DNA from: Bacteroides nordii WAL 11050 = JCM 12987
GTDB taxonomy: Bacteria > Bacteroidota > Bacteroidia > Bacteroidales > Bacteroidaceae
Assembly: GCA_000613465.1 (NCBI GenBank)
Contig: BAJA01000014.1
Coordinates: 1 to 64,000 of the forward strand
Direction of reading: 5' to 3'
DNA length: 64,000 nucleotides
In this document: one piece after another, positions 1 to 64,000 of the stretch
Layout of the letters: every line of letters begins with the position of its first letter
How positions within the stretch are numbered: position 1 is the first letter of the stretch
Translations under genes and position numbers: made by a program
The notes under the pieces: model-generated
Seen by the model: only the letters and a program-made list of their open reading frames with translations
Told to the model about the DNA's origin: nothing
The model's database searches: none

Positions 1-206
1 TTTAGGTTATGCCTTTTTTTTATAGCAGTCCCAAAAGTTTCATTTTCCGGTATAGTTTTAGTTACCATTTAAGTTTCCTCAAGTAACTAAAGAGGTAACA
101 TAAAAAACATACCTCTTTTGAGGTATCGGTAAGCCTCATCACGCACGTGTGTAATGATTATTAAAAAATCTTCCGGAACAGGTGTATGTATACTCTTCAG
201 TTTTTT

Positions 207-235
207 TTGTGATTAGCTTTCAAATTAGTATCTTT
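207..235 (+). CRISPR. solitary partial CRISPR-repeat-like sequence
   Basis: The core GCTTTCAAATTAGTATCTTT with the flanking TTGTGATTA matches the first 30 bases of the 47-bp type II-C CRISPR repeat that I remember from Bacteroides fragilis. A second copy lies at 51715-51761 in the opposite orientation, and both copies read ATTAGC where the remembered repeat reads ATTTGC. There is no array and no cas gene here. The sequence runs directly into a hairpin starting AACAGC, which resembles the last bases of the repeat. It could be a remnant or a chance solo repeat. Confidence 0.4.
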
Positions 236-266
236 AACAGCACTAACTTCGGTCAGTGCTGTTTTT
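236..266 (+). terminator. hairpin followed by T-run
   Basis: A perfect 9-bp stem (AACAGCACT / AGTGCTGTT) encloses a 10-base loop containing CTTCGG and is followed by five T residues. It is a typical intrinsic terminator for a rightward transcript that enters from outside the window. No complete gene lies upstream in the window, so the transcript it ends is unknown. Confidence 0.6.
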
Positions 267-450
267 AAGCATTTTACGAGCCTTGTATATAGATTTTTTT
301 GAGTGGAGATAGTTGCTTATCCTTTATTGTAAATAAAAAAGTGGTTCGAATTGTAGAGTTCCAAAGCTATAAAATAGGGGGATGAGGTCAATAACTAATT
401 GCTTACTTTTTTTTATTTGTTTATGAAACGGTGGCCAAATACTAAATATT

Positions 451-485
451 AAAAGCTGAACACAAAAACATTGTGCTCAGCTTTT
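451..485 (-). terminator. hairpin downstream of the sulfatase
   Basis: Fifteen-base arms beginning AAAAGCTGA and ending TCAGCTTTT have one mismatch and a 5-base loop. The hairpin sits 33 bases beyond the stop codon of the leftward sulfatase gene and has A/T runs on both flanks. It probably ends that transcript, and it could work in both directions. Confidence 0.6.
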
Positions 486-518
486 AGCCTGAATGTAAGA
501 GATTGTATGATATTGGCT

Positions 519-1922
519 TTATTTTTTAAGTTTCTTTCCGGGGACATCATGTAATTTCGGACGAGTTGGGCGGATATTATAGGTATTCATCCAATTTTCA
601 AGAATATCACGATGCTTTTGTAACTCATTATTGTAAGTATTTTCCATTGTCAGGTTTCTTGTTTCGCCTCTATCTTCTTGCATGTCAAATAGTTGTTCAC
701 GATGATTCCCTTTATCGTAAAGTACATATTTATAACGTTTGCTACGTACCATCCAACCTCTGGTTTTGCTGCCATCAAACTGTGTTTCGGTGATGATATA
801 GTCCTGATGCGGACTTTGTAGGTTTCCTTCTTCCACAATTTTACGAAATGATTTTCCGGTTGCACTCTTCGGTATTTCAGCACCTGCCCAATCACAGATA
901 GAAGCAAAGAAATCTACGCCATTGCTGATGAGCTGAGGCAGTATTTTACCTGCATGCTTCTTACCAGGTAATGTGATGATGAGAGGAATATTGACCACTT
1001 CTTCATATAAGGCAGATTTCTGATTCCAGTGGTGAGCACCTATACCATCTCCATGATCGCTGGAGAAGATAACGACTGTATTCTTCCAAAGGTTGTTTTT
1101 ATCGATAGCATCAATAATTTTTCCGATTTCCTTGTCTACCTTTTCTACCAGACGGTAGTAGTTATACCGGTACATGCGCCAGTCTTCGGGGGTATAGTTG
1201 GCTGTAGGATATACATTATAGTTATTTGCTCTTTCGTTTTCTATGATATCAGCATCATAAGGACTTTTTGCAAAATTGGCAGGCAGCCCCGGACAATCCC
1301 GAATGTCGGGGGTGTCTATATTGCCATAAGGTAAATTCTGACTTCGTGCATATTCACAAATGTTGTGCGGGTTATCGTACGAAGCGACCAAAAAGAATGG
1401 CTTCTTGTGCTCGCGTGAAAGGTATTCGGCACAAGCTTCCGCCAATCCGTCATCGCTATGTTTATATATATTGTCGAAGCCATATTCTTTATCGGGTATA
1501 TCAAGCAAAGGGATATGCCATTTGCCACCATAAGCACAATCGTATCCGGCATTTTTTATCAATGTACCCAATGTTTGGTTCTTGAGTGAATCGGGCATTG
1601 GTGAGCCGTTTACGGATAATCCTACTGCACCGGGATAGTGGCCCGTAAACATTGCACCGCGTGAAGGACCACTAAGGGGAGAGGTACAATAAGCATTGTT
1701 GAACATCACACCGGCAGCAGCCAACCTGTCAAGATTAGGAGTATGTAAATCCGGATTTCCGGCACAACTCATGGCGTTGGCTGTTTGTTGGTCAGTGAAG
1801 ATGTAGATAATGTTGGGGTGTTCGGCAGCAAAAGCCACAGAGGGGCATAACAAAGAGAGTGATGCCAGATACTTCATTGAATTTGGTTTTACCATATTAT
1901 TTAGTTTTGATAAATAAATCAT
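519..1922 (-). CDS. sulfatase (formylglycine-dependent, S1 family type)
   Basis: Secreted arylsulfatase-family enzyme of about 467 residues, expected to remove sulfate esters from glycans in the periplasm. A metal-binding start (NIIYIFTDQQ, about 38-47) is followed by SGPSRGAMFTG (about 83-93), the sulfatase signature with serine at the position converted to formylglycine, so an anaerobic maturase elsewhere is needed. SSDHGDGIGAHHWNQKSALYE (about 290-310) matches the second metal and substrate loop. The N-terminus holds a signal peptide that fits best from Met16 (MKYLASLSLLC, cut near AFA-AEH), so translation may start at 1877 rather than 1922. It stands alone with its own terminator and has no SusCD pair beside it. 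The family call is firm; the substrate cannot be read from sequence. Confidence 0.9.
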   Translation of the reverse strand: MIYLSKLNNMVKPNSMKYLASLSLLCPSVAFAAEHPNIIYIFTDQQTANAMSCAGNPDLHTPNLDRLAAAGVMFNNAYCTSPLSGPSRGAMFTGHYPGAVGLSVNGSPMPDSLKNQTLGTLIKNAGYDCAYGGKWHIPLLDIPDKEYGFDNIYKHSDDGLAEACAEYLSREHKKPFFLVASYDNPHNICEYARSQNLPYGNIDTPDIRDCPGLPANFAKSPYDADIIENERANNYNVYPTANYTPEDWRMYRYNYYRLVEKVDKEIGKIIDAIDKNNLWKNTVVIFSSDHGDGIGAHHWNQKSALYEEVVNIPLIITLPGKKHAGKILPQLISNGVDFFASICDWAGAEIPKSATGKSFRKIVEEGNLQSPHQDYIITETQFDGSKTRGWMVRSKRYKYVLYDKGNHREQLFDMQEDRGETRNLTMENTYNNELQKHRDILENWMNTYNIRPTRPKLHDVPGKKLKK

Positions 1923-2129
1923 CTTTGATGAGGATTATTTTCCTGATTGCTAAGTTACTCTTTTTTGTCTGTTTGGATTGATGTTTATGTCCTTTTTGTT
2001 CAATGGAATGTTTATTAGGCTATCAATTTTGTGTGAATTACCTGTAATTTTGTGCAAATACTATTTCAGTGTTATGTGATAACTACTTTGAATGTGATTG
2101 ATATATGTAGTTGGACGGAATGTATATTC

Positions 2130-2181
2130 AAAAAGAAAGTGGCCTGTTACAGTAATATGTAACAGAATACACTTTCTTTTT
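2130..2181 (-). terminator. nested inverted repeat in the 1923-2215 intergenic region
   Basis: Outer arms AAAAAGAAAGTG / CACTTTCTTTTT enclose an inner perfect stem CTGTTACA / TGTAACAG. It lies 35 bases past the stop of the leftward winged-helix gene and upstream of the sulfatase. A- and T-runs on both sides suit an intrinsic terminator. I see nothing else in the 293-base gap and no clear TAnnTTTG promoter for the sulfatase. Confidence 0.6.
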
Positions 2182-2215
2182 ACTGGGATTGTAGCGGATT
2201 TTTTTCTTCGTGTTC

Positions 2216-2440
2216 TTATCCGAAGCAGAAGTAATATTCCGAACCGTTACTGATGTAGATGGTATCTTCTCTTTTTTCAATAAAGATACAGTTTTCCCTT
2301 GCTAACCATCCGATAGCTAACATTACATCTTCAATAGCCAGATTGGTTATTGTACATAGTTCGTGAACGGAGATTTTCTTCATCTCGTTAAGTACCCGCC
2401 ATACTTTGCTTGAATTTTCTCCAATTCTTGCTTTTTCCAT
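2216..2440 (-). CDS. small winged-helix domain protein (DUF2582-like)
   Basis: A 74-residue protein starting MEKARIGENSSKVWRVLNEM. The pattern of a first helix, a short helix with SVHELCTITNLAIEDVMLAIGWL and a beta-wing with IFIEKREDTIYIS looks like the winged helix-turn-helix family widespread in Bacteroides (DUF2582 from memory). The frame stays open upstream to 2668, but that part overlaps the tRNA and lacks conserved content, so I chose the ATG at 2440. It lies directly downstream of tRNA-Thr on the same strand and may share its transcript. Function unknown; a DNA-binding role is only suggested by the fold. Confidence 0.75.
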   Translation of the reverse strand: MEKARIGENSSKVWRVLNEMKKISVHELCTITNLAIEDVMLAIGWLARENCIFIEKREDTIYISNGSEYYFCFG

Positions 2441-2644
2441 AATGCAGATATGTTTATTGTTTCCCTGATTATATAACAAAACAGAGGGGTGAAAAAGTCG
2501 GGGGGAATGCTTCTGAATGAACACTATAAATGAAATAGCGGTTCTGATTTTGTAACTTTGAAACGAAATAGATACGAAAAGTGGAAAAGTTTCGATAAAT
2601 GAAAAACGTTTTCCGATATTCGAAAAACGTTTAAAAGATAAGTG

Positions 2645-2718
2645 AGCCTCTTGTCGGATTCGAACCAACGACCCCGAGATTACAAATCACGTGCTCTGGC
2701 CAACTGAGCTAAAGAGGC
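2645..2718 (-). tRNA. tRNA-Thr (anticodon TGT)
   Basis: On the minus strand a 74-nt cloverleaf can be drawn: acceptor GCCTCTT paired with AAGAGGC, D-arm TAGCTCAGTTGGCCAGAGCA, anticodon loop TTTGTAA giving TGT, and T-arm GTTCGAATCC. One T-T opposition sits in the anticodon stem. The 3' end continues T-CAC, so the CCA tail is not encoded. A well-formed promoter lies about 20 bases upstream. Confidence 0.95.
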
Positions 2719-2737
2719 GTTTTCTGTTTTGCGGGTG

Positions 2738-2768
2738 CAAAGGTAATCATTTACTCCAAATTTCCAAA
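2738..2768 (-). promoter_or_regulatory. Bacteroides-type promoter for tRNA-Thr
   Basis: Read on the minus strand, TTTG (2765-2768) is followed by a 19-base spacer and TACCTTTG (2738-2745), a full match to the Bacteroides primary sigma consensus. The tRNA begins 20 bases beyond the -7 box. Confidence 0.8.
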
Positions 2769-2802
2769 TAAGGAAATGAAAAAAAATAGGGTGAGAATGC
2801 TA

Positions 2803-2833
2803 TTTGATAAGTCATATGATTTGTTTACTTTTG
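2803..2833 (+). promoter_or_regulatory. Bacteroides-type promoter for the TlpA-like gene
   Basis: TTTG (2803-2806), a 19-base spacer and TACTTTTG (2826-2833) match the TTTG-N19-TAnnTTTG consensus. The start codon follows 28 bases after the -7 box. Confidence 0.8.
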
Positions 2834-2861
2834 CAAATCAATTAATTAGGTATAAGAGAAA

Positions 2862-3467
2862 ATGAAAAAGATTTTTTTTAATGTGTCTTGTCTGGTCTTA
2901 TTGGCTACAGGTGTTTTAGCTTGTTCCGGACAAGGAAAAAAGGATAAAGAGAGTGCTGCTACAGATAGCGTATCGGTTGTTATAGGAAATAATAGTGCTA
3001 TACAGGCTGATAGTACGGGATACATTGTTAAGGTAGGAGAGATGGCTCCTGATTTTACGGTGACGTTGACCGATGGAAAACAGGTGAATCTTTCCACACT
3101 TCGTGGGAAGGTGGTAATGTTGCAGTTCACTGCCAGCTGGTGTGGAGTATGTCGTAAGGAGATGCCTTTTATAGAGAAAGATATCTGGTTGAAGCATAAG
3201 AATAATCCCAATTTTGCTTTGATCGGTATTGATCGTGATGAACCGTTGGATAAAGTACTTGCTTTTGCAAAAGCTACCGGAGTTACTTATCCGTTGGGAC
3301 TTGATCCGGGAGCGGATATCTTTGCTAAATATGCACTTCGCGATTCGGGAATTACAAGAAATGTATTGATTGACCGTGATGGAAAGATTGTGAAGCTCAC
3401 ACGCTTGTATAATGAAGAAGAATTTACTTCTTTGGTGCAAAAAATTGATGAAATGCTAAAGAAGTAG
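2862..3467 (+). CDS. TlpA/ResA-like thioredoxin-fold lipoprotein
   Basis: A 201-residue envelope protein with an AhpC/TSA-type thioredoxin fold. The leader MKKIFFNVSCLVLLATGVLAC ends in a lipobox-like Cys21, so it is probably an outer-membrane or periplasmic lipoprotein. The fold runs from about residue 57 (VGEMAPDFTVTLTDGKQVNL) and holds the redox motif WCGVC (about 93-97). The final segment GITRNVLIDRDGKIVKL carries the expected strand and the residue preceding the cis-proline position. Such proteins reduce disulfides or help cytochrome maturation; the partner is not visible here. It is a single-gene unit with a promoter at 2803-2833 and a strong terminator directly after it. Confidence 0.88.
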   Translation: MKKIFFNVSCLVLLATGVLACSGQGKKDKESAATDSVSVVIGNNSAIQADSTGYIVKVGEMAPDFTVTLTDGKQVNLSTLRGKVVMLQFTASWCGVCRKEMPFIEKDIWLKHKNNPNFALIGIDRDEPLDKVLAFAKATGVTYPLGLDPGADIFAKYALRDSGITRNVLIDRDGKIVKLTRLYNEEEFTSLVQKIDEMLKK

Positions 3468-3515
3468 TTTCAAAAAGACAAAAGCCGGTGTTGACTGGCT
3501 TTTGTCTTTTTGAAA
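3468..3515 (+). terminator. perfect 19-bp inverted repeat
   Basis: TTTCAAAAAGACAAAAGCC and its exact reverse complement flank a 10-base loop, starting right after the TlpA-like stop codon. The right arm is T-rich (GGCTTTTGTCTTTTTG). It is a strong intrinsic terminator candidate between this gene and the permease. Confidence 0.8.
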
Positions 3516-3557
3516 CGAACAGAATACTTAAACTTTATTAATCCCTAAACTCATTTT

Positions 3558-5417
3558 ATGGTTATAACTCTCATTATTTTAGTACTATCTGCAGCTTTTT
3601 TTATGAGTGGTAAGGTGCGTTCTGACCTCGTTGCTCTTTGTGCATTGATTTCTTTACTTATTTTCCAGATACTTACCCCTGAAGAGGCTCTTTCGGGGTT
3701 CTCCAATTCGGTAGTTATTATGATGGTAGGACTGTTTGTGGTTGGTGGAGCTATCTTTCAGACAGGGTTGGCAAAAATGATTAGCAGTAAGATTTTGAAG
3801 CTGGCAGGGAAAAGTGAATTGCGATTATTTTTATTGGTGATGTTGGTTACTTCTGCTATCGGGGCTTTTGTTAGTAACACAGGTACTGTAGCGCTGATGC
3901 TCCCCATTGTAGTGAGTCTGGCTGTCAGTGCGGGTATGAATCCCAGCCGCTTGTTGATGCCATTGGCTTTTGCAAGTAGCATGGGAGGTATGATGACTCT
4001 GATTGGTACACCACCAAATCTTGTGATTCAGAATACATTGACAAGTGTTGGATTTGAACCTTTGTCTTTTTTCTCTTTTTTACCTGTGGGGATCATTTGC
4101 GTAGTAGTAGGTACACTCGTGTTGTTGCCTCTTACCAAGTGGTTTCTTTCGAAGAAAGGAAAAAAACAGGAGAGACTCTCTTCCGGAAAGTCATTGAACC
4201 AGCTAGTGGCAGAGTATGGATTATCCAGCAATTTATTCCGATTGCGTGCTGTTTCTACATCTGCATTGGTAGGAAAAACAATCATTGATCTGGATGTACG
4301 GCGTAAATATGGATTGAATATTCTGGAGGTACGTCGTGGCGATGCTTCTCAGAATCGTTTTCTGAAAACGATTACACAAAAACTAGCCTCCCCTGATACT
4401 GTGATGCAGGCTGAAGATGTGCTTTATATTACAGGTGAGGTTGAAAATGTGGATCGGTTTGCTCAGGATTATCTGTTGGAAATGCTCGACGGGCATACAA
4501 CAGAAGAAGCTGCAAAGGCTGATAAATCACTTGATTTTTATGATATTGGTATTGCTGAGATCGTATTGATGCCTTCTTCCAATCTATCGAACCGTACTGT
4601 GAAAGAGGCTGGTTTCCGCGATAAGTTTAATCTGAATGTGTTGGGTATCCGTCGTAAAAAAGAGTATATCCTGCAAGAACTGGGTAATGAGAAGATGCAC
4701 AGTGGAGATGTACTTTTGGTGCAGGGAACCTGGCTGGATATAGCACGATTGAGTAAGGAAGATGCCGATTGGGTAGTGTTGGGTCAACCTTTGGATGAGG
4801 CAGCTAAAGTAACATTGGATTATAAAGCTCCAGTGGCAGCTGCTATCATGCTCCTGATGGTAGTGATGATGGTATTCGATTTTATCCCGGTGGCTCCTGT
4901 TACTGCGGTGATGATTGCGGGAGTATTAATGGTACTTACAGGTTGTTTCCGTAATGTAGAGGCGGCTTATAAAACAATAAACTGGGAGACAATCGTATTG
5001 TTTGCAGGTATGCTTCCCATGTCTTTGGCATTGGAAAAAACGGGAGCGTCAGAATACATATCCAATAGCCTTGTCAGTGGATTGGGAAGCTATGGGCCGA
5101 TTGTTTTGATGGCAGGCATTTATTTCACTACCTCACTGATGACAATGTTTATCAGTAATACTGTGACGGCAGTATTGATGGCGCCTATTGCCTTACAGAG
5201 TGCTTTGCAGGTAGGGGTTAGCCCCGTGCCCTTCTTGTTTGCTGTCACTGTAGCTGCCAGTATGTGTTTTGCATCTCCGTTCTCAACACCTCCCAATGCT
5301 TTGGTGATGCCGGCAGGGCAATATACGTTTATGGATTATATAAAAGTAGGATTACCGCTTCAAATAATAATGGGCGTGGTGATGGTATTTGCATTGCCAC
5401 TACTGTTTCCGTTTTGA
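3558..5417 (+). CDS. SLC13/DASS-type permease with TrkA-C (RCK_C) domains
   Basis: A 619-residue inner-membrane transporter. Hydrophobic segments at both ends frame a soluble middle. The N-terminal half has NTGTVALMLPIVVSLA (about 107-122) and MGGMMTLIGTPPNLV (about 142-156), the pattern of anion and dicarboxylate permeases; the C-terminal half repeats it with ISNTVTAVLMAPIAL and ASPFSTPPNALVMPAGQY. The middle (about 210-400) holds two TrkA-C-like domains, as in many bacterial members. Likely substrates are dicarboxylates, sulfate or related anions, which sequence does not settle. It is transcribed alone and faces the methyltransferase gene across a hairpin repeat. Confidence 0.88.
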   Translation: MVITLIILVLSAAFFMSGKVRSDLVALCALISLLIFQILTPEEALSGFSNSVVIMMVGLFVVGGAIFQTGLAKMISSKILKLAGKSELRLFLLVMLVTSAIGAFVSNTGTVALMLPIVVSLAVSAGMNPSRLLMPLAFASSMGGMMTLIGTPPNLVIQNTLTSVGFEPLSFFSFLPVGIICVVVGTLVLLPLTKWFLSKKGKKQERLSSGKSLNQLVAEYGLSSNLFRLRAVSTSALVGKTIIDLDVRRKYGLNILEVRRGDASQNRFLKTITQKLASPDTVMQAEDVLYITGEVENVDRFAQDYLLEMLDGHTTEEAAKADKSLDFYDIGIAEIVLMPSSNLSNRTVKEAGFRDKFNLNVLGIRRKKEYILQELGNEKMHSGDVLLVQGTWLDIARLSKEDADWVVLGQPLDEAAKVTLDYKAPVAAAIMLLMVVMMVFDFIPVAPVTAVMIAGVLMVLTGCFRNVEAAYKTINWETIVLFAGMLPMSLALEKTGASEYISNSLVSGLGSYGPIVLMAGIYFTTSLMTMFISNTVTAVLMAPIALQSALQVGVSPVPFLFAVTVAASMCFASPFSTPPNALVMPAGQYTFMDYIKVGLPLQIIMGVVMVFALPLLFPF

Positions 5418-5423
5418 TAATAT

Positions 5424-5499
5424 GCTAATATGCCAATATGCCAATGTGCCGATTGCTGTGCAGGGTAATAGCGCAGCCAATTGGCACATTGGCATATTA
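5424..5499. repeat. intergenic palindrome, ATATGCCAATGTGCC arm type
   Basis: The left arm (5424-5452) is built from ATGCCAAT/GTGCC words and pairs with AATTGGCACATTGGCATATT and the following bases (5478-5499). The left arm has one extra 8-base word. The loop carries GCGCAGCC at 5470-5477, a motif shared with other hairpins in the window. It lies between convergent genes, so it may terminate both. Confidence 0.75.
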
Positions 5500-5507
5500 G
5501 TAGCCCA

Positions 5508-6239
5508 TTAGCCCATTATTAATTTAGCCAGATAATCGTAATGTTTTCCTTCTTTGACAAGCTCGGCTTTGAAACCATATTCAGCAGCATAGAGGCTGAG
5601 GGTCTGGAAATCGATATATAGCCAGTCGAATGAGTCTCCTTTAATATCTTTATATTGCATTTGAAAATCAATCTCACCATAGTAATCTCCGGCAAGGTCT
5701 ATTTCAAAACTACCATCCTCGTCTTCAAAAAGATAGCGTAAATCACTTGAGTCCATTAATATACAGCCACCCGGGCGAAGTAACATTTTCATTCTCCGGA
5801 AAAAAGCAGGCATATTTTCCAGTCGTCCGATGATACCGGATCCATTCATCAACATTAGGATTGTATCGAATGTGTCAACAAATTGTTCATCGAACAAATT
5901 AATAAGTCGGGCGTTAGTAACACCACGTTGTTTCATTACTTCTACAGACAACGGAGAAATGTCGATAGCACATACTTCTTTCCCCATTTCCTGAAGAGCG
6001 ATGGCATGGCAACCACTTCCGGCACCAACGTCGAGAATACTTCCGTTTGCCAGTTGCAGAGCAGTGCGTTCAAGCAATGGCATTGTTTTGGCATTACGGA
6101 AAAGCTGTCTTACGGGGATTTCGTCTTCATCAAACTGTGAAGAGAATACTTGTAAGCGGTTTGCCTTATGATGATTGAAATAGTCGGCTATGGCAGCTCC
6201 CATAGGATCTTTGTCTGTTGTGAGTAAGGTTGTTTCCAT
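5508..6239 (-). CDS. class I SAM-dependent methyltransferase
   Basis: A 243-residue soluble protein with a Rossmann-type methyltransferase core. Motif I is ILDVGAGSGCHAIAL (about 68-82), followed by an acidic residue after strand 2 (VCAIDISPLS), motif IV-like TFDTILMLMNGSGII and the post-IV LLRPGGCILMDSSDL. Family matches of this layout act on small molecules or remain uncharacterised; the substrate is unknown. It is convergent with the permease and divergent from the small basic protein gene, with a TATCTTTG box on the minus strand at 6266-6273. Confidence 0.85.
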   Translation of the reverse strand: METTLLTTDKDPMGAAIADYFNHHKANRLQVFSSQFDEDEIPVRQLFRNAKTMPLLERTALQLANGSILDVGAGSGCHAIALQEMGKEVCAIDISPLSVEVMKQRGVTNARLINLFDEQFVDTFDTILMLMNGSGIIGRLENMPAFFRRMKMLLRPGGCILMDSSDLRYLFEDEDGSFEIDLAGDYYGEIDFQMQYKDIKGDSFDWLYIDFQTLSLYAAEYGFKAELVKEGKHYDYLAKLIMG

Positions 6240-6265
6240 TACGTCGTTATTGGTTGTTAAGGAAG

Positions 6266-6301
6266 CAAAGATAGATAATTCGGAGAAAAGGATTATCTTT
6301 G
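6266..6301. promoter_or_regulatory. divergent -7 boxes
   Basis: TATCTTTG occurs on the minus strand (6266-6273), facing the methyltransferase, and on the plus strand (6294-6301), facing the small basic protein gene. Both match TAnnTTTG. I see no clear TTTG at the -33 distance for either, so the calls rest on the -7 boxes only. Confidence 0.5.
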
Positions 6302-6334
6302 TACATTGAAAATATGAATTAAAGAAGTAAGATT

Positions 6335-6523
6335 ATGAGCTTAGAAGATGCAATGATGGGTGGTATCGTTTTCAAAGGAAAGAAAGACGGTCCTAAAAAA
6401 GAGGAAGATAAGGTGAAGACGAAAGCTAAGAAAACAACTTATATTAAAGGAACCCATGGCTCTGGCGCTGCAAAAATGAAGGCGGAAATAAGAAGGAAAA
6501 GGGCGGGAAGGCATAAGAAATAG
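6335..6523 (+). CDS. small highly basic protein
   Basis: A 62-residue protein with about 19 lysines and 4 arginines. It starts MSLEDAMMGGIVFKGKK and ends RRKRAGRHKK, and has no hydrophobic segment. The lysine-rich middle and the GTHGSGAAKMKAEIRRKR tail suggest nucleic-acid or ribosome binding, but I do not recognise a named family. It has its own -7 box (TATCTTTG) and is followed directly by a hairpin repeat, so it looks like a real independent gene. Confidence 0.7.
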   Translation: MSLEDAMMGGIVFKGKKDGPKKEEDKVKTKAKKTTYIKGTHGSGAAKMKAEIRRKRAGRHKK

Positions 6524-6530
6524 TTATTTA

Positions 6531-6621
6531 GTTGACAGTGGACAATTGACAGTGGACAGTTAGCTGCGCATCATGCCACATTGTAACTATTAACTGTCCA
6601 CTGTCAATTGTCCATTGTCAA
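6531..6621. repeat. intergenic palindrome, GACAGTGGACAATT arm type
   Basis: The left arm 6531-6562 is made of repeated GACAGTGGACA/ATTGACAG words and is nearly the exact reverse complement of 6590-6621. The loop contains AGCTGCGC (6562-6569), the complement of the GCGCAGC motif seen in other loops. It separates two convergent genes. A similar word string without a partner arm occurs near 24608-24637. Confidence 0.75.
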
Positions 6622-6632
6622 CTGTCAACTGT

Positions 6633-7007
6633 TCACTGTGGTAATATTTCAATCCAGTAATCGTCCGGATCATTGATGAAATACAATCCCATAGCTGTAT
6701 TTTCAAAGCATACGCAGTTCATCTCTTTGTGATACTGACGGATGGCATCATAATCGCCTGCTACGCGAAAGCAAAGATGGCTTTCGTTTTCTCCTAATTC
6801 ATAAGCCTCTGTATGTTCTTTCAACCAGGTAAGTTCCAGTAGGAATCCGGTCGTATTATCAGTGAGATAAACCAATATGAATGAACCGTCTTTAGCCTCC
6901 TTACGGTGATGCTCTTTCAGGCCGAGCGCTTTTTCATAAAATGCGATACTGCGCTCTAAATTGGTTACATTGATGTTGAAGTGATCAAATCTGCTTTTTA
7001 TTTCCAT
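6633..7007 (-). CDS. VOC (glyoxalase/bleomycin-resistance fold) family protein
   Basis: A 124-residue vicinal-oxygen-chelate protein starting MEIKSRFDHFNINVTNLERS. The metal-ligand positions of glyoxalase I-like enzymes can be seen: His9 in FDHFNINV, Glu in LELTWLKEH, His in ESHLCFRV and a final Glu in YWIEILP. The length fits a single-domain lactoylglutathione-lyase-like enzyme. Substrate unknown. It is the last gene of a leftward cluster and is separated from the DUF4468-type gene by a hairpin repeat. Confidence 0.85.
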   Translation of the reverse strand: MEIKSRFDHFNINVTNLERSIAFYEKALGLKEHHRKEAKDGSFILVYLTDNTTGFLLELTWLKEHTEAYELGENESHLCFRVAGDYDAIRQYHKEMNCVCFENTAMGLYFINDPDDYWIEILPQ

Positions 7008-7029
7008 ATTTAATAATGTGATAATTTGT

Positions 7030-7100
7030 CAATATGCCAGTGTGCCGATTGTTATGCGGTATATTTATTATAGCGCAGCCAATCGGCACATTGGCATATT
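7030..7100. repeat. intergenic palindrome, ATATGCCAGTGTGCC arm type
   Basis: Arms 7031-7050 and 7081-7100 pair at 19 of 20 positions. They use the same ATATGCC/GTGCCGATT words as the hairpin at 5424-5499. The loop ends in GCGCAGCC (7073-7080). It lies between two leftward genes, downstream of the DUF4468-type gene. Confidence 0.75.
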
Positions 7101-7114
7101 AGCATATTGAATAA

Positions 7115-8184
7115 TTATTTAATCCAGGCTTTTACAATTTCTCCTACATATGTACGTGGTTGCCCTTCCAGTGGAGCTTGTGACGGGAGTTTCTTGCATT
7201 CAAGAATTACCGAAGGCTCTGTTTGGTTGGAAGGATAGAATCTTACAGAGTAGGTTTCTGCCTTCTCTATTTGCTCGTTGGACTGATCGGGAGAGAATAT
7301 GGTGAAAACAACAGGTTTACCGTCCATTTTTCCTAATGAACCACCTGCATTGGCAGTCATCATTGTCATGTTGAATGCATCTTTACCGATGGCAATTACA
7401 AGTTTGCCTGCACCCATCTGAATAGCACTGGCCGGTACTTGGAAGGTGCTACTTCCGTATAGCCGGGTATGTTGCCTGACGCAGACGGAGTAGTACTTGC
7501 AGATGGGGTAGTAACGGTGACAGGGGTTGCCGGGGTGATAACGATTGGTCCGGGAGCTGTTACTGGCTTTTTTGCAGTTTGTGCTTCTGGTTCTGTTGGT
7601 TCTGCTGCTCCCAATGCCTGGGCTGCACTGGCGAATAGCTCATCTGCAAAGTCTATTGTCTTTTTACGCCATTTGGCCAGACCGCGTATCAATTTGGTTT
7701 TTGATTTGTTGAGTGCATATTTATCGGTAATCCACTCTTCGGCGGTATATCTTTCGGTTTCACGATAACTGAAACGTATCTTTTCTATTTCCATCAGGCA
7801 CTGACCGGGTTTGCAGGTTACAGTAATCTGATAGTTTGTCAGTGTGCGGTCCAATGACAAGGCACTCGATCTGAATACGATCCACTCCTCGCCAATTCCC
7901 GCTATCATTCCTTTTTCTTTGTCCCAGTACGCAATACGGCTTCCCTGGTTTTTATTCTCTTTCAGCCTGTTTTCCATCCATTTCATCATTCTGTCGAATA
8001 TCTGATCCTGTGACATACCTGGTATGCTGAATTCTTTGGAAAATACAACTTTCCCATCTACTTCGGGAACCGCACCAACAAGGTATCTGCTGTCGTCATT
8101 GTCATCTTTATCTTTCTGTGCCATGATACTTACCGGCAGGCAGAGAAGAAATAATACAAGAAAAAAGTGTGTTAATCTGTTCAT
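7115..8184 (-). pseudogene. DUF4468-type exported protein, frameshifted
   Basis: An exported protein of about 355 residues if read through. The leader MNRLTHFFLVLFLLCLPVSIMAQ is a signal peptide. The region 40-180 (GKVVFSKEFSIPGMSQDQIFDRMMKWM) fits the DUF4468 pattern with its TBP-like fold. A proline/threonine-rich linker (about 195-240) leads to a second domain starting MGAGKLVIAIGKDAFN. Near 7440 the frame breaks: the codons after VAPSK resume one base out of phase as VPASAIQMGAGKL, so one base is missing next to an AA/GT run. The remaining 100 codons are intact, which favours a sequence error. Function unknown. It lies 11 bases from the metallo-hydrolase gene in a leftward operon. Confidence 0.75.
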
Positions 8185-8195
8185 AATTCTATGTT

Positions 8196-8927
8196 TTATT
8201 TAGTAATATCAAAAGTTTCTCCTCGGTGAGTGATACTGATAAAATGGCATCCATTGGCCTCTGCTATGCTTCGGAAAGCATTTCCTCCCTCATAATCTTC
8301 ACTGAAGTGCATGGGTACAAATATAGTAGTTTTTATTTGTTCAATGAATTGTTTGGCTCCTTTCATGTAATCTTTTCCCATCCGCCGGTCTACCGGAAAT
8401 AAGACGAGGTCAATGGTAGGAGTTTGTTGCTTCAGATATTTCACTTCTGCCAGAAAGTCGCCATTCGCTTTACGTATTTCCTCTTCGGTAGATTCTTCAC
8501 TCCAATGCCAATTGTTGAGATCGCCGGCATGGAATATATGCATACCTTGCAGGTGAATGAGGAAAGAAATTCCCACGTCTGTCGAACCGAATGCGTCAAT
8601 TCTCAAAGCATCATCCTCATAGCTTTCTCCTTTATTAATATAAATAGCGTCTTCCTGCTTGGCACGACGATGTTTCAGGATATCTTTTGAGAAAATATAG
8701 ATGATGTCCGGACGTTGTTCTTTCCACGTCAGTATCTCGCGATTAAAATGATCGGGATGGAAATGGGTAGAAAGAACATATAATTTACCGGGTTTCTGCA
8801 ATAGATAGTCATGTACGACTCCCCGGTTTCGTTCTGTTTCTGACGAATCTTTATAATAATCAATAATAAGGGTTACACCTTCGGCTTCGATGGCAAAACC
8901 ACTGTGGTAGATATAATCCAGTTTCAT
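8196..8927 (-). CDS. MBL-fold metallo-hydrolase
   Basis: A 243-residue metallo-beta-lactamase-fold protein. The metal motif HFHPDHF (about 56-62, HxHxDH type) follows STHFHPD. A further ligand is seen in HIFHAGDLNNWHWS, and the last in FVPMHFSEDYEGG. No signal peptide is present, so it is cytoplasmic. Related proteins include UlaG-like lactonases and uncharacterised hydrolases; the substrate is unknown. It is part of the leftward pirin-pdxH cluster. Confidence 0.85.
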   Translation of the reverse strand: MKLDYIYHSGFAIEAEGVTLIIDYYKDSSETERNRGVVHDYLLQKPGKLYVLSTHFHPDHFNREILTWKEQRPDIIYIFSKDILKHRRAKQEDAIYINKGESYEDDALRIDAFGSTDVGISFLIHLQGMHIFHAGDLNNWHWSEESTEEEIRKANGDFLAEVKYLKQQTPTIDLVLFPVDRRMGKDYMKGAKQFIEQIKTTIFVPMHFSEDYEGGNAFRSIAEANGCHFISITHRGETFDITK

Positions 8928-8993
8928 GGGTTAATGGTTTAGGAATGCAATATTACGTATTCTTCTCATTACAAACAAGAAAAAGTAGGAAAA

Positions 8994-9638
8994 TCAAGGA
9001 GCCAGCCGTGTTACTTTCCAGGTTCCGTCTTTCTGTAGCGTATACAGAAAGCGGTCATGTAGCCTGTTGGGTCTGCCTTGCCAGAATTCTATCCGGGTAG
9101 GAGTGACGGCATATCCTCCCCATTGCTGCGGGCGTTCCACTTCTTTCCCTATCCATTGCGCTGCTTCTTTCACGAAGTTTCGTATTAATTGCATCCGGCT
9201 TTTGATGGGCTGGCTTTGTGGAGAGATACGGGCTCCGATACGGCTTTTATATGGACGGTTTTTAAAATATTCATCCGATTCATGAGCCGGAACTTTGGCT
9301 GCAATGCCTTCTATATGTACCTGCCTTTCCAGTTGATGCCAGATGAATGACAAAGATACATGCGGATTATTTGCCAGATGCCTGCCTTTACGGCTTTCAT
9401 AATTCGTGTAGAATATGAACTTGCCATTATGAAGGTCTTTCAATAAAACGGTTCGTGTCGAGGGTTGTCCTTCGGGCGACACTGTGCCTACGACCACTGC
9501 AGTAGGTTCGTTTACTTTGGCATCAATGGCTTCCTGGAGCCAGCGGTTAAACAGCAAAAGCGGATTGTCGGGAAGTTCACTTTCCTTCAATCCGCCTTTG
9601 GTGTATTCTTGCCGAATGCCGGCGAGATTTATTTCCAT
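8994..9638 (-). CDS. pdxH: pyridoxamine 5'-phosphate oxidase
   Basis: A 214-residue FMN enzyme that oxidises pyridoxine or pyridoxamine phosphate to pyridoxal phosphate in the vitamin B6 salvage route. Seen in the sequence: STRTVLLKDLHNGKFIFYTNYESRKG (FMN and substrate contacts, about 60-85), SLSFIWHQLERQVHIEG, and the C-terminal EFWQGRPNRLHDRFLY signature of the family. The length matches PdxH of about 215 residues. It starts 13 bases after the pirin stop, so the two genes are probably co-transcribed. Confidence 0.95.
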   Translation of the reverse strand: MEINLAGIRQEYTKGGLKESELPDNPLLLFNRWLQEAIDAKVNEPTAVVVGTVSPEGQPSTRTVLLKDLHNGKFIFYTNYESRKGRHLANNPHVSLSFIWHQLERQVHIEGIAAKVPAHESDEYFKNRPYKSRIGARISPQSQPIKSRMQLIRNFVKEAAQWIGKEVERPQQWGGYAVTPTRIEFWQGRPNRLHDRFLYTLQKDGTWKVTRLAP

Positions 9639-9651
9639 GATTTTGATGCTA

Positions 9652-10356
9652 TTACATTGGAACTTCTATTAACAGAATATGCGAGTCTTTCAGAGTCTCA
9701 AGCTCAAAACTGTTGGTATCATAGATGCCCATGCCATCCCGGCGTTGCATCACTGTACCATCCACTACTATCTCTCCTTCAATAAGGAAAATGTAAACTC
9801 CTCCGTGGGTCTGATGCAGATGGTAACCTAACTTTTTACCGGCTTCCACTTTACCGATAGAGAACCATGTATCCTGTAGTAGTGAGGCGGGAGTACTACC
9901 ATCGGGTGATACAATCAGTGACAGTTCATTTTTTCGTTCCTGTTCGCGGATACTGTAATCATTGTAAGCAGGATGTGTATTCCGTTCGCGTGGCATGATC
10001 CAGATCTGCAGGAATTCCACAGGTTCCGTTTTGCTACCATTCATTTCGCTATGGAAGATACCCGTACCGGCACTCATTACTTGTATATCGCCCACAGTAA
10101 TCACCCGGTTGTTCTTCTTACTGTCTCCGTGCTCCAGTTTTCCTTTCAGGGGGATAGATACAATCTCCATATTCTTGTGAGGATGTGTCTGGAAGCCTTC
10201 TCCGGGAGCAACACGATCATCATTCAATACCCGTAATGCACCAAAATTGATACGTTCCGAGTCAAAGTATTCATCAAAACTAAATGTATGGTGACTATCC
10301 AGCCAATCGTAGCGTGAACGTCCGCGGGTATCCGCTTTATGTATTACCTTTTTCAT
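9652..10356 (-). CDS. pirin family protein
   Basis: A 234-residue bicupin. The N-terminal cupin carries FQTHPHKNMEIVSIPLKG (about 56-73) with the metal-binding His residues, and GTGIFHSEMNGS supplies the rest of the site. The C-terminal half (KLGYHLHQTHGGVYIFLIEG) is the second cupin. Pirins act as quercetinases or redox sensors in different species; the role here is not decided. An AAGGAG sequence 6 bases before the ATG supports the start at 10356. It is upstream of pdxH in one leftward operon. Confidence 0.9.
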   Translation of the reverse strand: MKKVIHKADTRGRSRYDWLDSHHTFSFDEYFDSERINFGALRVLNDDRVAPGEGFQTHPHKNMEIVSIPLKGKLEHGDSKKNNRVITVGDIQVMSAGTGIFHSEMNGSKTEPVEFLQIWIMPRERNTHPAYNDYSIREQERKNELSLIVSPDGSTPASLLQDTWFSIGKVEAGKKLGYHLHQTHGGVYIFLIEGEIVVDGTVMQRRDGMGIYDTNSFELETLKDSHILLIEVPM

Positions 10357-10416
10357 TATTTCTCCTTGGTTTATAAGTTTATATATACAATTAACAATTG
10401 CGGATAACGAAAGGTT

Positions 10417-11417
10417 CTATTTCTTCACTTCATTTAGCAAGGGTTTATGATTTATAAAATCACGGATATTTTGTAAAGTGGTCGTTGCAATATTTCCTAA
10501 TGCTTCTTTGGTGAAAAAAGCCTGATGAGAGGTAACGATTACATTATTGAATGATAGTAAGCGCGCCAGTACATCGTCGTCGATGATACGGTCGGATTTA
10601 TCTTCGTAGAAATATTCACCTTCTTCTTCATAAACATCCAATCCGGCAGAACCTACCTTCTTATTTTTTAAACCTTCTATAAGCGCATTGGTGTGGATGA
10701 GTTGTCCACGTCCGGTATTGATAATCATTACTCCGTCCTTCATCTTGCTTATAGAGTAATCGTTGATCAGATATTTGGTTTGTTCGGTAAGCGGACAATG
10801 TAGTGAAATAATATCCGAGCTATGATACAGTTCGTCCAATGAAGTATATACTACTTGGTTTTCACGGGCGAAGTTATAATCCGGATAGAGATCATATGCC
10901 AATATATTCATTCCGAATCCGCGTAGGATATGAATCAGTATTTTAGCTATTTTTCCCGTGCCGATGATGCCGGCAGTTTTCCATGCATGTCAAAACCCAT
11001 AAGTCCGTGCAGGGAGAAGTTTCCGTCGCGGGTACGCCAGGAAGCACGTGGTATTTTACGGTTGAGTGATAACATGAGTGCTACGGTATATTCTGCTACA
11101 GCATAGGGAGAGTAGGCAGGAACACGTAATACGGTTATTCCGTTGTCGGCCGCAGCATCGAGGTCCACATTGTTATATCCGGCACATCTTAGCGCCAGGA
11201 GTTTTACGCCATTGGCTGCCAGCGTGCGGATGACTTCTGCATCAGCTGTATCATTAACGAAGATACAGACGGCATCCACACCTTGGGTTAATAACACATT
11301 GTTCTTGTTCAGATGTCCTTTGAAATAACGTATTTCATATCCGAACTCTTTATTTTTTTCGTTGAATGAAGTTTCATCATAGGGCTTGGTACCAAAAAAT
11401 GCGATTGTATATGCCAT
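10417..11417 (-). pseudogene. D-2-hydroxyacid dehydrogenase (D-lactate dehydrogenase-like), frameshifted
   Basis: NAD-dependent D-isomer 2-hydroxyacid dehydrogenase of about 333 residues when joined. The start MAYTIAFFGTKPYDE is at 11417; a longer reading from 11447 is possible but unlikely. Substrate-domain parts (LALRCAGYNNVDLDAA) are followed by the NAD domain (GxGxxG region) and the active-site parts INTGRGQLIH and SHQAFFTKEA. The frame breaks at the TTTT run 10977-10980: adding one A on the coding strand restores GKTAGIIGTGKIAK, exactly the dinucleotide-binding loop. This is a homopolymer loss and probably a sequencing error. It would form D-lactate from pyruvate in fermentation. It heads the leftward pirin-pdxH cluster, 60 bases upstream. 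Confidence 0.8.
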
Positions 11418-11726
11418 AATTTCTATGTTTATTATCCATAATAACACTGGAAAACCTCAATAAGTTCGTATCTGTTGTCTTGCTTTTAAAAGTTCTATTT
11501 TAACAGTGTGTTAAATACCTATTTAAGTCACTGTGAAAATGCATAGTTTATACTTCGAAAGTACTATACTTTGCATCACTAAAGATGGATAGTTTGTCCG
11601 TATGTTAATATTGTTAATTGGGTTTTGATGCGTTTGTTACAAACGAAACTATTTCGTTTTTTCATCAAATACTTCTTATTAGTGAAATTAAATGCACAAA
11701 GATGCTTCTTGTGTGCAATATTATTG

Positions 11727-11734
11727 TACCTTTG
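11727..11734 (+). promoter_or_regulatory. -7 box for the FadL-type gene
   Basis: TACCTTTG matches TAnnTTTG and lies 28 bases before the start codon. A TTG at 11709-11711 is nearer than the usual -33 spacing, so the upstream box is uncertain. The rest of 11448-11726 is AT-rich and shows no gene. Confidence 0.6.
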
Positions 11735-11762
11735 CGCCCGAAATAACTTAAAAAAGATTTAA

Positions 11763-13283
11763 ATGAGAAAATTATCTTTGATTAGCATTGTGTTGCTGAT
11801 CGTTTCAATTCCAACTTTTGCGGGAGGTCTCCTGACAAATACTAATCAGCATGTTTTATTTTTAAGAATGTTGGCTCGTGATGCTTCAACAGATATTGAT
11901 GCTGTATATTCCAATCCTGCCGGTCTGGCTTTTATGGAAGATGGATTTCATCTCTCTTTTAATGGTCAGAGTGCGTTTCAGACGAGAACAATAACTTCCA
12001 CGTTTGCTCCATTTGCCGGGTTCGGTGGAAATGCTACTAAAGAATATAAGGGCGAAGCTTCTGCTCCGTTTGTCCCCAGTTTTTTTGCTGTATATAAAAA
12101 AGGTGACTGGGCATTCTCAGGAAGTTTTGCCGTGACAGGAGGTGGTGGTAAGGCTACCTTTAATGAAGGGCTTGGCTCTTTTGAGTCTCAGGTATCTGTC
12201 ATTCCAATGGCGATGAAAGCAGCTGGAGCGAGCTTAGTAAGTGGAGGATTGCTTCCTGAAAATCCGTTTGCAAATACGAATAAGTATTCTGTAGATAGTT
12301 ATATGCGTGGAAAGCAGATGATTTTTGGTCTTCAATTGGGAGCCACCTATAAAATAACAGATTATCTGTCTGTTTTTGGTGGACTACGTATGAATTATGT
12401 AAGTAATGGGTATGAAGGACATATTCGTGACATTCAGGCTAATATAGGCGATAAAATGGTGAATTTGAACCAGACGTTTACTGCCTATGCAGACCAGTTT
12501 AATAAACTGGCGGCAGCAGCGGAAGTTGCCGGACAACCTGAAGCGGCAAAAAAGTATGCAGCAGCTGCTGCAATGGCTAATAAGTATGCGACAAATACTC
12601 AAGATAAATATTTGGATTGCGACCAGACCGGTTGGGGAGTAACACCTATTATTGGTGCTGACTTTAAGATGAACAAATGGAATGTTGGTGTGAAATATGA
12701 GTTTAATACCAAGCTGAATGTAGAGAATAAAACACGTGTGGATGATACTAAGTTATTTGCTCCGGGTGTAAACACTCCACATGATATTCCAAGTTTATTA
12801 ACAGTTGGTGTGTCTTATGAAATTCTTCCTGTGCTTCGTGCTTCTGTAGGTTATCATCATTTCTTCGATACTCATGCTAAGATGGCCGATGCTACTAATC
12901 TAATTACTGGAGAAAGAACCGGGAAACAGCATTTCATAGATAAAGGTACTAATGAATATCTGGCTGGTATCGAATGGGATGTATGTAAATGGGCACAAAT
13001 CAGTGCCGGTATGCAACGCACAAAATATGGTGTGGAAGATAGTTATCAAAGTGATATGAGCTTTGCTGTAAGTTCTTACTCTTTTGGTTTTGGTGCCGGT
13101 TTCAATATCGCTAAAAACCTGAAGTTGAATATAGCTTACTTCTGGACTGATTATGAAGATTATACAAAGAATTGGAGTGACTACAACGGGATTTCTGCTT
13201 TGGCAGGACAAGCCATTCCGGGAACAGATGTTTTCTCACGTACCAATAAAGTATTCGGTATCGGTCTTGACTATAAGTTCTAA
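11763..13283 (+). CDS. OmpP1/FadL-type outer-membrane transport protein
   Basis: A 506-residue outer-membrane beta-barrel. The signal peptide (MRKLSLISIVLLIVSIPTFAGG) is followed by the FadL-like plug region: after it comes ARDASTDIDAVYSNPAGLAFM (about 38-58), where the SNPAGL motif is characteristic of the family. Alternating amphipathic strands fill the rest, and the end LDYKF has the terminal aromatic. A charged alanine-rich loop occurs at about 230-275. The family takes up hydrophobic compounds such as fatty acids; the actual substrate is unknown. It is a single-gene unit with a -7 box at 11727-11734 and a terminator at 13311-13363. Confidence 0.88.
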   Translation: MRKLSLISIVLLIVSIPTFAGGLLTNTNQHVLFLRMLARDASTDIDAVYSNPAGLAFMEDGFHLSFNGQSAFQTRTITSTFAPFAGFGGNATKEYKGEASAPFVPSFFAVYKKGDWAFSGSFAVTGGGGKATFNEGLGSFESQVSVIPMAMKAAGASLVSGGLLPENPFANTNKYSVDSYMRGKQMIFGLQLGATYKITDYLSVFGGLRMNYVSNGYEGHIRDIQANIGDKMVNLNQTFTAYADQFNKLAAAAEVAGQPEAAKKYAAAAAMANKYATNTQDKYLDCDQTGWGVTPIIGADFKMNKWNVGVKYEFNTKLNVENKTRVDDTKLFAPGVNTPHDIPSLLTVGVSYEILPVLRASVGYHHFFDTHAKMADATNLITGERTGKQHFIDKGTNEYLAGIEWDVCKWAQISAGMQRTKYGVEDSYQSDMSFAVSSYSFGFGAGFNIAKNLKLNIAYFWTDYEDYTKNWSDYNGISALAGQAIPGTDVFSRTNKVFGIGLDYKF

Positions 13284-13310
13284 ATAACACGAACTAATTC
13301 TCTTATATAT

Positions 13311-13363
13311 AAAAGGAGATTTCTCTGCTACTTCTATTGAGAAGGCGGTGAAATCTCCTTTTT
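13311..13363. terminator. hairpin between convergent outer-membrane protein genes
   Basis: AAAAGGAGATTTC (13311-13323) and GAAATCTCCTTTT (13350-13362) are exact complements. The right arm runs into T residues, and the left arm gives a U-run for the opposite strand. It probably ends both the FadL-type gene and the leftward porin gene. Confidence 0.75.
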
Positions 13364-13393
13364 CGTTTTTATAGAGATGAAATATTTTCTTTT

Positions 13394-14680
13394 TTAGAAA
13401 GAATACTGTACCAACAGATTCATACGGTTCGCATTGCGGGTATCATCATTAAAATCCGTACGCCATCCTCGCAGATACTCGGCACCTACCTGTAGGTTGC
13501 TGGTTACATTCCAGAATAAATTAGCTACCAGATACTGTCCTTTACGATATGCTTCCGGATTTTCACTTGGATATCCATGTTCGGAGTAAAGTCTTGACAA
13601 ACTATAAGTCCCTGATACAAACATATTCTTGCATAAATTATATTGTACTCCTGCATACCATCCGAGCATAGGAAGTGCTTGCATTTTGCCCTCTTTCTCC
13701 GGATTTGGAACAAGGTCTACATTCAGATTGCTAAGATCGTTGAGGAACTGCCCGATTCCCTTTCCATAATTAAACTGCCCGAATAGTTGCCATTTCGGAG
13801 TAACAGCAAATGTGGTGGATGCCTGCAATCCGAATCCGGTGGTGGAATAGGCTTTCTGATAAACATCACTTGAATAAGTCATACTGCGAAGAATAGCTGC
13901 CAGGCGGATGTGGCTGTTCTTATTCCAGTTGTATTGAGCAGAAGCTGCAAAGTCCGGCATACGTTGTGTGCTGATAGACAGTTTGTCGGTGGTTGTTCCG
14001 TCTACCGAAGGCATCTCGGCAGCAATACCGAATTTCCAATTTTTCAATCCGCTGTACATATAACTTAACTGGGTGGTACGATAGAATGCAGAACCGTTAG
14101 GGCCGGCAAAATCTATGGTAGGGGGAAGTGCTGCTAAATCCATAAACGAACCATAGCTGTATCCTAATGTAAATCCTAAGAATGAAGCGTATGCATTCTG
14201 GAGTTCAAATGTTTTCCCATTTCCCCGGAAGTTTCCTGCAGTATAGACAACAAAGTCTCCCAGATTCTTGGTATGCCCTACCAGTTTTAAGAATAGGGTA
14301 GAAGTGGTAGCATCCATCTGAAACTGATTTCTTGCATAATCCGTTCCTCTGTTGGGTATAAGTGCCGGATAGAAATCTACATCTTTAACGATACCTCCGA
14401 AGTCATATTCTGCCGTAGCGCGTACGTATCCTCCAATACCGAGGGCAAACTTTCCTTTTTGATCTGTCAGCAAGAAGCGGGGAGCTTTGGGTTCGTGAAA
14501 GCGTTTAAGTTGTGTCTCCTCCATGATTCGGATAATCTCATCTCCGGCTTTATCCCTTGAGACAAACATGATAGAGTTTGGCTCTTTATCTTCAATGATT
14601 ACTTTTTTCTGGGCATTTGCGCAGAGTGGGAGTAGTCCCATTCCAAGTAGCAGCGCTACTGTTCTAAATGTTGTTTCCAT
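13394..14680 (-). CDS. DcaP-like porin family outer-membrane protein
   Basis: A 428-residue exported protein with signal peptide METTFRTVALLLGMGLLPLCANAQ. A short periplasmic part (about 25-70, IMEETQLKRFHEPKAPRFLL) precedes a long run of beta-strands starting GKFALGIGGYVRATAEYDF, and it ends RMNLLVQYSF with the terminal Phe of outer-membrane barrels. The motif FQMDATTSTLFLKLVGH and the single-chain length fit DcaP-type or phosphate-selective-porin-like proteins. Transport substrate unknown. It stands alone and converges with the FadL-type gene. Confidence 0.78.
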   Translation of the reverse strand: METTFRTVALLLGMGLLPLCANAQKKVIIEDKEPNSIMFVSRDKAGDEIIRIMEETQLKRFHEPKAPRFLLTDQKGKFALGIGGYVRATAEYDFGGIVKDVDFYPALIPNRGTDYARNQFQMDATTSTLFLKLVGHTKNLGDFVVYTAGNFRGNGKTFELQNAYASFLGFTLGYSYGSFMDLAALPPTIDFAGPNGSAFYRTTQLSYMYSGLKNWKFGIAAEMPSVDGTTTDKLSISTQRMPDFAASAQYNWNKNSHIRLAAILRSMTYSSDVYQKAYSTTGFGLQASTTFAVTPKWQLFGQFNYGKGIGQFLNDLSNLNVDLVPNPEKEGKMQALPMLGWYAGVQYNLCKNMFVSGTYSLSRLYSEHGYPSENPEAYRKGQYLVANLFWNVTSNLQVGAEYLRGWRTDFNDDTRNANRMNLLVQYSF

Positions 14681-14926
14681 TATAAGTTAAGTTTTAGGTG
14701 AATGTGCAAAGAACAACTAAAATTTGAAAAGGTTGAGACAGCTTTGCCAAAAAAGCGAAGATAAGCTGCACCCCGGCATAAAAAATGAACTCGTTCATTT
14801 TATTCTGCCCTCGGTTTGCATTATCTTTGGGAAAAATAGACAAATATTGCGGAAGTATTGCCATAGGTAAATCCTTTTAGAAACTTCATCTTTGCATTCA
14901 GTAATAATTTGAATAATAAAACCACA

Positions 14927-15427
14927 ATGGATAAACTGACAAGTAAAATAGTAGGGATGGAATCAGAGTTGCGTCACTTTGCTCTCAAGCTGACTGCCGA
15001 TCAGGATTCGGCTAATGATTTGGTGCAGGATTGTATGTTGAAAGCTCTGGATAATAAGGAGAAGTTTGTTCATGCGCAAAACTTTAAGGGCTGGATGTAC
15101 ACAATCATGCGTAATCTTTTTATTAATAATTATCGTCGGGTTACGCGTGAAATATCTATGATGGATGATAGTTATAGCATTGGCCGTCAGAATCTGTTGG
15201 AGGTAGAAGATGGAGAACGTTTTGAATATGCTTATGATCTGAAGGAACTTCATAAAGTGATTAATGCGGTACCGGAATCTATGCGAAAACCTTTTCTCAT
15301 GTACGTTGCCGGATTCAAATACAATGAGATCGCAGAGAAAATGGGGCTTCCGATTGGTACGATAAAAAGTCGTTTGTTCTTTGTGCGTAAAAGGCTACAG
15401 AAGGAATTGAAAGAATTTGGTAAATAG
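14927..15427 (+). CDS. ECF-type RNA polymerase sigma factor
   Basis: A 166-residue sigma-70 family protein from ATG 14927 (MDKLTSKIVGMES). Region 2 shows DQDSANDLVQDCMLKAL (about 26-42) and FKGWMYTIMRNLFINNYRR. Region 4 shows KPFLMYVAGFKYNEIAEKMGLPIGTIKSRLFFVRKRL with its helix-turn-helix. No anti-sigma gene lies next to it; the genes on both sides belong to other functions. An upstream TTG at 14909 is also in frame, but ATG is the better start. The regulon is unknown. Confidence 0.92.
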   Translation: MDKLTSKIVGMESELRHFALKLTADQDSANDLVQDCMLKALDNKEKFVHAQNFKGWMYTIMRNLFINNYRRVTREISMMDDSYSIGRQNLLEVEDGERFEYAYDLKELHKVINAVPESMRKPFLMYVAGFKYNEIAEKMGLPIGTIKSRLFFVRKRLQKELKEFGK

Positions 15428-15562
15428 TGAGCAGTGATGAGTGATTAGTGATAAGTGATTAGCAGGGAGTGATAAACGGTTAGTGATAAGTGAGGAGTGA
15501 TTAGTGCCATGTGGATTCATGGCGCAGCCCACTAATCACTTATCACTCCTCACTAATCACTA
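15426..15562. repeat. intergenic palindrome, GTGATAAGTGATTAG arm type
   Basis: Many GTGATTA/GTGATAA/GTGAGGA words fill 15426-15507. They pair with CACTAATCACTTATCACTCC and the following bases (15530-15562). The loop contains GCGCAGCC at 15522-15529 next to CATGTGGATTCATG. It starts inside the stop codon of the sigma factor and ends just before the promoter of the queuosine genes, so it may terminate the sigma transcript. Confidence 0.75.
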
Positions 15563-15566
15563 TTTT

Positions 15567-15598
15567 TTTGCCTATTTCCAAAAGATGCCGTATCTTTG
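15567..15598 (+). promoter_or_regulatory. Bacteroides-type promoter for the queuosine genes
   Basis: TTTG (15567-15570), a 20-base spacer and TATCTTTG (15591-15598) match the consensus. Transcription would begin near 15605, giving a leader of about 70 bases that contains the riboswitch candidate. Confidence 0.75.
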
Positions 15599-15639
15599 CT
15601 GCCCGAATTTAAAAAAAAACGTATGATGCCGTGAATAGC

Positions 15640-15676
15640 GGTCGTGTATTCTAGAACACCACGTAAAAAACAGGAG
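15640..15676 (+). promoter_or_regulatory. preQ1-I riboswitch candidate
   Basis: A short stem CGTG (15643-15646) / CACG (15660-15663) closes a loop reading TATTCTAGAACAC. The stem is followed by TAAAAAACAGGAG. This matches the preQ1-I aptamer plan: a loop with TTCTAG and ACAC, then an A-rich tail that docks into the stem and forms a pseudoknot. The tail runs straight into the AGGAG ribosome-binding site (15672-15676) of a queuosine-precursor transporter, so preQ1 binding would hide the site and lower translation. The stem is only four pairs, so this rests on pattern plus gene context. Confidence 0.72.
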
Positions 15677-15677
15677 T

Positions 15678-16358
15678 ATGAAAGAAAAAGTATCCATTCC
15701 CTTCATGTTGCTTGGCATATTGTTTAATGTATGCCTTATTGCAGCCAATCTTCTTGAAACTAAAGTGATTCAGGTAGGTAGTATTACCGTTACTGCCGGA
15801 TTGCTTGTATTTCCTATTTCCTATATAATCAACGACTGTATTGCCGAAGTATGGGGATTCAAAAAAGCCCGTCTCATTATCTGGAGTGGTTTCGCCATGA
15901 ACTTCTTTGTTGTAGCATTGGGCTTGATTGCCGTAGCTATTCCTGCTGCTCCTTTTTGGGAGGGGGAAGAGCATTTTGATTTTGTGTTTGGTATGGCACC
16001 ACGTATTGTCTTTGCCAGTTTGATGGCATTTCTGGTGGGTTCATTCCTTAATGCTTATGTGATGAGTAAGATGAAAGTTGCCAGCGGTGGAAAGAACTTC
16101 TCCGCGCGTGCTATTATTTCTACGGTTGTCGGAGAAACGGCGGACTCTTTTATCTTCTTTCCTGTTGCTTTTGGTGGTATTATTGCCTGGCCGGAACTGT
16201 TGGTGATGATGGGAATCCAAATCGTGCTGAAATCTATGTACGAGGTTATTATCCTTCCTGTGACAATTCGGGTTGTAAATGCTATCAAGAAGATAGACGG
16301 CAGCGATGTCTACGATAAAGATATTTCCTATAATGTACTTAAAATAAAAGACGTTTAA
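15678..16358 (+). CDS. yhhQ: queuosine precursor transporter (YhhQ/QPTR family)
   Basis: A 226-residue inner-membrane protein with about six hydrophobic helices. Typical family parts are LLETKVIQVGSITVTAGLLVFPISYIINDCIAEVWG (about 26-60) and FSARAIISTVVGETADSFIFFPVAF (about 141-165). It imports queuine or preQ0/preQ1-type precursors. The next genes are queC and queF of the same pathway, and a preQ1-I riboswitch candidate lies over its ribosome-binding site, so gene context, family and control agree. A hairpin repeat follows directly after the stop. Confidence 0.92.
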   Translation: MKEKVSIPFMLLGILFNVCLIAANLLETKVIQVGSITVTAGLLVFPISYIINDCIAEVWGFKKARLIIWSGFAMNFFVVALGLIAVAIPAAPFWEGEEHFDFVFGMAPRIVFASLMAFLVGSFLNAYVMSKMKVASGGKNFSARAIISTVVGETADSFIFFPVAFGGIIAWPELLVMMGIQIVLKSMYEVIILPVTIRVVNAIKKIDGSDVYDKDISYNVLKIKDV

Positions 16359-16450
16359 TAAGTGATAAGTGAGTAGTGATAAGTGATTAGTAAGCTGCGC
16401 TATGATCCGCATGGCACTAATCACTTATCACTACTCACTTATCACTACTC
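16357..16450. repeat. intergenic palindrome, AGTGATAAGTGAGTAG arm type
   Basis: Left arm 16357-16391 and right arm 16416-16450 are near-exact complements built from GTGATAA/GTGAGTA/GTGATTA words. The 24-base loop holds AGCTGCGC (16393-16400), complement of the GCGCAGC motif. It overlaps the transporter stop codon and ends 14 bases before queC, so it sits inside the operon rather than at its end. Confidence 0.75.
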
Positions 16451-16464
16451 AAAAGTCATAATTT

Positions 16465-17121
16465 ATGATTAATAAAAATACTGCCTTAGTCGTGTTCAGC
16501 GGTGGGCAAGATTCAACGACCTGCCTGTTTTGGGCAAAGCGTGAATTTAAGAAAGTGGTTGCCCTGAGTTTTCTTTATGGGCAGAAACATAAGAAAGAGG
16601 TAGAACTGGCACGTGAGATAGCCCGTAATGCCGGTGTGGAATTTGAAGCAATGGATGTTTCCTTTATAGGACAATTGGGGCACAATTCATTGACGGATAC
16701 AATGATGGAGATGGATCAGGATAAGCCTGCCGATAGTTTTCCGAATACGTTTGTACCGGGGCGTAACTTGTTTTTTCTTAGTATTGCCGCCGTATATGCG
16801 CGTGAAAGAGGTATCAACCATATTGTGACCGGTGTGTCGCAAACCGATTTCAGTGGCTATCCCGATTGCCGGGATGCTTTTATTAAGTCTCTCAATGTAA
16901 CATTGAATCTGGCAATGGATGAGCAGTTCGTTTTGCATACTCCGCTGATGTGGATTGATAAAGCACAGACCTGGGCATTAGCTGACGAATTAGGGGTGCT
17001 TGACATCATCCGTAATGATACATTGACTTGCTATAACGGTATACAGGGTGATGGCTGTGGGCATTGTCCGGCATGTAAATTGCGTCGGCAGGGATTGGAA
17101 GAGTATCTCACCAGAGAGTAA
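16465..17121 (+). CDS. queC: 7-cyano-7-deazaguanine synthase
   Basis: A 218-residue ATP-dependent enzyme that turns 7-carboxy-7-deazaguanine into preQ0 in queuosine synthesis. The PP-loop ATPase motif [10 protein letters not shown] lies at about 11-20. [16 protein letters not shown] and [18 protein letters not shown] are family blocks. The C-terminal zinc site shows [19 protein letters not shown] with four cysteines. Length and layout fit the family. It is second in the yhhQ-queC-queF group, with a hairpin repeat before it and a REP-like element after it. Confidence 0.96.
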
Positions 17122-17130
17122 CATATATAA

Positions 17131-17165
17131 TCATCGCTTGCCGTACTTCCTCGTGCGGGAAGCAC
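17131..17165 (-). repeat. REP-like 34-bp palindromic element, copy 1
   Basis: On the minus strand it reads GTGCTTCCCGCACGAGGAAG followed by TACGGCAAGCGATGA. The stem GTGCTTCCC/GGAAGTAC folds around a GCAC loop. It sits between queC and queF, 14 bases before the queF start. Four more copies occur at 31302, 46687, 56416 and 58745. Confidence 0.75.
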
Positions 17166-17178
17166 AACTTTTCATTTT

Positions 17179-17632
17179 ATGACTGAATTAAAAGATCAAC
17201 TCTCCCTTTTGTAGAAAAACAGAGTACAAGCAAGATTATGCTCCCGAAGTATTGGAAGCTTTTGATAATAAGCATCCCGAAAATGATTACTGGGTGCGTT
17301 TTAACTGTCCTGAGTTTACCAGCCTTTGTCCCATTACCGGACAGCCGGATTTTGCTGAGATACGTATCAGCTATCTTCCGGATGTGAAGATGGTGGAAAG
17401 CAAGAGCCTGAAACTTTATCTCTTCAGTTTCCGTAGCCATGGCGCTTTCCATGAAGATTGTGTGAATATCATTATGAAAGATCTTATCCGCCTGATGGAT
17501 CCGAAATATATTGAAGTGACCGGCATCTTTACTCCGCGTGGAGGTATTTCCATCTATCCGTATGCTAACTATGGCCGCCCGGGAACGAAATATGAGCAAA
17601 TGGCGGAACACCGATTGATGAATCACGAATAA
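17179..17632 (+). pseudogene. queF: NADPH-dependent preQ0 reductase, frameshifted near the N-terminus
   Basis: QueF reduces preQ0 to preQ1, the step after QueC. The ATG at 17179 opens [11 protein letters not shown], then TAG stops the frame at 17212. The other frame continues from 17213 as [20 protein letters not shown] to a normal end, about 150 residues in total. The expected LLGRKTEY is restored by two more G bases, so a GGG run has probably lost two. The body is intact: [11 protein letters not shown] holds the catalytic Cys, [13 protein letters not shown] the NADPH-side residues, and [18 protein letters not shown] the C-terminal block. A TTG at 17252 could start a shorter product. I favour a sequence error, but a real frameshift would cut the pathway. 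Confidence 0.85.
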
Positions 17633-17888
17633 AAGAGTTGTTATGCTGTACTTTTCTAAAGTAAGGAATTGTGCCAAAAGCTTTTGAAATCGAAGAATTA
17701 TTCTCATTTTGCTCTTTTATTGGCTGATTCTATAACATGTGCTTTGAGATAAATACTCCTTTTAGAGGACGAATTGCATAAATGTTTGTAATAATATGCG
17801 GTCCGTGTTGTATATTTCTGCTCTATCTGCATAGATATGTACTATATCCCGGTATGTAAACCCATTTATCCCGGTAAGATAAGTCCGG

Positions 17889-17947
17889 TTTCTCTACGAG
17901 GAACGGTCCAAGTCTCGTAGAGAAACGCTCCGAGACTCTACGAGGAA
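17889..17947. repeat. degenerate 22-23-bp tandem/inverted repeat in a gene-free stretch
   Basis: Units TCTCTACGAGGAACGGTCC.., TCTCGTAGAGAAACGCTCC.. and CTCTACGAGGAAAA follow each other at 22-23 bases. TTTCTCTACGAG (17889-17900) is also an exact complement of CTCGTAGAGAAA (17914-17925). The 624-base interval 17633-18256 has no convincing gene; this repeat is the only structure I see in it. Confidence 0.6.
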
Positions 17948-18256
17948 AAAATATTTCTTCGGAAATATCCTTTTTTCAGGCTAACTGCTACTGATATTTG
18001 ATCTGTCTTCAGGTAGAAAAAAGAATTATATCTGCCGGTTTTGATAATATATTGTATGGCAAATGTGAAAGAAAGAAGGAAAATGTTGCCTGATGGACAA
18101 TAATCCGTGTTATCTGAAAAAATGAATATGAAAATGAAGGCGATTTTAATGACTGGTGTTCCAGTCGGTCCAAACAAGAGGAGTCTGTGGCGTCAGGAAT
18201 ATCACTTTGTCAAATAGTAAATTGAAAAGAAATCCAAGGCAGGCTCCCCGAAGCAA

Positions 18257-18730
18257 TTATTCATGATGATAGGGTCCTCCATTCAATATTGTCATTGCCC
18301 GATATATCTGCTCTACAAAGATAAGGCGTATCATCTGATGAGAGAAGGTCATTTTCGACATTGAAATCTTCTCCTGTGCGGCATCATATACTCGCTGTGA
18401 GAAACCGTAAGGACCTCCGATGACGAACACCAGCCGTTTGTTCACCGTATTCATCTTCCGTTTCATGTATTCGGCAAATTCGAGAGAACGCATTTCTTTG
18501 CCATGTTCATCAAGTAGCACCACCACGTCTCCCGGTTGTAAGGCTTTGCATATAAGTTCTCCTTCTTTCTCTTTCTGTTGTTCCATCGAGAGGCTTTTGG
18601 TATTTTTAAGCTCAGGAATGACTTCCATATCGAAAGATATGAAGCGTTTGGTACGTTGGATATAGTCGTTGATAGCAGTAATATAATGTTGTTCTACCGT
18701 TCGTCCTACGACGAGCAAAGTCGTTTTCAT
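18257..18730 (-). CDS. rlmH: 23S rRNA pseudouridine(1915)-N3-methyltransferase
   Basis: A 157-residue SPOUT-class methyltransferase that modifies pseudouridine 1915 in helix 69 of 23S rRNA. The start MKTTLLVVGRTVEQHYITAINDYIQR is at 18730; nine more in-frame codons upstream are not family-like. The SAM-binding knot shows VVLLDEHGKEMRSLEFAEY, RLVFVIGGPYGFSQRVY and the C-terminal FSHQMIRLIFVEQIYRAMTILNGGPYHHE, which ends as RlmH should. It is divergent from the DUF4783-type gene. Confidence 0.96.
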   Translation of the reverse strand: MKTTLLVVGRTVEQHYITAINDYIQRTKRFISFDMEVIPELKNTKSLSMEQQKEKEGELICKALQPGDVVVLLDEHGKEMRSLEFAEYMKRKMNTVNKRLVFVIGGPYGFSQRVYDAAQEKISMSKMTFSHQMIRLIFVEQIYRAMTILNGGPYHHE

Positions 18731-18773
18731 GCTGATACAGTTCTGATTATCGCACAAAAATAGGTATTTTTTA

Positions 18774-18802
18774 TTGTTTTCTGCAATAAATGCTTACCTT
18801 TG
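18774..18802 (+). promoter_or_regulatory. promoter for the DUF4783-nadC pair
   Basis: TTG (18774-18776) and TACCTTTG (18795-18802) are separated by 18 bases and match the Bacteroides consensus. The start codon lies 55 bases further. Confidence 0.65.
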
Positions 18803-18857
18803 CGTATCATTAGATACCAGATTTAGTTGAAAACTGATATCTGAAAAGCTTGTGGTT

Positions 18858-19250
18858 ATGAAAAAACGAGTACTTTTATGGATTGCCGGATTGCTCTTTT
18901 CCGCGTCTACGCTTTTGGCACAAGATGTACCGGTGGGTGTAGTTCTGGCATTTAAAAAAGGAAGCTCTCAGGAGCTGAACAAATTCCTGGGTGATAAGGT
19001 AGACCTCATCATTCAGAACCGCTCGACGAATGCTGACAAGCAAGCAGCAGAAAGTACCATGAATACTTTTTTTACCGAAAATAAGGTCAGTACTTTTAAT
19101 GTAAATCATCAGGGGAAGCGTGACGAATCGAGTTTTGTCATTGGTACCCTGACAACTGCTAATGGAAACTTTCGGGTGAATTGTTTCTTCAAAAGAGTAC
19201 AGAACAAATATTTAATTCATCAAATAAGAATTGACAAAACCAATGAATAA
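18858..19250 (+). CDS. DUF4783-type small exported protein
   Basis: A 130-residue protein with signal peptide MKKRVLLWIAGLLFSASTLLAQ. The mature part (VVLAFKKGSSQELNKFLGDKVDLII to the end RIDKTNE) has the mixed alpha/beta look of NTF2-like folds and matches, from memory, the DUF4783 family of Bacteroidota. Function unknown. An in-frame GTG two codons earlier (18852) is possible. Its last 8 bases overlap the nadC start, so the two genes are translationally linked, a pairing that may hint at a shared role or just shared transcription. Confidence 0.78.
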   Translation: MKKRVLLWIAGLLFSASTLLAQDVPVGVVLAFKKGSSQELNKFLGDKVDLIIQNRSTNADKQAAESTMNTFFTENKVSTFNVNHQGKRDESSFVIGTLTTANGNFRVNCFFKRVQNKYLIHQIRIDKTNE

Positions 19251-20091
19251 GGAAAAAGAACTTATAGACAAGTTGATTGACCTTGCCTTTTCTGAAGATA
19301 TAGGTGATGGTGACCATACCACCCTTTCATGTATCCCTGCTACAGCAATGGGGAAATCAAAACTCCTCATTAAAGAAACCGGTGTATTAGCCGGCGTTGA
19401 AGTTGCTAAAGAGATATTTCATCGTTTCGATCCCACTATGAAGGTGGAAGTGTTTATCAATGACGGTACTGAAGTAAAACCTGGTGATGTGGTAATGATA
19501 GTAGAAGGAAAAGTACAATCGTTATTGCAAACAGAGCGCCTGATGCTGAACGTAATGCAACGTATGAGCGGTATTGCTACTATGACCCGTAAATACGCTC
19601 AAAAGCTGGTAGGTACGAATACCCATGTGCTTGATACCCGCAAAACAACACCGGGCATGCGTATTCTTGAAAAGATGGCTGTGAAGATTGGTGGTGGGGT
19701 GAATCATCGCATAGGACTGTTTGATATGATCCTCCTGAAAGATAATCATGTGGATTTTGCAGGTGGCATTGATAAGGCTATCACTCGTGCAAAAGAGTAT
19801 TGCAAGGAGAAAGGCAAAGATCTGAAAATAGAAATTGAAGTACGTAACTTCGACGAATTGCAACAAGTGCTTGATTTGGGTGGAGTAGATCGCATCATGT
19901 TTGATAATTTCACTCCTGAGATGACAAAGAAAGCGGTTGAGATGGTGGCCGGCAAATATGAGACGGAATCATCCGGCGGTATCACTTTCGATACATTGCG
20001 CGATTATGCCGAATGTGGAGTGGACTTTATCTCTGTGGGTGCTTTGACGCACTCGGTGAAAGGACTTGATATGAGTTTCAAGGCTTGTTGA
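19243..20091 (+). CDS. nadC: nicotinate-nucleotide pyrophosphorylase (quinolinate phosphoribosyltransferase)
   Basis: A 282-residue cytoplasmic enzyme that makes nicotinate mononucleotide from quinolinate and PRPP in de novo NAD synthesis. Seen: EDIGDGDHTTLSCIP (about 15-29), QTERLMLNVMQRMSGIAT, then TRKTTPGMRILEKMAVKIGG with substrate-binding Arg/Lys residues, HRIGLFDMILLKDNH, and IMFDNFTPE and ISVGALTHSVKGLDMS of the barrel. The length is typical. ATG 19243 overlaps the previous gene by 8 bases. A hairpin follows at 20122-20162. Confidence 0.96.
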   Translation: MNKEKELIDKLIDLAFSEDIGDGDHTTLSCIPATAMGKSKLLIKETGVLAGVEVAKEIFHRFDPTMKVEVFINDGTEVKPGDVVMIVEGKVQSLLQTERLMLNVMQRMSGIATMTRKYAQKLVGTNTHVLDTRKTTPGMRILEKMAVKIGGGVNHRIGLFDMILLKDNHVDFAGGIDKAITRAKEYCKEKGKDLKIEIEVRNFDELQQVLDLGGVDRIMFDNFTPEMTKKAVEMVAGKYETESSGGITFDTLRDYAECGVDFISVGALTHSVKGLDMSFKAC

Positions 20092-20121
20092 TAACTGATT
20101 CTGATAAAATAAAATAGACTT

Positions 20122-20162
20122 AACCTCCTGTATGCTCAATCTATTGTAGTATGCAGGAGGTT
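20122..20162 (+). terminator. nadC terminator hairpin
   Basis: AACCTCCTG (20122-20130) and CAGGAGGTT (20154-20162) are complementary, with further pairing GTATGC inside. It lies 31 bases after the nadC stop and is followed by TGTTTGTT. A good intrinsic terminator candidate. Confidence 0.7.
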
Positions 20163-20207
20163 GTTTGTTATAGGTAAGTAATCGTTCAAAATTATATGAT
20201 ACTCTTA

Positions 20208-20340
20208 TTGAAATGCAGAAACTCACAGATTCACGCAAAGCATATCATCGCTCAGGTATAGCGCAGCCATTTAATCTGCGAAAATCTGCGATCATTTGCG
20301 TTTCAATAAAATGTTTGAACTAAATTTGAAGTACTACTTA
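20208..20340. repeat. intergenic palindrome, CGCAGATT/GCAAA arm type, long copy
   Basis: The left part (ATTGAAATGCAGA...CACGCAAAG) pairs with AATCTGCGAAAATCTGCGAT and TTTGCGTTTCAATAAAA on the right. The loop holds GCGCAGCC at 20261-20268. The copy extends to AAATTTGAAGTACTACTTAA and is matched over about 140 bases by 25975-26116. It lies in the 365-base gap between nadC and the ECF sigma gene; nothing else is seen there beyond a direct CGTC-rich stretch before the start. Confidence 0.75.
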
Positions 20341-20456
20341 AAGTCTATTGTTTTTTGTCTTTAACTTCTTTTAAATATTATCATTGCAGCATTTCTCAGA
20401 ATGCTGCGTCTAACTAACAAACGACGCAGAGAGGCGTCCGTAAAAAAGCACTGACA

Positions 20457-21005
20457 TTGGAAAACGAGATAGAACTGATAAAGGACTGTCGGGCAGGGAA
20501 AGATTCCGCTCGAAAGGAGCTTTACACCCTCTATTCTAAGCAGATGCTGGCGGTATGTTACCGTTATACGGGCGATATGGATGCGGCCCATGATGTGTTG
20601 CACGACGGTTTTATCAAGATATTCACCAATTTCTCGTTTCGTGGAGAGGCGTCACTGTCTACATGGATCACGAGGGTGATGGTAACTCAGGCACTTGATT
20701 ATCTCCGACGGCAAAAACGCATCACACAGGTGATGGTTCATGAAGAACAACTGCCCGATATCCCCGATATATCCTCTGATAGAGGAAGCAGTATCTCCGA
20801 AGAACAACTGATGGCGTTTGTGGCTGAACTACCCGATGGATGCCGAACCGTATTTAACCTCTATGTGTTTGAGGAGAAGTCGCACAAAGAAATAGCAGGC
20901 ATGCTTCATATAAAAGAGCATTCGTCTACTTCGCAACTTCACCGGGCCAAGTATTTGTTAGCAAAAAGGATTAAAGAATATAGAAACCATGAAGAGAGAA
21001 AATGA
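20457..21005 (+). CDS. ECF-type RNA polymerase sigma factor
   Basis: A 182-residue sigma-70 family protein. Region 2: GKDSARKELYTLYSKQMLAVCYRYTGDMDAAHDVLHDGFIKIF, then FRGEASLSTWITRVMVTQALDYLRR. Region 4: LPDGCRTVFNLYVFEEKSHKEIAGMLHIKEHSSTSQLHRAKYLL, a clear helix-turn-helix. It starts at TTG 20457 because no ATG lies upstream in frame at a fitting place. Its end overlaps the next gene by 17 bases, and that gene has an anti-sigma-like membrane segment, so the two probably work as a sigma/anti-sigma pair. Confidence 0.9.
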   Translation: MENEIELIKDCRAGKDSARKELYTLYSKQMLAVCYRYTGDMDAAHDVLHDGFIKIFTNFSFRGEASLSTWITRVMVTQALDYLRRQKRITQVMVHEEQLPDIPDISSDRGSSISEEQLMAFVAELPDGCRTVFNLYVFEEKSHKEIAGMLHIKEHSSTSQLHRAKYLLAKRIKEYRNHEERK

Positions 21006-22041
21006 TGAAATAACCGATCTGTTCCGTTCGCGTCTTGGGCATGCCGAGATGACGGTAAGGGATGGCTTTTGGGAAGAGTTGAGCCGTGATGTGGCAGTTA
21101 GTAGCCATCAGCGCCGTCGTGTGCTATTCTTCCGGGTAGCTGCGGCAGCCTCTGTTTTATTAGTGCTGGCAGCGTCTTCGGCAGCTTTCTGGTTTTTCTC
21201 ACCGAAAGAAGAAATAGAAGAGGCATTTACACAATTAGCAGTTTCCGGTGTAGGAAATCTGGATGGTGACCGGGTGAATCAATCGTTCTCACCTGCCCAT
21301 ACCGAACCGGTATTGCAGAAACCGGCTCCCGGTCGGTATGCTATGTTGGTTCAGTCCGAAGGAGAAGAGGATGATTCGATATCAGTAACTGTATCTTTGT
21401 CATTCAGCTTTTCATCAACCACCTCAAGTCATCATGGATATGGAAGAGAAACGGAGAATTCCGGAGAAAATATTTGGAAGGCAGGAGTAAACAATGAGCC
21501 TGCTACTACTGTTACAGAAGAACAACCAGTGAAGCCGGTGTTGGCAGAGGTAAAGAAACCACGTACCTGGGCTGTGAAAGCTGCTGTTGGTACGGCTCTT
21601 CCGGCAGAAAACGGGAAATATAAGATGCCTGTAATGGCAGGTGTCACGGTAGAGAAGATGTTGAACAAGTATCTGGGAGTAGAATCCGGGCTGACTTATT
21701 CAAGTCTTCGTTCAGAGAATCAGAATCTTCATTATTTAGGTGTTCCGGTAAAAGTGAATGTGCATCTGGCGGAAACAAAGAAGCTGGATTTGTATGCTTC
21801 TATAGGAGGAATAGTTGAAAAATGTATAGCAGGTGCGCCGAATAATGATTTTAAGAATGAGCCTGTACAGTTGGCTGTAATAGCCGGAGTAGGGGTTAAC
21901 TATAAAGTAAATGACCGGATAGCACTTTTTGCAGAGCCGGGAGTATCGCATCATTTCAAGACGGATTCAAAACTTGAAACGATACGTACAAAGCGTCCCA
22001 CGAATTTTAACCTTATGTGCGGAATTCGCATGACTTATTAA
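20989..22041 (+). CDS. anti-sigma-like membrane segment fused to an outer-membrane beta-barrel domain
   Basis: A 350-residue protein. The first 35 residues are charged and cytoplasm-like (MKRENDEITDLFRSRLGHAE). One membrane helix follows (RVLFFRVAAAASVLLVLAASSAAFWFF, about 40-66). A long disordered Ser/Glu/Pro stretch (about 75-185) leads to a C-terminal barrel-like domain (about 190-350: GVTVEKMLNKYLGVESGLTYSSL, YLGVPVKVNVHLAE, LFAEPGVSHHFK, NFNLMCGIRMTY) of the PorT/OmpA-like barrel type. An inner-membrane helix and an outer-membrane barrel in one chain could span the periplasm. It overlaps the sigma gene by 17 bases. The anti-sigma role is inferred from order and topology. Confidence 0.75.
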   Translation: MKRENDEITDLFRSRLGHAEMTVRDGFWEELSRDVAVSSHQRRRVLFFRVAAAASVLLVLAASSAAFWFFSPKEEIEEAFTQLAVSGVGNLDGDRVNQSFSPAHTEPVLQKPAPGRYAMLVQSEGEEDDSISVTVSLSFSFSSTTSSHHGYGRETENSGENIWKAGVNNEPATTVTEEQPVKPVLAEVKKPRTWAVKAAVGTALPAENGKYKMPVMAGVTVEKMLNKYLGVESGLTYSSLRSENQNLHYLGVPVKVNVHLAETKKLDLYASIGGIVEKCIAGAPNNDFKNEPVQLAVIAGVGVNYKVNDRIALFAEPGVSHHFKTDSKLETIRTKRPTNFNLMCGIRMTY

Positions 22042-22061
22042 CCATTAAAAGAACGAACGTT

Positions 22062-22583
22062 ATGAAAAAGACATGGATACTGCTGCTCACCGTTTTTGCG
22101 GTTCTCGCACTGACCGGATGCAGTAAAGAGACCCTGGACTATAATAATCCGGATGTTGATCTTTTTGTGAAGCAACTCAAAGCCGGAACCTATAATACAA
22201 AAAATGACAAAGGGATTGTTGAAGTCCCTCATTTTACCGAAAATGACATTCCCGAATTGCTGAATTATGCCGAGGATATGAGTGTGATCCCCTCATTTCC
22301 TTCCGTATATAACAGTAATAGTGGCAAGATCCGTTTGGGCGAATGTATTTTATGGACAGTAGAAAGTATTCGTCTGGGCTTTCCGGCTTCAATGGGGTGC
22401 CATATGGTAGAAGTGAATGCCGAAAATTACGAAGCAATCTATTTCTTGTCCGATGAAGAACTGCTGGATGCTGCAGTCCGTTACCGTCGCTGGTGGGAAA
22501 ACAGACAGTATCCGCGAACGGCATGGACCATTGATCCTTGCTACGATGAGCCGCTCTGTGGTAGCGGTTACCGCTGGTGGTAG
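22062..22583 (+). CDS. lipoprotein of a DUF4943-like family
   Basis: A 173-residue lipoprotein from ATG 22062 (MKKTWILLLTVFAVLALTGCSKE, lipobox LTGC, Cys20). The mature part NPDVDLFVKQLKAGTYNT...DIPELLNYAEDMSVIPSFPSVYNS...GKIRLGECILWTVESIRLG..PASMGCHMV matches, from memory, a Bacteroides family called DUF4943. Its end is rich in Trp, Tyr and Cys (YRRWWENRQYP, GSGYRWW). Function unknown. It is third in the ECF sigma operon, 20 bases after the fusion gene. Confidence 0.72.
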   Translation: MKKTWILLLTVFAVLALTGCSKETLDYNNPDVDLFVKQLKAGTYNTKNDKGIVEVPHFTENDIPELLNYAEDMSVIPSFPSVYNSNSGKIRLGECILWTVESIRLGFPASMGCHMVEVNAENYEAIYFLSDEELLDAAVRYRRWWENRQYPRTAWTIDPCYDEPLCGSGYRWW

Positions 22584-22603
22584 GGTAGACTAAACAACTG
22601 AAC

Positions 22604-22699
22604 ATGGCTAAACGTTTTAATCTATTGCTGCTGATTTTTTCAGTGGCCGGGACAGTACATGCCCGATGGACAAAGAAGGATGTACTACTAACTTATTAA
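22604..22699 (+). CDS. 31-residue putative secreted microprotein or gene remnant
   Basis: ATG 22604 to TAA 22697-22699 encodes a peptide starting MAKRFNLLLLIFSVAGTVHA. It is a textbook signal peptide with an AxA-type cut before RWTKKDVLLTY, leaving an 11-residue mature peptide. It sits 20 bases after the lipoprotein stop and 20 bases before the next gene, a spacing like that of the other genes of this operon. It could be the surviving leader of a decayed or frame-broken gene; no continuation is seen in other frames. Confidence 0.45.
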   Translation: MAKRFNLLLLIFSVAGTVHARWTKKDVLLTY

Positions 22700-22719
22700 A
22701 ATGATTAATGCATTAGAGA

Positions 22720-23403
22720 ATGACGAAGCGCTTTATATTATTTATATTAATCAGTCTGACTGCCTCAGTAGTCTGTTCGCAAGAATGGACCACACAGGAT
22801 TCTATTAAATTGAATCGAATCCTGCAAGGTAGCGAAGAGATTAAACTGAACCCGGAGGCTGTGAAACAGATTGACTTCGGTTCTGACGTTATGGGCACTC
22901 CTCTCATGTCTACGGAAAAGAGTTGGATGTTGCCGGATGCGACGCTTCCGTCTGTATTGCCTAATACGTTGCCACTGAATAAAAGACAGATGCTTACCCT
23001 GCATCCTTATAAGCCGAATACACCTTATGATTGGGATCCGGTATATCAAAAAAAGATAAAAGTAGGGCAGGATACCTGGCGGGGCGATCCCTTTTATAGG
23101 ATAAAGACGCTGAGATCCTATACTAACATGGAAAAAGTTCCTCAAAAGCCGAAAAGAACAGGAGGGGTACCATCCGATATTGAAGCTGTGAACCTGCGAT
23201 ATAATCCTTTGATGGGGCAGGCAAATGGTGCAATGGCGGGTGTGGGCATTGGTGGCCTTGATTTTATGTCTATCTTTACAAAAGATTTTTGGGATGTGAA
23301 AGGGCGTGAACGACGCGGCCGTACGTTAGAGGTATTGAAAGCCTATGGGGATTCGACTACCAGGCTTATTCCGATGCCTATATTGCAGCCCATCGCTCAT
23401 TGA
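22720..23403 (+). CDS. exported protein of unknown function (DUF4858-like)
   Basis: A 227-residue protein with signal peptide MTKRFILFILISLTASVVCSQ. The mature chain starts EWTTQDSIKLNRILQGSEEIKLNPEAVKQIDFG and is rich in Pro, Tyr and Lys (YKPNTPYDWDPVYQKKIK). A glycine-rich stretch (GQANGAMAGVGIGGLDF) and the end ERRGRTLEVLKAYGDS follow. It resembles, from memory, the DUF4858 family. Last gene of the ECF sigma operon. Function unknown. Confidence 0.7.
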   Translation: MTKRFILFILISLTASVVCSQEWTTQDSIKLNRILQGSEEIKLNPEAVKQIDFGSDVMGTPLMSTEKSWMLPDATLPSVLPNTLPLNKRQMLTLHPYKPNTPYDWDPVYQKKIKVGQDTWRGDPFYRIKTLRSYTNMEKVPQKPKRTGGVPSDIEAVNLRYNPLMGQANGAMAGVGIGGLDFMSIFTKDFWDVKGRERRGRTLEVLKAYGDSTTRLIPMPILQPIAH

Positions 23404-23467
23404 ACTATCTGAAAGCCCGATTTGTTTAGTAAATAGTTAAGGAGTATTCAGTATTCAAATAATTTAG

Positions 23468-23560
23468 TTGAAACACAGATTAACGCAAATTTTCGCAAAG
23501 AATTAATTCAATTATTGCGTTGCTTTATAGTTTGCGAAAATTTGCGTTAATTCTGCGTTT
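23468..23560. repeat. intergenic palindrome, CGCAGATT/GCAAA arm type, short copy
   Basis: Left arm 23468-23499 (TTGAAACACAGATTAACGCA..) and right arm 23531-23560 (..TTTGCGTTAATTCTGCGTTT) pair closely. The loop lacks the GCGCAGCC motif here. It stands between the ECF sigma operon and the FabK-like gene. Confidence 0.7.
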
Positions 23561-23610
23561 AATAAAAGACGTATTAGGTATACAAAATAAAATCAAAACA
23601 AATTCAGTTT

Positions 23611-24531
23611 ATGAATAGAATTTCTACTCTATTGGGTATTCGTTACCCTATCATTCAGGGCGGTATGGTGTGGTGCAGCGGTTGGCGTCTGGCATCGGCA
23701 GTAAGTAATTCAGGTGGATTGGGACTTATTGGCGCCGGGTCTATGCATCCGGAGGTTCTTCGCCAGCACATCCGTAAATGTAAGGCAGCTACCGATTTTC
23801 CTTTTGGAGTAAATATCCCTTTGATGTATCCTCAAATTGAGGAGATAATGAATATTGTGGTCGAAGAAGGAGTGAAAATCGTATTCACCTCTGCCGGTAA
23901 TCCTAAAACGTGGACAGGCTGGTTAAAAGAACGTGGAATAACTGTCGTCCATGTAGTGTCTTCATCTAAATTTGCTGTAAAGTGTGAAGAAGCCGGAGTA
24001 GATGCTGTTGTTGCTGAAGGTTTTGAGGCAGGCGGACACAACGGGCGTGAAGAGACAACTACATTCTGTCTTATTCCGGCAGTACGTCGTGCTACGACTC
24101 TCCCTTTGATTGCTGCCGGTGGTATTGCTACGAGCGAAGGTATTCAGGCTGCTATGGTGCTGGGAGCCGAAGGTGTACAAATAGGTACCCGTTTTGCACT
24201 GACTTATGAAAGTTCTGCCAGTGATGTTTTCAAAGAATACTGTTTGCGGCTGAATGAAGGTGATACGAAATTATTACTTAAAAAATTAGCTCCCACCCGT
24301 TTGGTTACGAATCATTTTCGTGATGCAGTAGAAGAAGCTGAGGCGCGTGGTGCTTCGGCAGATGAACTGCGTGAACTATTGGGAAGAGGGCGTGCGAAGA
24401 AAGGTATTTTTGAAGGTGATCTTGAAGAAGGAGAACTGGAAATAGGACAAGTAGCTGCTTTGTTTCGTCAGCAACAATCGGTGGCAGAAGTTATGAAGGA
24501 ACTGACTAAAGAGTTGAAAATTGAAAGTTGA
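23611..24531 (+). CDS. FabK/nitronate-monooxygenase-like FMN oxidoreductase
   Basis: A 306-residue NAD(P)H-dependent flavin oxidoreductase with a TIM barrel. Family marks: YPIIQGGMVWCSGWRLASAVSNSGGLGLIG (about 11-40), EGFEAGGHNGREETTTF, PLIAAGGIATSEGIQAAMVLGAEGVQIGTRF (about 164-194). Members are enoyl-ACP reductase FabK or 2-nitropropane dioxygenase; sequence alone does not decide. Its last residues (ELKIES) are encoded by the start of the following hairpin repeat, which reads GTTGAAAATTGAAAG, so the C-terminus may have been altered by that repeat. Confidence 0.85.
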   Translation: MNRISTLLGIRYPIIQGGMVWCSGWRLASAVSNSGGLGLIGAGSMHPEVLRQHIRKCKAATDFPFGVNIPLMYPQIEEIMNIVVEEGVKIVFTSAGNPKTWTGWLKERGITVVHVVSSSKFAVKCEEAGVDAVVAEGFEAGGHNGREETTTFCLIPAVRRATTLPLIAAGGIATSEGIQAAMVLGAEGVQIGTRFALTYESSASDVFKEYCLRLNEGDTKLLLKKLAPTRLVTNHFRDAVEEAEARGASADELRELLGRGRAKKGIFEGDLEEGELEIGQVAALFRQQQSVAEVMKELTKELKIES

Positions 24532-24637
24532 AAATTGAAAGTTAGGCTGCGCTGTAGCTGTTGTTATTGCGCAGCCTAACTTTTAATTTTTTAATAAATA
24601 AGACTTTTAACTGTCAATTGTCAACTGTCAATTGTCA
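24520..24637. repeat. intergenic repeat with GTTGAAAATTGAAAG words and GCGCAGCC palindrome
   Basis: Tandem GTTGAAAATTGAAA words (24520-24543) lead into GTTAGGCTGCGC (24541-24552). This pairs exactly with GCGCAGCCTAAC (24569-24580), and TTTTAATTTTT follows. An unpaired run of AACTGTCAATTGTC words (24608-24637) ends at the stop codon of the leftward alanine dehydrogenase gene. The repeat lies between convergent genes and contributes the last codons of both. Confidence 0.75.
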
Positions 24638-24638
24638 A

Positions 24639-25727
24639 CTAAATAATTCCAAAAACATCCGCTATAGCCTTATACACTATTTTTCCTTCTACGATATTAA
24701 GGCCGAGTGCTAATGCGGGATCGTCTTTACAGGCTTGTTTCCATCCTTTTCCGGCAAGAGCTTTTACATACGGTAGTGTTGCATTTGTCAATGCTAAGGT
24801 AGAGGTATATGGTACAGCTCCCGGAATGTTGGCTACGGCGTAGTGTACGATACCATCTACTATATAGGTTGGGTCACTATGTGTGGTGGGATGTGAAGTC
24901 TCGAAACATCCTCCCTGGTCAATGGCTACATCTACTAATACCGTACCCGGTTGCATCATTTTCAGCATATCACGTGTAATGATGTGGGGAGCTTTATCTC
25001 CCGGAATAAGTACGGAACCTATCACGAGATCTACCGTCGGCAATTCCATTTTTAATCGTAGTTCCGAAGCATAGAGTGTTTTTACGTTTTTGGGTAATGT
25101 TTCGCTTAAATAACGTAAGCGGGCCAGGTTGATATCAGCTATTGTTACGTCTGCTCCCATGCCTGCTGCCATTTGTGCTGCATTACTTCCCACGATACCG
25201 CCACCAAGAATCAGTACTTTGGCCGGTTTTACGCCAGGTACACCGCCCAACAAGATCCCTTTACCACCTTGCGGACGTTCCAGAAAACGGGCCCCCTCCT
25301 GGGTTGCCATTCGTCCGGCAACTTCACTCATCGGTATTAACAGGGGTAACGAGTGGTCTGCCTTTTCTACTGTTTCATACGCCAGGCATACAGAACCATT
25401 CTCCATCATTGCCAGTGTCAACTCTTTATCGGAGGCGAAGTGGAAGTAAGTGAACAGCAATTGTCCCTTTTTAATAAGCTTGTATTCAGGAGCTATCGGC
25501 TCCTTCACTTTCACAATCATTTCGGCAATGGCATAAACTTCTTCCATTGTCGGCAGAATCTGTGCACCCACGGCTGTGTATGCCTCGTCCGGAAAGCCGC
25601 TGTTGATACCTGCTGTATGCTGTATATATACAGTATGCCCGCATTTCACAACTTCAGCAACTCCGGAGGGTGTCATACCCACACGATTCTCATTGTTCTT
25701 GATCTCCTTTGGTACTCCGATAATCAT
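24639..25727 (-). CDS. ald: alanine dehydrogenase
   Basis: A 362-residue NAD-dependent enzyme that interconverts L-alanine and pyruvate plus ammonia. The start MIIGVPKEIKNNENRVGMTP is classic. Active-site Lys and His lie in IVKVKEPIAPEY and LFTYFHFASD, and the NAD fold in KVLILGGGIVGSNAAQMAAGMGADVTIAD (about 169-197). DLVIGSVLIPGDKAPHIITRDM and TTHSDPTYIVDGIVHYAVANIPGAVPYTST complete the family blocks. It is transcribed alone and converges with the FabK-like gene. Confidence 0.95.
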   Translation of the reverse strand: MIIGVPKEIKNNENRVGMTPSGVAEVVKCGHTVYIQHTAGINSGFPDEAYTAVGAQILPTMEEVYAIAEMIVKVKEPIAPEYKLIKKGQLLFTYFHFASDKELTLAMMENGSVCLAYETVEKADHSLPLLIPMSEVAGRMATQEGARFLERPQGGKGILLGGVPGVKPAKVLILGGGIVGSNAAQMAAGMGADVTIADINLARLRYLSETLPKNVKTLYASELRLKMELPTVDLVIGSVLIPGDKAPHIITRDMLKMMQPGTVLVDVAIDQGGCFETSHPTTHSDPTYIVDGIVHYAVANIPGAVPYTSTLALTNATLPYVKALAGKGWKQACKDDPALALGLNIVEGKIVYKAIADVFGII

Positions 25728-25920
25728 AATGTTACTGTATTAAGGATTAAATATAGGCGAATGTACAGAAAAGATCCTTATGTTATTACTCGTAACCGGA
25801 TGTTTAACAGCATATTGTCAAAAATGAGTAGCCTTTGACTATTTCTGTTTATAATAGGTCGATCTTGCTGTTTTTTGAATTAATTCTGCCGGTGGGTTTT
25901 AATATTTACCCGGAATGACG

Positions 25921-25928
25921 TACATTTG
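25921..25928 (+). promoter_or_regulatory. -7 box upstream of the M23 peptidase gene
   Basis: TACATTTG matches TAnnTTTG. GGGTTTT at 25894-25900 is at roughly the -33 distance but lacks the final G. If active, the long hairpin repeat at 25975-26116 would lie in the mRNA leader. Confidence 0.5.
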
Positions 25929-25974
25929 TGATTCTAAATAGATAAGTACTGTATCCTAATTAAATGATCGTATC

Positions 25975-26116
25975 ATTGAAACGCAGATTATCGCAAATTT
26001 ACGCAAAGAATATCGTCCCTTAAGTGCAGCAAGCCATCTAATCTGCGAAAATCTGCGATCATTTGCGTTTCAATAAAACATTGGTATAGTATGAATTAAA
26101 TTTGAAGTACCACTTA
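25975..26116. repeat. intergenic palindrome, CGCAGATT/GCAAA arm type, long copy 2
   Basis: The left part (ATTGAAACGCAGATTATCGC..) pairs with AATCTGCGAAAATCTGCGAT and TTTGCGTTTCAATAAAA. The loop has AGTGCAGCAAGCC in place of GCGCAGCC. Similarity to 20208-20340 continues past the hairpin through AAATTTGAAGTACCACTTAA, and the M23 start codon follows at once. It fills most of the 389-base gap. Confidence 0.75.
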
Positions 26117-27775
26117 ATGAACTATATGAAACTATATATTGCAGCTTTGTTGCTTATCTGTAGTGTACAGGCTTTTTCGCAGGAAAAGCCACAGGCATCT
26201 TTTGTCCCGCCATTTGACTTTCCGTTGACTTTGAGTGGTAATTTCGGAGAAATACGTACCAATCATTTTCACGGCGGGCTCGATTTTAAGACCGGAGGTG
26301 TTATTGGAAAGCCGGTTCGGGCGTTGGCAGACGGGTATATCTCACGTATTCGTGTTACTCACGGATCGGGGTATGTACTCGATGTTTGTTATGATAATGG
26401 CTATTCTACCATCAATCGGCACCTTAGCGGATTTACAGGAGCTATTGCAAAGCGGGTAGAAGATTTGCAGTATAAAGAGGAGAGCTATGAAGTGGAGATT
26501 GTTCCCGAACCGGGTGAATATCCTGTCAAAGCAGGACAACAGATTGCGTGGAGTGGTAACACAGGCTATTCTTTTGGTCCACACTTGCACCTGGATGTCT
26601 TTGAAACGGCTACGGGTGATTATGTAGATCCGATGCCTTTTTTCCTTAAAAAGATCAAAGATACGACTGCACCGAAAGTGGAGGGTATTATGTTGTTTCC
26701 TCAACCGGGCAAAGGGGTAGTGGAAGGAAGTCCGGAACATCGTACATTCTTACCTAATGTGGCACATCCTGTTGAAGCCTGGGGAGTGATTGGCACCGGT
26801 ATCAAAGCATACGACTACATGGATGGTGTACACAATCGTTACGGAGTACATACGGTTGTCCTTACCGTAGATGGGGAAGAGGTGTTTCGCAGCACTGTGG
26901 ATCGTTTTTCTCAGGAAGAGAACCGGATGATAAATTCCTGGACATGCGGACAATACATGAAGTCGTTTATTGATCCGGGAAATACCCTTCGTTTGCTGAA
27001 GGCCTCTAATGGTAATCGCGGTTTGGTGACTATTAATGAAGAAAGAGACTATCAGTTTTTGTATACGCTGACGGATGCGTTTGGTAATACTTCACGATGT
27101 CGTTTTACGGTGCGTGGAAAAAAACAGCCGATAGAGCCGTTACAACACCGTGAGAAATATTTCTTTGTCTGGGATAAAACCAATTTTCTGCAAGAACCGG
27201 GGTTAACGTTGGTTGTACCCAAAGGAATGCTTTATGATGATGTTGCTTTGAATTATCAGGTAAAAGCCGATAGTGGTGCCATTGCTTTCACCTATCAGTT
27301 GCATGATAAACCTGTTTCATTGCATAGCAGTTGTGAATTGCGCATTGGTTTGCGGCGTAAACCAATAGAGGATGCTACGAAGTATTATGTGGCACGTGTA
27401 ACTCCCAAAGGTTTGTATGGGGCAGGCGGTAAGTATGAAGACGGGTTTATGAAAACGCGCATTCGTGAGTTAGGCACTTATACGGTTGCAATAGATACGG
27501 TTCCTCCTGTGATTACTCCGGTCAATCCAAAGAATTGGGCACGTACAGGAGAAATAGTGTATACTATCAAAGATAAGTCTACCGGAATCCGTTCTTATCG
27601 CGGAACCATTGACGGGAAGTATGCGTTATTTGGCAGGCCCAATATGATTCGTTCACAGTACGTATACAAGCTTGATCCGAAGCGTGTGAAGAAAGGCGGT
27701 AAACATACAGTAGAGATGGTTGCCACGGACGACTGTGGCAATGAAACGGTGGTGCGTAACACTTTCGTATGGTAA
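26117..27775 (+). CDS. M23 family metallopeptidase
   Basis: A 552-residue exported LytM-type peptidase that cleaves peptidoglycan cross-links or activates amidases. It starts MNYMKLYIAALLLICSVQAFSQ, a signal peptide; ATG 26126 is an alternative start, and an upstream TTG (26102) lies in the repeat. The zinc site shows NHFHGGLDFK (HxxxD type, about 48-57) and GPHLHLDVF (HxH, about 155-163). The catalytic domain is N-terminal (about 30-175) and is followed by about 375 residues of beta-rich, Ig-like domains (from APKVEGIML to KYEDGFMKTRIRELGTYTVAID). It may be the first gene of a unit with the C69 peptidase. Confidence 0.9.
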   Translation: MNYMKLYIAALLLICSVQAFSQEKPQASFVPPFDFPLTLSGNFGEIRTNHFHGGLDFKTGGVIGKPVRALADGYISRIRVTHGSGYVLDVCYDNGYSTINRHLSGFTGAIAKRVEDLQYKEESYEVEIVPEPGEYPVKAGQQIAWSGNTGYSFGPHLHLDVFETATGDYVDPMPFFLKKIKDTTAPKVEGIMLFPQPGKGVVEGSPEHRTFLPNVAHPVEAWGVIGTGIKAYDYMDGVHNRYGVHTVVLTVDGEEVFRSTVDRFSQEENRMINSWTCGQYMKSFIDPGNTLRLLKASNGNRGLVTINEERDYQFLYTLTDAFGNTSRCRFTVRGKKQPIEPLQHREKYFFVWDKTNFLQEPGLTLVVPKGMLYDDVALNYQVKADSGAIAFTYQLHDKPVSLHSSCELRIGLRRKPIEDATKYYVARVTPKGLYGAGGKYEDGFMKTRIRELGTYTVAIDTVPPVITPVNPKNWARTGEIVYTIKDKSTGIRSYRGTIDGKYALFGRPNMIRSQYVYKLDPKRVKKGGKHTVEMVATDDCGNETVVRNTFVW

Positions 27776-27805
27776 ATAATCACATAATTAAGTAATATAA
27801 CAATA

Positions 27806-29446
27806 ATGAACAAGAAACTGATCCTTTGTGCTGCCTTTCTTGTGGCGGCTGTGGCGAATGCTTTCGCCTGTACCAATCTCATTGTCGGCAAGAATGCTTC
27901 TGCTGATGGTTCAACCATCGTTTCCTATTCTGCCGATTCATACGGGCTCTTCGGAGAATTATACCACTATCCGGCTGCTACCTATAAGAAGGGAACTTTG
28001 CTCGATGTTTATGAGTGGGATACCGGTAAATATCTCGGAAAGATTGAACAGGCACGCCAGACCTACAATGTCATTGGTAATATGAATGAGTTTCAGGTGA
28101 CTATCGGTGAAACAACTTTCGGCGGACGTCCCGAACTGGCCGATTCTACCGGTATCATCGATTATGGAAGCCTGATTTATATCGGTTTGCAACGTTCGCG
28201 TACGGCGCGTGAGGCTATCAAGATTATGACAGATCTCGTGCAGGAGTATGGGTATTATAGTAGCGGAGAGTCTTTCACTATTGCCGATCCTAATGAAATA
28301 TGGATCATGGAACTGATAGGTAAAGGCCCCGGAATCCGTGGAGCTGTATGGGTAGCTGTCCGCGTGCCCGATGATTGTATTTCGGCACATGCCAACCAGT
28401 CGCGCATCCATCAGTTTGATATGAATGATAAGGAGAATTGCCTCTATTCGCCGGATGTGATTTCTTTTGCCCGCGAGAAAGGATACTTCAGCGGTGTGAA
28501 TAAAGATTTTAGTTTTGCCGATGCCTATGCTCCGCTTGATTTTGGTGCACGCCGCTTTTGTGAGGCCCGTGTGTGGAGTTACTTCAATATGTTCACAGAT
28601 CAGGGTAAGGCATTCCTTCCCTATATACAGGGTGAGACAAATGACCCCATGCCATTGTTTATAAAACCGAATCGTAAAATCTCCGTGCAGGATGTGCAGA
28701 ATGCAATGCGTGATCATTATGAGGGAACTCCGTTCGATATTAGCAATGATTTTGGTGCCGGCCCTTATAAAACCCCTTATCGTCTCTCTCCGTTGAATTT
28801 CAAGGTAGATGGTCAGGAATATTTCAATGAGCGTCCTATTTCTACCCAACAGAGTGGTTTTGTATTTGTGGCACAGATGCGTGCCAGTATGCCCGATGCA
28901 GTGGGTGGAGTGCTCTGGTTTGGTACGGATGATGCGAATATGACAGTTTTCACTCCGGTATATTGTTGTACGGATAAAGTTCCAGTATGTTATACCCGCG
29001 TAGGTGGAGCCGATTATATTACTTTCTCCTGGGATTCTTCTTTCTGGATTTTCAATTGGGTATCCAATATGGTATATCCCCGCTATGATCTTATGATTGG
29101 TGATATCCGTGCTACACAGCACGAATTGGAAGGTACCTTCCATGAGGCACAGGCCGGTATTGAGAGTATGGCTACCCGTCTTTATCAGAAAAATCCGGAT
29201 GAAGCAAAAGCTTTTTTGACCAATTATACCAATATGACGGCACAAAGCACTTTTGACACCTGGAAACGGTTGGGCGAGTTCATTATCGTGAAATATGCTG
29301 ACGGAGTGATTCGTAAAATGAAAGATGGTAAATTTGAGCGCAACTCTATTGGTCAGCCGGCAGGTGTTATCCGTCCGGGTTATCCGAAAGAATTCCTTGA
29401 AGAATACGTAAAACAGACGGGTGAACGCTATAAAGTGAAAGAGTAA
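27806..29446 (+). CDS. C69 family dipeptidase
   Basis: A 546-residue N-terminal nucleophile peptidase. The leader MNKKLILCAAFLVAAVANAFA is followed by CTNLIVGKNASADGSTIVSYSADSYG. The Cys after the cut (residue 22) is the catalytic N-terminal nucleophile expected in PepD-like C69 enzymes, so signal cleavage could itself expose the active site. Further blocks: RPELADSTGIIDYGSLIYIGLQRSRTAREAI, ESFTIADPNEIWIMELIGKG and FISAHANQSRI-type CISAHANQSRIHQF. It breaks down dipeptides in the periplasm. It begins 30 bases after the M23 gene. Confidence 0.92.
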   Translation: MNKKLILCAAFLVAAVANAFACTNLIVGKNASADGSTIVSYSADSYGLFGELYHYPAATYKKGTLLDVYEWDTGKYLGKIEQARQTYNVIGNMNEFQVTIGETTFGGRPELADSTGIIDYGSLIYIGLQRSRTAREAIKIMTDLVQEYGYYSSGESFTIADPNEIWIMELIGKGPGIRGAVWVAVRVPDDCISAHANQSRIHQFDMNDKENCLYSPDVISFAREKGYFSGVNKDFSFADAYAPLDFGARRFCEARVWSYFNMFTDQGKAFLPYIQGETNDPMPLFIKPNRKISVQDVQNAMRDHYEGTPFDISNDFGAGPYKTPYRLSPLNFKVDGQEYFNERPISTQQSGFVFVAQMRASMPDAVGGVLWFGTDDANMTVFTPVYCCTDKVPVCYTRVGGADYITFSWDSSFWIFNWVSNMVYPRYDLMIGDIRATQHELEGTFHEAQAGIESMATRLYQKNPDEAKAFLTNYTNMTAQSTFDTWKRLGEFIIVKYADGVIRKMKDGKFERNSIGQPAGVIRPGYPKEFLEEYVKQTGERYKVKE

Positions 29447-29495
29447 ATAATAGATTATTTAAAATTATTTATTAGGAATTCTTATTTTATTCTTT

Positions 29496-29503
29496 TACAT
29501 TTG
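29496..29503 (+). promoter_or_regulatory. -7 box for the phosphohexose mutase gene
   Basis: TACATTTG matches TAnnTTTG and lies 50 bases before the start codon. No good TTTG is visible at the -33 spacing. Confidence 0.5.
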
Positions 29504-29553
29504 TGACTCTGAGAAAAGATTAATCAAACATTAACCAATAAATAACAATCTAA

Positions 29554-31299
29554 ATGGAGAATCAGGAACTCATCAAGCAGGTAACTGAGAAAGCCGAAAA
29601 ATGGCTAACCCCGGCCTATGATGCCGAAACTCAGGCTGAAGTGAAACGTATGTTGGCAAACGAAGATAAAACTGAGTTGATAGAAGCATTCTATAAAGAC
29701 CTAGAATTTGGTACAGGCGGTTTACGCGGTATCATGGGTGTTGGTAGCAACCGTATGAATATCTATACAGTGGGTGCTGCTACGCAGGGACTTTCCAACT
29801 ATCTGAAGAAGAATTTCAAAGATCTCTCTCAGATTTCTGTAGTGGTAGGATATGATTGCCGTAACAACAGTGATCTTTTTGCCCGTATCTCTGCTGATAT
29901 ATTCTCTGGTAATGGTATTAAAGTGTATTTGTTTGAGGATATGCGCCCTACACCGGAAATGTCATTTGCCATTCGTCATCTTGGTTGTCAGAGTGGTATC
30001 ATCCTGACAGCTTCTCACAACCCGAAAGAATACAACGGTTATAAGGCGTACTGGGACGATGGTGCACAAGTATTGGCTCCGCATGACAAAGGGATTATTG
30101 ACGAAGTAAACAAGGTTACTTCTGCTGCCGATATTAATTTTAAGGGTAATCCTGATTTGATTCAGATTGTTGGTGAAGACATCGACAAACCTTATTTGGA
30201 TATGGTAAAGACTATCTCTATCGATCCGGAGGCTATTGCTCACCAGAAAGATATGAAGATTGTCTATACACCGATTCATGGTACGGGTATGAAACTTATT
30301 CCGCGTGCATTGAAGATGTGGGGATTTGAGAATGTATATACCGTTCCCGAACAGATGATTAAGGATGGTAACTTCCCGACTGTAGTTTCTCCGAATCCGG
30401 AAAATGCTGAAGCATTGACTATGGCTGTGAATCTGGCTAAAGAGATAGATGCCGACTTGGTGATGGCAAGTGATCCTGATGCCGACCGTGTAGGTATTGC
30501 CTGCAAAGACGATAAGGGTGAGTGGGTACTTATCAATGGTAACCAGACTTGTCTGATGTATCTGTATTACATCATCACTCAGTACAAGAAGTTGGGTAAG
30601 ATGACCGGCAAGGAGTTCGTTGTGAAGACCATCGTAACTACTGAACTTATCAAGAAGATTGCTGAAAAGAATAATATTGAAATGCTCGATTGCTACACCG
30701 GTTTCAAATGGATTGCCCGTGAAATTCGTCTGCGTGAGGGTGAAAAAGTATATATCGGTGGTGGAGAAGAAAGCTATGGTTTCCTTGCCGAAGATTTCGT
30801 TCGTGATAAAGATGCCGTTTCTGCTTGTTGTCTCATCTCTGAAATAGCTGCATGGGCAAAAGATAACGGTAAGTCATTGTATGAAATGCTGTTGGATATC
30901 TACGTAGAATACGGATTCTCTAAAGAAAAGGGTATCAGCGTAGTGAAGCCGGGTAAGAGCGGTGCCGAAGAGATCAAACAGATGATGGTAGACTTCCGCA
31001 ACAATCCTCCACGCGAATTAGCTGGTTCTAAAGTAATTCTTTGGAAGGACTTCCAGACTTTGAAGCAGATTGATGCTGACGGTCGTGTGACGAAGATTGA
31101 TATGCCGGATAAATCAAATGTTCTTCAGTATTTCACAGAAGATGGTGATAAGGTTTCTATCCGTCCGTCGGGAACAGAACCTAAGATTAAGTTCTATATC
31201 GAGGTGAAGGGTGAGATGGGCTGTCGTAACTGCTTTGCCAGTGCCGATGCTGCCGCTGACGAGAAGATCAAAGCTGTAATGAAATCATTAGGCATTTAG
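29554..31299 (+). CDS. phosphoglucomutase/phosphomannomutase family protein
   Basis: A 581-residue cytoplasmic alpha-D-phosphohexomutase that moves phosphate between C1 and C6 of a hexose, feeding glycolysis and nucleotide-sugar synthesis. Four classical parts are seen: the phosphoserine loop TASHNPKEYNGYKAYWDDGAQ (about 151-171), metal loop DPDADRVGIA (about 307-316), sugar loop GGGEESYGFL (about 405-414) and phosphate loop RPSGTEPKIKFY (about 545-556). The length fits the long PgcA-like branch. It is its own unit, ended by a REP-like element and a strong terminator. Confidence 0.93.
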   Translation: MENQELIKQVTEKAEKWLTPAYDAETQAEVKRMLANEDKTELIEAFYKDLEFGTGGLRGIMGVGSNRMNIYTVGAATQGLSNYLKKNFKDLSQISVVVGYDCRNNSDLFARISADIFSGNGIKVYLFEDMRPTPEMSFAIRHLGCQSGIILTASHNPKEYNGYKAYWDDGAQVLAPHDKGIIDEVNKVTSAADINFKGNPDLIQIVGEDIDKPYLDMVKTISIDPEAIAHQKDMKIVYTPIHGTGMKLIPRALKMWGFENVYTVPEQMIKDGNFPTVVSPNPENAEALTMAVNLAKEIDADLVMASDPDADRVGIACKDDKGEWVLINGNQTCLMYLYYIITQYKKLGKMTGKEFVVKTIVTTELIKKIAEKNNIEMLDCYTGFKWIAREIRLREGEKVYIGGGEESYGFLAEDFVRDKDAVSACCLISEIAAWAKDNGKSLYEMLLDIYVEYGFSKEKGISVVKPGKSGAEEIKQMMVDFRNNPPRELAGSKVILWKDFQTLKQIDADGRVTKIDMPDKSNVLQYFTEDGDKVSIRPSGTEPKIKFYIEVKGEMGCRNCFASADAAADEKIKAVMKSLGI

Positions 31300-31301
31300 T
31301 G

Positions 31302-31335
31302 GTGCTTCCCGCACGGGGAGATACGCCGAGCGATA
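31302..31335 (+). repeat. REP-like 34-bp palindromic element, copy 2
   Basis: GTGCTTCCCGCACGGGGAGA followed by TACGCCGAGCGATA, starting two bases after the mutase stop codon. Same fold as the other copies: GTGCTTCCC arm, GCAC loop, GGGGA arm. Confidence 0.75.
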
Positions 31336-31379
31336 ATAAAAAAGCGGCTGGTTTGTGATGAACCAGCCGCTTTTTTATT
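31335..31379 (+). terminator. perfect 19-bp terminator hairpin
   Basis: AATAAAAAAGCGGCTGGTT and its exact complement AACCAGCCGCTTTTTTATT flank a 7-base loop. A GC-rich core with a T-run makes it a strong intrinsic terminator for the phosphohexose mutase transcript. It also separates that unit from the capsule promoter. Confidence 0.88.
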
Positions 31380-31553
31380 ACTTCATGCCTTTCAAAGACA
31401 AATATTTATTGGTATCTGTTTTCAATGTGCCAGTATGGTAGAATTATGTTTGAGAGGAGAAGAGTTTAAATTAGATCATTACTTAGATATAAAGTAGAAA
31501 AATCTTAGATAAATGCTGATATGGTGGTAGTGCTTGAAATTTTGAATTGGAAA

Positions 31554-31787
31554 AGTGTTTCAATAAACGTTCGTTTAATGACACAAAGTTAAAACGTATA
31601 TCTGAAATGCCAAAATATTCTTATGATTATTTTTGAGGGTATTGAAAAATAGAGATGTAAATTTCTTATATTCAATATATTATCAGATTGATAAAATTGG
31701 TGGTTTAACCTATTATTCTATAATCGTTATCTGTTTGAAATCTTTAAAAAAAACATGTGTCATTAAACGAACGTTTATTGAAACACT
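31554..31787. promoter_or_regulatory. invertible promoter segment of the capsule locus
   Basis: A perfect 32-bp inverted repeat (31554-31585 and 31756-31787, starting AGTGTTTCAATAAACGTTCG) encloses 170 bases of AT-rich DNA. Each arm contains AAACGTTCGT, which fits the core reported for Mpi-class promoter inversions in Bacteroides (from memory). The segment lies just upstream of upxY, the usual place of a phase-variable capsule promoter. No recombinase gene is in the window, so inversion would be driven in trans. Confidence 0.9.
31584..31614 (-). promoter_or_regulatory. promoter inside the invertible segment, OFF orientation
   Basis: On the minus strand TTTG (31611-31614), a 19-base spacer and TAACTTTG (31584-31591) match the Bacteroides consensus fully. 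The -7 box abuts the left inverted repeat. In this copy it points left, away from the capsule genes. After inversion the -7 box would lie at 31750-31757 and transcription would start inside the right repeat, about 200 bases before upxY. Confidence 0.85.
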
Positions 31788-31970
31788 ATTTCTATTTAAA
31801 TGATTCGTTTACAATATTTTAAGTAATATAGTTATTTCATGTACCTCCTTCTGCGATAGTGGAGTGTTTTGAAATGATATGAATGCATTAAGATCTTCAT
31901 CAATATTCGCATTACATAATTTAGCCGGGAGGTATTTCACTCTTCTGGTGTCCCCAAAGAATATCCTTTT

Positions 31971-32513
31971 GTGAACGATAAAACAACTATTTGCTGGTAC
32001 GCTCTGCGTGTCACTTACGGCCGTGAGCTTACCTTGAAATCATATCTTGATAGCGAGGGTATCGAAAACTTTATCCCTATGCGTTATGAATTTATTTTGA
32101 AAAACGAACGCCGCGTACGTAAATTAGTTCCTGCAGTTCATAATCTTATATTTGTTTATTCTTCCCGTAACCGTATTGATGCTATGAAGGAGTTGCACGG
32201 TACAACGTTGCCTATTCGTTATATTATGAATCGTGAGTGTCATCGTCCCATTATCATTCCAGACTCTCAGATGCGCAGTTTTATTGCTATTTCAGGGAAT
32301 CACGATCAAGCTTTACTCTATCTCGATCCTTCTGAGCCGGCACTCCGTAAGGGAACCCGTGTACGTATCATCGGTGGCGTTTTCGCCGGTGTTGAAGGCG
32401 AATTTGTTCGTGTGAGGAATGACCGTCGCGTCGTTGTATCCATTGATGGAGTGATGGCCGTTGCCACTACTTTCATTCATCCTTCCCTTGTTGAACCTAT
32501 TATTGAAAAATAA
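31971..32513 (+). CDS. upxY: UpxY family NusG-like transcription antiterminator
   Basis: A 180-residue NusG paralogue that lets RNA polymerase read through its own long capsule operon. The NGN domain shows WYALRVTYGRELTLKSYLDSEGIENFIPMRYE (about 9-40), and a KOW motif is at RKGTRVRIIGGVFAGVEGEFVRV (about 124-146). It starts at GTG 31971, since no ATG is in frame after the preceding stop. A 31-codon open frame (31879-31974) ends on the overlapping TGA, which could couple translation. The leader also has TACCTCC (31842) complementary to GGAGGTA (31928). First gene of the capsule operon. Confidence 0.92.
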   Translation: MNDKTTICWYALRVTYGRELTLKSYLDSEGIENFIPMRYEFILKNERRVRKLVPAVHNLIFVYSSRNRIDAMKELHGTTLPIRYIMNRECHRPIIIPDSQMRSFIAISGNHDQALLYLDPSEPALRKGTRVRIIGGVFAGVEGEFVRVRNDRRVVVSIDGVMAVATTFIHPSLVEPIIEK

Positions 32514-32523
32514 TCATTGATAT

Positions 32524-33009
32524 ATGAATTCATTAGAATCTGAAGTTTCCGCCTTGTCTACCTTGGCGGACGAGTTGCTTTATCTCGGTATAGACGATAC
32601 TCCTATTTACAGCGATGATTTTACTCGCTTGAACCACGAGGTTTTTCAAAAAGCCAATGCCTTATATCACCAGCGCGGTAGTACCTTTGAAGAGGAAGCT
32701 TCGCTGTGTCTGGCGCTCTTGAAAGGATATAATGCTACGATTTACAATGATGGGGATAAGGAAGAGCGTATTCAAACAATTTTGAATCGTTGCTGGGAAG
32801 TACTTAAACACTTGTCTGCCTCATTGCTAAAGGTACAATTGCTAACGTATTGTTATGGGGAAGTGTTTGAAGAGGAGCTTATCCGAGAAGCATACATAAT
32901 AATTGAGAGCTGGAACGGTAAAGAGCTATCGGAAGAAGAACAGGGGATTATTGAATATTTGAAGAATCTGGAAGAATATCCGTATCCGAATTGGGAAGAA
33001 TGTAATTGA
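32524..33009 (+). CDS. upxZ: UpxZ family capsule transcription inhibitor
   Basis: A 161-residue acidic helical protein in the fixed second position of Bacteroides capsule loci, 10 bases after upxY. It starts MNSLESEVSALSTLADELLYLGID. UpxZ proteins block the UpxY proteins of other capsule loci, so that one capsule is made at a time. Family marks seen here: SDDFTRLNHEVFQKANALYHQRGSTFEEEASLCLALLKGYNATIYNDGDKEERIQ. No DNA-binding domain is seen. Confidence 0.9.
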   Translation: MNSLESEVSALSTLADELLYLGIDDTPIYSDDFTRLNHEVFQKANALYHQRGSTFEEEASLCLALLKGYNATIYNDGDKEERIQTILNRCWEVLKHLSASLLKVQLLTYCYGEVFEEELIREAYIIIESWNGKELSEEEQGIIEYLKNLEEYPYPNWEECN

Positions 33010-33076
33010 ATTTTATATGCTTTCCTAACTTTTGTCTAATCGGAATTAAAGTAAAATAATTACAATATAAAAAGAT

Positions 33077-34045
33077 ATGAAGGTATTAGTGACGGGTGGA
33101 GCTGGTTTTATCGGTTCTAACCTTTGTGAGTATTTACTAAAGGAAGGGCACCAGGTAAGATGTCTTGATAATTTTATTACTGGAAAGGTTGAGAATTTAT
33201 TACCCTTAATGAAAAAATATCCTGATTCTTTCGAGTTATCTGTAGGAGATATACGTAATATAGAAGACTGTAGAAAGGCGGTGGATGGGATGGAATATGT
33301 TTTACATGAAGCGGCTTTAGGTTCTGTTCCACGTAGTATTAAAGATCCCATTACTACCAATGAAGTTAATATTGGAGGTTTTCTTAATATGATTGTAGTT
33401 TCGCGAGATGCTGGAATTAAACGTTTTGTTTTTGCTGCAAGTTCCTCTACTTATGGTGATAGTCAGTCACTTCCTAAAGTAGAAAATATAATTGGAAACC
33501 CTCTTTCTCCCTATGCAATTACTAAGTATGTAGATGAGCTTTATGCAGATGTTTTTGCACGTACCTATAATTTTGAATACATAGGATTGAGATATTTTAA
33601 TGTTTTTGGTAGACGTCAAGACCCATTTGGAGCATATGCAGCTGTTATTCCATTATTTGTAAAAAAGTTTATGAAACACGAAAGTCCTGTTATAAATGGA
33701 GATGGAGAATATAGCCGTGATTTTACATATATTGATAATGTAATACAAATGAATATGTTGGCATTGACAACTACTAACCCGGCAGCTGTTAATCAGATAT
33801 ACAATACGGCATTTGGAGAACGTACGACATTGAACCAATTGGTTAGTTATCTGAAAATGTATTTGAGTGAATTTGATCCGGAAATAAGCCAGGTAGAAAT
33901 AGCACATGGCCCTAATCGTCAGGGGGATATTCCCCATTCTTTGGCATCTATTGATAAAGCTAAAACTCTTTTAAATTATGATCCGCAATATTGCATGAAA
34001 GATGGATTAAAAGAGGCTGTAAAATGGTACTGGGAGAATATCTGA
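33077..34045 (+). CDS. UDP-N-acetylglucosamine 4-epimerase type SDR (TviC/WbpP-like)
   Basis: A 322-residue extended short-chain dehydrogenase. The NAD motif GGAGFIGSNLCEYLL is at about 7-21, the Ser/Thr of the catalytic triad in FAASSSTYGDSQ, and YAITKYVDE holds the Tyr-x-x-x-Lys pair. LRYFNVFGRRQDPFGAYAAVIP is typical of WbpP/TviC epimerases, which convert UDP-GlcNAc (or its uronic acid) to the GalNAc form. The next gene is the matching C6 dehydrogenase, as in Vi-antigen synthesis. AT-rich codon use marks the beginning of the capsule-specific part. Confidence 0.9.
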   Translation: MKVLVTGGAGFIGSNLCEYLLKEGHQVRCLDNFITGKVENLLPLMKKYPDSFELSVGDIRNIEDCRKAVDGMEYVLHEAALGSVPRSIKDPITTNEVNIGGFLNMIVVSRDAGIKRFVFAASSSTYGDSQSLPKVENIIGNPLSPYAITKYVDELYADVFARTYNFEYIGLRYFNVFGRRQDPFGAYAAVIPLFVKKFMKHESPVINGDGEYSRDFTYIDNVIQMNMLALTTTNPAAVNQIYNTAFGERTTLNQLVSYLKMYLSEFDPEISQVEIAHGPNRQGDIPHSLASIDKAKTLLNYDPQYCMKDGLKEAVKWYWENI

Positions 34046-34074
34046 TTTTATAATCATTAAATCGTAAAATATTT

Positions 34075-35340
34075 ATGGATACAATAAAAATTGCCGTAAT
34101 CGGATTAGGTTACGTCGGACTTCCTTTGGCTCGTCTGTTTTCAACAAAATATAAAACTGTTGGTTTTGATATGAATCAAGCACGTGTTACTGCTTTAATG
34201 GAGGGACATGATGCGACTTTAGAGGTAGCTGATGAGCTACTTCGATCTGCAATTGAAAATGGTTTTGTATGTACTTCTAACATTGAGGATATAAGAGATT
34301 GTAATTTTTATGTAGTTGCGGTTCCTACCCCTGTTGACGAAAATCACAATCCGGATTTAACACCTCTGTACAAAGCGAGTGAATCTGTTGGTAAGGTTAT
34401 TTCTGAAGGTGATATTGTGGTTTATGAGTCTACTGTCTATCCTGGTGTAACTGAAGATGAATGCATTCCGGTTGTTGAGAAGGTGTCTGGATTGAAATAT
34501 AATATCGATTTTTTTGCAGGATATTCGCCGGAACGTATTAATCCGGGAGATAAATTACACACTGTAGAAAAAATCAAGAAAGTAACATCGGGCTCTACTC
34601 CTGAGATTGCTCGTATAGTTGATGATGTATATGCATCGGTTATCACAGCCGGAACACATTCTGCACCTACTATAAAGGTTGCCGAAGCTGCTAAAGTGAT
34701 TGAAAATTCACAGCGTGACATCAATATTGCTTTCGTCAACGAATTATCCAAAATATTCACAAGAATGGGAATAGATACACAGGATGTCCTGGAGGCAGCT
34801 TCTACAAAATGGAATTTTTTACCATTCAAACCAGGATTGGTGGGCGGCCACTGTATTGGGGTGGACCCGTATTATTTAGCACAATGTGCTCAACGATATG
34901 GCTATAATCCTGAAATTATTCTTGCTGGGCGTAGAATGAATGATGGGATGGGCGAATATGTAGCTAATCAAGTCGTAAAACTTATGTTGAAAAGAGGTAT
35001 CCAAGTATTAAATTCCAATATACTTATTCTTGGTTTTACATTCAAAGAAAACTGCCCAGATGTAAGAAATACGAAAGTAATTGATATTTATCATGCACTA
35101 AAGGAGTATGGAGTGAATATATCCGTATACGATCCTTGGGCGAATCCGATGATTGTAGAGAAAGAATATAGTATTAAAACTACTAATGAGTTATTGAGTA
35201 GTAAATTTGATGCTGTTATTTTGGCAGTAGCACATGAAGATTTTGAAAATCTTGATATAAATCGTTTTGTAAATTCTTCTAGTGTTATATATGATGTGAA
35301 AGGAGTACTAAATTCTAAAATGGTGGCAGGTAGATTATAA
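34075..35340 (+). CDS. nucleotide-sugar dehydrogenase (TviB/WbpO-like)
   Basis: A 421-residue UDP-sugar 6-dehydrogenase that oxidises the C6 alcohol to a carboxylate in two steps. The NAD motif IAVIGLGYVGLPLA is at about 5-18, YESTVYPGVTEDECIPV follows, and the catalytic Cys lies in GLVGGHCIGVDPYYLA (about 258-273). FTFKENCPDVRNTKVIDIY is typical of the UDP-GlcNAc/GalNAc branch. With the TviC-like gene before it, the likely product is UDP-GalNAcA. It starts 29 bases after that gene. Confidence 0.92.
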   Translation: MDTIKIAVIGLGYVGLPLARLFSTKYKTVGFDMNQARVTALMEGHDATLEVADELLRSAIENGFVCTSNIEDIRDCNFYVVAVPTPVDENHNPDLTPLYKASESVGKVISEGDIVVYESTVYPGVTEDECIPVVEKVSGLKYNIDFFAGYSPERINPGDKLHTVEKIKKVTSGSTPEIARIVDDVYASVITAGTHSAPTIKVAEAAKVIENSQRDINIAFVNELSKIFTRMGIDTQDVLEAASTKWNFLPFKPGLVGGHCIGVDPYYLAQCAQRYGYNPEIILAGRRMNDGMGEYVANQVVKLMLKRGIQVLNSNILILGFTFKENCPDVRNTKVIDIYHALKEYGVNISVYDPWANPMIVEKEYSIKTTNELLSSKFDAVILAVAHEDFENLDINRFVNSSSVIYDVKGVLNSKMVAGRL

Positions 35341-35356
35341 ATAGGAGTTTGTTATT

Positions 35357-36453
35357 GTGAGAACTAAAATTTGTTTTGTAATTCCTGATCAATTTGGATA
35401 TGCAGCGGGATATTATCAATATGCTAAATATTTATCAGAGTATGGTTTTGATGTAACAGTTCTTTCTGTTGATAAAGGGTTACCAAGAATTGAGGAAATA
35501 CCAGACGTTACAATTGAATATCTATCAATAAATGAAAAATCTGTGTTTTCGAATACTATTTCATATATAAGAAAGTCAAAGCAGTATTTGAATACATTAG
35601 ATATCAATACTATTATTATTTTAAAGTATATTCCATTTATTTCAGTACTTCTTCTGAATCTGAGAAGAAAGAAAAGAGTGTTCTTAGATATTAGAACTGG
35701 TGCTGTAAATAAGTCGAGAGTAAAGTCTGTTTTATTAAATGCTCTGCTGACATTTGAAAGTTATTTTTTTAGTCATATTTATATTTTATCTTTAGAGTTG
35801 GCTCGGATGCTTCATTTAAATATGAAGAAAATTGTCTATCTACCATTAGGGGCAGATGTGTACTCGGTCCAGTCAAAAAGTTATGAACATGATTTCAATC
35901 TACTTTATGTTGGTACTTTTTAACTTCAGACGTATTTATGAAACCATTTACGGATTAAAAAAAGTTTTGTGACAAGTACGCTTCACGTCTAAAGATAACT
36001 TATACTATAATCGGATATGGAGATGAGGATGAAATCCGTAATATAAAAAATGCTATTAACACATGCCATTTGAATGATTATGTTAACTATGTAGGTCGTA
36101 AAACATATACGGAATTTTCTACTTATTTTGCTAAAGCCAATATTGGAATCGCATATATACCTATGGTGAAATATTATAATAACCAGCCTTCGACAAAAGT
36201 TTTTGAATATGCATTATCCGGACTTGTTTGCCTGGCTACGAATACAGATGCCAATAAACAACTTATATGCTCTAAGAATGGAGTACTGTGTGATGATAAC
36301 CCGGATGCTTTTTTTCTTGCGCTGGAGAAATTATATAGAGAAAGAAGTAGGTTTGTATTTACTGATATTACTCAGTCTATGAAACAATATTCGTGGAAGA
36401 ACATAGTGAGAGAGGTTATAATTCCTTCTTTAAAAGATAAGTCGATATGGTAA
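35357..36453 (+). pseudogene. GT-B glycosyltransferase (GT4-like), two frameshifts
   Basis: A capsule glycosyltransferase of about 365 residues if read through, starting with GTG near 35357 (RTKICFVIPDQFGYAAGYYQYAKYLSEYG). Break 1 is at TTTTT near 35919-35923: removing one T gives LLYVGTFNFRRIYETIYG. Break 2 is at AAAAAAA near 35957-35964: removing one A gives GLKKFCDKYASRLKITYTIIGYGDEDE. The C-terminal half is intact: VNYVGRKTYTEFSTYFAKANIGIAYIPM and KVFEYALSGLVCLAT hold the donor-binding loop. Two homopolymer gains within 45 bases suggest sequence error. Linkage unknown. It overlaps the flippase gene by 7 bases. Confidence 0.75.
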
Positions 36454-37712
36454 AAAATAAAGTAATCGGTAACATCGCATATCTTGTTTCTTCGAGTTTA
36501 ATAACTAAAATCGTGCTTTTTTTATTTTATATCTATGTTGCACGAATATTAGGTCCGAATGGTTATGGATATATTTCTTCTTCTACAGAATATGTAGGTC
36601 TTTTTTTGATTTTTGCAACATTTGGTCTTCAAATGGCAATTGTAAGGGAGGCTTCACGAAATTTGGATAATCAAATAGAGCTTTTTAACAAGATTCTTCC
36701 TGCCAGATTTGTTTTTAGTATTATTTCTTTCGTCTTTTGCATTACTATTTGTTATTTTTTATATTGGGACACAGTTAATTTTCCTTTGATAATGATTCTT
36801 GCAATAATGGTATTATTGCAACCATTGGAAGATCACTGTTATTCTTTCTTTTGGGTTAAACAAGAATTAAAGTTTGTTGCATTTGGCGAGTTAGTGAAAA
36901 TTGTAGTTTATATTGGAAGCTTTATTTTATTAAATGTTTTGTTTGGTTTACAACTAACTAATCTGGTCATATCTACTTTGTTAGGCTTTTTATGTTCCAT
37001 ATTATTTAAAATGAAATGGCTGAAGAGGCGTTACGGGTATCAGTATCAATTTATAATTGATATACCGTATATTAGAAAAGTATTTTATATATCTTTCTAT
37101 TTCGGGATTGTATCTATTATATATGTATATTCTTTGAAAATTGATATTCAGATGTTAAATGTGATTTGTGGCTCTACTGAAGTAGGATACTATAGTGTTG
37201 CCTGGCAAATGGTCCAGATCGGTATTGTTTTTATTCAATCGTTATCTACCTCACTATTTCCTAATTCTGTTCAGAAAATACATTTGAGAAGTTTTCGGAT
37301 GAAGCTATTGAAGTATATTACTTATCTTACCTTCTTTGTAATTTTATGTGCTTTATTGGCAACATTTCTTTCTGATTCTATTATAAAATTGTTATATGGA
37401 ACAGCTTATGGTAATTCTGCTTTGTTATTGAATCTTTTGGTATGGTATCTGCCAATGCGTTTATTTGCAGTATGGGGCTCTCAGATATTAGAAAGTGGAG
37501 CGTGGTATAAAAAAAGAGTTCTGATATATATTACTCCATTGGCTATTAACATTGTTTTAAATTATATTTATCTTCCTCTTTATGGTGCCCAGGCTGCTGC
37601 TGTTATTGCATTAATATCTAATTTTATTTTGGTGTCTTTAATAACTATATTTGCTTTTATTTATTCTAAAAAATATTATTCCAATGAGGACTGTAAAATG
37701 GTTGAAGTCTGA
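36447..37712 (+). CDS. oligosaccharide flippase (Wzx-like)
   Basis: A 421-residue polytopic inner-membrane protein with about 12 helices, starting MVKNKVIGNIAYLVSSSLITKIVLFLFYIYVARILGPNGYGY. That N-terminal pattern, with ARxLGPxxYG, is typical of the MATE-like polysaccharide transport family. It moves lipid-linked repeat units across the inner membrane for Wzy polymerisation. Very AT-rich. It overlaps the glycosyltransferase before it by 7 bases and the next gene by 29. Confidence 0.88.
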   Translation: MVKNKVIGNIAYLVSSSLITKIVLFLFYIYVARILGPNGYGYISSSTEYVGLFLIFATFGLQMAIVREASRNLDNQIELFNKILPARFVFSIISFVFCITICYFLYWDTVNFPLIMILAIMVLLQPLEDHCYSFFWVKQELKFVAFGELVKIVVYIGSFILLNVLFGLQLTNLVISTLLGFLCSILFKMKWLKRRYGYQYQFIIDIPYIRKVFYISFYFGIVSIIYVYSLKIDIQMLNVICGSTEVGYYSVAWQMVQIGIVFIQSLSTSLFPNSVQKIHLRSFRMKLLKYITYLTFFVILCALLATFLSDSIIKLLYGTAYGNSALLLNLLVWYLPMRLFAVWGSQILESGAWYKKRVLIYITPLAINIVLNYIYLPLYGAQAAAVIALISNFILVSLITIFAFIYSKKYYSNEDCKMVEV

Positions 37713-38935
37713 AATCAAAAAGTATCCTTGTTTGGTACACTTTATAAATCTGATACTATCGTTTATTAAATATTTACCTCATATTAGTTTCAAGCATGTG
37801 GATAGCAAGTACGAACTGATCAGATATGAGGATGGAAAAAATGAAACATTTTTTTGGATATTATGATAAATCTCCTAAAAATGAAACAGGTGAATATATT
37901 CTTTATTACTCAACTTCTCATTCTACAAAAAAGAAACCAAACCCTAACTGCCCGATAAATCTAATTGTTTTTGATTGTGTTAATAATGTAATAGTGAAGC
38001 GTTTTCTTGTATATGCATACAATTGGCAGCAAGGCTCGAAGGTACAATGGATAGGAAAGTATAGATTTATATTTAATAATTATGATTTGGTTAAAAAAAG
38101 ATATTATTCAGAATTGTATGATGTACAAATGAATATAAGTACTTCGATAGATTATCCTGTTTATGATGTCTGTAATAATAAAGCTTTATCTCTAAATTTT
38201 AGTCGTTTGGCTCTTTTGCGTCCAGATTATGGGTATTTTAATGTTGCCATGAGTAAGGAGGAATTGAAAGATATAAGTAATGATGGTGTTTATATAGTAG
38301 ATTTAGAGTGCAATTCCTGTATCTTGCTATTATCTATAGAGAGATTGTTGCAAACTTTTCCAATTCGTTATGATATTGAAGAAGTAACTGCACATAAGGT
38401 AAATCATATTATGTTTTCTCCAAGCGGAGAAAGTTTTATTTTTCTTCATCGTTTTTTTATTAAAGGTAAAAAGATAGACCGACTTTTTCTTTATGAATTC
38501 GAATCACAGAAAATAAGTCTTTTAAGTGATAATGATATGGTGAGTCATTATAGTTGGATTGATAATAAACAGATCATTGTTTATATGAGACGTTTTGATA
38601 TCGGAGATATGTATTATGTAATAGATTTATATCCCGTTAAAATTACTCCTATACAAAACGTAGAACTTCAGTCATTCGGTGATGGACATCCTACTGTAAA
38701 GAATGGCCTTTTGGTAACTGATTCATATCCTGATAATTCATGTACTCAATATTTATTATTATATGATTTTTCAATGAATAAAAGTTTGTGTTTAGGTACT
38801 TTTCATCATTCGCTATTGTATAGTCGAGAGATGAGATGTGATTTACATCCTAAGTGGACGTTTAATGGACAAGAAATTTTTTTTGATTCGATTTATAATA
38901 GGGGCAGACACTTGTATTCTTTAAAGTTATCCTAA
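37684..38935 (+). pseudogene. capsule-locus protein of unknown function (YYDKSP type), frameshifted
   Basis: A soluble protein of about 416 residues if read through, starting MRTVKWLKSEIKKYPCLVHF at ATG 37684 within the end of the flippase gene. The frame breaks at the TTTTTTT run near 37850-37856; removing one T gives DGKNETFFGYYDKSPKNETGEY. The rest has repeated strand-like blocks (VQWIGKYRFIFNN, HIMFSPSGESFIFLHRFF, HYSWIDNKQIIVYMRR, HPKWTFNGQEIFFDSIYNRG), recalling a WD40/TolB-type beta-propeller. I do not know a proven function; its place suggests a role in modifying or assembling the polymer. Confidence 0.6.
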
Positions 38936-40003
38936 GTGGTTTATCTGTTTTTTTTGTTCTATTCTCAGGTTTACTTTTATTTTTTAGGAAAATATTCTAC
39001 TAAATTATATAAGTATTATCTCCTCTTAACACCTATTATATTACTCTGGGTAATAATTATAGGTGGACAATATAATGTGGGTACAGACTATTTCTCTTAT
39101 ATGAAATTATTTGTAGGTAGAGAAAGTTTATCTAGATATATTGATAATGGTGAATTGTTATTCGTTTTTTTAATTCGATTTTGTCATAATATTGGAATAT
39201 ACGGGCAAGGAATTCTTTTAGTGATTGTCTTTATTGAGGTTATATTGTATTTTTATATATCACAATTGATTGTTTCCAATAAAAATATTTGGGTTTTATT
39301 TGTTGTATATATTTGTTTCTCAACAATATTTAATAATCAAATGAATGGTATACGACAGTATTTTGCTATGTATTTTTTTACATTATCCGTATTGAAAATG
39401 CTAAATCGTAATTATGTTGTCATGAGTCTTTTGATGCTTGCTTCAGTACTTATTCATAAGTCTGCTTTATTGTTATCCTTATTTTTATTATTGTTTTTTT
39501 TCTTGAAGAATATCCGAACTTCTAAAATTTTATATTTGATCATTATTATTGGTGTGATTATAAGTGCTGTTCCGCTTTATAATAGTTTTATTGGATTTAT
39601 TATGGAATATTCGTTTTATGATGGCTACATAGAAAATGGTTATATACAGGAAGTAGGAATCAATGATAAACTTATAAAATATGCTTTTGTTCCTGTATTT
39701 ATGTATTCAATAAGAAAAGTAAAATTTTTAGATTTTCCTTGTTTTCATCGATATTTATTTATCATTGGTATTATTTCTTTTTCAGTTAGATTAATGGCTT
39801 TAAATTTATCTCTTACGAATCGGTTTGGCATGTATTTTGAATTTTTGATGTGCATACCATTAGTTTATTTAATTATTGCGTTGAAACGCCAATCTACTTT
39901 TAAATTTCTGTCATTATTACTTTTTATATATATGGTATATGCATTAAAAGTAACTTTTTTTGCTAAAGGGGAATATTTGTATGATTCTTATTTTCTCAAT
40001 TGA
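38936..40003 (+). CDS. EpsG/Wzy-like polysaccharide polymerase
   Basis: A 355-residue membrane protein with about ten helices, starting at GTG 38936 directly after the previous stop. After the first helices comes GGQYNVGTDYFSYMKLF (about 42-58), which is the EpsG-family pattern: a periplasmic G-x-D-Y segment. NNQMNGIRQYFAMYFFTLSV (about 138-157) is the second family block, with an Arg in front of a helix. It would join repeat units at the outer face of the inner membrane. Start codon uncertain. Strongly AT-rich. Confidence 0.8.
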   Translation: MVYLFFLFYSQVYFYFLGKYSTKLYKYYLLLTPIILLWVIIIGGQYNVGTDYFSYMKLFVGRESLSRYIDNGELLFVFLIRFCHNIGIYGQGILLVIVFIEVILYFYISQLIVSNKNIWVLFVVYICFSTIFNNQMNGIRQYFAMYFFTLSVLKMLNRNYVVMSLLMLASVLIHKSALLLSLFLLLFFFLKNIRTSKILYLIIIIGVIISAVPLYNSFIGFIMEYSFYDGYIENGYIQEVGINDKLIKYAFVPVFMYSIRKVKFLDFPCFHRYLFIIGIISFSVRLMALNLSLTNRFGMYFEFLMCIPLVYLIIALKRQSTFKFLSLLLFIYMVYALKVTFFAKGEYLYDSYFLN

Positions 40004-40018
40004 TACACATAGATTTTT

Positions 40019-40717
40019 ATGAATGTCGATATTCTTATTTGTACATTTAATGAAGGTATAAATCGCGTAAAAGAGGTATTACTTGATTATCGAAAAGATA
40101 TTCATTACGTTGTTTCTCATCAAATTACGAATAGCGATTATGATTACATCCCTTTGGAGTTGAAGCGCAAGGATGTTGCTGTTTTTCAAATAAAATCTAA
40201 GGGACTTTCTTTAAACCGTAATGCTTGTTTAAATCATGCCAAAGGTGATATTTGTTTTATTGCTGACGATGATGTCAAATACACGTATCAATATATTGAT
40301 ACTGTAAAAGGTATATTCCTCAAAGATTCACGTTTGGATGTTTGCATAGGTAAAATAAAAACAGATACAAATGTAGATTATAAAGCATACCCTTCTTATA
40401 GTCGAACAATAAAGAAATGGAATGTTACTAAGATCAGTAGTATTGAAATAATTGTGAAAAGATCTAGTATTTTGCAATTCAATGTCATTTTTGACATAAG
40501 GTTTGGGCTTGGAAGTTCTTTGTTTGCTTATGGAGGTGAAGAAGCTGTGTTTATAATGGATTGTTTGAATGTTGGGATGAATGTAAGATACTATCCTGTT
40601 TATGTATCTCAACATCCTTTCGAGTCTTCAGGGAAATTGGTACGACATGACGATGAGTTTATTCAATATCATGGCGCATTGATAAAACGCTATATGGACA
40701 GTTTTCTCTATTATTAA
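40019..40717 (+). CDS. GT-A glycosyltransferase (GT2-like)
   Basis: A 232-residue protein starting MNVDILICTFNEGINRVKEVLLD. The nucleotide-sugar fold is shown by ILICTFNE near the start and by GDICFIADDDVKYTY (about 76-90), whose ADDD is the metal-binding DxD region. GLGSSLFAYGGEEAVFIMDCLNVG (about 164-187) has the ED-like acceptor base motif (GGEEAVF). No membrane helices. It adds one sugar of the capsule repeat; linkage unknown. It lies 15 bases after the polymerase. Confidence 0.83.
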   Translation: MNVDILICTFNEGINRVKEVLLDYRKDIHYVVSHQITNSDYDYIPLELKRKDVAVFQIKSKGLSLNRNACLNHAKGDICFIADDDVKYTYQYIDTVKGIFLKDSRLDVCIGKIKTDTNVDYKAYPSYSRTIKKWNVTKISSIEIIVKRSSILQFNVIFDIRFGLGSSLFAYGGEEAVFIMDCLNVGMNVRYYPVYVSQHPFESSGKLVRHDDEFIQYHGALIKRYMDSFLYY

Positions 40718-40843
40718 TGGGAGTAGTCTATTTAAAGAACTACTGGAAATATATATCACCATTTTTATTTGCAAAGAATTTTTTTATAGGTTGTAATAAA
40801 ATTTAGTAATTTGTTTAAAAATAATACATAAATTAATTTGATT

Positions 40844-42049
40844 ATGAAAGCATGTTTTATGGGCCTTGGTTATATAGGTCTTCCTACAGCCATCATTGCA
40901 GCCAAACATGGTATTCAAGTTATCGGGGTTGACATTAATCCTGTTGTTGTAGATATGACTAATCAAGGTCAATTACACATAATAGAGCCCGGTATGCAAG
41001 AGATACTTCAAGAAGTAGTTGGTAACGGATTATTAAAAGCATCTACAGTGCCAGAGGTTAGTGATGCCTATTTTATAGTAGTCCCCACTCCTTTTAAAGG
41101 GAATCATGAACCGGATATTTCTTTTGTCGAAGCTGCAACACGTGCTATAATTCCATTGTTAAAGGAAGGAGATTTGTATGTTATTGAGTCTACTTCTCCT
41201 ATTGGTACAACAAACACGATGGCTCATTTAATATTTGCTCTTCGTCCAGAGTTAAAAGATAAAATTTATATTGCTTACTGCCCTGAACGTGTATTGCCAG
41301 GAAATGTTATTTATGAATTGGTTCATAATGATCGTGTAATTGGAGGAATAGATGAGGCTTCTACTGATAAAGCTATTGCTTTTTATAACAAATTTGTACA
41401 AGGGACACTTCATCGGACCCATTGTAAAACTGCAGAGATGTGTAAATTGACAGAAAATTCTTCACGCGATGTACAGATTGCATTTGCAAATGAGCTTTCT
41501 TTAATTTGTGATAAAGCTGGTATTAATGTTTGGGAGTTGATTTCTTTGGCAAATAAACATCCTCGTGTGAATATTCTACAGCCGGGCTGTGGTGTTGGTG
41601 GTCATTGTATTGCAGTGGATCCCTATTTTATAACAACAGATTTTCCGATAGAATCCCAGTTAATAGCGAAAGCACGTGAGATAAATAATTATAAGGCATT
41701 TTGGTGTGCGGAGAAAGTTGAAAATGCAATGCTGAGATTTGAATTGGAACATCATCGTAGACCTACTATTGCGATGATGGGACTATCTTTTAAACCAGAT
41801 ATTGATGATTTACGTGAAGCTCCGGCAAAGTATATTACTACAAAGGTTATGCAAAGTTGTAATAATGCTGATTTATTAATAGTGGAGCCTAATGTCGTTG
41901 AACATAAAGTTTTTAAGTTAACTGATTATAAGAAAGCTTACAAGAAAGCAGATATTGTAGTTTTTTTAGTGGCTCATTCAGTGTTTAAGTCTTTACCATA
42001 TGATAATAAAAAGGTAATTCTAGATTTTTGTGGAGTTTATAAAAAGTAG
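40844..42049 (+). CDS. wecC: UDP-N-acetyl-D-mannosaminuronate dehydrogenase
   Basis: A 401-residue UDP-sugar dehydrogenase from ATG 40844 (MKACFMGLGYIGLPTAIIAAKHG). NAD motif at residues 5-20, VESTSPIGTT-type IESTSPIGTTNTMAHLI, CPERVLPGN, and catalytic Cys in GCGVGGHCIAVDPYFI (about 249-264). LSFKPDIDDLREAPA is typical of the ManNAc branch. It oxidises UDP-ManNAc to UDP-ManNAcA. The next gene, wecB, makes its substrate, so the order is product enzyme first. Confidence 0.93.
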   Translation: MKACFMGLGYIGLPTAIIAAKHGIQVIGVDINPVVVDMTNQGQLHIIEPGMQEILQEVVGNGLLKASTVPEVSDAYFIVVPTPFKGNHEPDISFVEAATRAIIPLLKEGDLYVIESTSPIGTTNTMAHLIFALRPELKDKIYIAYCPERVLPGNVIYELVHNDRVIGGIDEASTDKAIAFYNKFVQGTLHRTHCKTAEMCKLTENSSRDVQIAFANELSLICDKAGINVWELISLANKHPRVNILQPGCGVGGHCIAVDPYFITTDFPIESQLIAKAREINNYKAFWCAEKVENAMLRFELEHHRRPTIAMMGLSFKPDIDDLREAPAKYITTKVMQSCNNADLLIVEPNVVEHKVFKLTDYKKAYKKADIVVFLVAHSVFKSLPYDNKKVILDFCGVYKK

Positions 42050-42083
42050 GATTTTTTTATAATAAACTTATATCGTTATACGT

Positions 42084-43229
42084 ATGAAAAAAGTAATGTT
42101 GGTTTTTGGCACTCGCCCAGAAGCTATAAAAATGGCTCCTTTAGTAAAAGAATTCCAAAAAGATTTGGTGGCATTTCAAACAATTGTATGTGTTACTGGT
42201 CAACATCGAGAGATGCTTGACCAAGTATTACATCTCTTTAATATAACTCCTGATTATGATTTGAATATAATGAAATCAGGGCAAGATTTGTATGATGTGA
42301 CTTCACGTGTACTTATTGGAATGCGTAAGGTTTTGAAAGAAGTCCTTCCGGATATTGTGTTGGTACATGGTGATACGACAACTTCTACAGCAGCAGCTCT
42401 TGCGGCTTTTTATCAACAAATACCAGTCGGGCATGTGGAAGCAGGATTACGTACATTTAATATTTATAGTCCTTGGCCTGAAGAAATGAATCGTCAGATA
42501 ACGGGGCGCATTGCGACTTATCATTTTTCTCCTACGCAGCTTAGTCGGGAGAATTTGTTGAAAGAGGGGATAACAGATGAAAAGATAATTGTTACAGGTA
42601 ATACTGTAATTGATGCTCTCCATGTGGTAGTGGATAGAATAAAAAAAGATAAACTCTTGGAGAGAGAACTAAGTGAAGCATTATTATTGTCCGGTTACGA
42701 TGTAAATCGATTGCATAACGGTAAGCGACTGGTATTAATAACAGGACATCGTCGTGAAAACTTTGGTGATGGATTTGTTGCAATTTGTAAGGCCATAAAA
42801 GCTCTAACTGAAAAATATCCAGAGGTAGATTTTATATATCCAATGCACTTAAATCCCAATGTTCGTAAACCTATTTATGAAGTTTTTGGTGAGAGTCAGC
42901 TTTCTAATATCTGTTTTGTAGAACCTTTGGAATATCTATCATTTGTTTACTTGATGGAAAAGTCAGCCATTGTGTTGACTGATAGTGGAGGTATTCAAGA
43001 GGAGGCTCCCGGATTGGGTAAACCTGTGCTGGTAATGCGTGATACAACAGAACGACCGGAAGCATTGGAAGCTGGAACAGTGAAACTGGTAGGTAAAGAT
43101 TATAATAAAATAGTTAGTGAGGTTTCTGTTTTGTTGGATAACCAAACTTATTATGATAAAATGAGTAAAGCTGTCAATCCTTATGGAGATGGTCAAGCTT
43201 CTGGTCGAATAGTTGACGTACTTAGATGA
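42084..43229 (+). CDS. wecB: UDP-N-acetylglucosamine 2-epimerase (non-hydrolysing)
   Basis: A 381-residue GT-B-fold epimerase that forms UDP-ManNAc from UDP-GlcNAc. Seen: MLVFGTRPEAIKMAPLV (about 5-21), VHGDTTTSTAAALAAFYQQIPVGHVEAGLRTFN (about 92-124), ITGHRRENFG (about 216-225), and DSGGIQEEAPGLGKPVLVMRDTTERPEALEAGT (about 292-324). Length and blocks fit the bacterial type. It pairs with wecC just upstream, and its stop codon overlaps the next gene by 4 bases. Confidence 0.95.
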   Translation: MKKVMLVFGTRPEAIKMAPLVKEFQKDLVAFQTIVCVTGQHREMLDQVLHLFNITPDYDLNIMKSGQDLYDVTSRVLIGMRKVLKEVLPDIVLVHGDTTTSTAAALAAFYQQIPVGHVEAGLRTFNIYSPWPEEMNRQITGRIATYHFSPTQLSRENLLKEGITDEKIIVTGNTVIDALHVVVDRIKKDKLLERELSEALLLSGYDVNRLHNGKRLVLITGHRRENFGDGFVAICKAIKALTEKYPEVDFIYPMHLNPNVRKPIYEVFGESQLSNICFVEPLEYLSFVYLMEKSAIVLTDSGGIQEEAPGLGKPVLVMRDTTERPEALEAGTVKLVGKDYNKIVSEVSVLLDNQTYYDKMSKAVNPYGDGQASGRIVDVLR

Positions 43230-44419
43230 AAATTGCGATTTTAACTCAATATTATAAGCCGGAAATGGGAGCACCTCAAAATCGGCTTTATGAAATGGCT
43301 GTCGGACTTAAAAAATGTGGTGCAGACATTACTATTATTACTGGTATGCCAAATTATCCTACAGGAAAAATATTTAAAGAATATAGAGGTAAATGGTTTT
43401 GTAAAGAGAGTTTGGATGAGATTGATGTATTTAGATTTTGGTTGTTTGCATCTAATGTAAAAACGTGTTTTGCCTCGTGTTTTAAGTATGCTATCTTTTT
43501 TCTTTTTCAGTTTTGTTTTCATTGAAATACGTTTCGAAAAAAAAAGATTCGATTTTATAATTGTTGAAAGTCCTCCTTTAACATTAGGGGTGAGTGGATA
43601 TTTCTTATCGAAGACTTGTAAGTCTAAAATGATAATGAATATATCTGATTTATGGCCTTTATCTGCAAGAGAGTTAGGGGTCTTGACTGATGGAGTAATT
43701 TATCGTATACTTGAAAAGTTAGAATGTTTTTTATATAAGAAATCAGTAGCATGTATGGGGCAATCTCAAGAAATAGTCAGCTATGTTTCTCAACATGGTG
43801 CATCTCAAGCGTATCTTTTTAGAAATGGGGTTACGCCAGAACGTTTTCAGAATATCTCAAATAAGAAAAAGACGAATGGTAATCTTATTATTGTATATGC
43901 CGGACTTTTGGGGGTTGCTCAAGGAATTTTAGAAATTTGTCAAAAAATTGATTTTAAATCGTTAGGAGCTGAATTTCATATTTATGGTGCTGGAGGTGAG
44001 CAATATTTAATTGAAGAGTTTTTGATGACTAATTCAGAGAGAGGCATTTTTTTCATGGTAGAGTTTCGCGTGATGAGATACCAGGTTTATTAAAACAGGC
44101 TGATGTTACTTTAATACCTTTAGTGAAAAATATATTCGGAGCTGTACCTTCCAAAATTTATGAATCTATGGCTGCAGGAGTTCCTATCTTATTTGCTGGT
44201 GAAGGAGAAGGGCAGCGTATAATTGAAGAAAATTGTTTAGGTTGGGTTTCTCGTTCAAGAGACTATGAGAAATTAATTGAAAATATAAAATTAATTCGTT
44301 CAAATGATATTGATATGTTACGAAAAAGAGAAAATTGCAAAAATGCTGCAGAAAATTTGTTTAATAGACCTAGACAGATTAAAGCACTATTTCAATACCT
44401 CTCTCAATTAAATACTTAA
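43226..44419 (+). pseudogene. GT4 glycosyltransferase (WbuB-like), two frameshifts
   Basis: A GT-B glycosyltransferase of about 397 residues if joined, starting MKIAILTQYYKPEMGAPQNRLYEMAVGL, the donor-independent start of WbuB-like enzymes. Break 1 is at TTTT 43468-43471 (one T too many; corrected VKTCLPRVLSML). Break 2 is at TTTTTTT near 44047-44054 (one T missing; corrected RGIFFHGRVSRDEIPGLLKQADVTLIPL). Between and after the breaks the chain is complete: FDFIIVESPPLTLGVSGY, MIMNISDLWPLSARELG, and VPSKIYESMAAGVPILFAGEGEG with the donor-site Glu. WbuB-type enzymes often add amino sugars such as FucNAc. Homopolymer changes again suggest sequence error. Confidence 0.8.
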
Positions 44420-44525
44420 TATTTGGTTATTTTACAGCATATTCGTTTGCTCAATATTGTTTTTCTATTAAGAGAAATTACTTATTATAGAGCATCTAAC
44501 TTTATTTTATCATAATAACTCATTT

Positions 44526-45749
44526 ATGAAAATACCCTTTTCACCACCTTATATTGACGAGGCGGTTATCAACGAAGTCGTTGATTCGTTACGTTCCGGT
44601 TGGATCACATCCGGTCCGAAAGTAAAGGCTTTGGAGGAAGAAATAAAATCTTTTTCGGGAGCAAAAGAAGTACTTTGTGTCAATTCCTGGACATCAGGAG
44701 CTATTATGATGTTGCGTTGGCTGGGAGTGAAGGAGGGCGATGAAGTGATCGTTCCTGCCTATACTTATAGTGCAACGGCGTTGGCGGTGCTTCATGCCGG
44801 AGCTAAACCTGTAATGGTGGATTCTGGAACGGATTTTAATATTTCGGTGGAGGCTGTTCGTAAAGCTATTACTTCTAAAACAAAGGCAATTATTCCGGTA
44901 GATATTGCCGGCTTTCCTTGCGATTATGAAAAGATCATGGCACTGGTGCAGGAATCTGAAATGATAAAATTGTTCCGTGCGGAATCTTCCGTGCAAGAAA
45001 AATTGGGACGTATCTTGGTGATGAATGATGCTGCCCACTCTTTGGGAGCACGCTACAGTAGTCATCAGCGTACCGGTTGTGAAACTGATATAGCTATCTT
45101 TTCACTCCATGCCGTGAAAAATGTGACTACTGCTGAAGGTGGAGCCATTTGTTTGAACTTGCCCAATCCGTTTGATAATGCAGAATTATATAAGGAACTA
45201 CGGATGATGAGCCTAAACTGCCAGACTAAGGATGCTTTTTCAAAATCAAAAGCCGGAGGATGGCGTTATGATATTGTTGGTTTCGGAATGAAAATCAATA
45301 TGGCTGATGTGAATGCTGCCATCGGACTGGCGCAAATACGGGAATATTCGGAGTTACTAAAAGAGAGAAAACGGGTCTTCGATACTTACAATAATGCTTT
45401 TTCGGCTTGTGACTGGGCTATTGTTCCACCTTCTGTGGATGGAGAAAAAGAAAGTTCTTATCATATTTATGCTTTACGCGTTAAAGGTTTTACCGAAGAA
45501 CAACGCGACCGGATGATTGATGAGATCGCTAAAAGTGAAGTGGCTGTGAATGTACACTTTATACCGATGCCGATGTTGTCGTTCTTTAAATCGATGGGAT
45601 ATGATATTAAGGATTATCCACAGGCTTATCAGAACTTTAAGAGTGAGATATCGTTGCCGATATATCCCCAATTGGATAGTGAAAAATTAAAATTCATTAT
45701 TGATACTGTAAAGGCGGCCTATACGACCGTGATTGCAAAAAACAGATAG
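44526..45749 (+). CDS. DegT/DnrJ/EryC1/StrS family sugar aminotransferase
   Basis: A 407-residue PLP enzyme that aminates a keto-sugar nucleotide. It starts MKIPFSPPYIDEAVINEVVDSLRSGWITSGPKV, the usual opening. The PLP-binding Lys lies in IFSLHAVKNVTTAEGGAI (about 196-213), and NDAAHSLGARY holds the cofactor Asp. C-terminal YHIYALRVKG and NVHFIPMPML complete the pattern. Codon use changes here from AT-rich to typical Bacteroides, so this gene and the next belong to the more conserved capsule end. It overlaps the sugar transferase by 17 bases. Confidence 0.93.
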   Translation: MKIPFSPPYIDEAVINEVVDSLRSGWITSGPKVKALEEEIKSFSGAKEVLCVNSWTSGAIMMLRWLGVKEGDEVIVPAYTYSATALAVLHAGAKPVMVDSGTDFNISVEAVRKAITSKTKAIIPVDIAGFPCDYEKIMALVQESEMIKLFRAESSVQEKLGRILVMNDAAHSLGARYSSHQRTGCETDIAIFSLHAVKNVTTAEGGAICLNLPNPFDNAELYKELRMMSLNCQTKDAFSKSKAGGWRYDIVGFGMKINMADVNAAIGLAQIREYSELLKERKRVFDTYNNAFSACDWAIVPPSVDGEKESSYHIYALRVKGFTEEQRDRMIDEIAKSEVAVNVHFIPMPMLSFFKSMGYDIKDYPQAYQNFKSEISLPIYPQLDSEKLKFIIDTVKAAYTTVIAKNR

Positions 45750-46368
45750 TATATTTACAAACACTAAACAGATAAGCTTCTTGATTCGTTTTTTTGATAT
45801 CGTTTTTTCCCTTTTGGGAATTTTATTACTTTCTCCTGTCTTTCTTCTTCTTTATATAGCCATTTGCCTCGAAAGTAAAGGAGGCGGTTTCTATAAACAG
45901 CTCCGTGTGGGACAATACGGGCGGGATTTTTATGTCTATAAATTCCGTTCAATGCGTATGGGAGCTGATAAGAAGGGGTTGATAACGGTAGGGGGGAGAG
46001 ATCCCAGAATAACCCGTACCGGATACTTTATTCGGAAGTATAAATTGGATGAATTGCCTCAATTGTTTAATGTGCTGAAAGGTGATATGAGTTTGGTGGG
46101 ACCACGTCCTGAGGTTCGTAAATATGTGGATTTATATTCCGATGAACAGAAGAAGGTATTGAGTGTACGTCCGGGAATTACGGATTATGCTTCTATTGAA
46201 TATGTAGATGAAAATACGATTCTTGGAGGGGCTTCAGATCCCGACAAAGCATATATAGAACAGATTATGCCCGATAAAATACGGTATAATATGAAATATA
46301 TATGTAATCGTTCGGTGAAGGAGTATTTTAAAATTATATTTCAGACATTTTGGAGCATCATACGTTAA
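45733..46368 (+). CDS. initiating sugar-phosphate transferase (WcaJ/PglC-type)
   Basis: A 211-residue monotopic membrane enzyme that puts the first sugar phosphate on undecaprenyl phosphate. One membrane helix (RFFDIVFSLLGILLLSPVFLLLYIAI, about 19-44) precedes FYKQLRVGQYGRDFYVYKFRSM (about 53-74), the conserved block with the catalytic Asp-Glu region KYKLDELPQLFNVLKGDMSLVGPRPE further on. It starts at TTG 45733: a stop codon directly precedes it in frame, so no earlier start exists. It overlaps the aminotransferase by 17 bases; such pairs are common at the end of Bacteroides capsule loci. Last gene of the locus. Confidence 0.92.
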   Translation: MQKTDSIFTNTKQISFLIRFFDIVFSLLGILLLSPVFLLLYIAICLESKGGGFYKQLRVGQYGRDFYVYKFRSMRMGADKKGLITVGGRDPRITRTGYFIRKYKLDELPQLFNVLKGDMSLVGPRPEVRKYVDLYSDEQKKVLSVRPGITDYASIEYVDENTILGGASDPDKAYIEQIMPDKIRYNMKYICNRSVKEYFKIIFQTFWSIIR

Positions 46369-46467
46369 ATATAATCGGGGGAAAAATAAAAGAGATTATT
46401 CTAATTTTGTTTGTTCCTTATTATGTGAGAAGGGGAAAGAAGTAATTCTTCTTGGAGGCAGAGTGTG

Positions 46468-46510
46468 AAAATAGCCAGGGTCATCTTTAAAGGTGATTTC
46501 GGCTATTTTT
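46468..46510 (+). terminator. capsule operon terminator
   Basis: AAAATAGCC (46468-46476) pairs with GGCTATTTT (46501-46509). An inner TCATCTTTAAAGGTGA hairpin lies between them and a T-run follows. It stands 100 bases after the last capsule gene. Confidence 0.75.
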
Positions 46511-46686
46511 TTGTTAATTTAGTATAGGTGAAATCATGAATAATTTTATCCAACCAGTATGCAGAATTTTGAAAAAAATATGGAAGAATACTTTTATATG
46601 GATAATGCTACTTTTATCAGAATACACTACCTTGAACGGAGGAATTGATATGTTGTTGAAAACTGATCGGTATATTTCTTTTTTTC

Positions 46687-46720
46687 CATCGCTTACCGAA
46701 CCTCCCCGTGCGGGAAGTAC
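46687..46720 (-). repeat. REP-like 34-bp palindromic element, copy 3
   Basis: On the minus strand it reads GTACTTCCCGCACGGGGAGG followed by TTCGGTAAGCGATG. It lies in the 442-base gap between the capsule locus and the histidine decarboxylase gene. A 69-codon open frame (46536-46745) runs through it, but this has no coding look and I do not call it. Confidence 0.75.
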
Positions 46721-46810
46721 GTTTCGTTTTTTTTTGATTCTTTAGACTATTGGGGCTAATCATTCTGTGTTAAACGTTGTTCTATGAGCAACATCTAAAC
46801 CAATAGTAAT

Positions 46811-47698
46811 ATGAAAGATTTAGTAGCTGACATCAAGTATGATGCCTCAAAAGTGATTAATCAGGCCGTGGGGCCAAGTAAAGAATTTTGTATAGGATAT
46901 ATGAATCCCGGTGCTGGTGAGGGATACATCTCTACCATGAAGCTCTCCGTCGGTACAGTCGATGTGAAAGACCTCGATACAGTAACCGAGAACATTGTTT
47001 CTTATGACCGTTGCGAGAAGAATGATGCTTATATTGGTCAGATCAACATGCTTACTGTCTCTTCTTTTTGTGGACTGAATGGTGCGGTCTGGGGTTTTGA
47101 TCTTGCTAAACATGACGACATTGCAAGTGGAGCAGAGAAGCCGATGTACATGCAATCTCAACCCGATGGACCTGATATTCCTGTTTACAATGTTCGTCCG
47201 CTACTCGAAGCTACCGAGCGCTTGTTCGGTAAAGAGCAACAACGCCGTTTTCCGCCTATGCCCGGTTCACACATTATCTGTGCTAATAAGGATGTCACTG
47301 CCCGTGGTCCGCTATGGGTATGGTCTGCCATAGGTATTGCTATTCTGAAAAACCGTAGTAAAGGTTCTTCTCTTTTCATAGAAGATGCCAATACCTACGG
47401 AAATGATTCTACTACAGAGTCTGAGATGATTGGCTATCTTGAAGGTACTCTTCGCAAAGTGACCAATAGTATTGCCTTGTGCGGACAAGATCAGGGAGTG
47501 GAATACGAACGTATCTATGTAGGTTACAAATACACATTCGTAGAACCTCATCAGGTAGGTTGCGCTCTTACCTGTGCCCCTTATATTAACCTCGCTCAGA
47601 ATGCAATTCCTGAGGGTATGCAAGCCTCCGACCTGCGTCAACTCACTATCAGCGAGTGGGAAAAGAAATTGAAACTTGAAGAGTTGACTATCTGGTAA
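46811..47698 (+). CDS. hdcA: pyruvoyl-type histidine decarboxylase proenzyme
   Basis: A 295-residue proenzyme resembling the pyruvoyl-dependent histidine decarboxylase of lactobacilli, which turns histidine into histamine and CO2. Shared blocks: IGYMNPGAGEGYI (about 28-40), IVSYDRCEKNDAYIGQINM (about 62-80), then LTVSSFCGLNG, where self-cleavage between Ser84 and Ser85 would form the pyruvoyl group. Further on come MPGSHIICANKDVTARGP (about 150-167), LWVWSAIGIAIL, and YTFVEPHQVGCALTCAPYI (about 241-259) with the catalytic Glu245. The C-terminal LTISEWEKKL also matches. No histidine/histamine antiporter or HdcB gene is nearby. It is a single-gene unit. The enzyme family is clear; true substrate use is inferred. 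Confidence 0.88.
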   Translation: MKDLVADIKYDASKVINQAVGPSKEFCIGYMNPGAGEGYISTMKLSVGTVDVKDLDTVTENIVSYDRCEKNDAYIGQINMLTVSSFCGLNGAVWGFDLAKHDDIASGAEKPMYMQSQPDGPDIPVYNVRPLLEATERLFGKEQQRRFPPMPGSHIICANKDVTARGPLWVWSAIGIAILKNRSKGSSLFIEDANTYGNDSTTESEMIGYLEGTLRKVTNSIALCGQDQGVEYERIYVGYKYTFVEPHQVGCALTCAPYINLAQNAIPEGMQASDLRQLTISEWEKKLKLEELTIW

Positions 47699-47750
47699 TG
47701 AAGCCTTCCCTTTTATACATTCATTGGTTTCTTATTACAGGATTATAGAA

Positions 47751-47871
47751 AGAGAAAATACAGGTTGCGAGGGCACACGGTTTATTGATACTTTTGAGAG
47801 AGGAACGGAGTGTTCGTTTCATTCATAAGTTGTTCGTTTGTAGTTTGTAAGTGCTTCGTAACCTGTATCTC
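47751..47871. repeat. widely spaced inverted repeat between convergent genes
   Basis: AGAGAAAATACAGGTTGCGA (47751-47770) pairs with TCGTAACCTGTATCTC (47856-47871) apart from a 3-base bulge and one mismatch. About 85 bases lie between the arms. The right arm runs into TTTTTT. It may act as a terminator for the histidine decarboxylase gene; role uncertain. Confidence 0.45.
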
Positions 47872-47875
47872 TTTT

Positions 47876-48655
47876 TTAATTGTTTTTTATCCACCAATCG
47901 ATCATTTTACGTGCCAGGCTGAGTTTACGTGGCAGTTCCGGTAGGTTCTCACGTGTGTAGAAAGCTCCTGAACTCAACTCTTCGTCTTGTAAACTGATTT
48001 CTCCGCCGGCATAATCGGCAATGAATCCTACCATTAACCCGCTGGGATAGGGCCACGGCTCGTTACCAAAATAAGTGATGTTTTTAATATCAAGTCCTGT
48101 TTCCTCTTTTACTTCGCGCATTACACATTCTTCCAGTGTTTCTCCGGTTTCCAGAAAACCTGCTACCAGGCTATAGAAAGTTCCTTTAAAATTTCGTGCA
48201 TGTACCAATAGTAACGAATCTTCTTTACGTACCAACACCAGTATGGCTGCTGAAATAGAAGGATACATTTCGTTTCCGCATGCCGGACATTTCTTCATGA
48301 TAGTATCTTTCATTTCCGTTTTTGTGCCACATACCGGGCAGAAACGGCTATGCTGATCCCAATGTAGTATTTCGAAAGCTTTTCCTGCTGTATGGTATTG
48401 TTTCAACGGGATAAAATCATAAGAAGCACGTAGCCCGGTCATACAATATTCGTCGGATTCTTCTATGGGATGGCTGACTACGAAGGCCTTGCAGGGCTGT
48501 CCCTCCAGAATACATATTTCGTGTACATGGGTATCTGCCGGGATAGGTAGAGGAGGTTGTTCGTTACAAGGGATTGTCAACTTATTATTCTGCTTTTTAA
48601 GTAGTAGCTGGTCTTTGTAGAATACAATCCACCAGGTAGTAGTTAATTTGCTCAT
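47876..48655 (-). CDS. nudC: NAD(+) diphosphatase / NAD-capped RNA decapping hydrolase
   Basis: A 259-residue Nudix enzyme that splits NADH/NAD into NMN and AMP and removes NAD caps from RNA. Zinc ribbon CPVCGTKTEMKDTIMKKCPACG (about 106-127), and Nudix box GFLETGETLEECVMREVKEETGLD (about 167-190) with the REVKEE core. The quintet downstream (EPWPYPSGLMVGF) is typical of NudC (SQPWPFPxS). The start MSKLTTTWWIVFYKDQLLL overlaps the end of the unknown gene upstream by 4 bases, so both are in one operon. Confidence 0.93.
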   Translation of the reverse strand: MSKLTTTWWIVFYKDQLLLKKQNNKLTIPCNEQPPLPIPADTHVHEICILEGQPCKAFVVSHPIEESDEYCMTGLRASYDFIPLKQYHTAGKAFEILHWDQHSRFCPVCGTKTEMKDTIMKKCPACGNEMYPSISAAILVLVRKEDSLLLVHARNFKGTFYSLVAGFLETGETLEECVMREVKEETGLDIKNITYFGNEPWPYPSGLMVGFIADYAGGEISLQDEELSSGAFYTRENLPELPRKLSLARKMIDWWIKNN

Positions 48656-49497
48656 TTCTTTAATAACTTTTTTATATCCGATTCATTGATCCATTGCTGT
48701 TTTGACGGGCGTCCGCATCCAATAGTGGTTCCCGTTTCCGGCATTCTCACCTGTCTCATTTGCGCCTTTTCGCAGGCTGTTTGCATGGCTTGCATGGGAT
48801 CTTTCCGGCGGGGTTTGATACTGGAATATTCTGTGGGAAAATCGAGTCCTAATTCTTCCATTAATAATTTTAGCTGCCGGCGTGGTTCTTTAGCATTCGG
48901 GTGTTCTTTGATGAGGTACATCAGCTTCCGACGCTTGTCAAAAGGTTCCTGATATTCCCGCAGCATTTCTTTGTTTACAAAAGTGATGTAAGTAACCGTT
49001 CCGTTTCCGGCGTGGTCTATTACACTTAGTCCTTCGTTGTGTGCCAGGTATTTTGTATTGCGATGCCCACACATGACGGTATCTTTCAGAAGAGACAGGT
49101 AGATGAATCTGATTATGTCATGTTCGTCATTATACCGGATACCTTTGGGCTTCAGATACCGGCTGTTGAGCCTCTTCATATAGTGGGGCGTCACCCGGCT
49201 ACACCTGTATTCGTCGATGAGGTAGATGCCTTTTTCACCATATTCGTTGGTATAGAAGGTATAAAAGGCATAATGAATGACCTTTGGATCTTCAAGCATG
49301 ATCATAATGTTCCATACTATTCCTGTGCGGGGAGAGGTGACACTCACATGACTCTCTACCGGAAACGACAGGGAATACTTCATTCCCCGTCCGGTTCTTG
49401 CCAGTAGTCCGATATATTCTTCGGATAAAAAATCCCACTCTTTATTCAGTTCTCCTTCTATCTGTATAGGTAGTAGCTTGTTGCTTAGTTCTTTCAT
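48652..49497 (-). CDS. protein of unknown function coupled to nudC
   Basis: A 281-residue soluble protein that I do not recognise. No signal peptide or membrane helix. It starts MKELSNKLLPIQIEGELNKEWDFLSEEYIGLLARTGRGMKYS. The middle has DEYRCSRVTPHYMKRLNSRYLK and HDIIRFIYLSLLKDTVMCGHRNTKYLAHNEGLSVI. The end is basic and helical (RRKLMYLIKEHP, SDIKKLLKK). Cys/His residues are few, so no obvious metal site. It overlaps nudC by 4 bases. A TATCTTTG box on the minus strand lies 46 bases upstream. Confidence 0.7.
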   Translation of the reverse strand: MKELSNKLLPIQIEGELNKEWDFLSEEYIGLLARTGRGMKYSLSFPVESHVSVTSPRTGIVWNIMIMLEDPKVIHYAFYTFYTNEYGEKGIYLIDEYRCSRVTPHYMKRLNSRYLKPKGIRYNDEHDIIRFIYLSLLKDTVMCGHRNTKYLAHNEGLSVIDHAGNGTVTYITFVNKEMLREYQEPFDKRRKLMYLIKEHPNAKEPRRQLKLLMEELGLDFPTEYSSIKPRRKDPMQAMQTACEKAQMRQVRMPETGTTIGCGRPSKQQWINESDIKKLLKK

Positions 49498-49542
49498 TCT
49501 CTTTATGCTCTCATCAGGAACACCTCTGATTTAATAGAGTTA

Positions 49543-49550
49543 CAAAGATA
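49543..49550 (-). promoter_or_regulatory. -7 box for the unknown-nudC operon
   Basis: Minus-strand TATCTTTG matches TAnnTTTG and lies 46 bases before the start codon. No TTTG is seen at the -33 distance. It lies just before the end of the ABC-F gene, whose stop codon is at 49557. Confidence 0.45.
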
Positions 49551-49556
49551 TGCATT

Positions 49557-51146
49557 TTAAAGGATGATTTTCCTTTCCACTCCTATTTCATTTATAAAAT
49601 ATTTATCATGTGATACTACCAGCACTGTTCCTGTATAATCTCTGATGGTCGATGTGATGATTTCTATACTTTGAATATCCAGGTTGTTGGTCGGTTCATC
49701 CAGAATAAACATATCGGGCGTATTATTACTGATCATCAGACAACAGAAGGCAAGCCGCATCTTTTCTCCGCCACTGAGTTTCTTACAGGGTTTATCCCAT
49801 ACTGTGGAGGGGAACAGATAGCGATTGAGTCTGATTTTCACCTCATGTTCGGGCAGGTTGCGAATGTTGAAAGCCTCCGCTTGCTGAAGAACACTCCGTT
49901 CATTCTGAATGATAGAGTACTCCTGATTGAGGTAGACATATTTGAAATCGGCACGGAGTAATGTTCCTTCCTTGGGCGTGATATTTCCGGTGATGAGTTT
50001 GAGCAAAGTGGTTTTACCGCATCCATTTGAACCTTCAATGCAAAGACGGTCACCACTTTTCAATTGAAAGCTGAGTGGATCTTTCCATAACAGCTCGTCT
50101 TTATAGCCAAAATTAATATCGGTTGCCGTAATCAGAATCTTTCCGATACGTAATCCTGAAGTATCAAAATCGGTTTTTAATACTGCCGCATCAGAAAGGG
50201 AACTTCTGATTTGAGTCATCTCACCGGTTAACTTTTCCGCTTTCTCAGCATGTATATCATTAAGTTTGGTAGTACTCTTTTCTGCTCTGTCTTTCAATGT
50301 ATTCATCATAATGCGTGGAATACCTTTCCTGGCACTTGCTTTCTCGCCGCGTACATTCTGTTTTTCTTTTCGTTCGGTCACTTCACGGGCTATCTTCCGG
50401 GCTAAACGAAGTTCTTTTTCTTTTTCTTCGAGTTGTTGTTGCAGGGCATTTAGCATGATACCTTTTTGTTCTTTATAAAACTCATAGTTGCCTCCATAAG
50501 TAGTAATGTTGTTTGGGGTTAGTTCACAGGTAGTATTCAGCAGATTGAGCAGTGTCCGGTCATGGCTGACAACAATAAGTGTGGAAGCTGCTTTCTTTAT
50601 GAAATCATAAAGCCGTTTTCTCCCTTGAATATCCAGATGGTTGGTCGGCTCATCCAGCAGAATTACGGAGGGAGAATGTATTTCCATACCAGCCAGGAAT
50701 ACCCGGGTTTTCTCTCCGCCACTGAGTTGGCACAGGGGGAGTGAGGCTGTTTTGTCTCCTAATCCCCAGGACTCTAAAGCAGCTTGTATTCTTTCTTCAA
50801 TATTCCAATCTTCATCAAGAGTATTAAAGTTTTCTACAGACACATCACCGTTCAGTATGGCGTGTAGCGCTTCTATTTTTTTGTCTACTCGTAAGGCTTG
50901 TGCAATGGTCTGTCCGTCATATTGTCCGAAATGTTGGGGAATATAATAGATATCGTCCGGCCGGACCACCGTTCCTGATGAAGGCGGCAGCCATCCGGCT
51001 ATAATCTGTAGCAGGGTTGATTTGCCCGAACCATTATTTCCGATTAATGCAATCTTTTGCCCCTTGTTTACAGAGAGGGTAAGGTCTTTAAACAGAATTT
51101 CTTTATCTGCATGTATATACGTGATTTGTTGAATGGATATACTCAT
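49557..51146 (-). CDS. ABC-F family ATP-binding protein
   Basis: A 529-residue soluble protein with two ABC ATPase domains and no membrane part. Domain 1: Walker A GNNGSGKSTLL (about 36-46), signature LSGGEKTRVFLAG, Walker B VILLDEPTNHLD. A charged linker (about 215-310: LQQQLEEKEKELRLARKIAREVTERKEKQNVRGEK) separates it from domain 2: GSNGCGKTTLL, LSGGEKMRLAFCC, MFILDEPTNNLD. ABC-F proteins act on the ribosome, as translation factors or antibiotic-resistance proteins. A leader of about 190 bases with a 5-codon open frame hints at translational control, as in resistance ABC-F genes, but the substrate is unknown. Confidence 0.88.
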   Translation of the reverse strand: MSISIQQITYIHADKEILFKDLTLSVNKGQKIALIGNNGSGKSTLLQIIAGWLPPSSGTVVRPDDIYYIPQHFGQYDGQTIAQALRVDKKIEALHAILNGDVSVENFNTLDEDWNIEERIQAALESWGLGDKTASLPLCQLSGGEKTRVFLAGMEIHSPSVILLDEPTNHLDIQGRKRLYDFIKKAASTLIVVSHDRTLLNLLNTTCELTPNNITTYGGNYEFYKEQKGIMLNALQQQLEEKEKELRLARKIAREVTERKEKQNVRGEKASARKGIPRIMMNTLKDRAEKSTTKLNDIHAEKAEKLTGEMTQIRSSLSDAAVLKTDFDTSGLRIGKILITATDINFGYKDELLWKDPLSFQLKSGDRLCIEGSNGCGKTTLLKLITGNITPKEGTLLRADFKYVYLNQEYSIIQNERSVLQQAEAFNIRNLPEHEVKIRLNRYLFPSTVWDKPCKKLSGGEKMRLAFCCLMISNNTPDMFILDEPTNNLDIQSIEIITSTIRDYTGTVLVVSHDKYFINEIGVERKIIL

Positions 51147-51344
51147 ACTAACTACTGGGTTTTGAATGTTAAATACTTGGGATAATTAAAAAAAGGAGGG
51201 GAGGGACAAACACAATAGTGGCTAAACATACACGTTTGTGATGCTTAGCGTCAATAGAAAGATAGCATATAAAAAGTGATGTTTACCGAAATGTCTTGTC
51301 TTACTTAGATATTCTCATCGGGGTAGTTTAAATTGATTCGGTGG

Positions 51345-51375
51345 CAAAGATAGGATAAAAATTGGAATAGACAAA
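51345..51375 (-). promoter_or_regulatory. promoter for the ABC-F gene
   Basis: On the minus strand TTTG (51372-51375), a 19-base spacer and TATCTTTG (51345-51352) match the consensus fully. The leader to the ATG at 51146 is about 190 bases and includes ATGAGAATATCTAAGTAA (51318-51301, a 5-codon frame) and a GCTAAACAT/ATGCTTAGC hairpin near 51220-51250. Confidence 0.75.
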
Positions 51376-51714
51376 ATAAAGGTTCATTTGATAAATGTGT
51401 AGTTGTCAAAAAAGTAATTATAAAAATCCTTTAAGAGAGAATATAAGGTAGAATATAAATACTCACTCTGATGTAATCTGCTGATTGATAATGAATATAA
51501 ATCTTCTGTTTAAAGATAGGCAAGAGTGTACAATTATGCGAGTGTTAATTGTACATCTTTGTGATACTAAAATGTACACATTTGATATGCTAAAATGTAC
51601 ATTCTTATAAAGCAAAATCAGGGGTGTTAAAAAATGAATTAACATTATTAACGAACTACGCATTTGTAGGATGAATCGAAATAAAAGCCCCTGTAGAAAG
51701 ACGAGGGCAACCTA

Positions 51715-51761
51715 AATGTTTTCAATGGTTCAAAGATACTAATTTGAAAGCTAATTACAAC
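51715..51761 (-). CRISPR. solitary CRISPR-repeat-like sequence (type II-C family)
   Basis: Read on the minus strand from 51761, 42 of 47 positions agree with the type II-C repeat I remember from B. fragilis, including the unbroken GCTTTCAAATTAGTATCTTT and GAACCATTG. It is a single copy without spacers or cas genes. It lies in a 947-base interval (51147-52093) that has no convincing gene. It could be a remnant of an array, or an anti-repeat of a tracrRNA-type RNA on the plus strand. The memory of the repeat cannot be checked here. Confidence 0.45.
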
Positions 51762-52000
51762 TTTTACTTTGGCAAAAACTAAACAGTATCTTAATAAAGT
51801 ATCTTCTTAAAAGTTGTGCTATCAATCAGCGTGTTGAGTATTTTGAAACTAAAACCGATAATCATGATCGATAACTGGAAGAGTTAGCAAAAAAGTGAAT
51901 TTCTTAATTCGGACTTCACTACCTCCGATGTTATATATTATGGGGAGTATGGATAGCACAAATAGTGCAGTTAACATCTTGTAAATCAATGCTTATGAAA

Positions 52001-52082
52001 GTACGTACTTTTAGGGTATAAGAGTACGTATTTAAGTCACTACTAATTACGTATTTAACTCATATTTAAATACGTACTTTTG
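52001..52082. repeat. four TACGTA palindromes at exact 23-bp spacing
   Basis: TACGTA starts at 52002, 52025, 52048 and 52071, exactly 23 bases apart, each followed by TT-rich sequence (CTTTTA, TTTAAG, TTTAAC, CTTTTG). The last copy contains TACTTTTG, a -7 box on the plus strand, but no rightward gene follows. The array looks like a multi-site protein-binding region, perhaps left from a lost operon. Confidence 0.65.
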
Positions 52083-52093
52083 CGAGGTAAGGA

Positions 52094-52630
52094 TTATAAG
52101 AGCTTTTCGTATGCCATCCTAACTCCCCTGCCATATATTATTTCCCCACAATATACAAAGCCAAGCCGTTCTAACATCTTATGCATATAGAAATTATCAA
52201 AATTGGTATCTACCTTGAAACTATGGATTCCTTTCCCGCGACTAAATTCTTCTACTTTTTGCATGAACAGAGTAGCTATGCCCTTTTGCTTCATTTCATC
52301 GGCCACAGCCAGGCGATGAACTACTACATAAGGCTGTTCACTTAACCATTTACCTTCGATGGCTTCATAGGCCGGTTCGCCATCAAAAGAGACTGCACCA
52401 TAGGCTATTATGACACCCTCATTACATAATACGAAGGCATAACCGTTCCGAATGTCACTGGCTATATTTTCGGGTAGGGGATAGGTCTCGTCCCATTGTT
52501 GCTTTTGTTGCCGAAGCATTTGTTCTTTGGCTTGCAGGATGATTTCCCATATTCTGGCTGCATCATCGGTGGTGGCTTTTCGAAAAGTAAATGGCATAAT
52601 CTTTGATTGATAAGTTTGATTTTCTTTCAT
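52094..52630 (-). CDS. GNAT family N-acetyltransferase
   Basis: A 178-residue acetyl-CoA-dependent acetyltransferase. The core reads FTFRKATTDDAARIWEIILQAKEQM, then VVHRLAVADEMKQKGIATLFMQKVEEFSRGKG (about 103-135), in which QKGIAT is the acetyl-CoA-binding turn (R/Q-x-x-G-x-A/G), and ends MLERLGFVYCGEIIYG. Substrate unknown. ATG 52630 lies about 34 bases after a TACTTTTG box (minus strand, 52664-52671); a second Met at 52597 (MPFTFRK) fits homologue starts better. It is the last gene of the leftward run and stands alone. Confidence 0.85.
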   Translation of the reverse strand: MKENQTYQSKIMPFTFRKATTDDAARIWEIILQAKEQMLRQQKQQWDETYPLPENIASDIRNGYAFVLCNEGVIIAYGAVSFDGEPAYEAIEGKWLSEQPYVVVHRLAVADEMKQKGIATLFMQKVEEFSRGKGIHSFKVDTNFDNFYMHKMLERLGFVYCGEIIYGRGVRMAYEKLL

Positions 52631-52663
52631 TTTGAATTTTACTCTTTATGGGCAATGTTGTTA

Positions 52664-52671
52664 CAAAAGTA
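52664..52671 (-). promoter_or_regulatory. -7 box for the acetyltransferase gene
   Basis: Minus-strand TACTTTTG matches TAnnTTTG. No TTTG at the -33 distance is clear. Confidence 0.4.
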
Positions 52672-52705
52672 AGAAAAATATAGATAAAAATCAGAACTAT
52701 CTATT

Positions 52706-54081
52706 TCAATCAAATGTGAATAACTGGTTTAATACTTCACTCATACTTGGGTGTGTGAAAATAAAGTCCCGTAAGAAGCTGTAATGCTGTCCGGTTTTCA
52801 TTGCCATATTGACAATGTTTATAATTTCTGATGCTTCGGCACAGAACAGGGTACATCCCATGATTCTTCCGGTATGTGTATCAATGATAGCCTTCAGCAT
52901 GCCGTCTGTTTGTTGCAAAGTACGGGCACGTGCTACAGCTGTGGCCGGTAAACGGGATACTTTGAAGGAATATCCTCTCTTGATAGCTTCATCTTCCGTC
53001 AAACCGACATGGGCAAGTGGCGGGTCAATAAATACGGAGTAAGCTATCGGATCACGGTCTTCGGTGGTGCGCTCTTTATCACCAAACAGTTTATTGCGGA
53101 TAATTCTGAAATCATCCAGAGATACATAAGTAAACTGCGGTCCTCCCTTTACATCGCCCATTGCCCAGATGTGTGGAGTAGTGGTGTGCAGGTGTACATC
53201 CGTAATAATAGCACCGTGTGCATCTACTTTTATGCCTGCTGCTTGTAAGTTCAGGCCCTCTATCATTGGTTTTCGGCCTGTAGCCAGTAGGATAGCATCG
53301 CCTTCAACAAAGCAAGGGATGTCATCAGCGGTGTTTGTATATGTCAGAGTCACCCCATCTGCTGTATCATGTATGGACTGTGCACGGGCATTCAGACGAA
53401 TTTCTATTCCCTTCTTTTCAAGTACCTTACGTACACTGTCTGCTATATCACGGTCTTCACGCGGAATGAACGCACTTCCTCCTTCAAGTATGGTTACCTT
53501 ACTTCCGAATTCTGCATACATGGAAGCAAATTCCAGTCCGATGTATCCGCCGCCTACAATAATAAGGTGGCGTGGGAGTATGTCCAGATCCAGTAGGTTG
53601 GTACTGGTGTACACATGTTTGCTTTCTTTAACTCCATCGATGGCAGGGATAATACTTGTAGCTCCAGTGTTAATAAAAATTTCTTTACCCTGAAGTTCTA
53701 TCTCTTCGTCGGGAAGAACAACTTTCACCGTGTTGGGTGAAGTGAATGAAGCCATTCCCGTATAGATCGTAACATTGGGCCGACCATCCAGATCGCTGAA
53801 GTTCTTTTCTCGGAGAAAAGAGGTCAGTTCATTTTTACGGGCAATAGCCTGTTTATAAAAGTCACTTTGTTGCTTATAGTCTTCCTTGTACATCAGTCCG
53901 GATATCCCAGCCTCATGTACCAATGCTTTGGTAGGGATACAGGCTATGTTGATACATGTACCTCCATACATCTTATCAGACCGTTCGATGAGGCGACTTT
54001 CCAGCCACGATTGGATAATTCGGCAGCCAATGTTTTTCCACCTTTGCCGAAACCTATGATAATAGCATCATATTGTTTCAT
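52706..54081 (-). pseudogene. FAD-dependent pyridine nucleotide-disulfide oxidoreductase, frameshifted
   Basis: A flavoprotein of about 458 residues of the mercuric reductase/lipoamide dehydrogenase class. The true start is 54081 (MKQYDAIIIGFGKGGKTLAAELSNRGWKVA). The frame breaks at GG 53992-53993: one more C on the coding strand restores VALIERSDKMYGGTCINIACIPTKAL, with the redox pair CxxxxC. Everything after is intact: HLIIVGGGYIGLEFASMYAEFGSKVTILE (NAD site), GDAILLATGRKP, HIWAMGDVKGGPQFTYVSLDDFRI (FAD site), and the dimer domain with FTHPSMSEVL, where the His-x-x-x-Ser/Glu pair differs from HPTxxE of lipoamide dehydrogenase. Likely a homopolymer sequence error. Substrate unknown. Confidence 0.85.
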
Positions 54082-54147
54082 ATCTATATTCTTTTTAAAG
54101 GGTTATTCTGTAGGTTTATAACATCCGAAGCGGGAGATTTGTTTCGG

Positions 54148-54733
54148 TTACCGGGTAGTAGCTGTCAAAGATTCCAATACCCGTTGTGAGGAGTCGGATA
54201 GTAATACTACTGCGCCAGCCAGGATTACAATGTCTTTAATAACCAGTCTGCCGGCACCCGAGAGCAAGGGAAACCCATATTCGCCACTTCCCAAGTTGGT
54301 ACCATACTTCGGGGGTAGTGACAAGAAAAGATAATGTGCCGAGTGTCATGATAATGGCGAGTGCATCTCCTATAATACCGACTTTAGGGAAGAAGATACC
54401 GAGAAAAACCAGGATACCGATACTCATAATGAGCGCACCCAGTCCGTAAGAGAATGTGTATGTATTATTGGCTTCGTGCCATTCGCGATTTTCTGGAACA
54501 TATGCACCTTCGGCATTTTTATGTTCCTTGTATTCCGGAGCTCCCTTAGCGTAGAAGAAACTCATAAACGGACTGTTTGCCACGAAAGGTACGATGCCGT
54601 CTGCCTCGTAGTGAAAATATTTCAATCCGCCAATCCAGACGAATACAACCAGAATGGCTACACGGATAAATATGATACCGAAACTTTTAAGACCGGAGGT
54701 GAAGGTCAGAAGAGTGATTAATTTTTCTTTCAT
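54148..54733 (-). pseudogene. DUF417/YkgB-type inner-membrane protein, frameshifted
   Basis: A membrane protein of about 195 residues if corrected, starting MKEKLITLLTFTSGLKSFGIIFIRVAILVVFVWIGGLKYFHYEADGIVPFVANSPFM. This block, with FVWIGxLKF and EADGIVPxVANSPxM, marks the DUF417 (YkgB/RclC-like) family. The frame is lost after VTTPEVW: one more G and one more A (GGG and AAA runs near 54290-54300) give VTTPEVWVPNLGSGEYGFPLLSGAGRLVIKD, and the chain then ends at TAA 54148-54150. RclC-like proteins are linked to reactive chlorine defence and often neighbour an RclA-like flavoprotein, which fits the disulfide reductase next door. Confidence 0.8.
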
Positions 54734-54821
54734 TGCTATAACTTTTTATGGGTTTAACTTATAGACGCAAAGGTCGGGGTTTTCCCATTTGCCGGAAATA
54801 GCAATTTAGCTTTATCGCTTG

Positions 54822-55661
54822 TCAATTTTTCCCTTCGGATGAATTTCGGAATTGTACAGTACTTTGTCCGGTCATGTTCTTGAAGAAACGGCTGAAAGAG
54901 GACTGGTCTTCAAATCCCAACAGGCCGGCTATTTCTTTAGAACTTTTATTGCTGTATAGTAATAATCGCTTGGCTTCGGCTTCCACACGCTCATGAATGA
55001 CGCGCAATGGGGAAGGGAGTTTGCAGGCTGAAAAAATATTTGATAATGTTTTAGGAGATTTATGCAGCATATCGGCATAGTCCTGTACTTGTTTTTTCTC
55101 CCGGTAATGTGTATCTACCAGAATAAAGAACTGACGAATAATTTCAAAACTGTATTCCTTTTCCTGTGTGATGTTCAGGCGCCGGCGTGCGATACGGGTA
55201 GACTGGATTATGAAGCGTTTGAGCTGAATGCGGAGCATCTCTTCCTGTAAATTGTCCGATACGCAGAATTCTTTGCTGAGTGTATCGGTTATGTCGTTTA
55301 GTAGTTGCTGTTCGGTGTCATCCAATACGAACCGGATCACATGTGAGGAACCATTGAAGAGGAAACCGCTGCACGATACTTCGTGGTCGTTGCCATAAAT
55401 ACAATAGAAATTACTATTGAACAGTAGTGTCAGGTAGTCTCCGTCAATGGATTTGAATTCCAGATGTTGCAGGTTGGACAAAGAGATAACTTCATTCGGC
55501 ACAAGTATTACCTCCTGATGATCTATTTCCAGCGTAATACTGCCATTTCGTACCCAGATAAATTTATAAAGGCTCTTTTCCTTTTGCAAGGCTTTGTCTG
55601 TATGGTAAGAATCGGTAAGGACGAGCTTTCCTTTTAGTTTGGTATTATATTGTTGTATCAT
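54822..55661 (-). CDS. AraC family transcriptional regulator
   Basis: A 279-residue regulator. A cupin-like N-terminal part (about 1-110: FIWVRNGSITLEIDHQEVILVPNEVISLSN) is followed by a double helix-turn-helix at about 190-275 (HKSPKTLSNIFSACKLPSPLRVIHERVEAEAKRLLLYSNKSSKEIAGLLGFEDQSSFSRFFKNMTG), the classical AraC signature. It may control the DUF417-type and flavoprotein genes downstream, whose RclC/RclA-like pairing with an AraC regulator recalls the Rcl system of E. coli. It overlaps the cytidine deaminase gene by one base (TAATG type). Confidence 0.9.
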   Translation of the reverse strand: MIQQYNTKLKGKLVLTDSYHTDKALQKEKSLYKFIWVRNGSITLEIDHQEVILVPNEVISLSNLQHLEFKSIDGDYLTLLFNSNFYCIYGNDHEVSCSGFLFNGSSHVIRFVLDDTEQQLLNDITDTLSKEFCVSDNLQEEMLRIQLKRFIIQSTRIARRRLNITQEKEYSFEIIRQFFILVDTHYREKKQVQDYADMLHKSPKTLSNIFSACKLPSPLRVIHERVEAEAKRLLLYSNKSSKEIAGLLGFEDQSSFSRFFKNMTGQSTVQFRNSSEGKN

Positions 55662-56143
55662 TATTCTTTCATGGCTGAGGCGTCAAATGAGAGCGGTAAC
55701 AGATCGCAAATACTTTTCACCTCATAAATTTCTTTCTTTCCGTAGAGCAGAATGCGGATGGGCTGTTTGTAGCGTTTCTCCGTTTCGAGTATTACCTGGC
55801 GGCAAGCACCGCAAGGAGGGATAGGGAGATCGATGAAGTCCTTTTCCGTACGGGCAGCGATGGCAAGGGTCAGCACCGGCTGGTCGGGATACTGAGAGTT
55901 GGCATAGAACAAGGTAGTGCGTTCTGCACATAAACCAGACGGATAAGCGGCATTTTCCTGATTGGTTCCGGTTACCACAATTCCGTTGGCAAGCAAGGCG
56001 GCAGCTCCTACTGAGAATTTCGAATAGGGAGCGTAACTACGTGTAGTTGCCTCCATTGCACTTGTCATCAGATCCTGTTCCGCTTTATTAAGTTCATCAA
56101 ATGTGTATACTTTGATAATGCTGGTAATCGTCAGGTCTTTCAT
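55661..56143 (-). CDS. cdd: cytidine deaminase
   Basis: A 160-residue zinc enzyme that deaminates cytidine and deoxycytidine in pyrimidine salvage. Starts MKDLTITSIIKVYTFDEL at 56143; codons upstream to 56281 are not family-like. SYAPYSKFSVGAAAL (about 36-50) is the substrate region, CAERTTLF (about 71-78) has the C-A-E zinc and proton site, and PPCGACRQV (about 105-113) supplies the other two Cys. A consensus promoter lies at 56179-56208. The stop overlaps the AraC gene start, so the two share a transcript. Confidence 0.94.
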   Translation of the reverse strand: MKDLTITSIIKVYTFDELNKAEQDLMTSAMEATTRSYAPYSKFSVGAAALLANGIVVTGTNQENAAYPSGLCAERTTLFYANSQYPDQPVLTLAIAARTEKDFIDLPIPPCGACRQVILETEKRYKQPIRILLYGKKEIYEVKSICDLLPLSFDASAMKE

Positions 56144-56178
56144 CTTTATCAAGGGTTTTTGTTCTACAATTAATGTTA

Positions 56179-56208
56179 CAAAGTTAGGAAAGAGATTGAT
56201 AATCCCAA
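56179..56208 (-). promoter_or_regulatory. promoter for the cdd-araC unit
   Basis: On the minus strand TTG (56206-56208), a 19-base spacer and TAACTTTG (56179-56186) match the consensus. The cdd start follows 36 bases after the -7 box. Confidence 0.75.
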
Positions 56209-56310
56209 TTATTTTTATGATTTTTGTGGCATTTAACTCACATTTGGACAATAATGAATCAAACTCACCACAGAGTACCACTGAGTCTCACAGAGCTTTC
56301 TTTATCAGAT

Positions 56311-56410
56311 GAAACGCGGATAAACGCAGATAAACGCAGATTAAAATACTGTTGTTCTTTATCTTATCCTTGTTTTTCTTTGCGAAAATCTGCGTTCATC
56401 TGCGTTTCAA
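56311..56410. repeat. intergenic palindrome, CGCAGATAAACGCAGA arm type
   Basis: The left arm (56311-56342) is made of CGCAGAT/AAACG words in tandem; the right arm (56380-56410) reads TTTGCGAAAATCTGCGTTCA then TCTGCGTTTCAA. The loop lacks the GCGCAGCC motif. It lies directly before the REP-like element and the glucosaminidase gene. Confidence 0.7.
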
Positions 56411-56415
56411 TTAAT

Positions 56416-56450
56416 CATCTCTTGGTGCACCTCCCTGTGCGGGAAACACT
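56416..56450 (-). repeat. REP-like 34-bp palindromic element, copy 4
   Basis: On the minus strand it reads AGTGTTTCCCGCACAGGGAG followed by GTGCACCAAGAGATG, the most diverged copy. It overlaps the probable start and first codons of the glucosaminidase gene. Confidence 0.6.
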
Positions 56451-57339
56451 TAGACTTGTCGTAATAACCCTTGCACTTATGCTTTCTGTGGGTACACAGG
56501 CTCAACGCAAAAATTCCCGTTATGTAGATTATATTGATAAGTATAAAGATCTTGCCATAGAGCAGATGAAAGAGCATAAGATTCCCGCCAGTATTACGCT
56601 GGCACAAGGATTGCTTGAAAGTGGTGCCGGAATGAGTGAACTGGCACGTAAGAGTAACAATCATTTTGGTATCAAGTGCGGGGGAAGCTGGAAGGGGCGT
56701 ACGGTGCGGCATGATGATGATGCCCGCCAGGAGTGTTTCCGGGCTTATAAAAATCCAAGAGACTCTTATGAGGATCATTCTACGTTTCTGACTCGTGGGG
56801 CACGCTATGCTTTTCTGTTCAAGCTCAATATTACCGATTATAAAGGATGGGCACGCGGTTTGAAAAAGGCAGGGTATGCCACAGATCCTTCCTATGCCAA
56901 CCGTTTGATTACTATTATAGAGGATTATGATTTGTATAAGTACGATTCCAAAGGTATTTATTCGGAACGTAAGTTGCGTAAACATCCGTGGTTGTTGAAC
57001 CCGCATCCGGTGTATATAGCCAATGACATTGCTTATGTGGTTGCCCGTAACGGAGATACTTTCAAAGAGCTGGGTGATGAGTTCGATATCAGTTGGAAGA
57101 AGTTGGTGAAGTATAATGACCTGCAACGCGACTATACTCTGACGCAGGGTGACATCATCTATCTGAAAGCAAAGAAGAAGAAAGCTCCCAAACAATATAA
57201 CGTGTATATTGTGAAAGATGGTGATTCTATGCATACCATTTCTCAGAAATACGGTATCCGACTGAAGAATCTTTATAAGATGAACCGTAAAGACGGTGAT
57301 TATATCCCGGAAGTGGGAGATCGTTTACGGTTGAGATAA
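56437..57339 (+). CDS. glucosaminidase domain protein with LysM repeats
   Basis: An exported peptidoglycan hydrolase of about 300 residues. The glucosaminidase (FlgJ/LytG-type) domain covers about 30-165: KYKDLAIEQMKEHKIPASITLAQGLLESGAGMSELARKSNNHFGIKC has the catalytic Glu in LLESGAG. Two LysM modules follow: AYVVARNGDTFKELGDEFDISWKKLVKYN and NVYIVKDGDSMHTISQKYGIRLKNLYKMN. The signal peptide core is LRLVVITLALMLSVGTQAQ. I chose GTG 56437; GTG 56425 or TTG 56422 also fit. The start codons lie inside the REP-like element, so the original ATG may have been replaced. A terminator follows at 57379. Confidence 0.85.
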   Translation: MRETLRLVVITLALMLSVGTQAQRKNSRYVDYIDKYKDLAIEQMKEHKIPASITLAQGLLESGAGMSELARKSNNHFGIKCGGSWKGRTVRHDDDARQECFRAYKNPRDSYEDHSTFLTRGARYAFLFKLNITDYKGWARGLKKAGYATDPSYANRLITIIEDYDLYKYDSKGIYSERKLRKHPWLLNPHPVYIANDIAYVVARNGDTFKELGDEFDISWKKLVKYNDLQRDYTLTQGDIIYLKAKKKKAPKQYNVYIVKDGDSMHTISQKYGIRLKNLYKMNRKDGDYIPEVGDRLRLR

Positions 57340-57378
57340 CCTGAGTGTTTGTAACATTTCATTTGCTAAATTCGTACA

Positions 57379-57409
57379 GGGTGTTCGTTTTCGGACACCC
57401 TTCTTTTTT
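57379..57409 (+). terminator. glucosaminidase terminator
   Basis: GGGTGTTCG (57379-57387) folds with CGGACACCC (57392-57400) around TTTT, followed by TTCTTTTTTG. A compact GC stem plus T-run, 40 bases after the stop codon. Confidence 0.8.
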
Positions 57410-57497
57410 GTCTTATTCCTTGTTTTCAGCACTTTAGTACTTTGGCACAGATTTAGTATCTCCAATCGTAAATCGCTAAATCGTAAATAGAAATAAG

Positions 57498-58745
57498 ATG
57501 GACAGAGAAATTCCGAAAGAAGTACGTAACAAAGAACGTAATAAAAAGATTATTCGCTATTCAGCCATTGGGGTTACGGCCGTTGTGGTTATCAGTGTAC
57601 TTGTTTCCCTGATGCGTACAGGGGTTCAGAAAAAGGATCTTGTACTTTCTACTGTTGACAAAGGTACAATTGAGGTCAGCGTCAGTGCATCGGGAAAGGT
57701 GGCACCGGCTTTTGAAGAAATTATAACTTCTCCTATCAATAGTCGCATTGTAGAGGTTTATCGCCGGGGGGGAGACAGTGTGGATGTCGGTACTCCTATT
57801 TTGAAACTGGACCTTCAAAGTACTGAGACGGAATACAAGAAATTGCTCGACGAAGAACAAATGCGCCGTTACAAACTGGATCAGCTTCGTGTGAACAACC
57901 AGACCAAACTTTCTGACATGGCCATGCAGATAAAGGTGTCGGCTATGAAGCTGAACCGTATGAAGGTGGAACTTCGCAACGAACATTACCTGGATAGCCT
58001 TGGTGCAGGTACTACCGATAAAGTACGCCAGGCGGAACTGAGCTATAATGTTGCCCAGTTAGAGTATGAACAACTCAAACAACAATATAATAATGAGAAA
58101 CAGGTTGCTGCTGCCGAACTACAGGTACAGGAACTTGATTTCAACATTTTCCGTAAGAACCTTGCTGAGATGAAGCGTACATTGGACGATGCACAGATTC
58201 GTTCTCCGCGCAAGGCTATTCTTACTTATATTAATAATCAGGTGGGTGCGCAGGTACCGCAAGGCGGGCAATTGGCCATTATTTCCGATTTGAGTCACTT
58301 CAAAGTGGAAGGTGAAATTGCCGATACTTACGGTGACCGTGTGGCTGCCGGCGGAAAAGCAATTGTGAAGATTGGTACGGAAAAGCTGGAAGGAGTGGTT
58401 AGCAGTGTGACACCGCTGTCAAAGAACGGGGTTATCTCTTTCTCCGTACAATTGGTGGATGATAACAACCGTCGTTTGCGTTCAGGTCTGAAAACAGATG
58501 TGTATGTGATGAACGCTGTGAAAGAAGATGTGATGCGGATTGCCAATGCTTCTTATTATGTGGGTCGTGGCGAGTATGAATTATTTGTAATGACTGCAGA
58601 GGATGAGATTGTGAAACGGAAAGTACAGTTGGGCGATTCCAATTTTGAATATGCAGAAGTGGTAAGTGGTTTGCAACCGGGTGACAGGGTAGTGGTGAGC
58701 GATATGAGCCAATATAAGAACAAAACAAAACTAAAACTAAAATAG
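57498..58745 (+). CDS. HlyD/RND-type periplasmic adaptor (membrane fusion protein)
   Basis: A 415-residue membrane fusion protein. One N-terminal helix (IIRYSAIGVTAVVVISVLVSLM, about 18-39) anchors it in the inner membrane. The barrel-sandwich part is GTIEVSVSASGKVAPAFEEIITSPINSRIVEVYRRGGDSVDVGTPILKLD (about 55-104). A long coiled coil follows (about 105-235: YKKLLDEEQMRRYKLDQL...QLEYEQLKQQYNNEKQ). AQIRSPRKAILTYINNQVGAQVPQGGQL closes the lipoyl half, and beta-barrel and proximal domains follow. It should work with an ABC (MacB-like) or RND pump and a TolC-like channel, none of which is next to it. Its stop codon overlaps a REP-like element. Confidence 0.9.
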   Translation: MDREIPKEVRNKERNKKIIRYSAIGVTAVVVISVLVSLMRTGVQKKDLVLSTVDKGTIEVSVSASGKVAPAFEEIITSPINSRIVEVYRRGGDSVDVGTPILKLDLQSTETEYKKLLDEEQMRRYKLDQLRVNNQTKLSDMAMQIKVSAMKLNRMKVELRNEHYLDSLGAGTTDKVRQAELSYNVAQLEYEQLKQQYNNEKQVAAAELQVQELDFNIFRKNLAEMKRTLDDAQIRSPRKAILTYINNQVGAQVPQGGQLAIISDLSHFKVEGEIADTYGDRVAAGGKAIVKIGTEKLEGVVSSVTPLSKNGVISFSVQLVDDNNRRLRSGLKTDVYVMNAVKEDVMRIANASYYVGRGEYELFVMTAEDEIVKRKVQLGDSNFEYAEVVSGLQPGDRVVVSDMSQYKNKTKLKLK

Positions 58746-58778
58746 TGCTTCCCGCACGGGGAAGTACGGCAGGCGATG
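58745..58778 (+). repeat. REP-like 34-bp palindromic element, copy 5
   Basis: GTGCTTCCCGCACGGGGAAG followed by TACGGCAGGCGATG. Its first G is the last base of the adaptor's TAG stop. It is the best-formed copy: the two arms pair fully apart from one G-T. Confidence 0.78.
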
Positions 58779-58823
58779 TTCGCTATTTTTAGATAGTATT
58801 GAATTATTAGCCTTTTACAGAAC

Positions 58824-58875
58824 GGGCTGTAGAATTATTCCACAAATATGTGGACCAATTCTACAGCCCTTTTTT
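58824..58875 (+). terminator. hairpin with T-run after the adaptor gene
   Basis: GGGCTGTAGAATT (58824-58836) and AATTCTACAGCCC (58857-58869) are exact complements with an inner TCCACA/TGTGGA stem, followed by TTTTTT. A strong terminator. The rest of the gap to the SusC gene is AT-rich and shows no clear promoter. Confidence 0.85.
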
Positions 58876-59015
58876 CATTTCTTAGCTTTCCTTGAATAAT
58901 TAATGTTTTTATTTACTGCTGTTTAGAATTAATTTGTTTCTTCAACGCTTTTAAGGTACGATTATTGGGGTATACAAGTACAAATAGGTATTTGTAGATT
59001 TAAAATAATTAACCA

Positions 59016-62000
59016 ATGAGAAACTTTAAAGTAGTATTGTTTGTACTGGGTTGCCTGTGTGGTATACATATTCAGGCACAACAATTGGAAATAAAAGGTG
59101 TAGTGACATCATCGGACGACAAACAGCCACTTATCGGAGCTACCGTTTCTGTAAAAGGAGCACCAGGCCGGGGAGTGGTGACAGATATGGATGGCCGTTA
59201 TTCCTTGCACGTGGAGGCATCGGATAAATTTCTGGTTGTTTCCTATGTCGGGATGAAAACGGTTGAGGTGAAAGTGCCGAAGAACGGTGTTTTAAATGTG
59301 ATGTTGCGCCCCGAATCATTGAGCTTGGATGAGGTAGTGGTGACCGGATACGGGAACTTTTCAAAGTCATCCTTTACCGGATCGGCCAATACACTTCGGG
59401 CTGATATGCTGAAAAACGTTCCGGTACTTTCTGTTGAACAGAAGTTGCAGGGTATGACAACGGGAGTGAACATCACTTCCGGTTCCGGCCAGCCGGGAGC
59501 TAATCAGAGTATCCGTATCCGTGGTATGGGTTCGTTCAATGCATCCAATGAACCTCTTTTTGTCATTGATGGTGTACCGGTTACTTCCGGTAGTATGGGG
59601 GCCGGTACGGGTGCCGACGCTGCCTATATGAATAATGCCAAAACCAATGTGATGAGTACGCTTAATCCTGCTGATATTGAGAATATCACAGTGATAAAAG
59701 ATGCTGCCGCCGCTTCTCTTTATGGGTCGCGTGCTGCCAATGGAGTGATCCTGATTACTACTAAGAAAGGAGCAGTAGGACGTACTAAAGTTACTTTGAG
59801 TGCCAGCGGAGGTTTTTCGAATGCAGCTGTCAACTTCCGTCCTACATTGAACGGGGAGCAACGTCGCGAAATGATTTACGAAGGTCTGTACAACTCTGCC
59901 GTAGACAAAGGGTTGGAATCACCCGGGGAGTATGCCAACGCCAATATTGATACGTATGCAGGGATACCGGAACTGGGATATACCGACTGGCGGAAAGAAC
60001 TGATGCGTACCGCTCATAATCAGAATTATGAAGTATCTGCTTCAGGAGGTAACGAGCGTACTACTTTCTACGCTTCCCTCGGTTTTAACCGTCAGGAAGG
60101 ATTGGTGGAGAATTCCAGTCTGGATCGTTATTCTGCCCGTCTGAACATGACGCAGAAGATAGGTAGCCGGGCCGAAATAGGGGGGAATATGATGTTCACT
60201 CAGATGAGTCAGGAGATGAATGAAGAACGTGGTTCTAACATTAACCCATTTCTTTGTGTGGCTGTGTCTGCCACGCCTTCTATGCCGGTGCGCGATGCTT
60301 CGGGCAATTATGTGGGCTCTTATGCCGGCACCAATGTGAATCCGCTTCGCGACATCCGTACCGATTATAACCGTAGCCGTATGACGCGTATGTTCTCTAC
60401 CGGATATGCTTCCGTAGATATCATCAAAGGGTTGAAACTGAAAGAGACCCTGAGTTATGATTATACTGTACAGAAAGACTCCCGTTACTTGAATCCTCTT
60501 AGCGGAGCAGGACCGAAAAGCGGAAGCGATGCCCAGACTTCAAAGGGATTTACTGAATATGGTAAGCTATTGTCATCTACTTCGTTAAACTATGCCCGTA
60601 CATTTGCCGCCAAACATCACCTTGATGTGCTGGCAGCTTATGAACTGGAAAGCTATCAGAGTGATAAAGCGATGGGAGAGAAATCCAAGCTCCCTTCGGA
60701 TGTGTTGCTCGAACCGGACAATGCGGCTGTGCTGAAAAGTTTCGCTTCTTCTACGCAGGCATACAGGATGATTTCTTTATCTCTCCCGTCTGAATTATGA
60801 TTATGACGACCGTTACTACATTGCAGGCAGTTACCGTCGCGATGGTAGTTCCCGCCTGGCACCGGAAAGTCGTTGGGGAGATTTCTGGTCTGTTTCCGGT
60901 ATGTGGCATCTGAGCAATGAGTCTTTTATGGATGCTGTGAAGCCGGTATTGAATGATGTGAAAATCCGTGCTTCCTATGGTGTCAATGGTAATCAACCGG
61001 GAGCTTTTTACGGATATATGGGGTTGTACAGTTACGGACAGAACTATATGGGAGCCGCAGGTTCGTATGAATCTGCTCAGGCTAATCCCGGTTTGAAGTG
61101 GGAAAAGAATTACAATCTCAATATCGGTCTTGATCTGGCTTTTATCAATCGTATTTTTGTGAGCCTCGAATATTACAACCGTGATACTAAAGATCTGCTT
61201 TACAATCGACCTATCAGTGCTACCACCGGTTTTCTGAATTATCTGGCAAATATCGGGCAGCTCAACAACAAGGGAGTGGAATTTGAACTGCGTACCATCA
61301 ACTTTGCCAGTCCGGATTTTAACTGGACATCGGTGTTGAACCTGACGCACAACCGTAATAAGATTGTAACACTGGATGGCGATATGACGCAGTCTATCGA
61401 GGGTTCCTGGTTTATCCATAAGATCGGCCTTCCTTACAATAGTTTCTACGTGAAAGAGTTTGCCGGAGTAGATCCGATGACCGGAAAAGCCCTTTACTAT
61501 CTCAATACGCAAGATGAACAGGGAATTTACAGTAAAGAAAAGACCGATGATGCTTCTAAGGCACAAGCTATTCCGTATAAGTCTGCCGATCCGAAGATTT
61601 CGGGAGGATTTACCAATATCATCTCATACAAATGGTTTGACCTGGGACTTACCTTTACCTATTCATTAGGTGGTTATTCTTTTGACAAAGGAGGTACGCT
61701 GATAGAGACTGACGGTAGCAAAGAAAAGTCATACAATTTGCCTGTATATGCCTTAGACCGTTGGCAGAAACCGGGAGATGTAACCGACGTACCCCGTTTC
61801 GTATTGGAACAAGGTGCCGGTCCGCAAAATTCTTCCCGCTATATTCACAGTACCGATCATATCCGCCTCAAGAACCTGACAATCGGTTTCACACTACCGG
61901 GACAGTGGACGCAGAAAGCACTGATAGAGAACGCACGTATCTACTTCTCGGGCAGCAACCTGCTGACGTGGGCCAAATGGAAACAATATGATCCGGAAGT

Positions 62001-62076
62001 ACCGGTCAACGGTGAGGTGTTCTGTGAAGCTCCCGCCATGCGTACCTTCAATTTTGGAGTTGAGATAACTTTCTGA
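59016..62076 (+). pseudogene. SusC/RagA family TonB-linked outer-membrane protein, frameshifted
   Basis: A TonB-dependent outer-membrane importer of about 1020 residues if joined. The signal peptide (MRNFKVVLFVLGCLCGIHIQAQ) is followed by a carboxypeptidase-regulatory-like domain (IKGVVTSSDDKQPLIGATVSVKG), the TonB-box-like SLDEVVVTGYG (about 103-113), and a plug with GMTTGVNITSGSGQPGANQSIRIRGMGSF, IRG/GSRAANGVILITTKKG being SusC marks. The barrel follows. The frame breaks at TTT near 60777-60779: removing one T gives RMISYLSRLNYDYDDRYYIAGSYRRDGSSRL. The end NFGVEITF has the terminal Phe. With the SusD gene next to it, it imports an unknown glycan. The break looks like a homopolymer sequence error. 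Confidence 0.9.
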
Positions 62077-62108
62077 TTTTACTCATTTATATTATAATAC
62101 TCAGATAT

Positions 62109-63596
62109 ATGAAACGTACATTGATATATATATTTGCTGCCACATCGCTTCTTTGTTCTTCCTGTTCCGGCGACTGGCTGAACCTGAATCCGTCTACTTC
62201 TGTGACTACTCCGCAGGCTATCCGTACACTCGAAGAGGCACAAATAGCCCTGAACGGTATCTATCGTATTGCCGCTTCGCACAGTTACTATGGCGATAAT
62301 TACCTCTATTATGCCGATTGTCGTGGCGAAGATGTTCAGGCACGTATCAGCAAAGGAGCCGGAAAGCGTGTATCGCCTTATTATGAATTTAACGTTACGG
62401 CAGATGATGCCTTGAACATCACGCGTGTATGGAATCAGCCTTACAGTGTGATTCACCAGGCAAATAGTCTGTTGGAAAGAATCGAATCCGGTGCAGTGGC
62501 GACGGATGATGTCACTGCCCTCAACTGTATCAAAGCCGAGGCGCTTGCTTTGCGCGGACTGGCTTTGTTCGATCTTACCCGCCTGTTTGCTATGCCCTAT
62601 ACATTGGACAACGGTGCTTCTCTGGGAGTACCTATCGAGATTAAAACGACACTGCCTACCCATCAGCCTGCCCGCAACACCGTAGCCGAGTGCTATCAGC
62701 AGGTGATAGACGATATGACGGGGGCGCTGGATCTTTCGGCCCTCTCTACTGACAAGAAGGACGGTTATCTCAATGTGTGGAGTGTCAAAGCATTGCTTTC
62801 GCGCGTGTATCTTTATATGAATAATAATGAGCAGGCACTCGCACTGGCCAGAGAAGTGATAGATAACGGAGGGCTTTATAAACTGTTCACACACGAAGAA
62901 TATCCCACCGTATGGGGAAAAGACTTCAGTTCTGAGTCGCTGTTTGAGTTTTACTATACCCTTTCCGAACCGGATGGCGGAACGGGAGGTGAGGGTGCTC
63001 CGATGGTGTATGCCGATAATGTGAAGGATTGGAATAATCTTGTACTCACCAAAGCCTTCCTCGATCTGTTGGGAGAAGACCCGGATGATGTGCGCCACGT
63101 GTTGAACCGTTTGCCCGAAAATCCGGCGGAAGATATACTGCCCGAAGGTTCTGCCGGCTATCCTAAGTATCTGAATAAGTATCCCGGCAAGACGGGGGAT
63201 AATCCGCAGGACAATGACATCTGCATTATCCGTCTCTCCGAAGTATATCTGAATGCTGCCGAAGCTGCCTTTAAGCTGGGTGGGGCAGAAAACCTGAAAT
63301 TCTCTCTGGATTGCCTCAATGCCATTGTGAGCCGTGCCAATCCCGTGAAGTCGGTGGGAGAATCAGAATTGAGCCTGGAACGTATCCTGAAGGAGCGTCG
63401 CAAGGAATTGGTAGGAGAGGGGCATGCTTTCTTTGATGCCATGCGAAATGGTTTGCCGGTGAGTCGTACCGGTGGCTGGCATTTACCTTCCGTATCCGGG
63501 GCTGCGGTTATTACTCCGTCTGATCTGCGGGTAGCATTGCCTATTCCGCAAGCAGAGATAGATGCCAATCCGAATATGGTACAGAATCCACGTTAA
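62109..63596 (+). CDS. SusD/RagB family nutrient-binding outer-membrane lipoprotein
   Basis: A 495-residue surface lipoprotein that lids the SusC barrel and binds glycan. The leader MKRTLIYIFAATSLLCSSC gives Cys19, followed by SGDWLNLNPSTSVTTPQAIRTLEEAQIALNGIYRI, the usual SusD start. TPR-like helices include ALALRGLALFDLTRLFAMPY (about 139-158), and CIIRLSEVYLNAAEAAFKLGG (about 372-392) is a conserved late block. The end ALPIPQAEIDANPNMVQNP is the family's closing signature. It lies 33 bases after the SusC gene. No enzyme or sensor of this utilisation locus is in the window. Confidence 0.95.
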   Translation: MKRTLIYIFAATSLLCSSCSGDWLNLNPSTSVTTPQAIRTLEEAQIALNGIYRIAASHSYYGDNYLYYADCRGEDVQARISKGAGKRVSPYYEFNVTADDALNITRVWNQPYSVIHQANSLLERIESGAVATDDVTALNCIKAEALALRGLALFDLTRLFAMPYTLDNGASLGVPIEIKTTLPTHQPARNTVAECYQQVIDDMTGALDLSALSTDKKDGYLNVWSVKALLSRVYLYMNNNEQALALAREVIDNGGLYKLFTHEEYPTVWGKDFSSESLFEFYYTLSEPDGGTGGEGAPMVYADNVKDWNNLVLTKAFLDLLGEDPDDVRHVLNRLPENPAEDILPEGSAGYPKYLNKYPGKTGDNPQDNDICIIRLSEVYLNAAEAAFKLGGAENLKFSLDCLNAIVSRANPVKSVGESELSLERILKERRKELVGEGHAFFDAMRNGLPVSRTGGWHLPSVSGAAVITPSDLRVALPIPQAEIDANPNMVQNPR

Positions 63597-63900
63597 GTGT
63601 TTTCCGTACAGGGGGGAAGATGGTTATGGAGTTAGATGGTTATAGAGTTGTAAGGCTATAAAGTGGTAGGGGAGAAGATTATCTGGTGGAAGTAAAAAGA
63701 GTAAGATAGAGATGGAGACTTTTTGGAAGCAAAAAGATAGGAATATCTGAAATCGGCTAACTAAACTTTTTGTTGAAGCCCTCCATCTGAGAATACTTTA
63801 CACGAAAACACTGCATGAATATGCAGATAAATAGGCTTTTCTGGTAGAATATACGTATATTCTTACCGGAAAAGTTTGTTTTTATTGGTGAGAGATGACC

Positions 63901-63985
63901 TGTCCGGCACCGGGGAGCAGTGTGCCCGGCTCCGGGGAGCAACATGTTCGGCTCCGGGGAGTGATTTGTCCGGCTCCGGGGGAGG
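63901..63985. repeat. GC-rich 22-bp tandem repeat, four copies
   Basis: Units TGTCCGGCACCGGGGAGCAG, TGTGCCCGGCTCCGGGGAGC.., TGTTCGGCTCCGGGGAGTGA.. and TGTCCGGCTCCGGGGGAG follow each other, with GGC at 63906, 63928, 63950 and 63972, exactly 22 bases apart. The array is far richer in G+C than its surroundings. The interval 63597-63900 holds no gene; it contains a purine-rich stretch after SusD and AT-rich DNA. The array may go on beyond the window edge. Confidence 0.75.
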
Positions 63986-64000
63986 GCTTCGGATGCTCCT

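What the first reader, a model, noticed from the sequence alone, without database searches (positions are those of the whole stretch)
31554..31787. Phase-variable capsule promoter, captured in the OFF orientation
A perfect 32-bp inverted repeat encloses 170 bases directly upstream of upxY. The only full TTTG-N19-TAnnTTTG promoter inside (31584-31614) points left, away from the capsule genes, and its -7 box abuts the repeat. Inversion would place it facing upxY about 200 bases upstream. Each arm holds AAACGTTCGT, which fits the Mpi-class core as I remember it. No recombinase is encoded nearby, so a global invertase elsewhere is implied. The genome copy therefore carries this 15-kb locus in a silent state.
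Basis: partly seen in the sequence, partly recalled or inferred. Interest (0 to 1): 0.75.

Follow-up and report, generated by a model that had tools for sequence, protein, structure and literature searches.

The report
Flippable capsule-gene promoter, switched off
A short DNA segment carrying a promoter sits between two mirror-image repeats in front of a gut Bacteroides capsule operon and, in this assembly, points away from it; this is a further example of a well-known on/off switch for bacterial surface sugars.

Summary
A perfect 32-bp inverted repeat (31554-31585 / 31756-31787) encloses 170 bp, and its only exact TTTG-N19-TAnnTTTG promoter (31584-31614) points away from upxY (31971-32513). 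The reading holds: an Mpi-class invertible capsule promoter, assembled OFF. Support: (1) the genome encodes an Mpi invertase (298.5 bits, cut-off 272), head-to-head with a tyrosine recombinase as described for B. fragilis; (2) it holds four such elements; (3) of 158 genomes of the genus, 22 have the paired core and 21 of these have Mpi over cut-off; (4) a B. salyersiae capsule locus has the same element facing upxY, and its inner segment aligns with this one as reverse complement, not directly; (5) in 2 of 16 comparisons among three B. fragilis-group genomes the segment is inverted between collinear flanks; (6) core and spacing match elements whose inversion was seen in B. intestinalis. Not shown: inversion of this copy, its RNA start, or silence of the locus; 'OFF' is an assembly state. 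It is a new instance of a known system, so interest is low. Side observations: a CTGYGATAG leader motif, and two possible glycosyltransferase genes split near homopolymer runs.

The parts
31554..31585 (+). left inverted-repeat arm (likely recombination site), with core AAACGTTCGT at 31565-31574 and GTTCGTTTAA at 31569-31578
31586..31755 (.). invertible segment, 170 bp
   Evidence: aligns to the B. salyersiae L022 segment as reverse complement, not directly
31584..31614 (-). Bacteroides-type promoter TTTG-N19-TAACTTTG, pointing away from upxY (OFF)
   Evidence: the -7 consensus TAnnTTTG is stated in PMC4747536 (passage); the -33 box is recalled
31756..31787 (-). right inverted-repeat arm, exact reverse complement of the left arm; in the ON state RNA would start in it (inferred from B. 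intestinalis)
   Evidence: PMC8375218 passages
31788..31970 (+). leader between the repeat and upxY, with CTGCGATAG at 31851-31859 and GGTGTCCCCAAAGAATATCC just before the start codon
   Evidence: a covarying hairpin was not supported
31971..32513 (+). upxY, transcription antiterminator, 180 aa, GTG start
   Evidence: NF033644 176.7 bits, cut-off 100
32524..33009 (+). upxZ, antagonist of UpxY antiterminators
   Evidence: PF06603 160.3 bits, cut-off 21.2
33077..46368 (+). polysaccharide biosynthesis genes: sugar epimerase-like, two nucleotide-sugar dehydrogenases, flippase-like, EpsG, glycosyltransferase(s), UDP-GlcNAc 2-epimerase, DegT aminotransferase, initiating sugar transferase; several ORFs without a family match
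31334..31380 (.). 20-bp perfect stem (7-nt loop) with A and T runs at its ends, after the upstream mutase-like gene; likely two-way terminator
   Evidence: repeat I2; the terminator role is inferred, and the consensus scan of 31290-33100 did not list it

Best explanation
The 234-bp unit is an Mpi-type invertible capsule promoter. The Mpi serine recombinase, encoded on another contig, pairs the two arms and flips the segment. In the assembled orientation RNA polymerase starts leftward, towards the likely terminator after the mutase-like gene, and the capsule operon gets no transcript from this promoter. In the other orientation the -7 box abuts the right arm, RNA starts inside that arm, and a leader of about 200 nt is made before upxY; UpxY then keeps polymerase running through the operon while UpxZ restrains other capsule loci. 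Shown here: the anatomy, the Mpi gene, and opposite orientations of related elements. Inferred: flipping of this copy, the start site, the stop of leftward transcription, the antitermination step.
For: Perfect arms and core. Mpi-family protein at C55:13657-14253, 202 aa, 298.5 bits against a cut-off of 272, with a divergent tyrosine recombinase gene 250 bp away, as described for B. fragilis in PMC4747536 (passages). Four paired-core elements in the genome, 0 for the reversed control pattern, all four with an exact N19 promoter abutting or near the left arm. 21 of 22 genomes with the paired core have Mpi over cut-off, against 29 of 136 without it; Fisher p 1.6e-11, not corrected for relatedness. 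B. salyersiae segment homologous when inverted: Z 6.7, against -1.6 directly. Of 14 distinct related upxY loci with core repeat and exact promoter, 5 face upxY and 9 face away. L124 is inverted relative to L122 and L123 between collinear flanks. 184 bp between GTTCGTTTAA copies, against 183-186 bp in B. intestinalis, where reads gave both orientations and RNA started in the proximal repeat (PMC8375218, passages).
Against: No reads or RNA for this genome, so inversion of this copy is not observed. The B. salyersiae locus shares only the upxY-side flank; its left flank is unrelated, and the local score of its inner segment is modest (26 inverted, 14 direct). The better-conserved B. salyersiae counterpart of another element of this genome (C83), with both flanks homologous, has the same orientation (115 direct, 17 inverted). 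Of 16 B. fragilis-group pairs, 14 have the same orientation and 2 are inverted, both involving L124. One genome with the paired core has no Mpi match (G088, 60% complete), one of the 21 has only a partial Mpi match (G134), and 29 genomes have Mpi without this exact pattern.
Confidence: 0.94

Rival explanations
1. A relic: a former invertible promoter that is now locked in the OFF orientation.
For: Only the OFF state is seen in the assembly.
Against: The arms are identical over 32 bp; the B. salyersiae arms differ from them at two positions and are themselves perfect over 36 bp, so both arms changed in step. The promoter is exact and the mpi frame is open over 202 aa.
Confidence: 0.04
2. The segment inverts, but by another recombinase (the second serine recombinase on C100 or one of the tyrosine recombinases).
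For: The genome has a second serine recombinase (80 bits to the Mpi model, cut-off 272) and 24 tyrosine recombinase matches.
Against: The arm core is the one ascribed to Mpi (PMC8375218, passage); the paired core occurs with Mpi over cut-off in 21 of 22 genomes.
Confidence: 0.05
3. upxY is also driven in the assembled orientation by another promoter, so the flip matters less than it seems.
For: A 1-mismatch Bacteroides-type site at 31420-31452 points right, outside the repeat. An E. coli-type match at 31688-31716 (10 of 12) points right inside the segment as assembled.
Against: Such 1-mismatch sites are expected 0.47 times in this stretch and at least one appears in 36% of 2000 shuffles. E. 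coli-type matches are frequent here (12 found, 6.8 expected), and that Bacteroides does not use this consensus is recalled.
Confidence: 0.06

Closest known systems
Invertible capsule promoters PVR7-12 of Bacteroides intestinalis APC919/174 (PMC8375218, passages)
   Same: GTTCGTTTAA repeat, 184 bp between copies (183-186 there), promoter inside, before a capsule operon led by upxY and upxZ (for B. intestinalis: PMC12118408 passages), Mpi homologue in the genome
   Different: Only the 10-bp repeat is given as completely conserved there; the perfect arms are 32 bp here. No read or RNA data here
Mpi-controlled capsule promoters of Bacteroides fragilis (PMC4747536 and PMC12632263 passages; the original 2003 paper is not held)
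   Same: Mpi-family invertase beside a divergent tyrosine recombinase gene; ARACGTTCGT core; several capsule loci with UpxY and UpxZ
   Different: Other capsule genes; control by Mpi not tested here
Capsule switches of B. xylanisolvens, P. distasonis and B. thetaiotaomicron with tyrosine-type invertases or integrases (PMC12118408 passages)
   Same: Invertible promoter before a capsule operon led by a upxY or NusG-like gene
   Different: Palindromic GTTAC-GTAAC type repeats (GCTAC in P. distasonis), segments of 280-345 bp where given, recombinase gene preceding the locus; none of these here

Membership tests
Mpi-type invertible capsule promoter | Inverted repeats with core ARACGTTCGT | tested here: met
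   AAACGTTCGT in both arms; consensus read in PMC8375218 (passage)
Mpi-type invertible capsule promoter | About 183-186 bp between GTTCGTTTAA copies (B. intestinalis) | tested here: met
   31569-31578 and 31763-31772, 184 bp between (published spacing)
Mpi-type invertible capsule promoter | Bacteroides promoter inside the segment | tested here: met
   31584-31614, abutting the left arm
Mpi-type invertible capsule promoter | Upstream of a capsule operon led by upxY and upxZ | tested here: met
   NF033644 and PF06603 over cut-off
Mpi-type invertible capsule promoter | Mpi-family serine invertase in the genome | tested here: met
   NF009949 298.5 bits, cut-off 272; divergent tyrosine recombinase gene
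Mpi-type invertible capsule promoter | Both orientations seen for the same sequence | tested here: inconclusive
   Homologues in opposite orientation, others in the same; no reads of this genome
Mpi-type invertible capsule promoter | Inversion depends on Mpi | not testable with these tools
   Needs an mpi deletion; co-occurrence only
Mpi-type invertible capsule promoter | RNA starts inside the proximal repeat in the ON state (B. intestinalis) | not testable with these tools
   No RNA data; position of the -7 box after inversion would fit
Tyrosine-recombinase capsule switch | GTTAC-GTAAC type repeat and nearby recombinase gene | tested here: not met
   Arm sequence; no recombinase match on contig C105

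The most novel reading that the evidence does not exclude
The locus carries a second layer of switching beneath the promoter flip: two possible glycosyltransferase genes are split near 7-base homopolymer runs (35345-36453 and 43226-44419), so slipped-strand changes could alter which sugar chain is built once the promoter turns ON.
Probability: 0.08. Interest if true: 0.4.

Novelty: new member of a known kind. Interest (0 to 1): 0.2.

Why it matters
It adds one genome and one capsule locus to a known surface-switching system that affects how gut Bacteroides meet phages (B. intestinalis, PMC8375218). It also shows that a reference assembly freezes one state of each switch: the four paired-core elements of this genome all have their promoter pointing left in the contig, which is away from upxY in the two whose contig reaches upxY.

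Tried and rejected
Leader hairpin around CTGYGATAG: exchanging 3' flanks among loci gave no support for covariation (z -0.26, 179 of 500 permutations at or below the observed mean for the 12 contexts followed by the GGTGTCCC motif; z -0.94, 83 of 500, for the 14 others). The motif occurs in 23 distinct contexts among the fetched loci, 12 of them followed by the GGTGTCCC motif, and once in the 64-kb window, but it is missing from part of the leaders: of 19 looked at, 8 have it. I recall a 2024 paper by Saba and colleagues on UpxY and transcribed DNA, cited in PMC12632263; it is not held, so I claim nothing from it.

Rfam at E up to 1: 12 matches, all below their gathering scores, 11 of them on the terminator hairpin region.

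Similarity of the inner 170 bp: 16 related segments compared; only the own paralogue C32 (same orientation, Z 11.3) and B. salyersiae (inverted, Z 6.7) stand out, the other 14 lie between Z -2.1 and 3.0 in both orientations. In one search the pairs L057/L117, L057/L118, L058/L117, L056/L061, L059/L116 and L059/L118 had low inner scores or no pair of homologous flanks and were not interpreted.

State of the other upxY loci: no exact overlaps of at least 12 bases between the contig ends tested, so the orientation of C32 and C101 towards upxY is unknown; the contigs end 140 and 133 bp right of the repeat.

Mpi counts: nine of the 21 genomes showed a stop inside their over-cut-off matches. In eight of the nine the frame is simply 196-197 aa long, with the stop at its natural end; in G134 the match is partial and no such frame was found in the stretch.

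Rows dropped: of 25 named loci (L019-L043), 10 had a core repeat and 9 of these an exact promoter. Of 29 unnamed loci (L061-L089, a few of which matched only part of the query), 18 had a core repeat and 11 an exact promoter; 6 of the 11 (L061, L065, L071, L078, L079, L080) were taken as copies of named loci by equal contig length and arms. That leaves 14 distinct loci.

Papers looked at and not used further: PMC10939037 and PMC8748976 (passages), PMC12484125 (passages).

Full report
What is there. The perfect 32-bp inverted repeat is at 31554-31585 and 31756-31787 with 170 bp between. The exact promoter TTTG-N19-TAACTTTG is on the minus strand at 31584-31614 and its -7 box ends in the left arm. 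It is the only exact match of this form (N19-N21) in 31300-31990, and 82 of 20000 shuffled segments contain one. Upstream lie a phosphohexomutase-like gene (29554-31299; no NCBIfam model over cut-off) and a strong hairpin at 31334-31380. Downstream are upxY and upxZ and an operon of polysaccharide genes that reaches the initiating sugar transferase at 46368.

The recombinase. No Resolvase or Phage_integrase match lies on the window's contig. Elsewhere in the genome, C55:13657-14253 encodes a 202-aa protein that passes the NCBIfam cut-off for 'master DNA invertase Mpi' (298.5 bits, cut-off 272). A tyrosine recombinase gene starts 250 bp away on the other strand. PMC4747536 (passages) describes mpi of B. 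fragilis as head-to-head with a tyrosine recombinase gene, so the arrangement matches. The second serine recombinase (C100) scores only 80 bits.

Other elements in the genome. The pattern ACGTTCGT-N170-200-ACGAACGT occurs four times (C32, C83, C101 and the window on C105), with none for the reversed control. All four carry an exact N19 promoter pointing left in the contig. For C105 and C83 upxY lies to the right, so both are OFF. C32 and C101 end 140 and 133 bp right of the repeat and their state towards upxY is not known. Twelve UpxY matches were found, 11 over cut-off. One, at C105:110956, has an exact promoter facing it and no inverted repeat in the 1.5 kb before it, so it looks fixed. C28 starts inside what looks like a right arm.

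Relatives. Of 14 distinct upxY loci with core repeat and exact promoter, 5 have it facing upxY (L019, L022, L025, L034, L081) and 9 facing away (L020, L021, L024, L030, L033, L062, L063, L064, L076). The B. salyersiae DSM 18765 locus L022 has 36-bp perfect arms, the same 170-bp gap and the promoter facing upxY. Its inner segment aligns to the window's as reverse complement (60% identity, Z 6.7) and not directly (49%, Z -1.6). Its upxY-side flank is homologous; its other flank is not. The C83 element of this genome has a B. salyersiae counterpart with both flanks homologous, and that one has the same orientation. Among three B. fragilis-group genomes (G017, G018, G023; G018 and G023 were matched to B. 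fragilis S82 and Q1F2 by equal contig lengths), six element groups were compared in 16 pairs: 14 pairs have the same orientation, 2 are inverted with collinear flanks, both involving L124.

Co-occurrence. Of 158 genomes of the genus, 22 have the exact paired core and 50 have an Mpi match over cut-off. The overlap is 21; the exception, G088, is 60% complete. In G134 the Mpi match is partial. Fisher p is 1.6e-11; the genomes are related, so this p is too small.

Literature. PMC8375218 (passages) reports in B. intestinalis 183-186-bp invertible promoters flanked by GTTCGTTTAA before capsule loci, read pairs for both orientations, and approximate RNA starts inside the proximal repeat. The window has 184 bp between its two GTTCGTTTAA copies. 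PMC12632263 and PMC12118408 (passages) summarise the UpxY antiterminator and UpxZ cross-inhibitor layers. PMC12118408 also says that B. fragilis repeats share a GTTAC-GTAAC element, unlike those of B. intestinalis; B. fragilis has several invertase systems (PMC4747536), and the window's arms are of the B. intestinalis and Mpi kind. The original Mpi paper is not held.

Mechanism. Shown: anatomy, invertase gene, opposite orientations of relatives. Inferred: Mpi flips this segment; OFF transcription ends at the upstream hairpin; ON transcription starts in the right arm and gives a leader of about 200 nt. The leader holds CTGCGATAG at 31851-31859. The motif occurs in 23 distinct contexts among the fetched loci but in only 8 of 19 leaders looked at, and a permutation test did not support a covarying hairpin.

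Limits. No reads or RNA of this genome were available, so neither flipping nor silence of this copy is shown. A right-pointing one-mismatch promoter-like site at 31420-31452 is within chance, and an E. coli-type match at 31688-31716 points right inside the segment as assembled.

Verdict. This is a new member of a known kind.

Noticed in passing
window 35345-36453 and 43226-44419: Two possible glycosyltransferase genes are split over two or three frames near 7-base A or T runs (35957-35963, 44047-44053). Only one fragment of each has a Pfam glycosyltransferase match, and both matches are below cut-off. Assembly error, pseudogenes or slipped-strand variation.
   Followed up: partly
window 46811-47698: A 295-aa protein matches pyruvoyl-dependent histidine decarboxylase (PF02329, 298.1 bits, cut-off 25), to my mind an unexpected neighbour at the end of a capsule locus.
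   Followed up: partly
window 31851-31859: CTGYGATAG leader motif 120 bp before upxY, found in 23 distinct contexts among fetched loci and in 8 of 19 leaders looked at; a covarying hairpin was not supported.
   Followed up: yes
L046 1-40 (start of contig C28): A contig of this genome starts inside a right-arm-like sequence before another upxY, which suggests that the assembly broke at a further invertible element.
   Followed up: no
L047 1290-1320 (C105:110745-110775): Another upxY on the same contig has an exact promoter facing it and no inverted repeat in the 1.5 kb before it, so it looks like a fixed-promoter surface locus.
   Followed up: no
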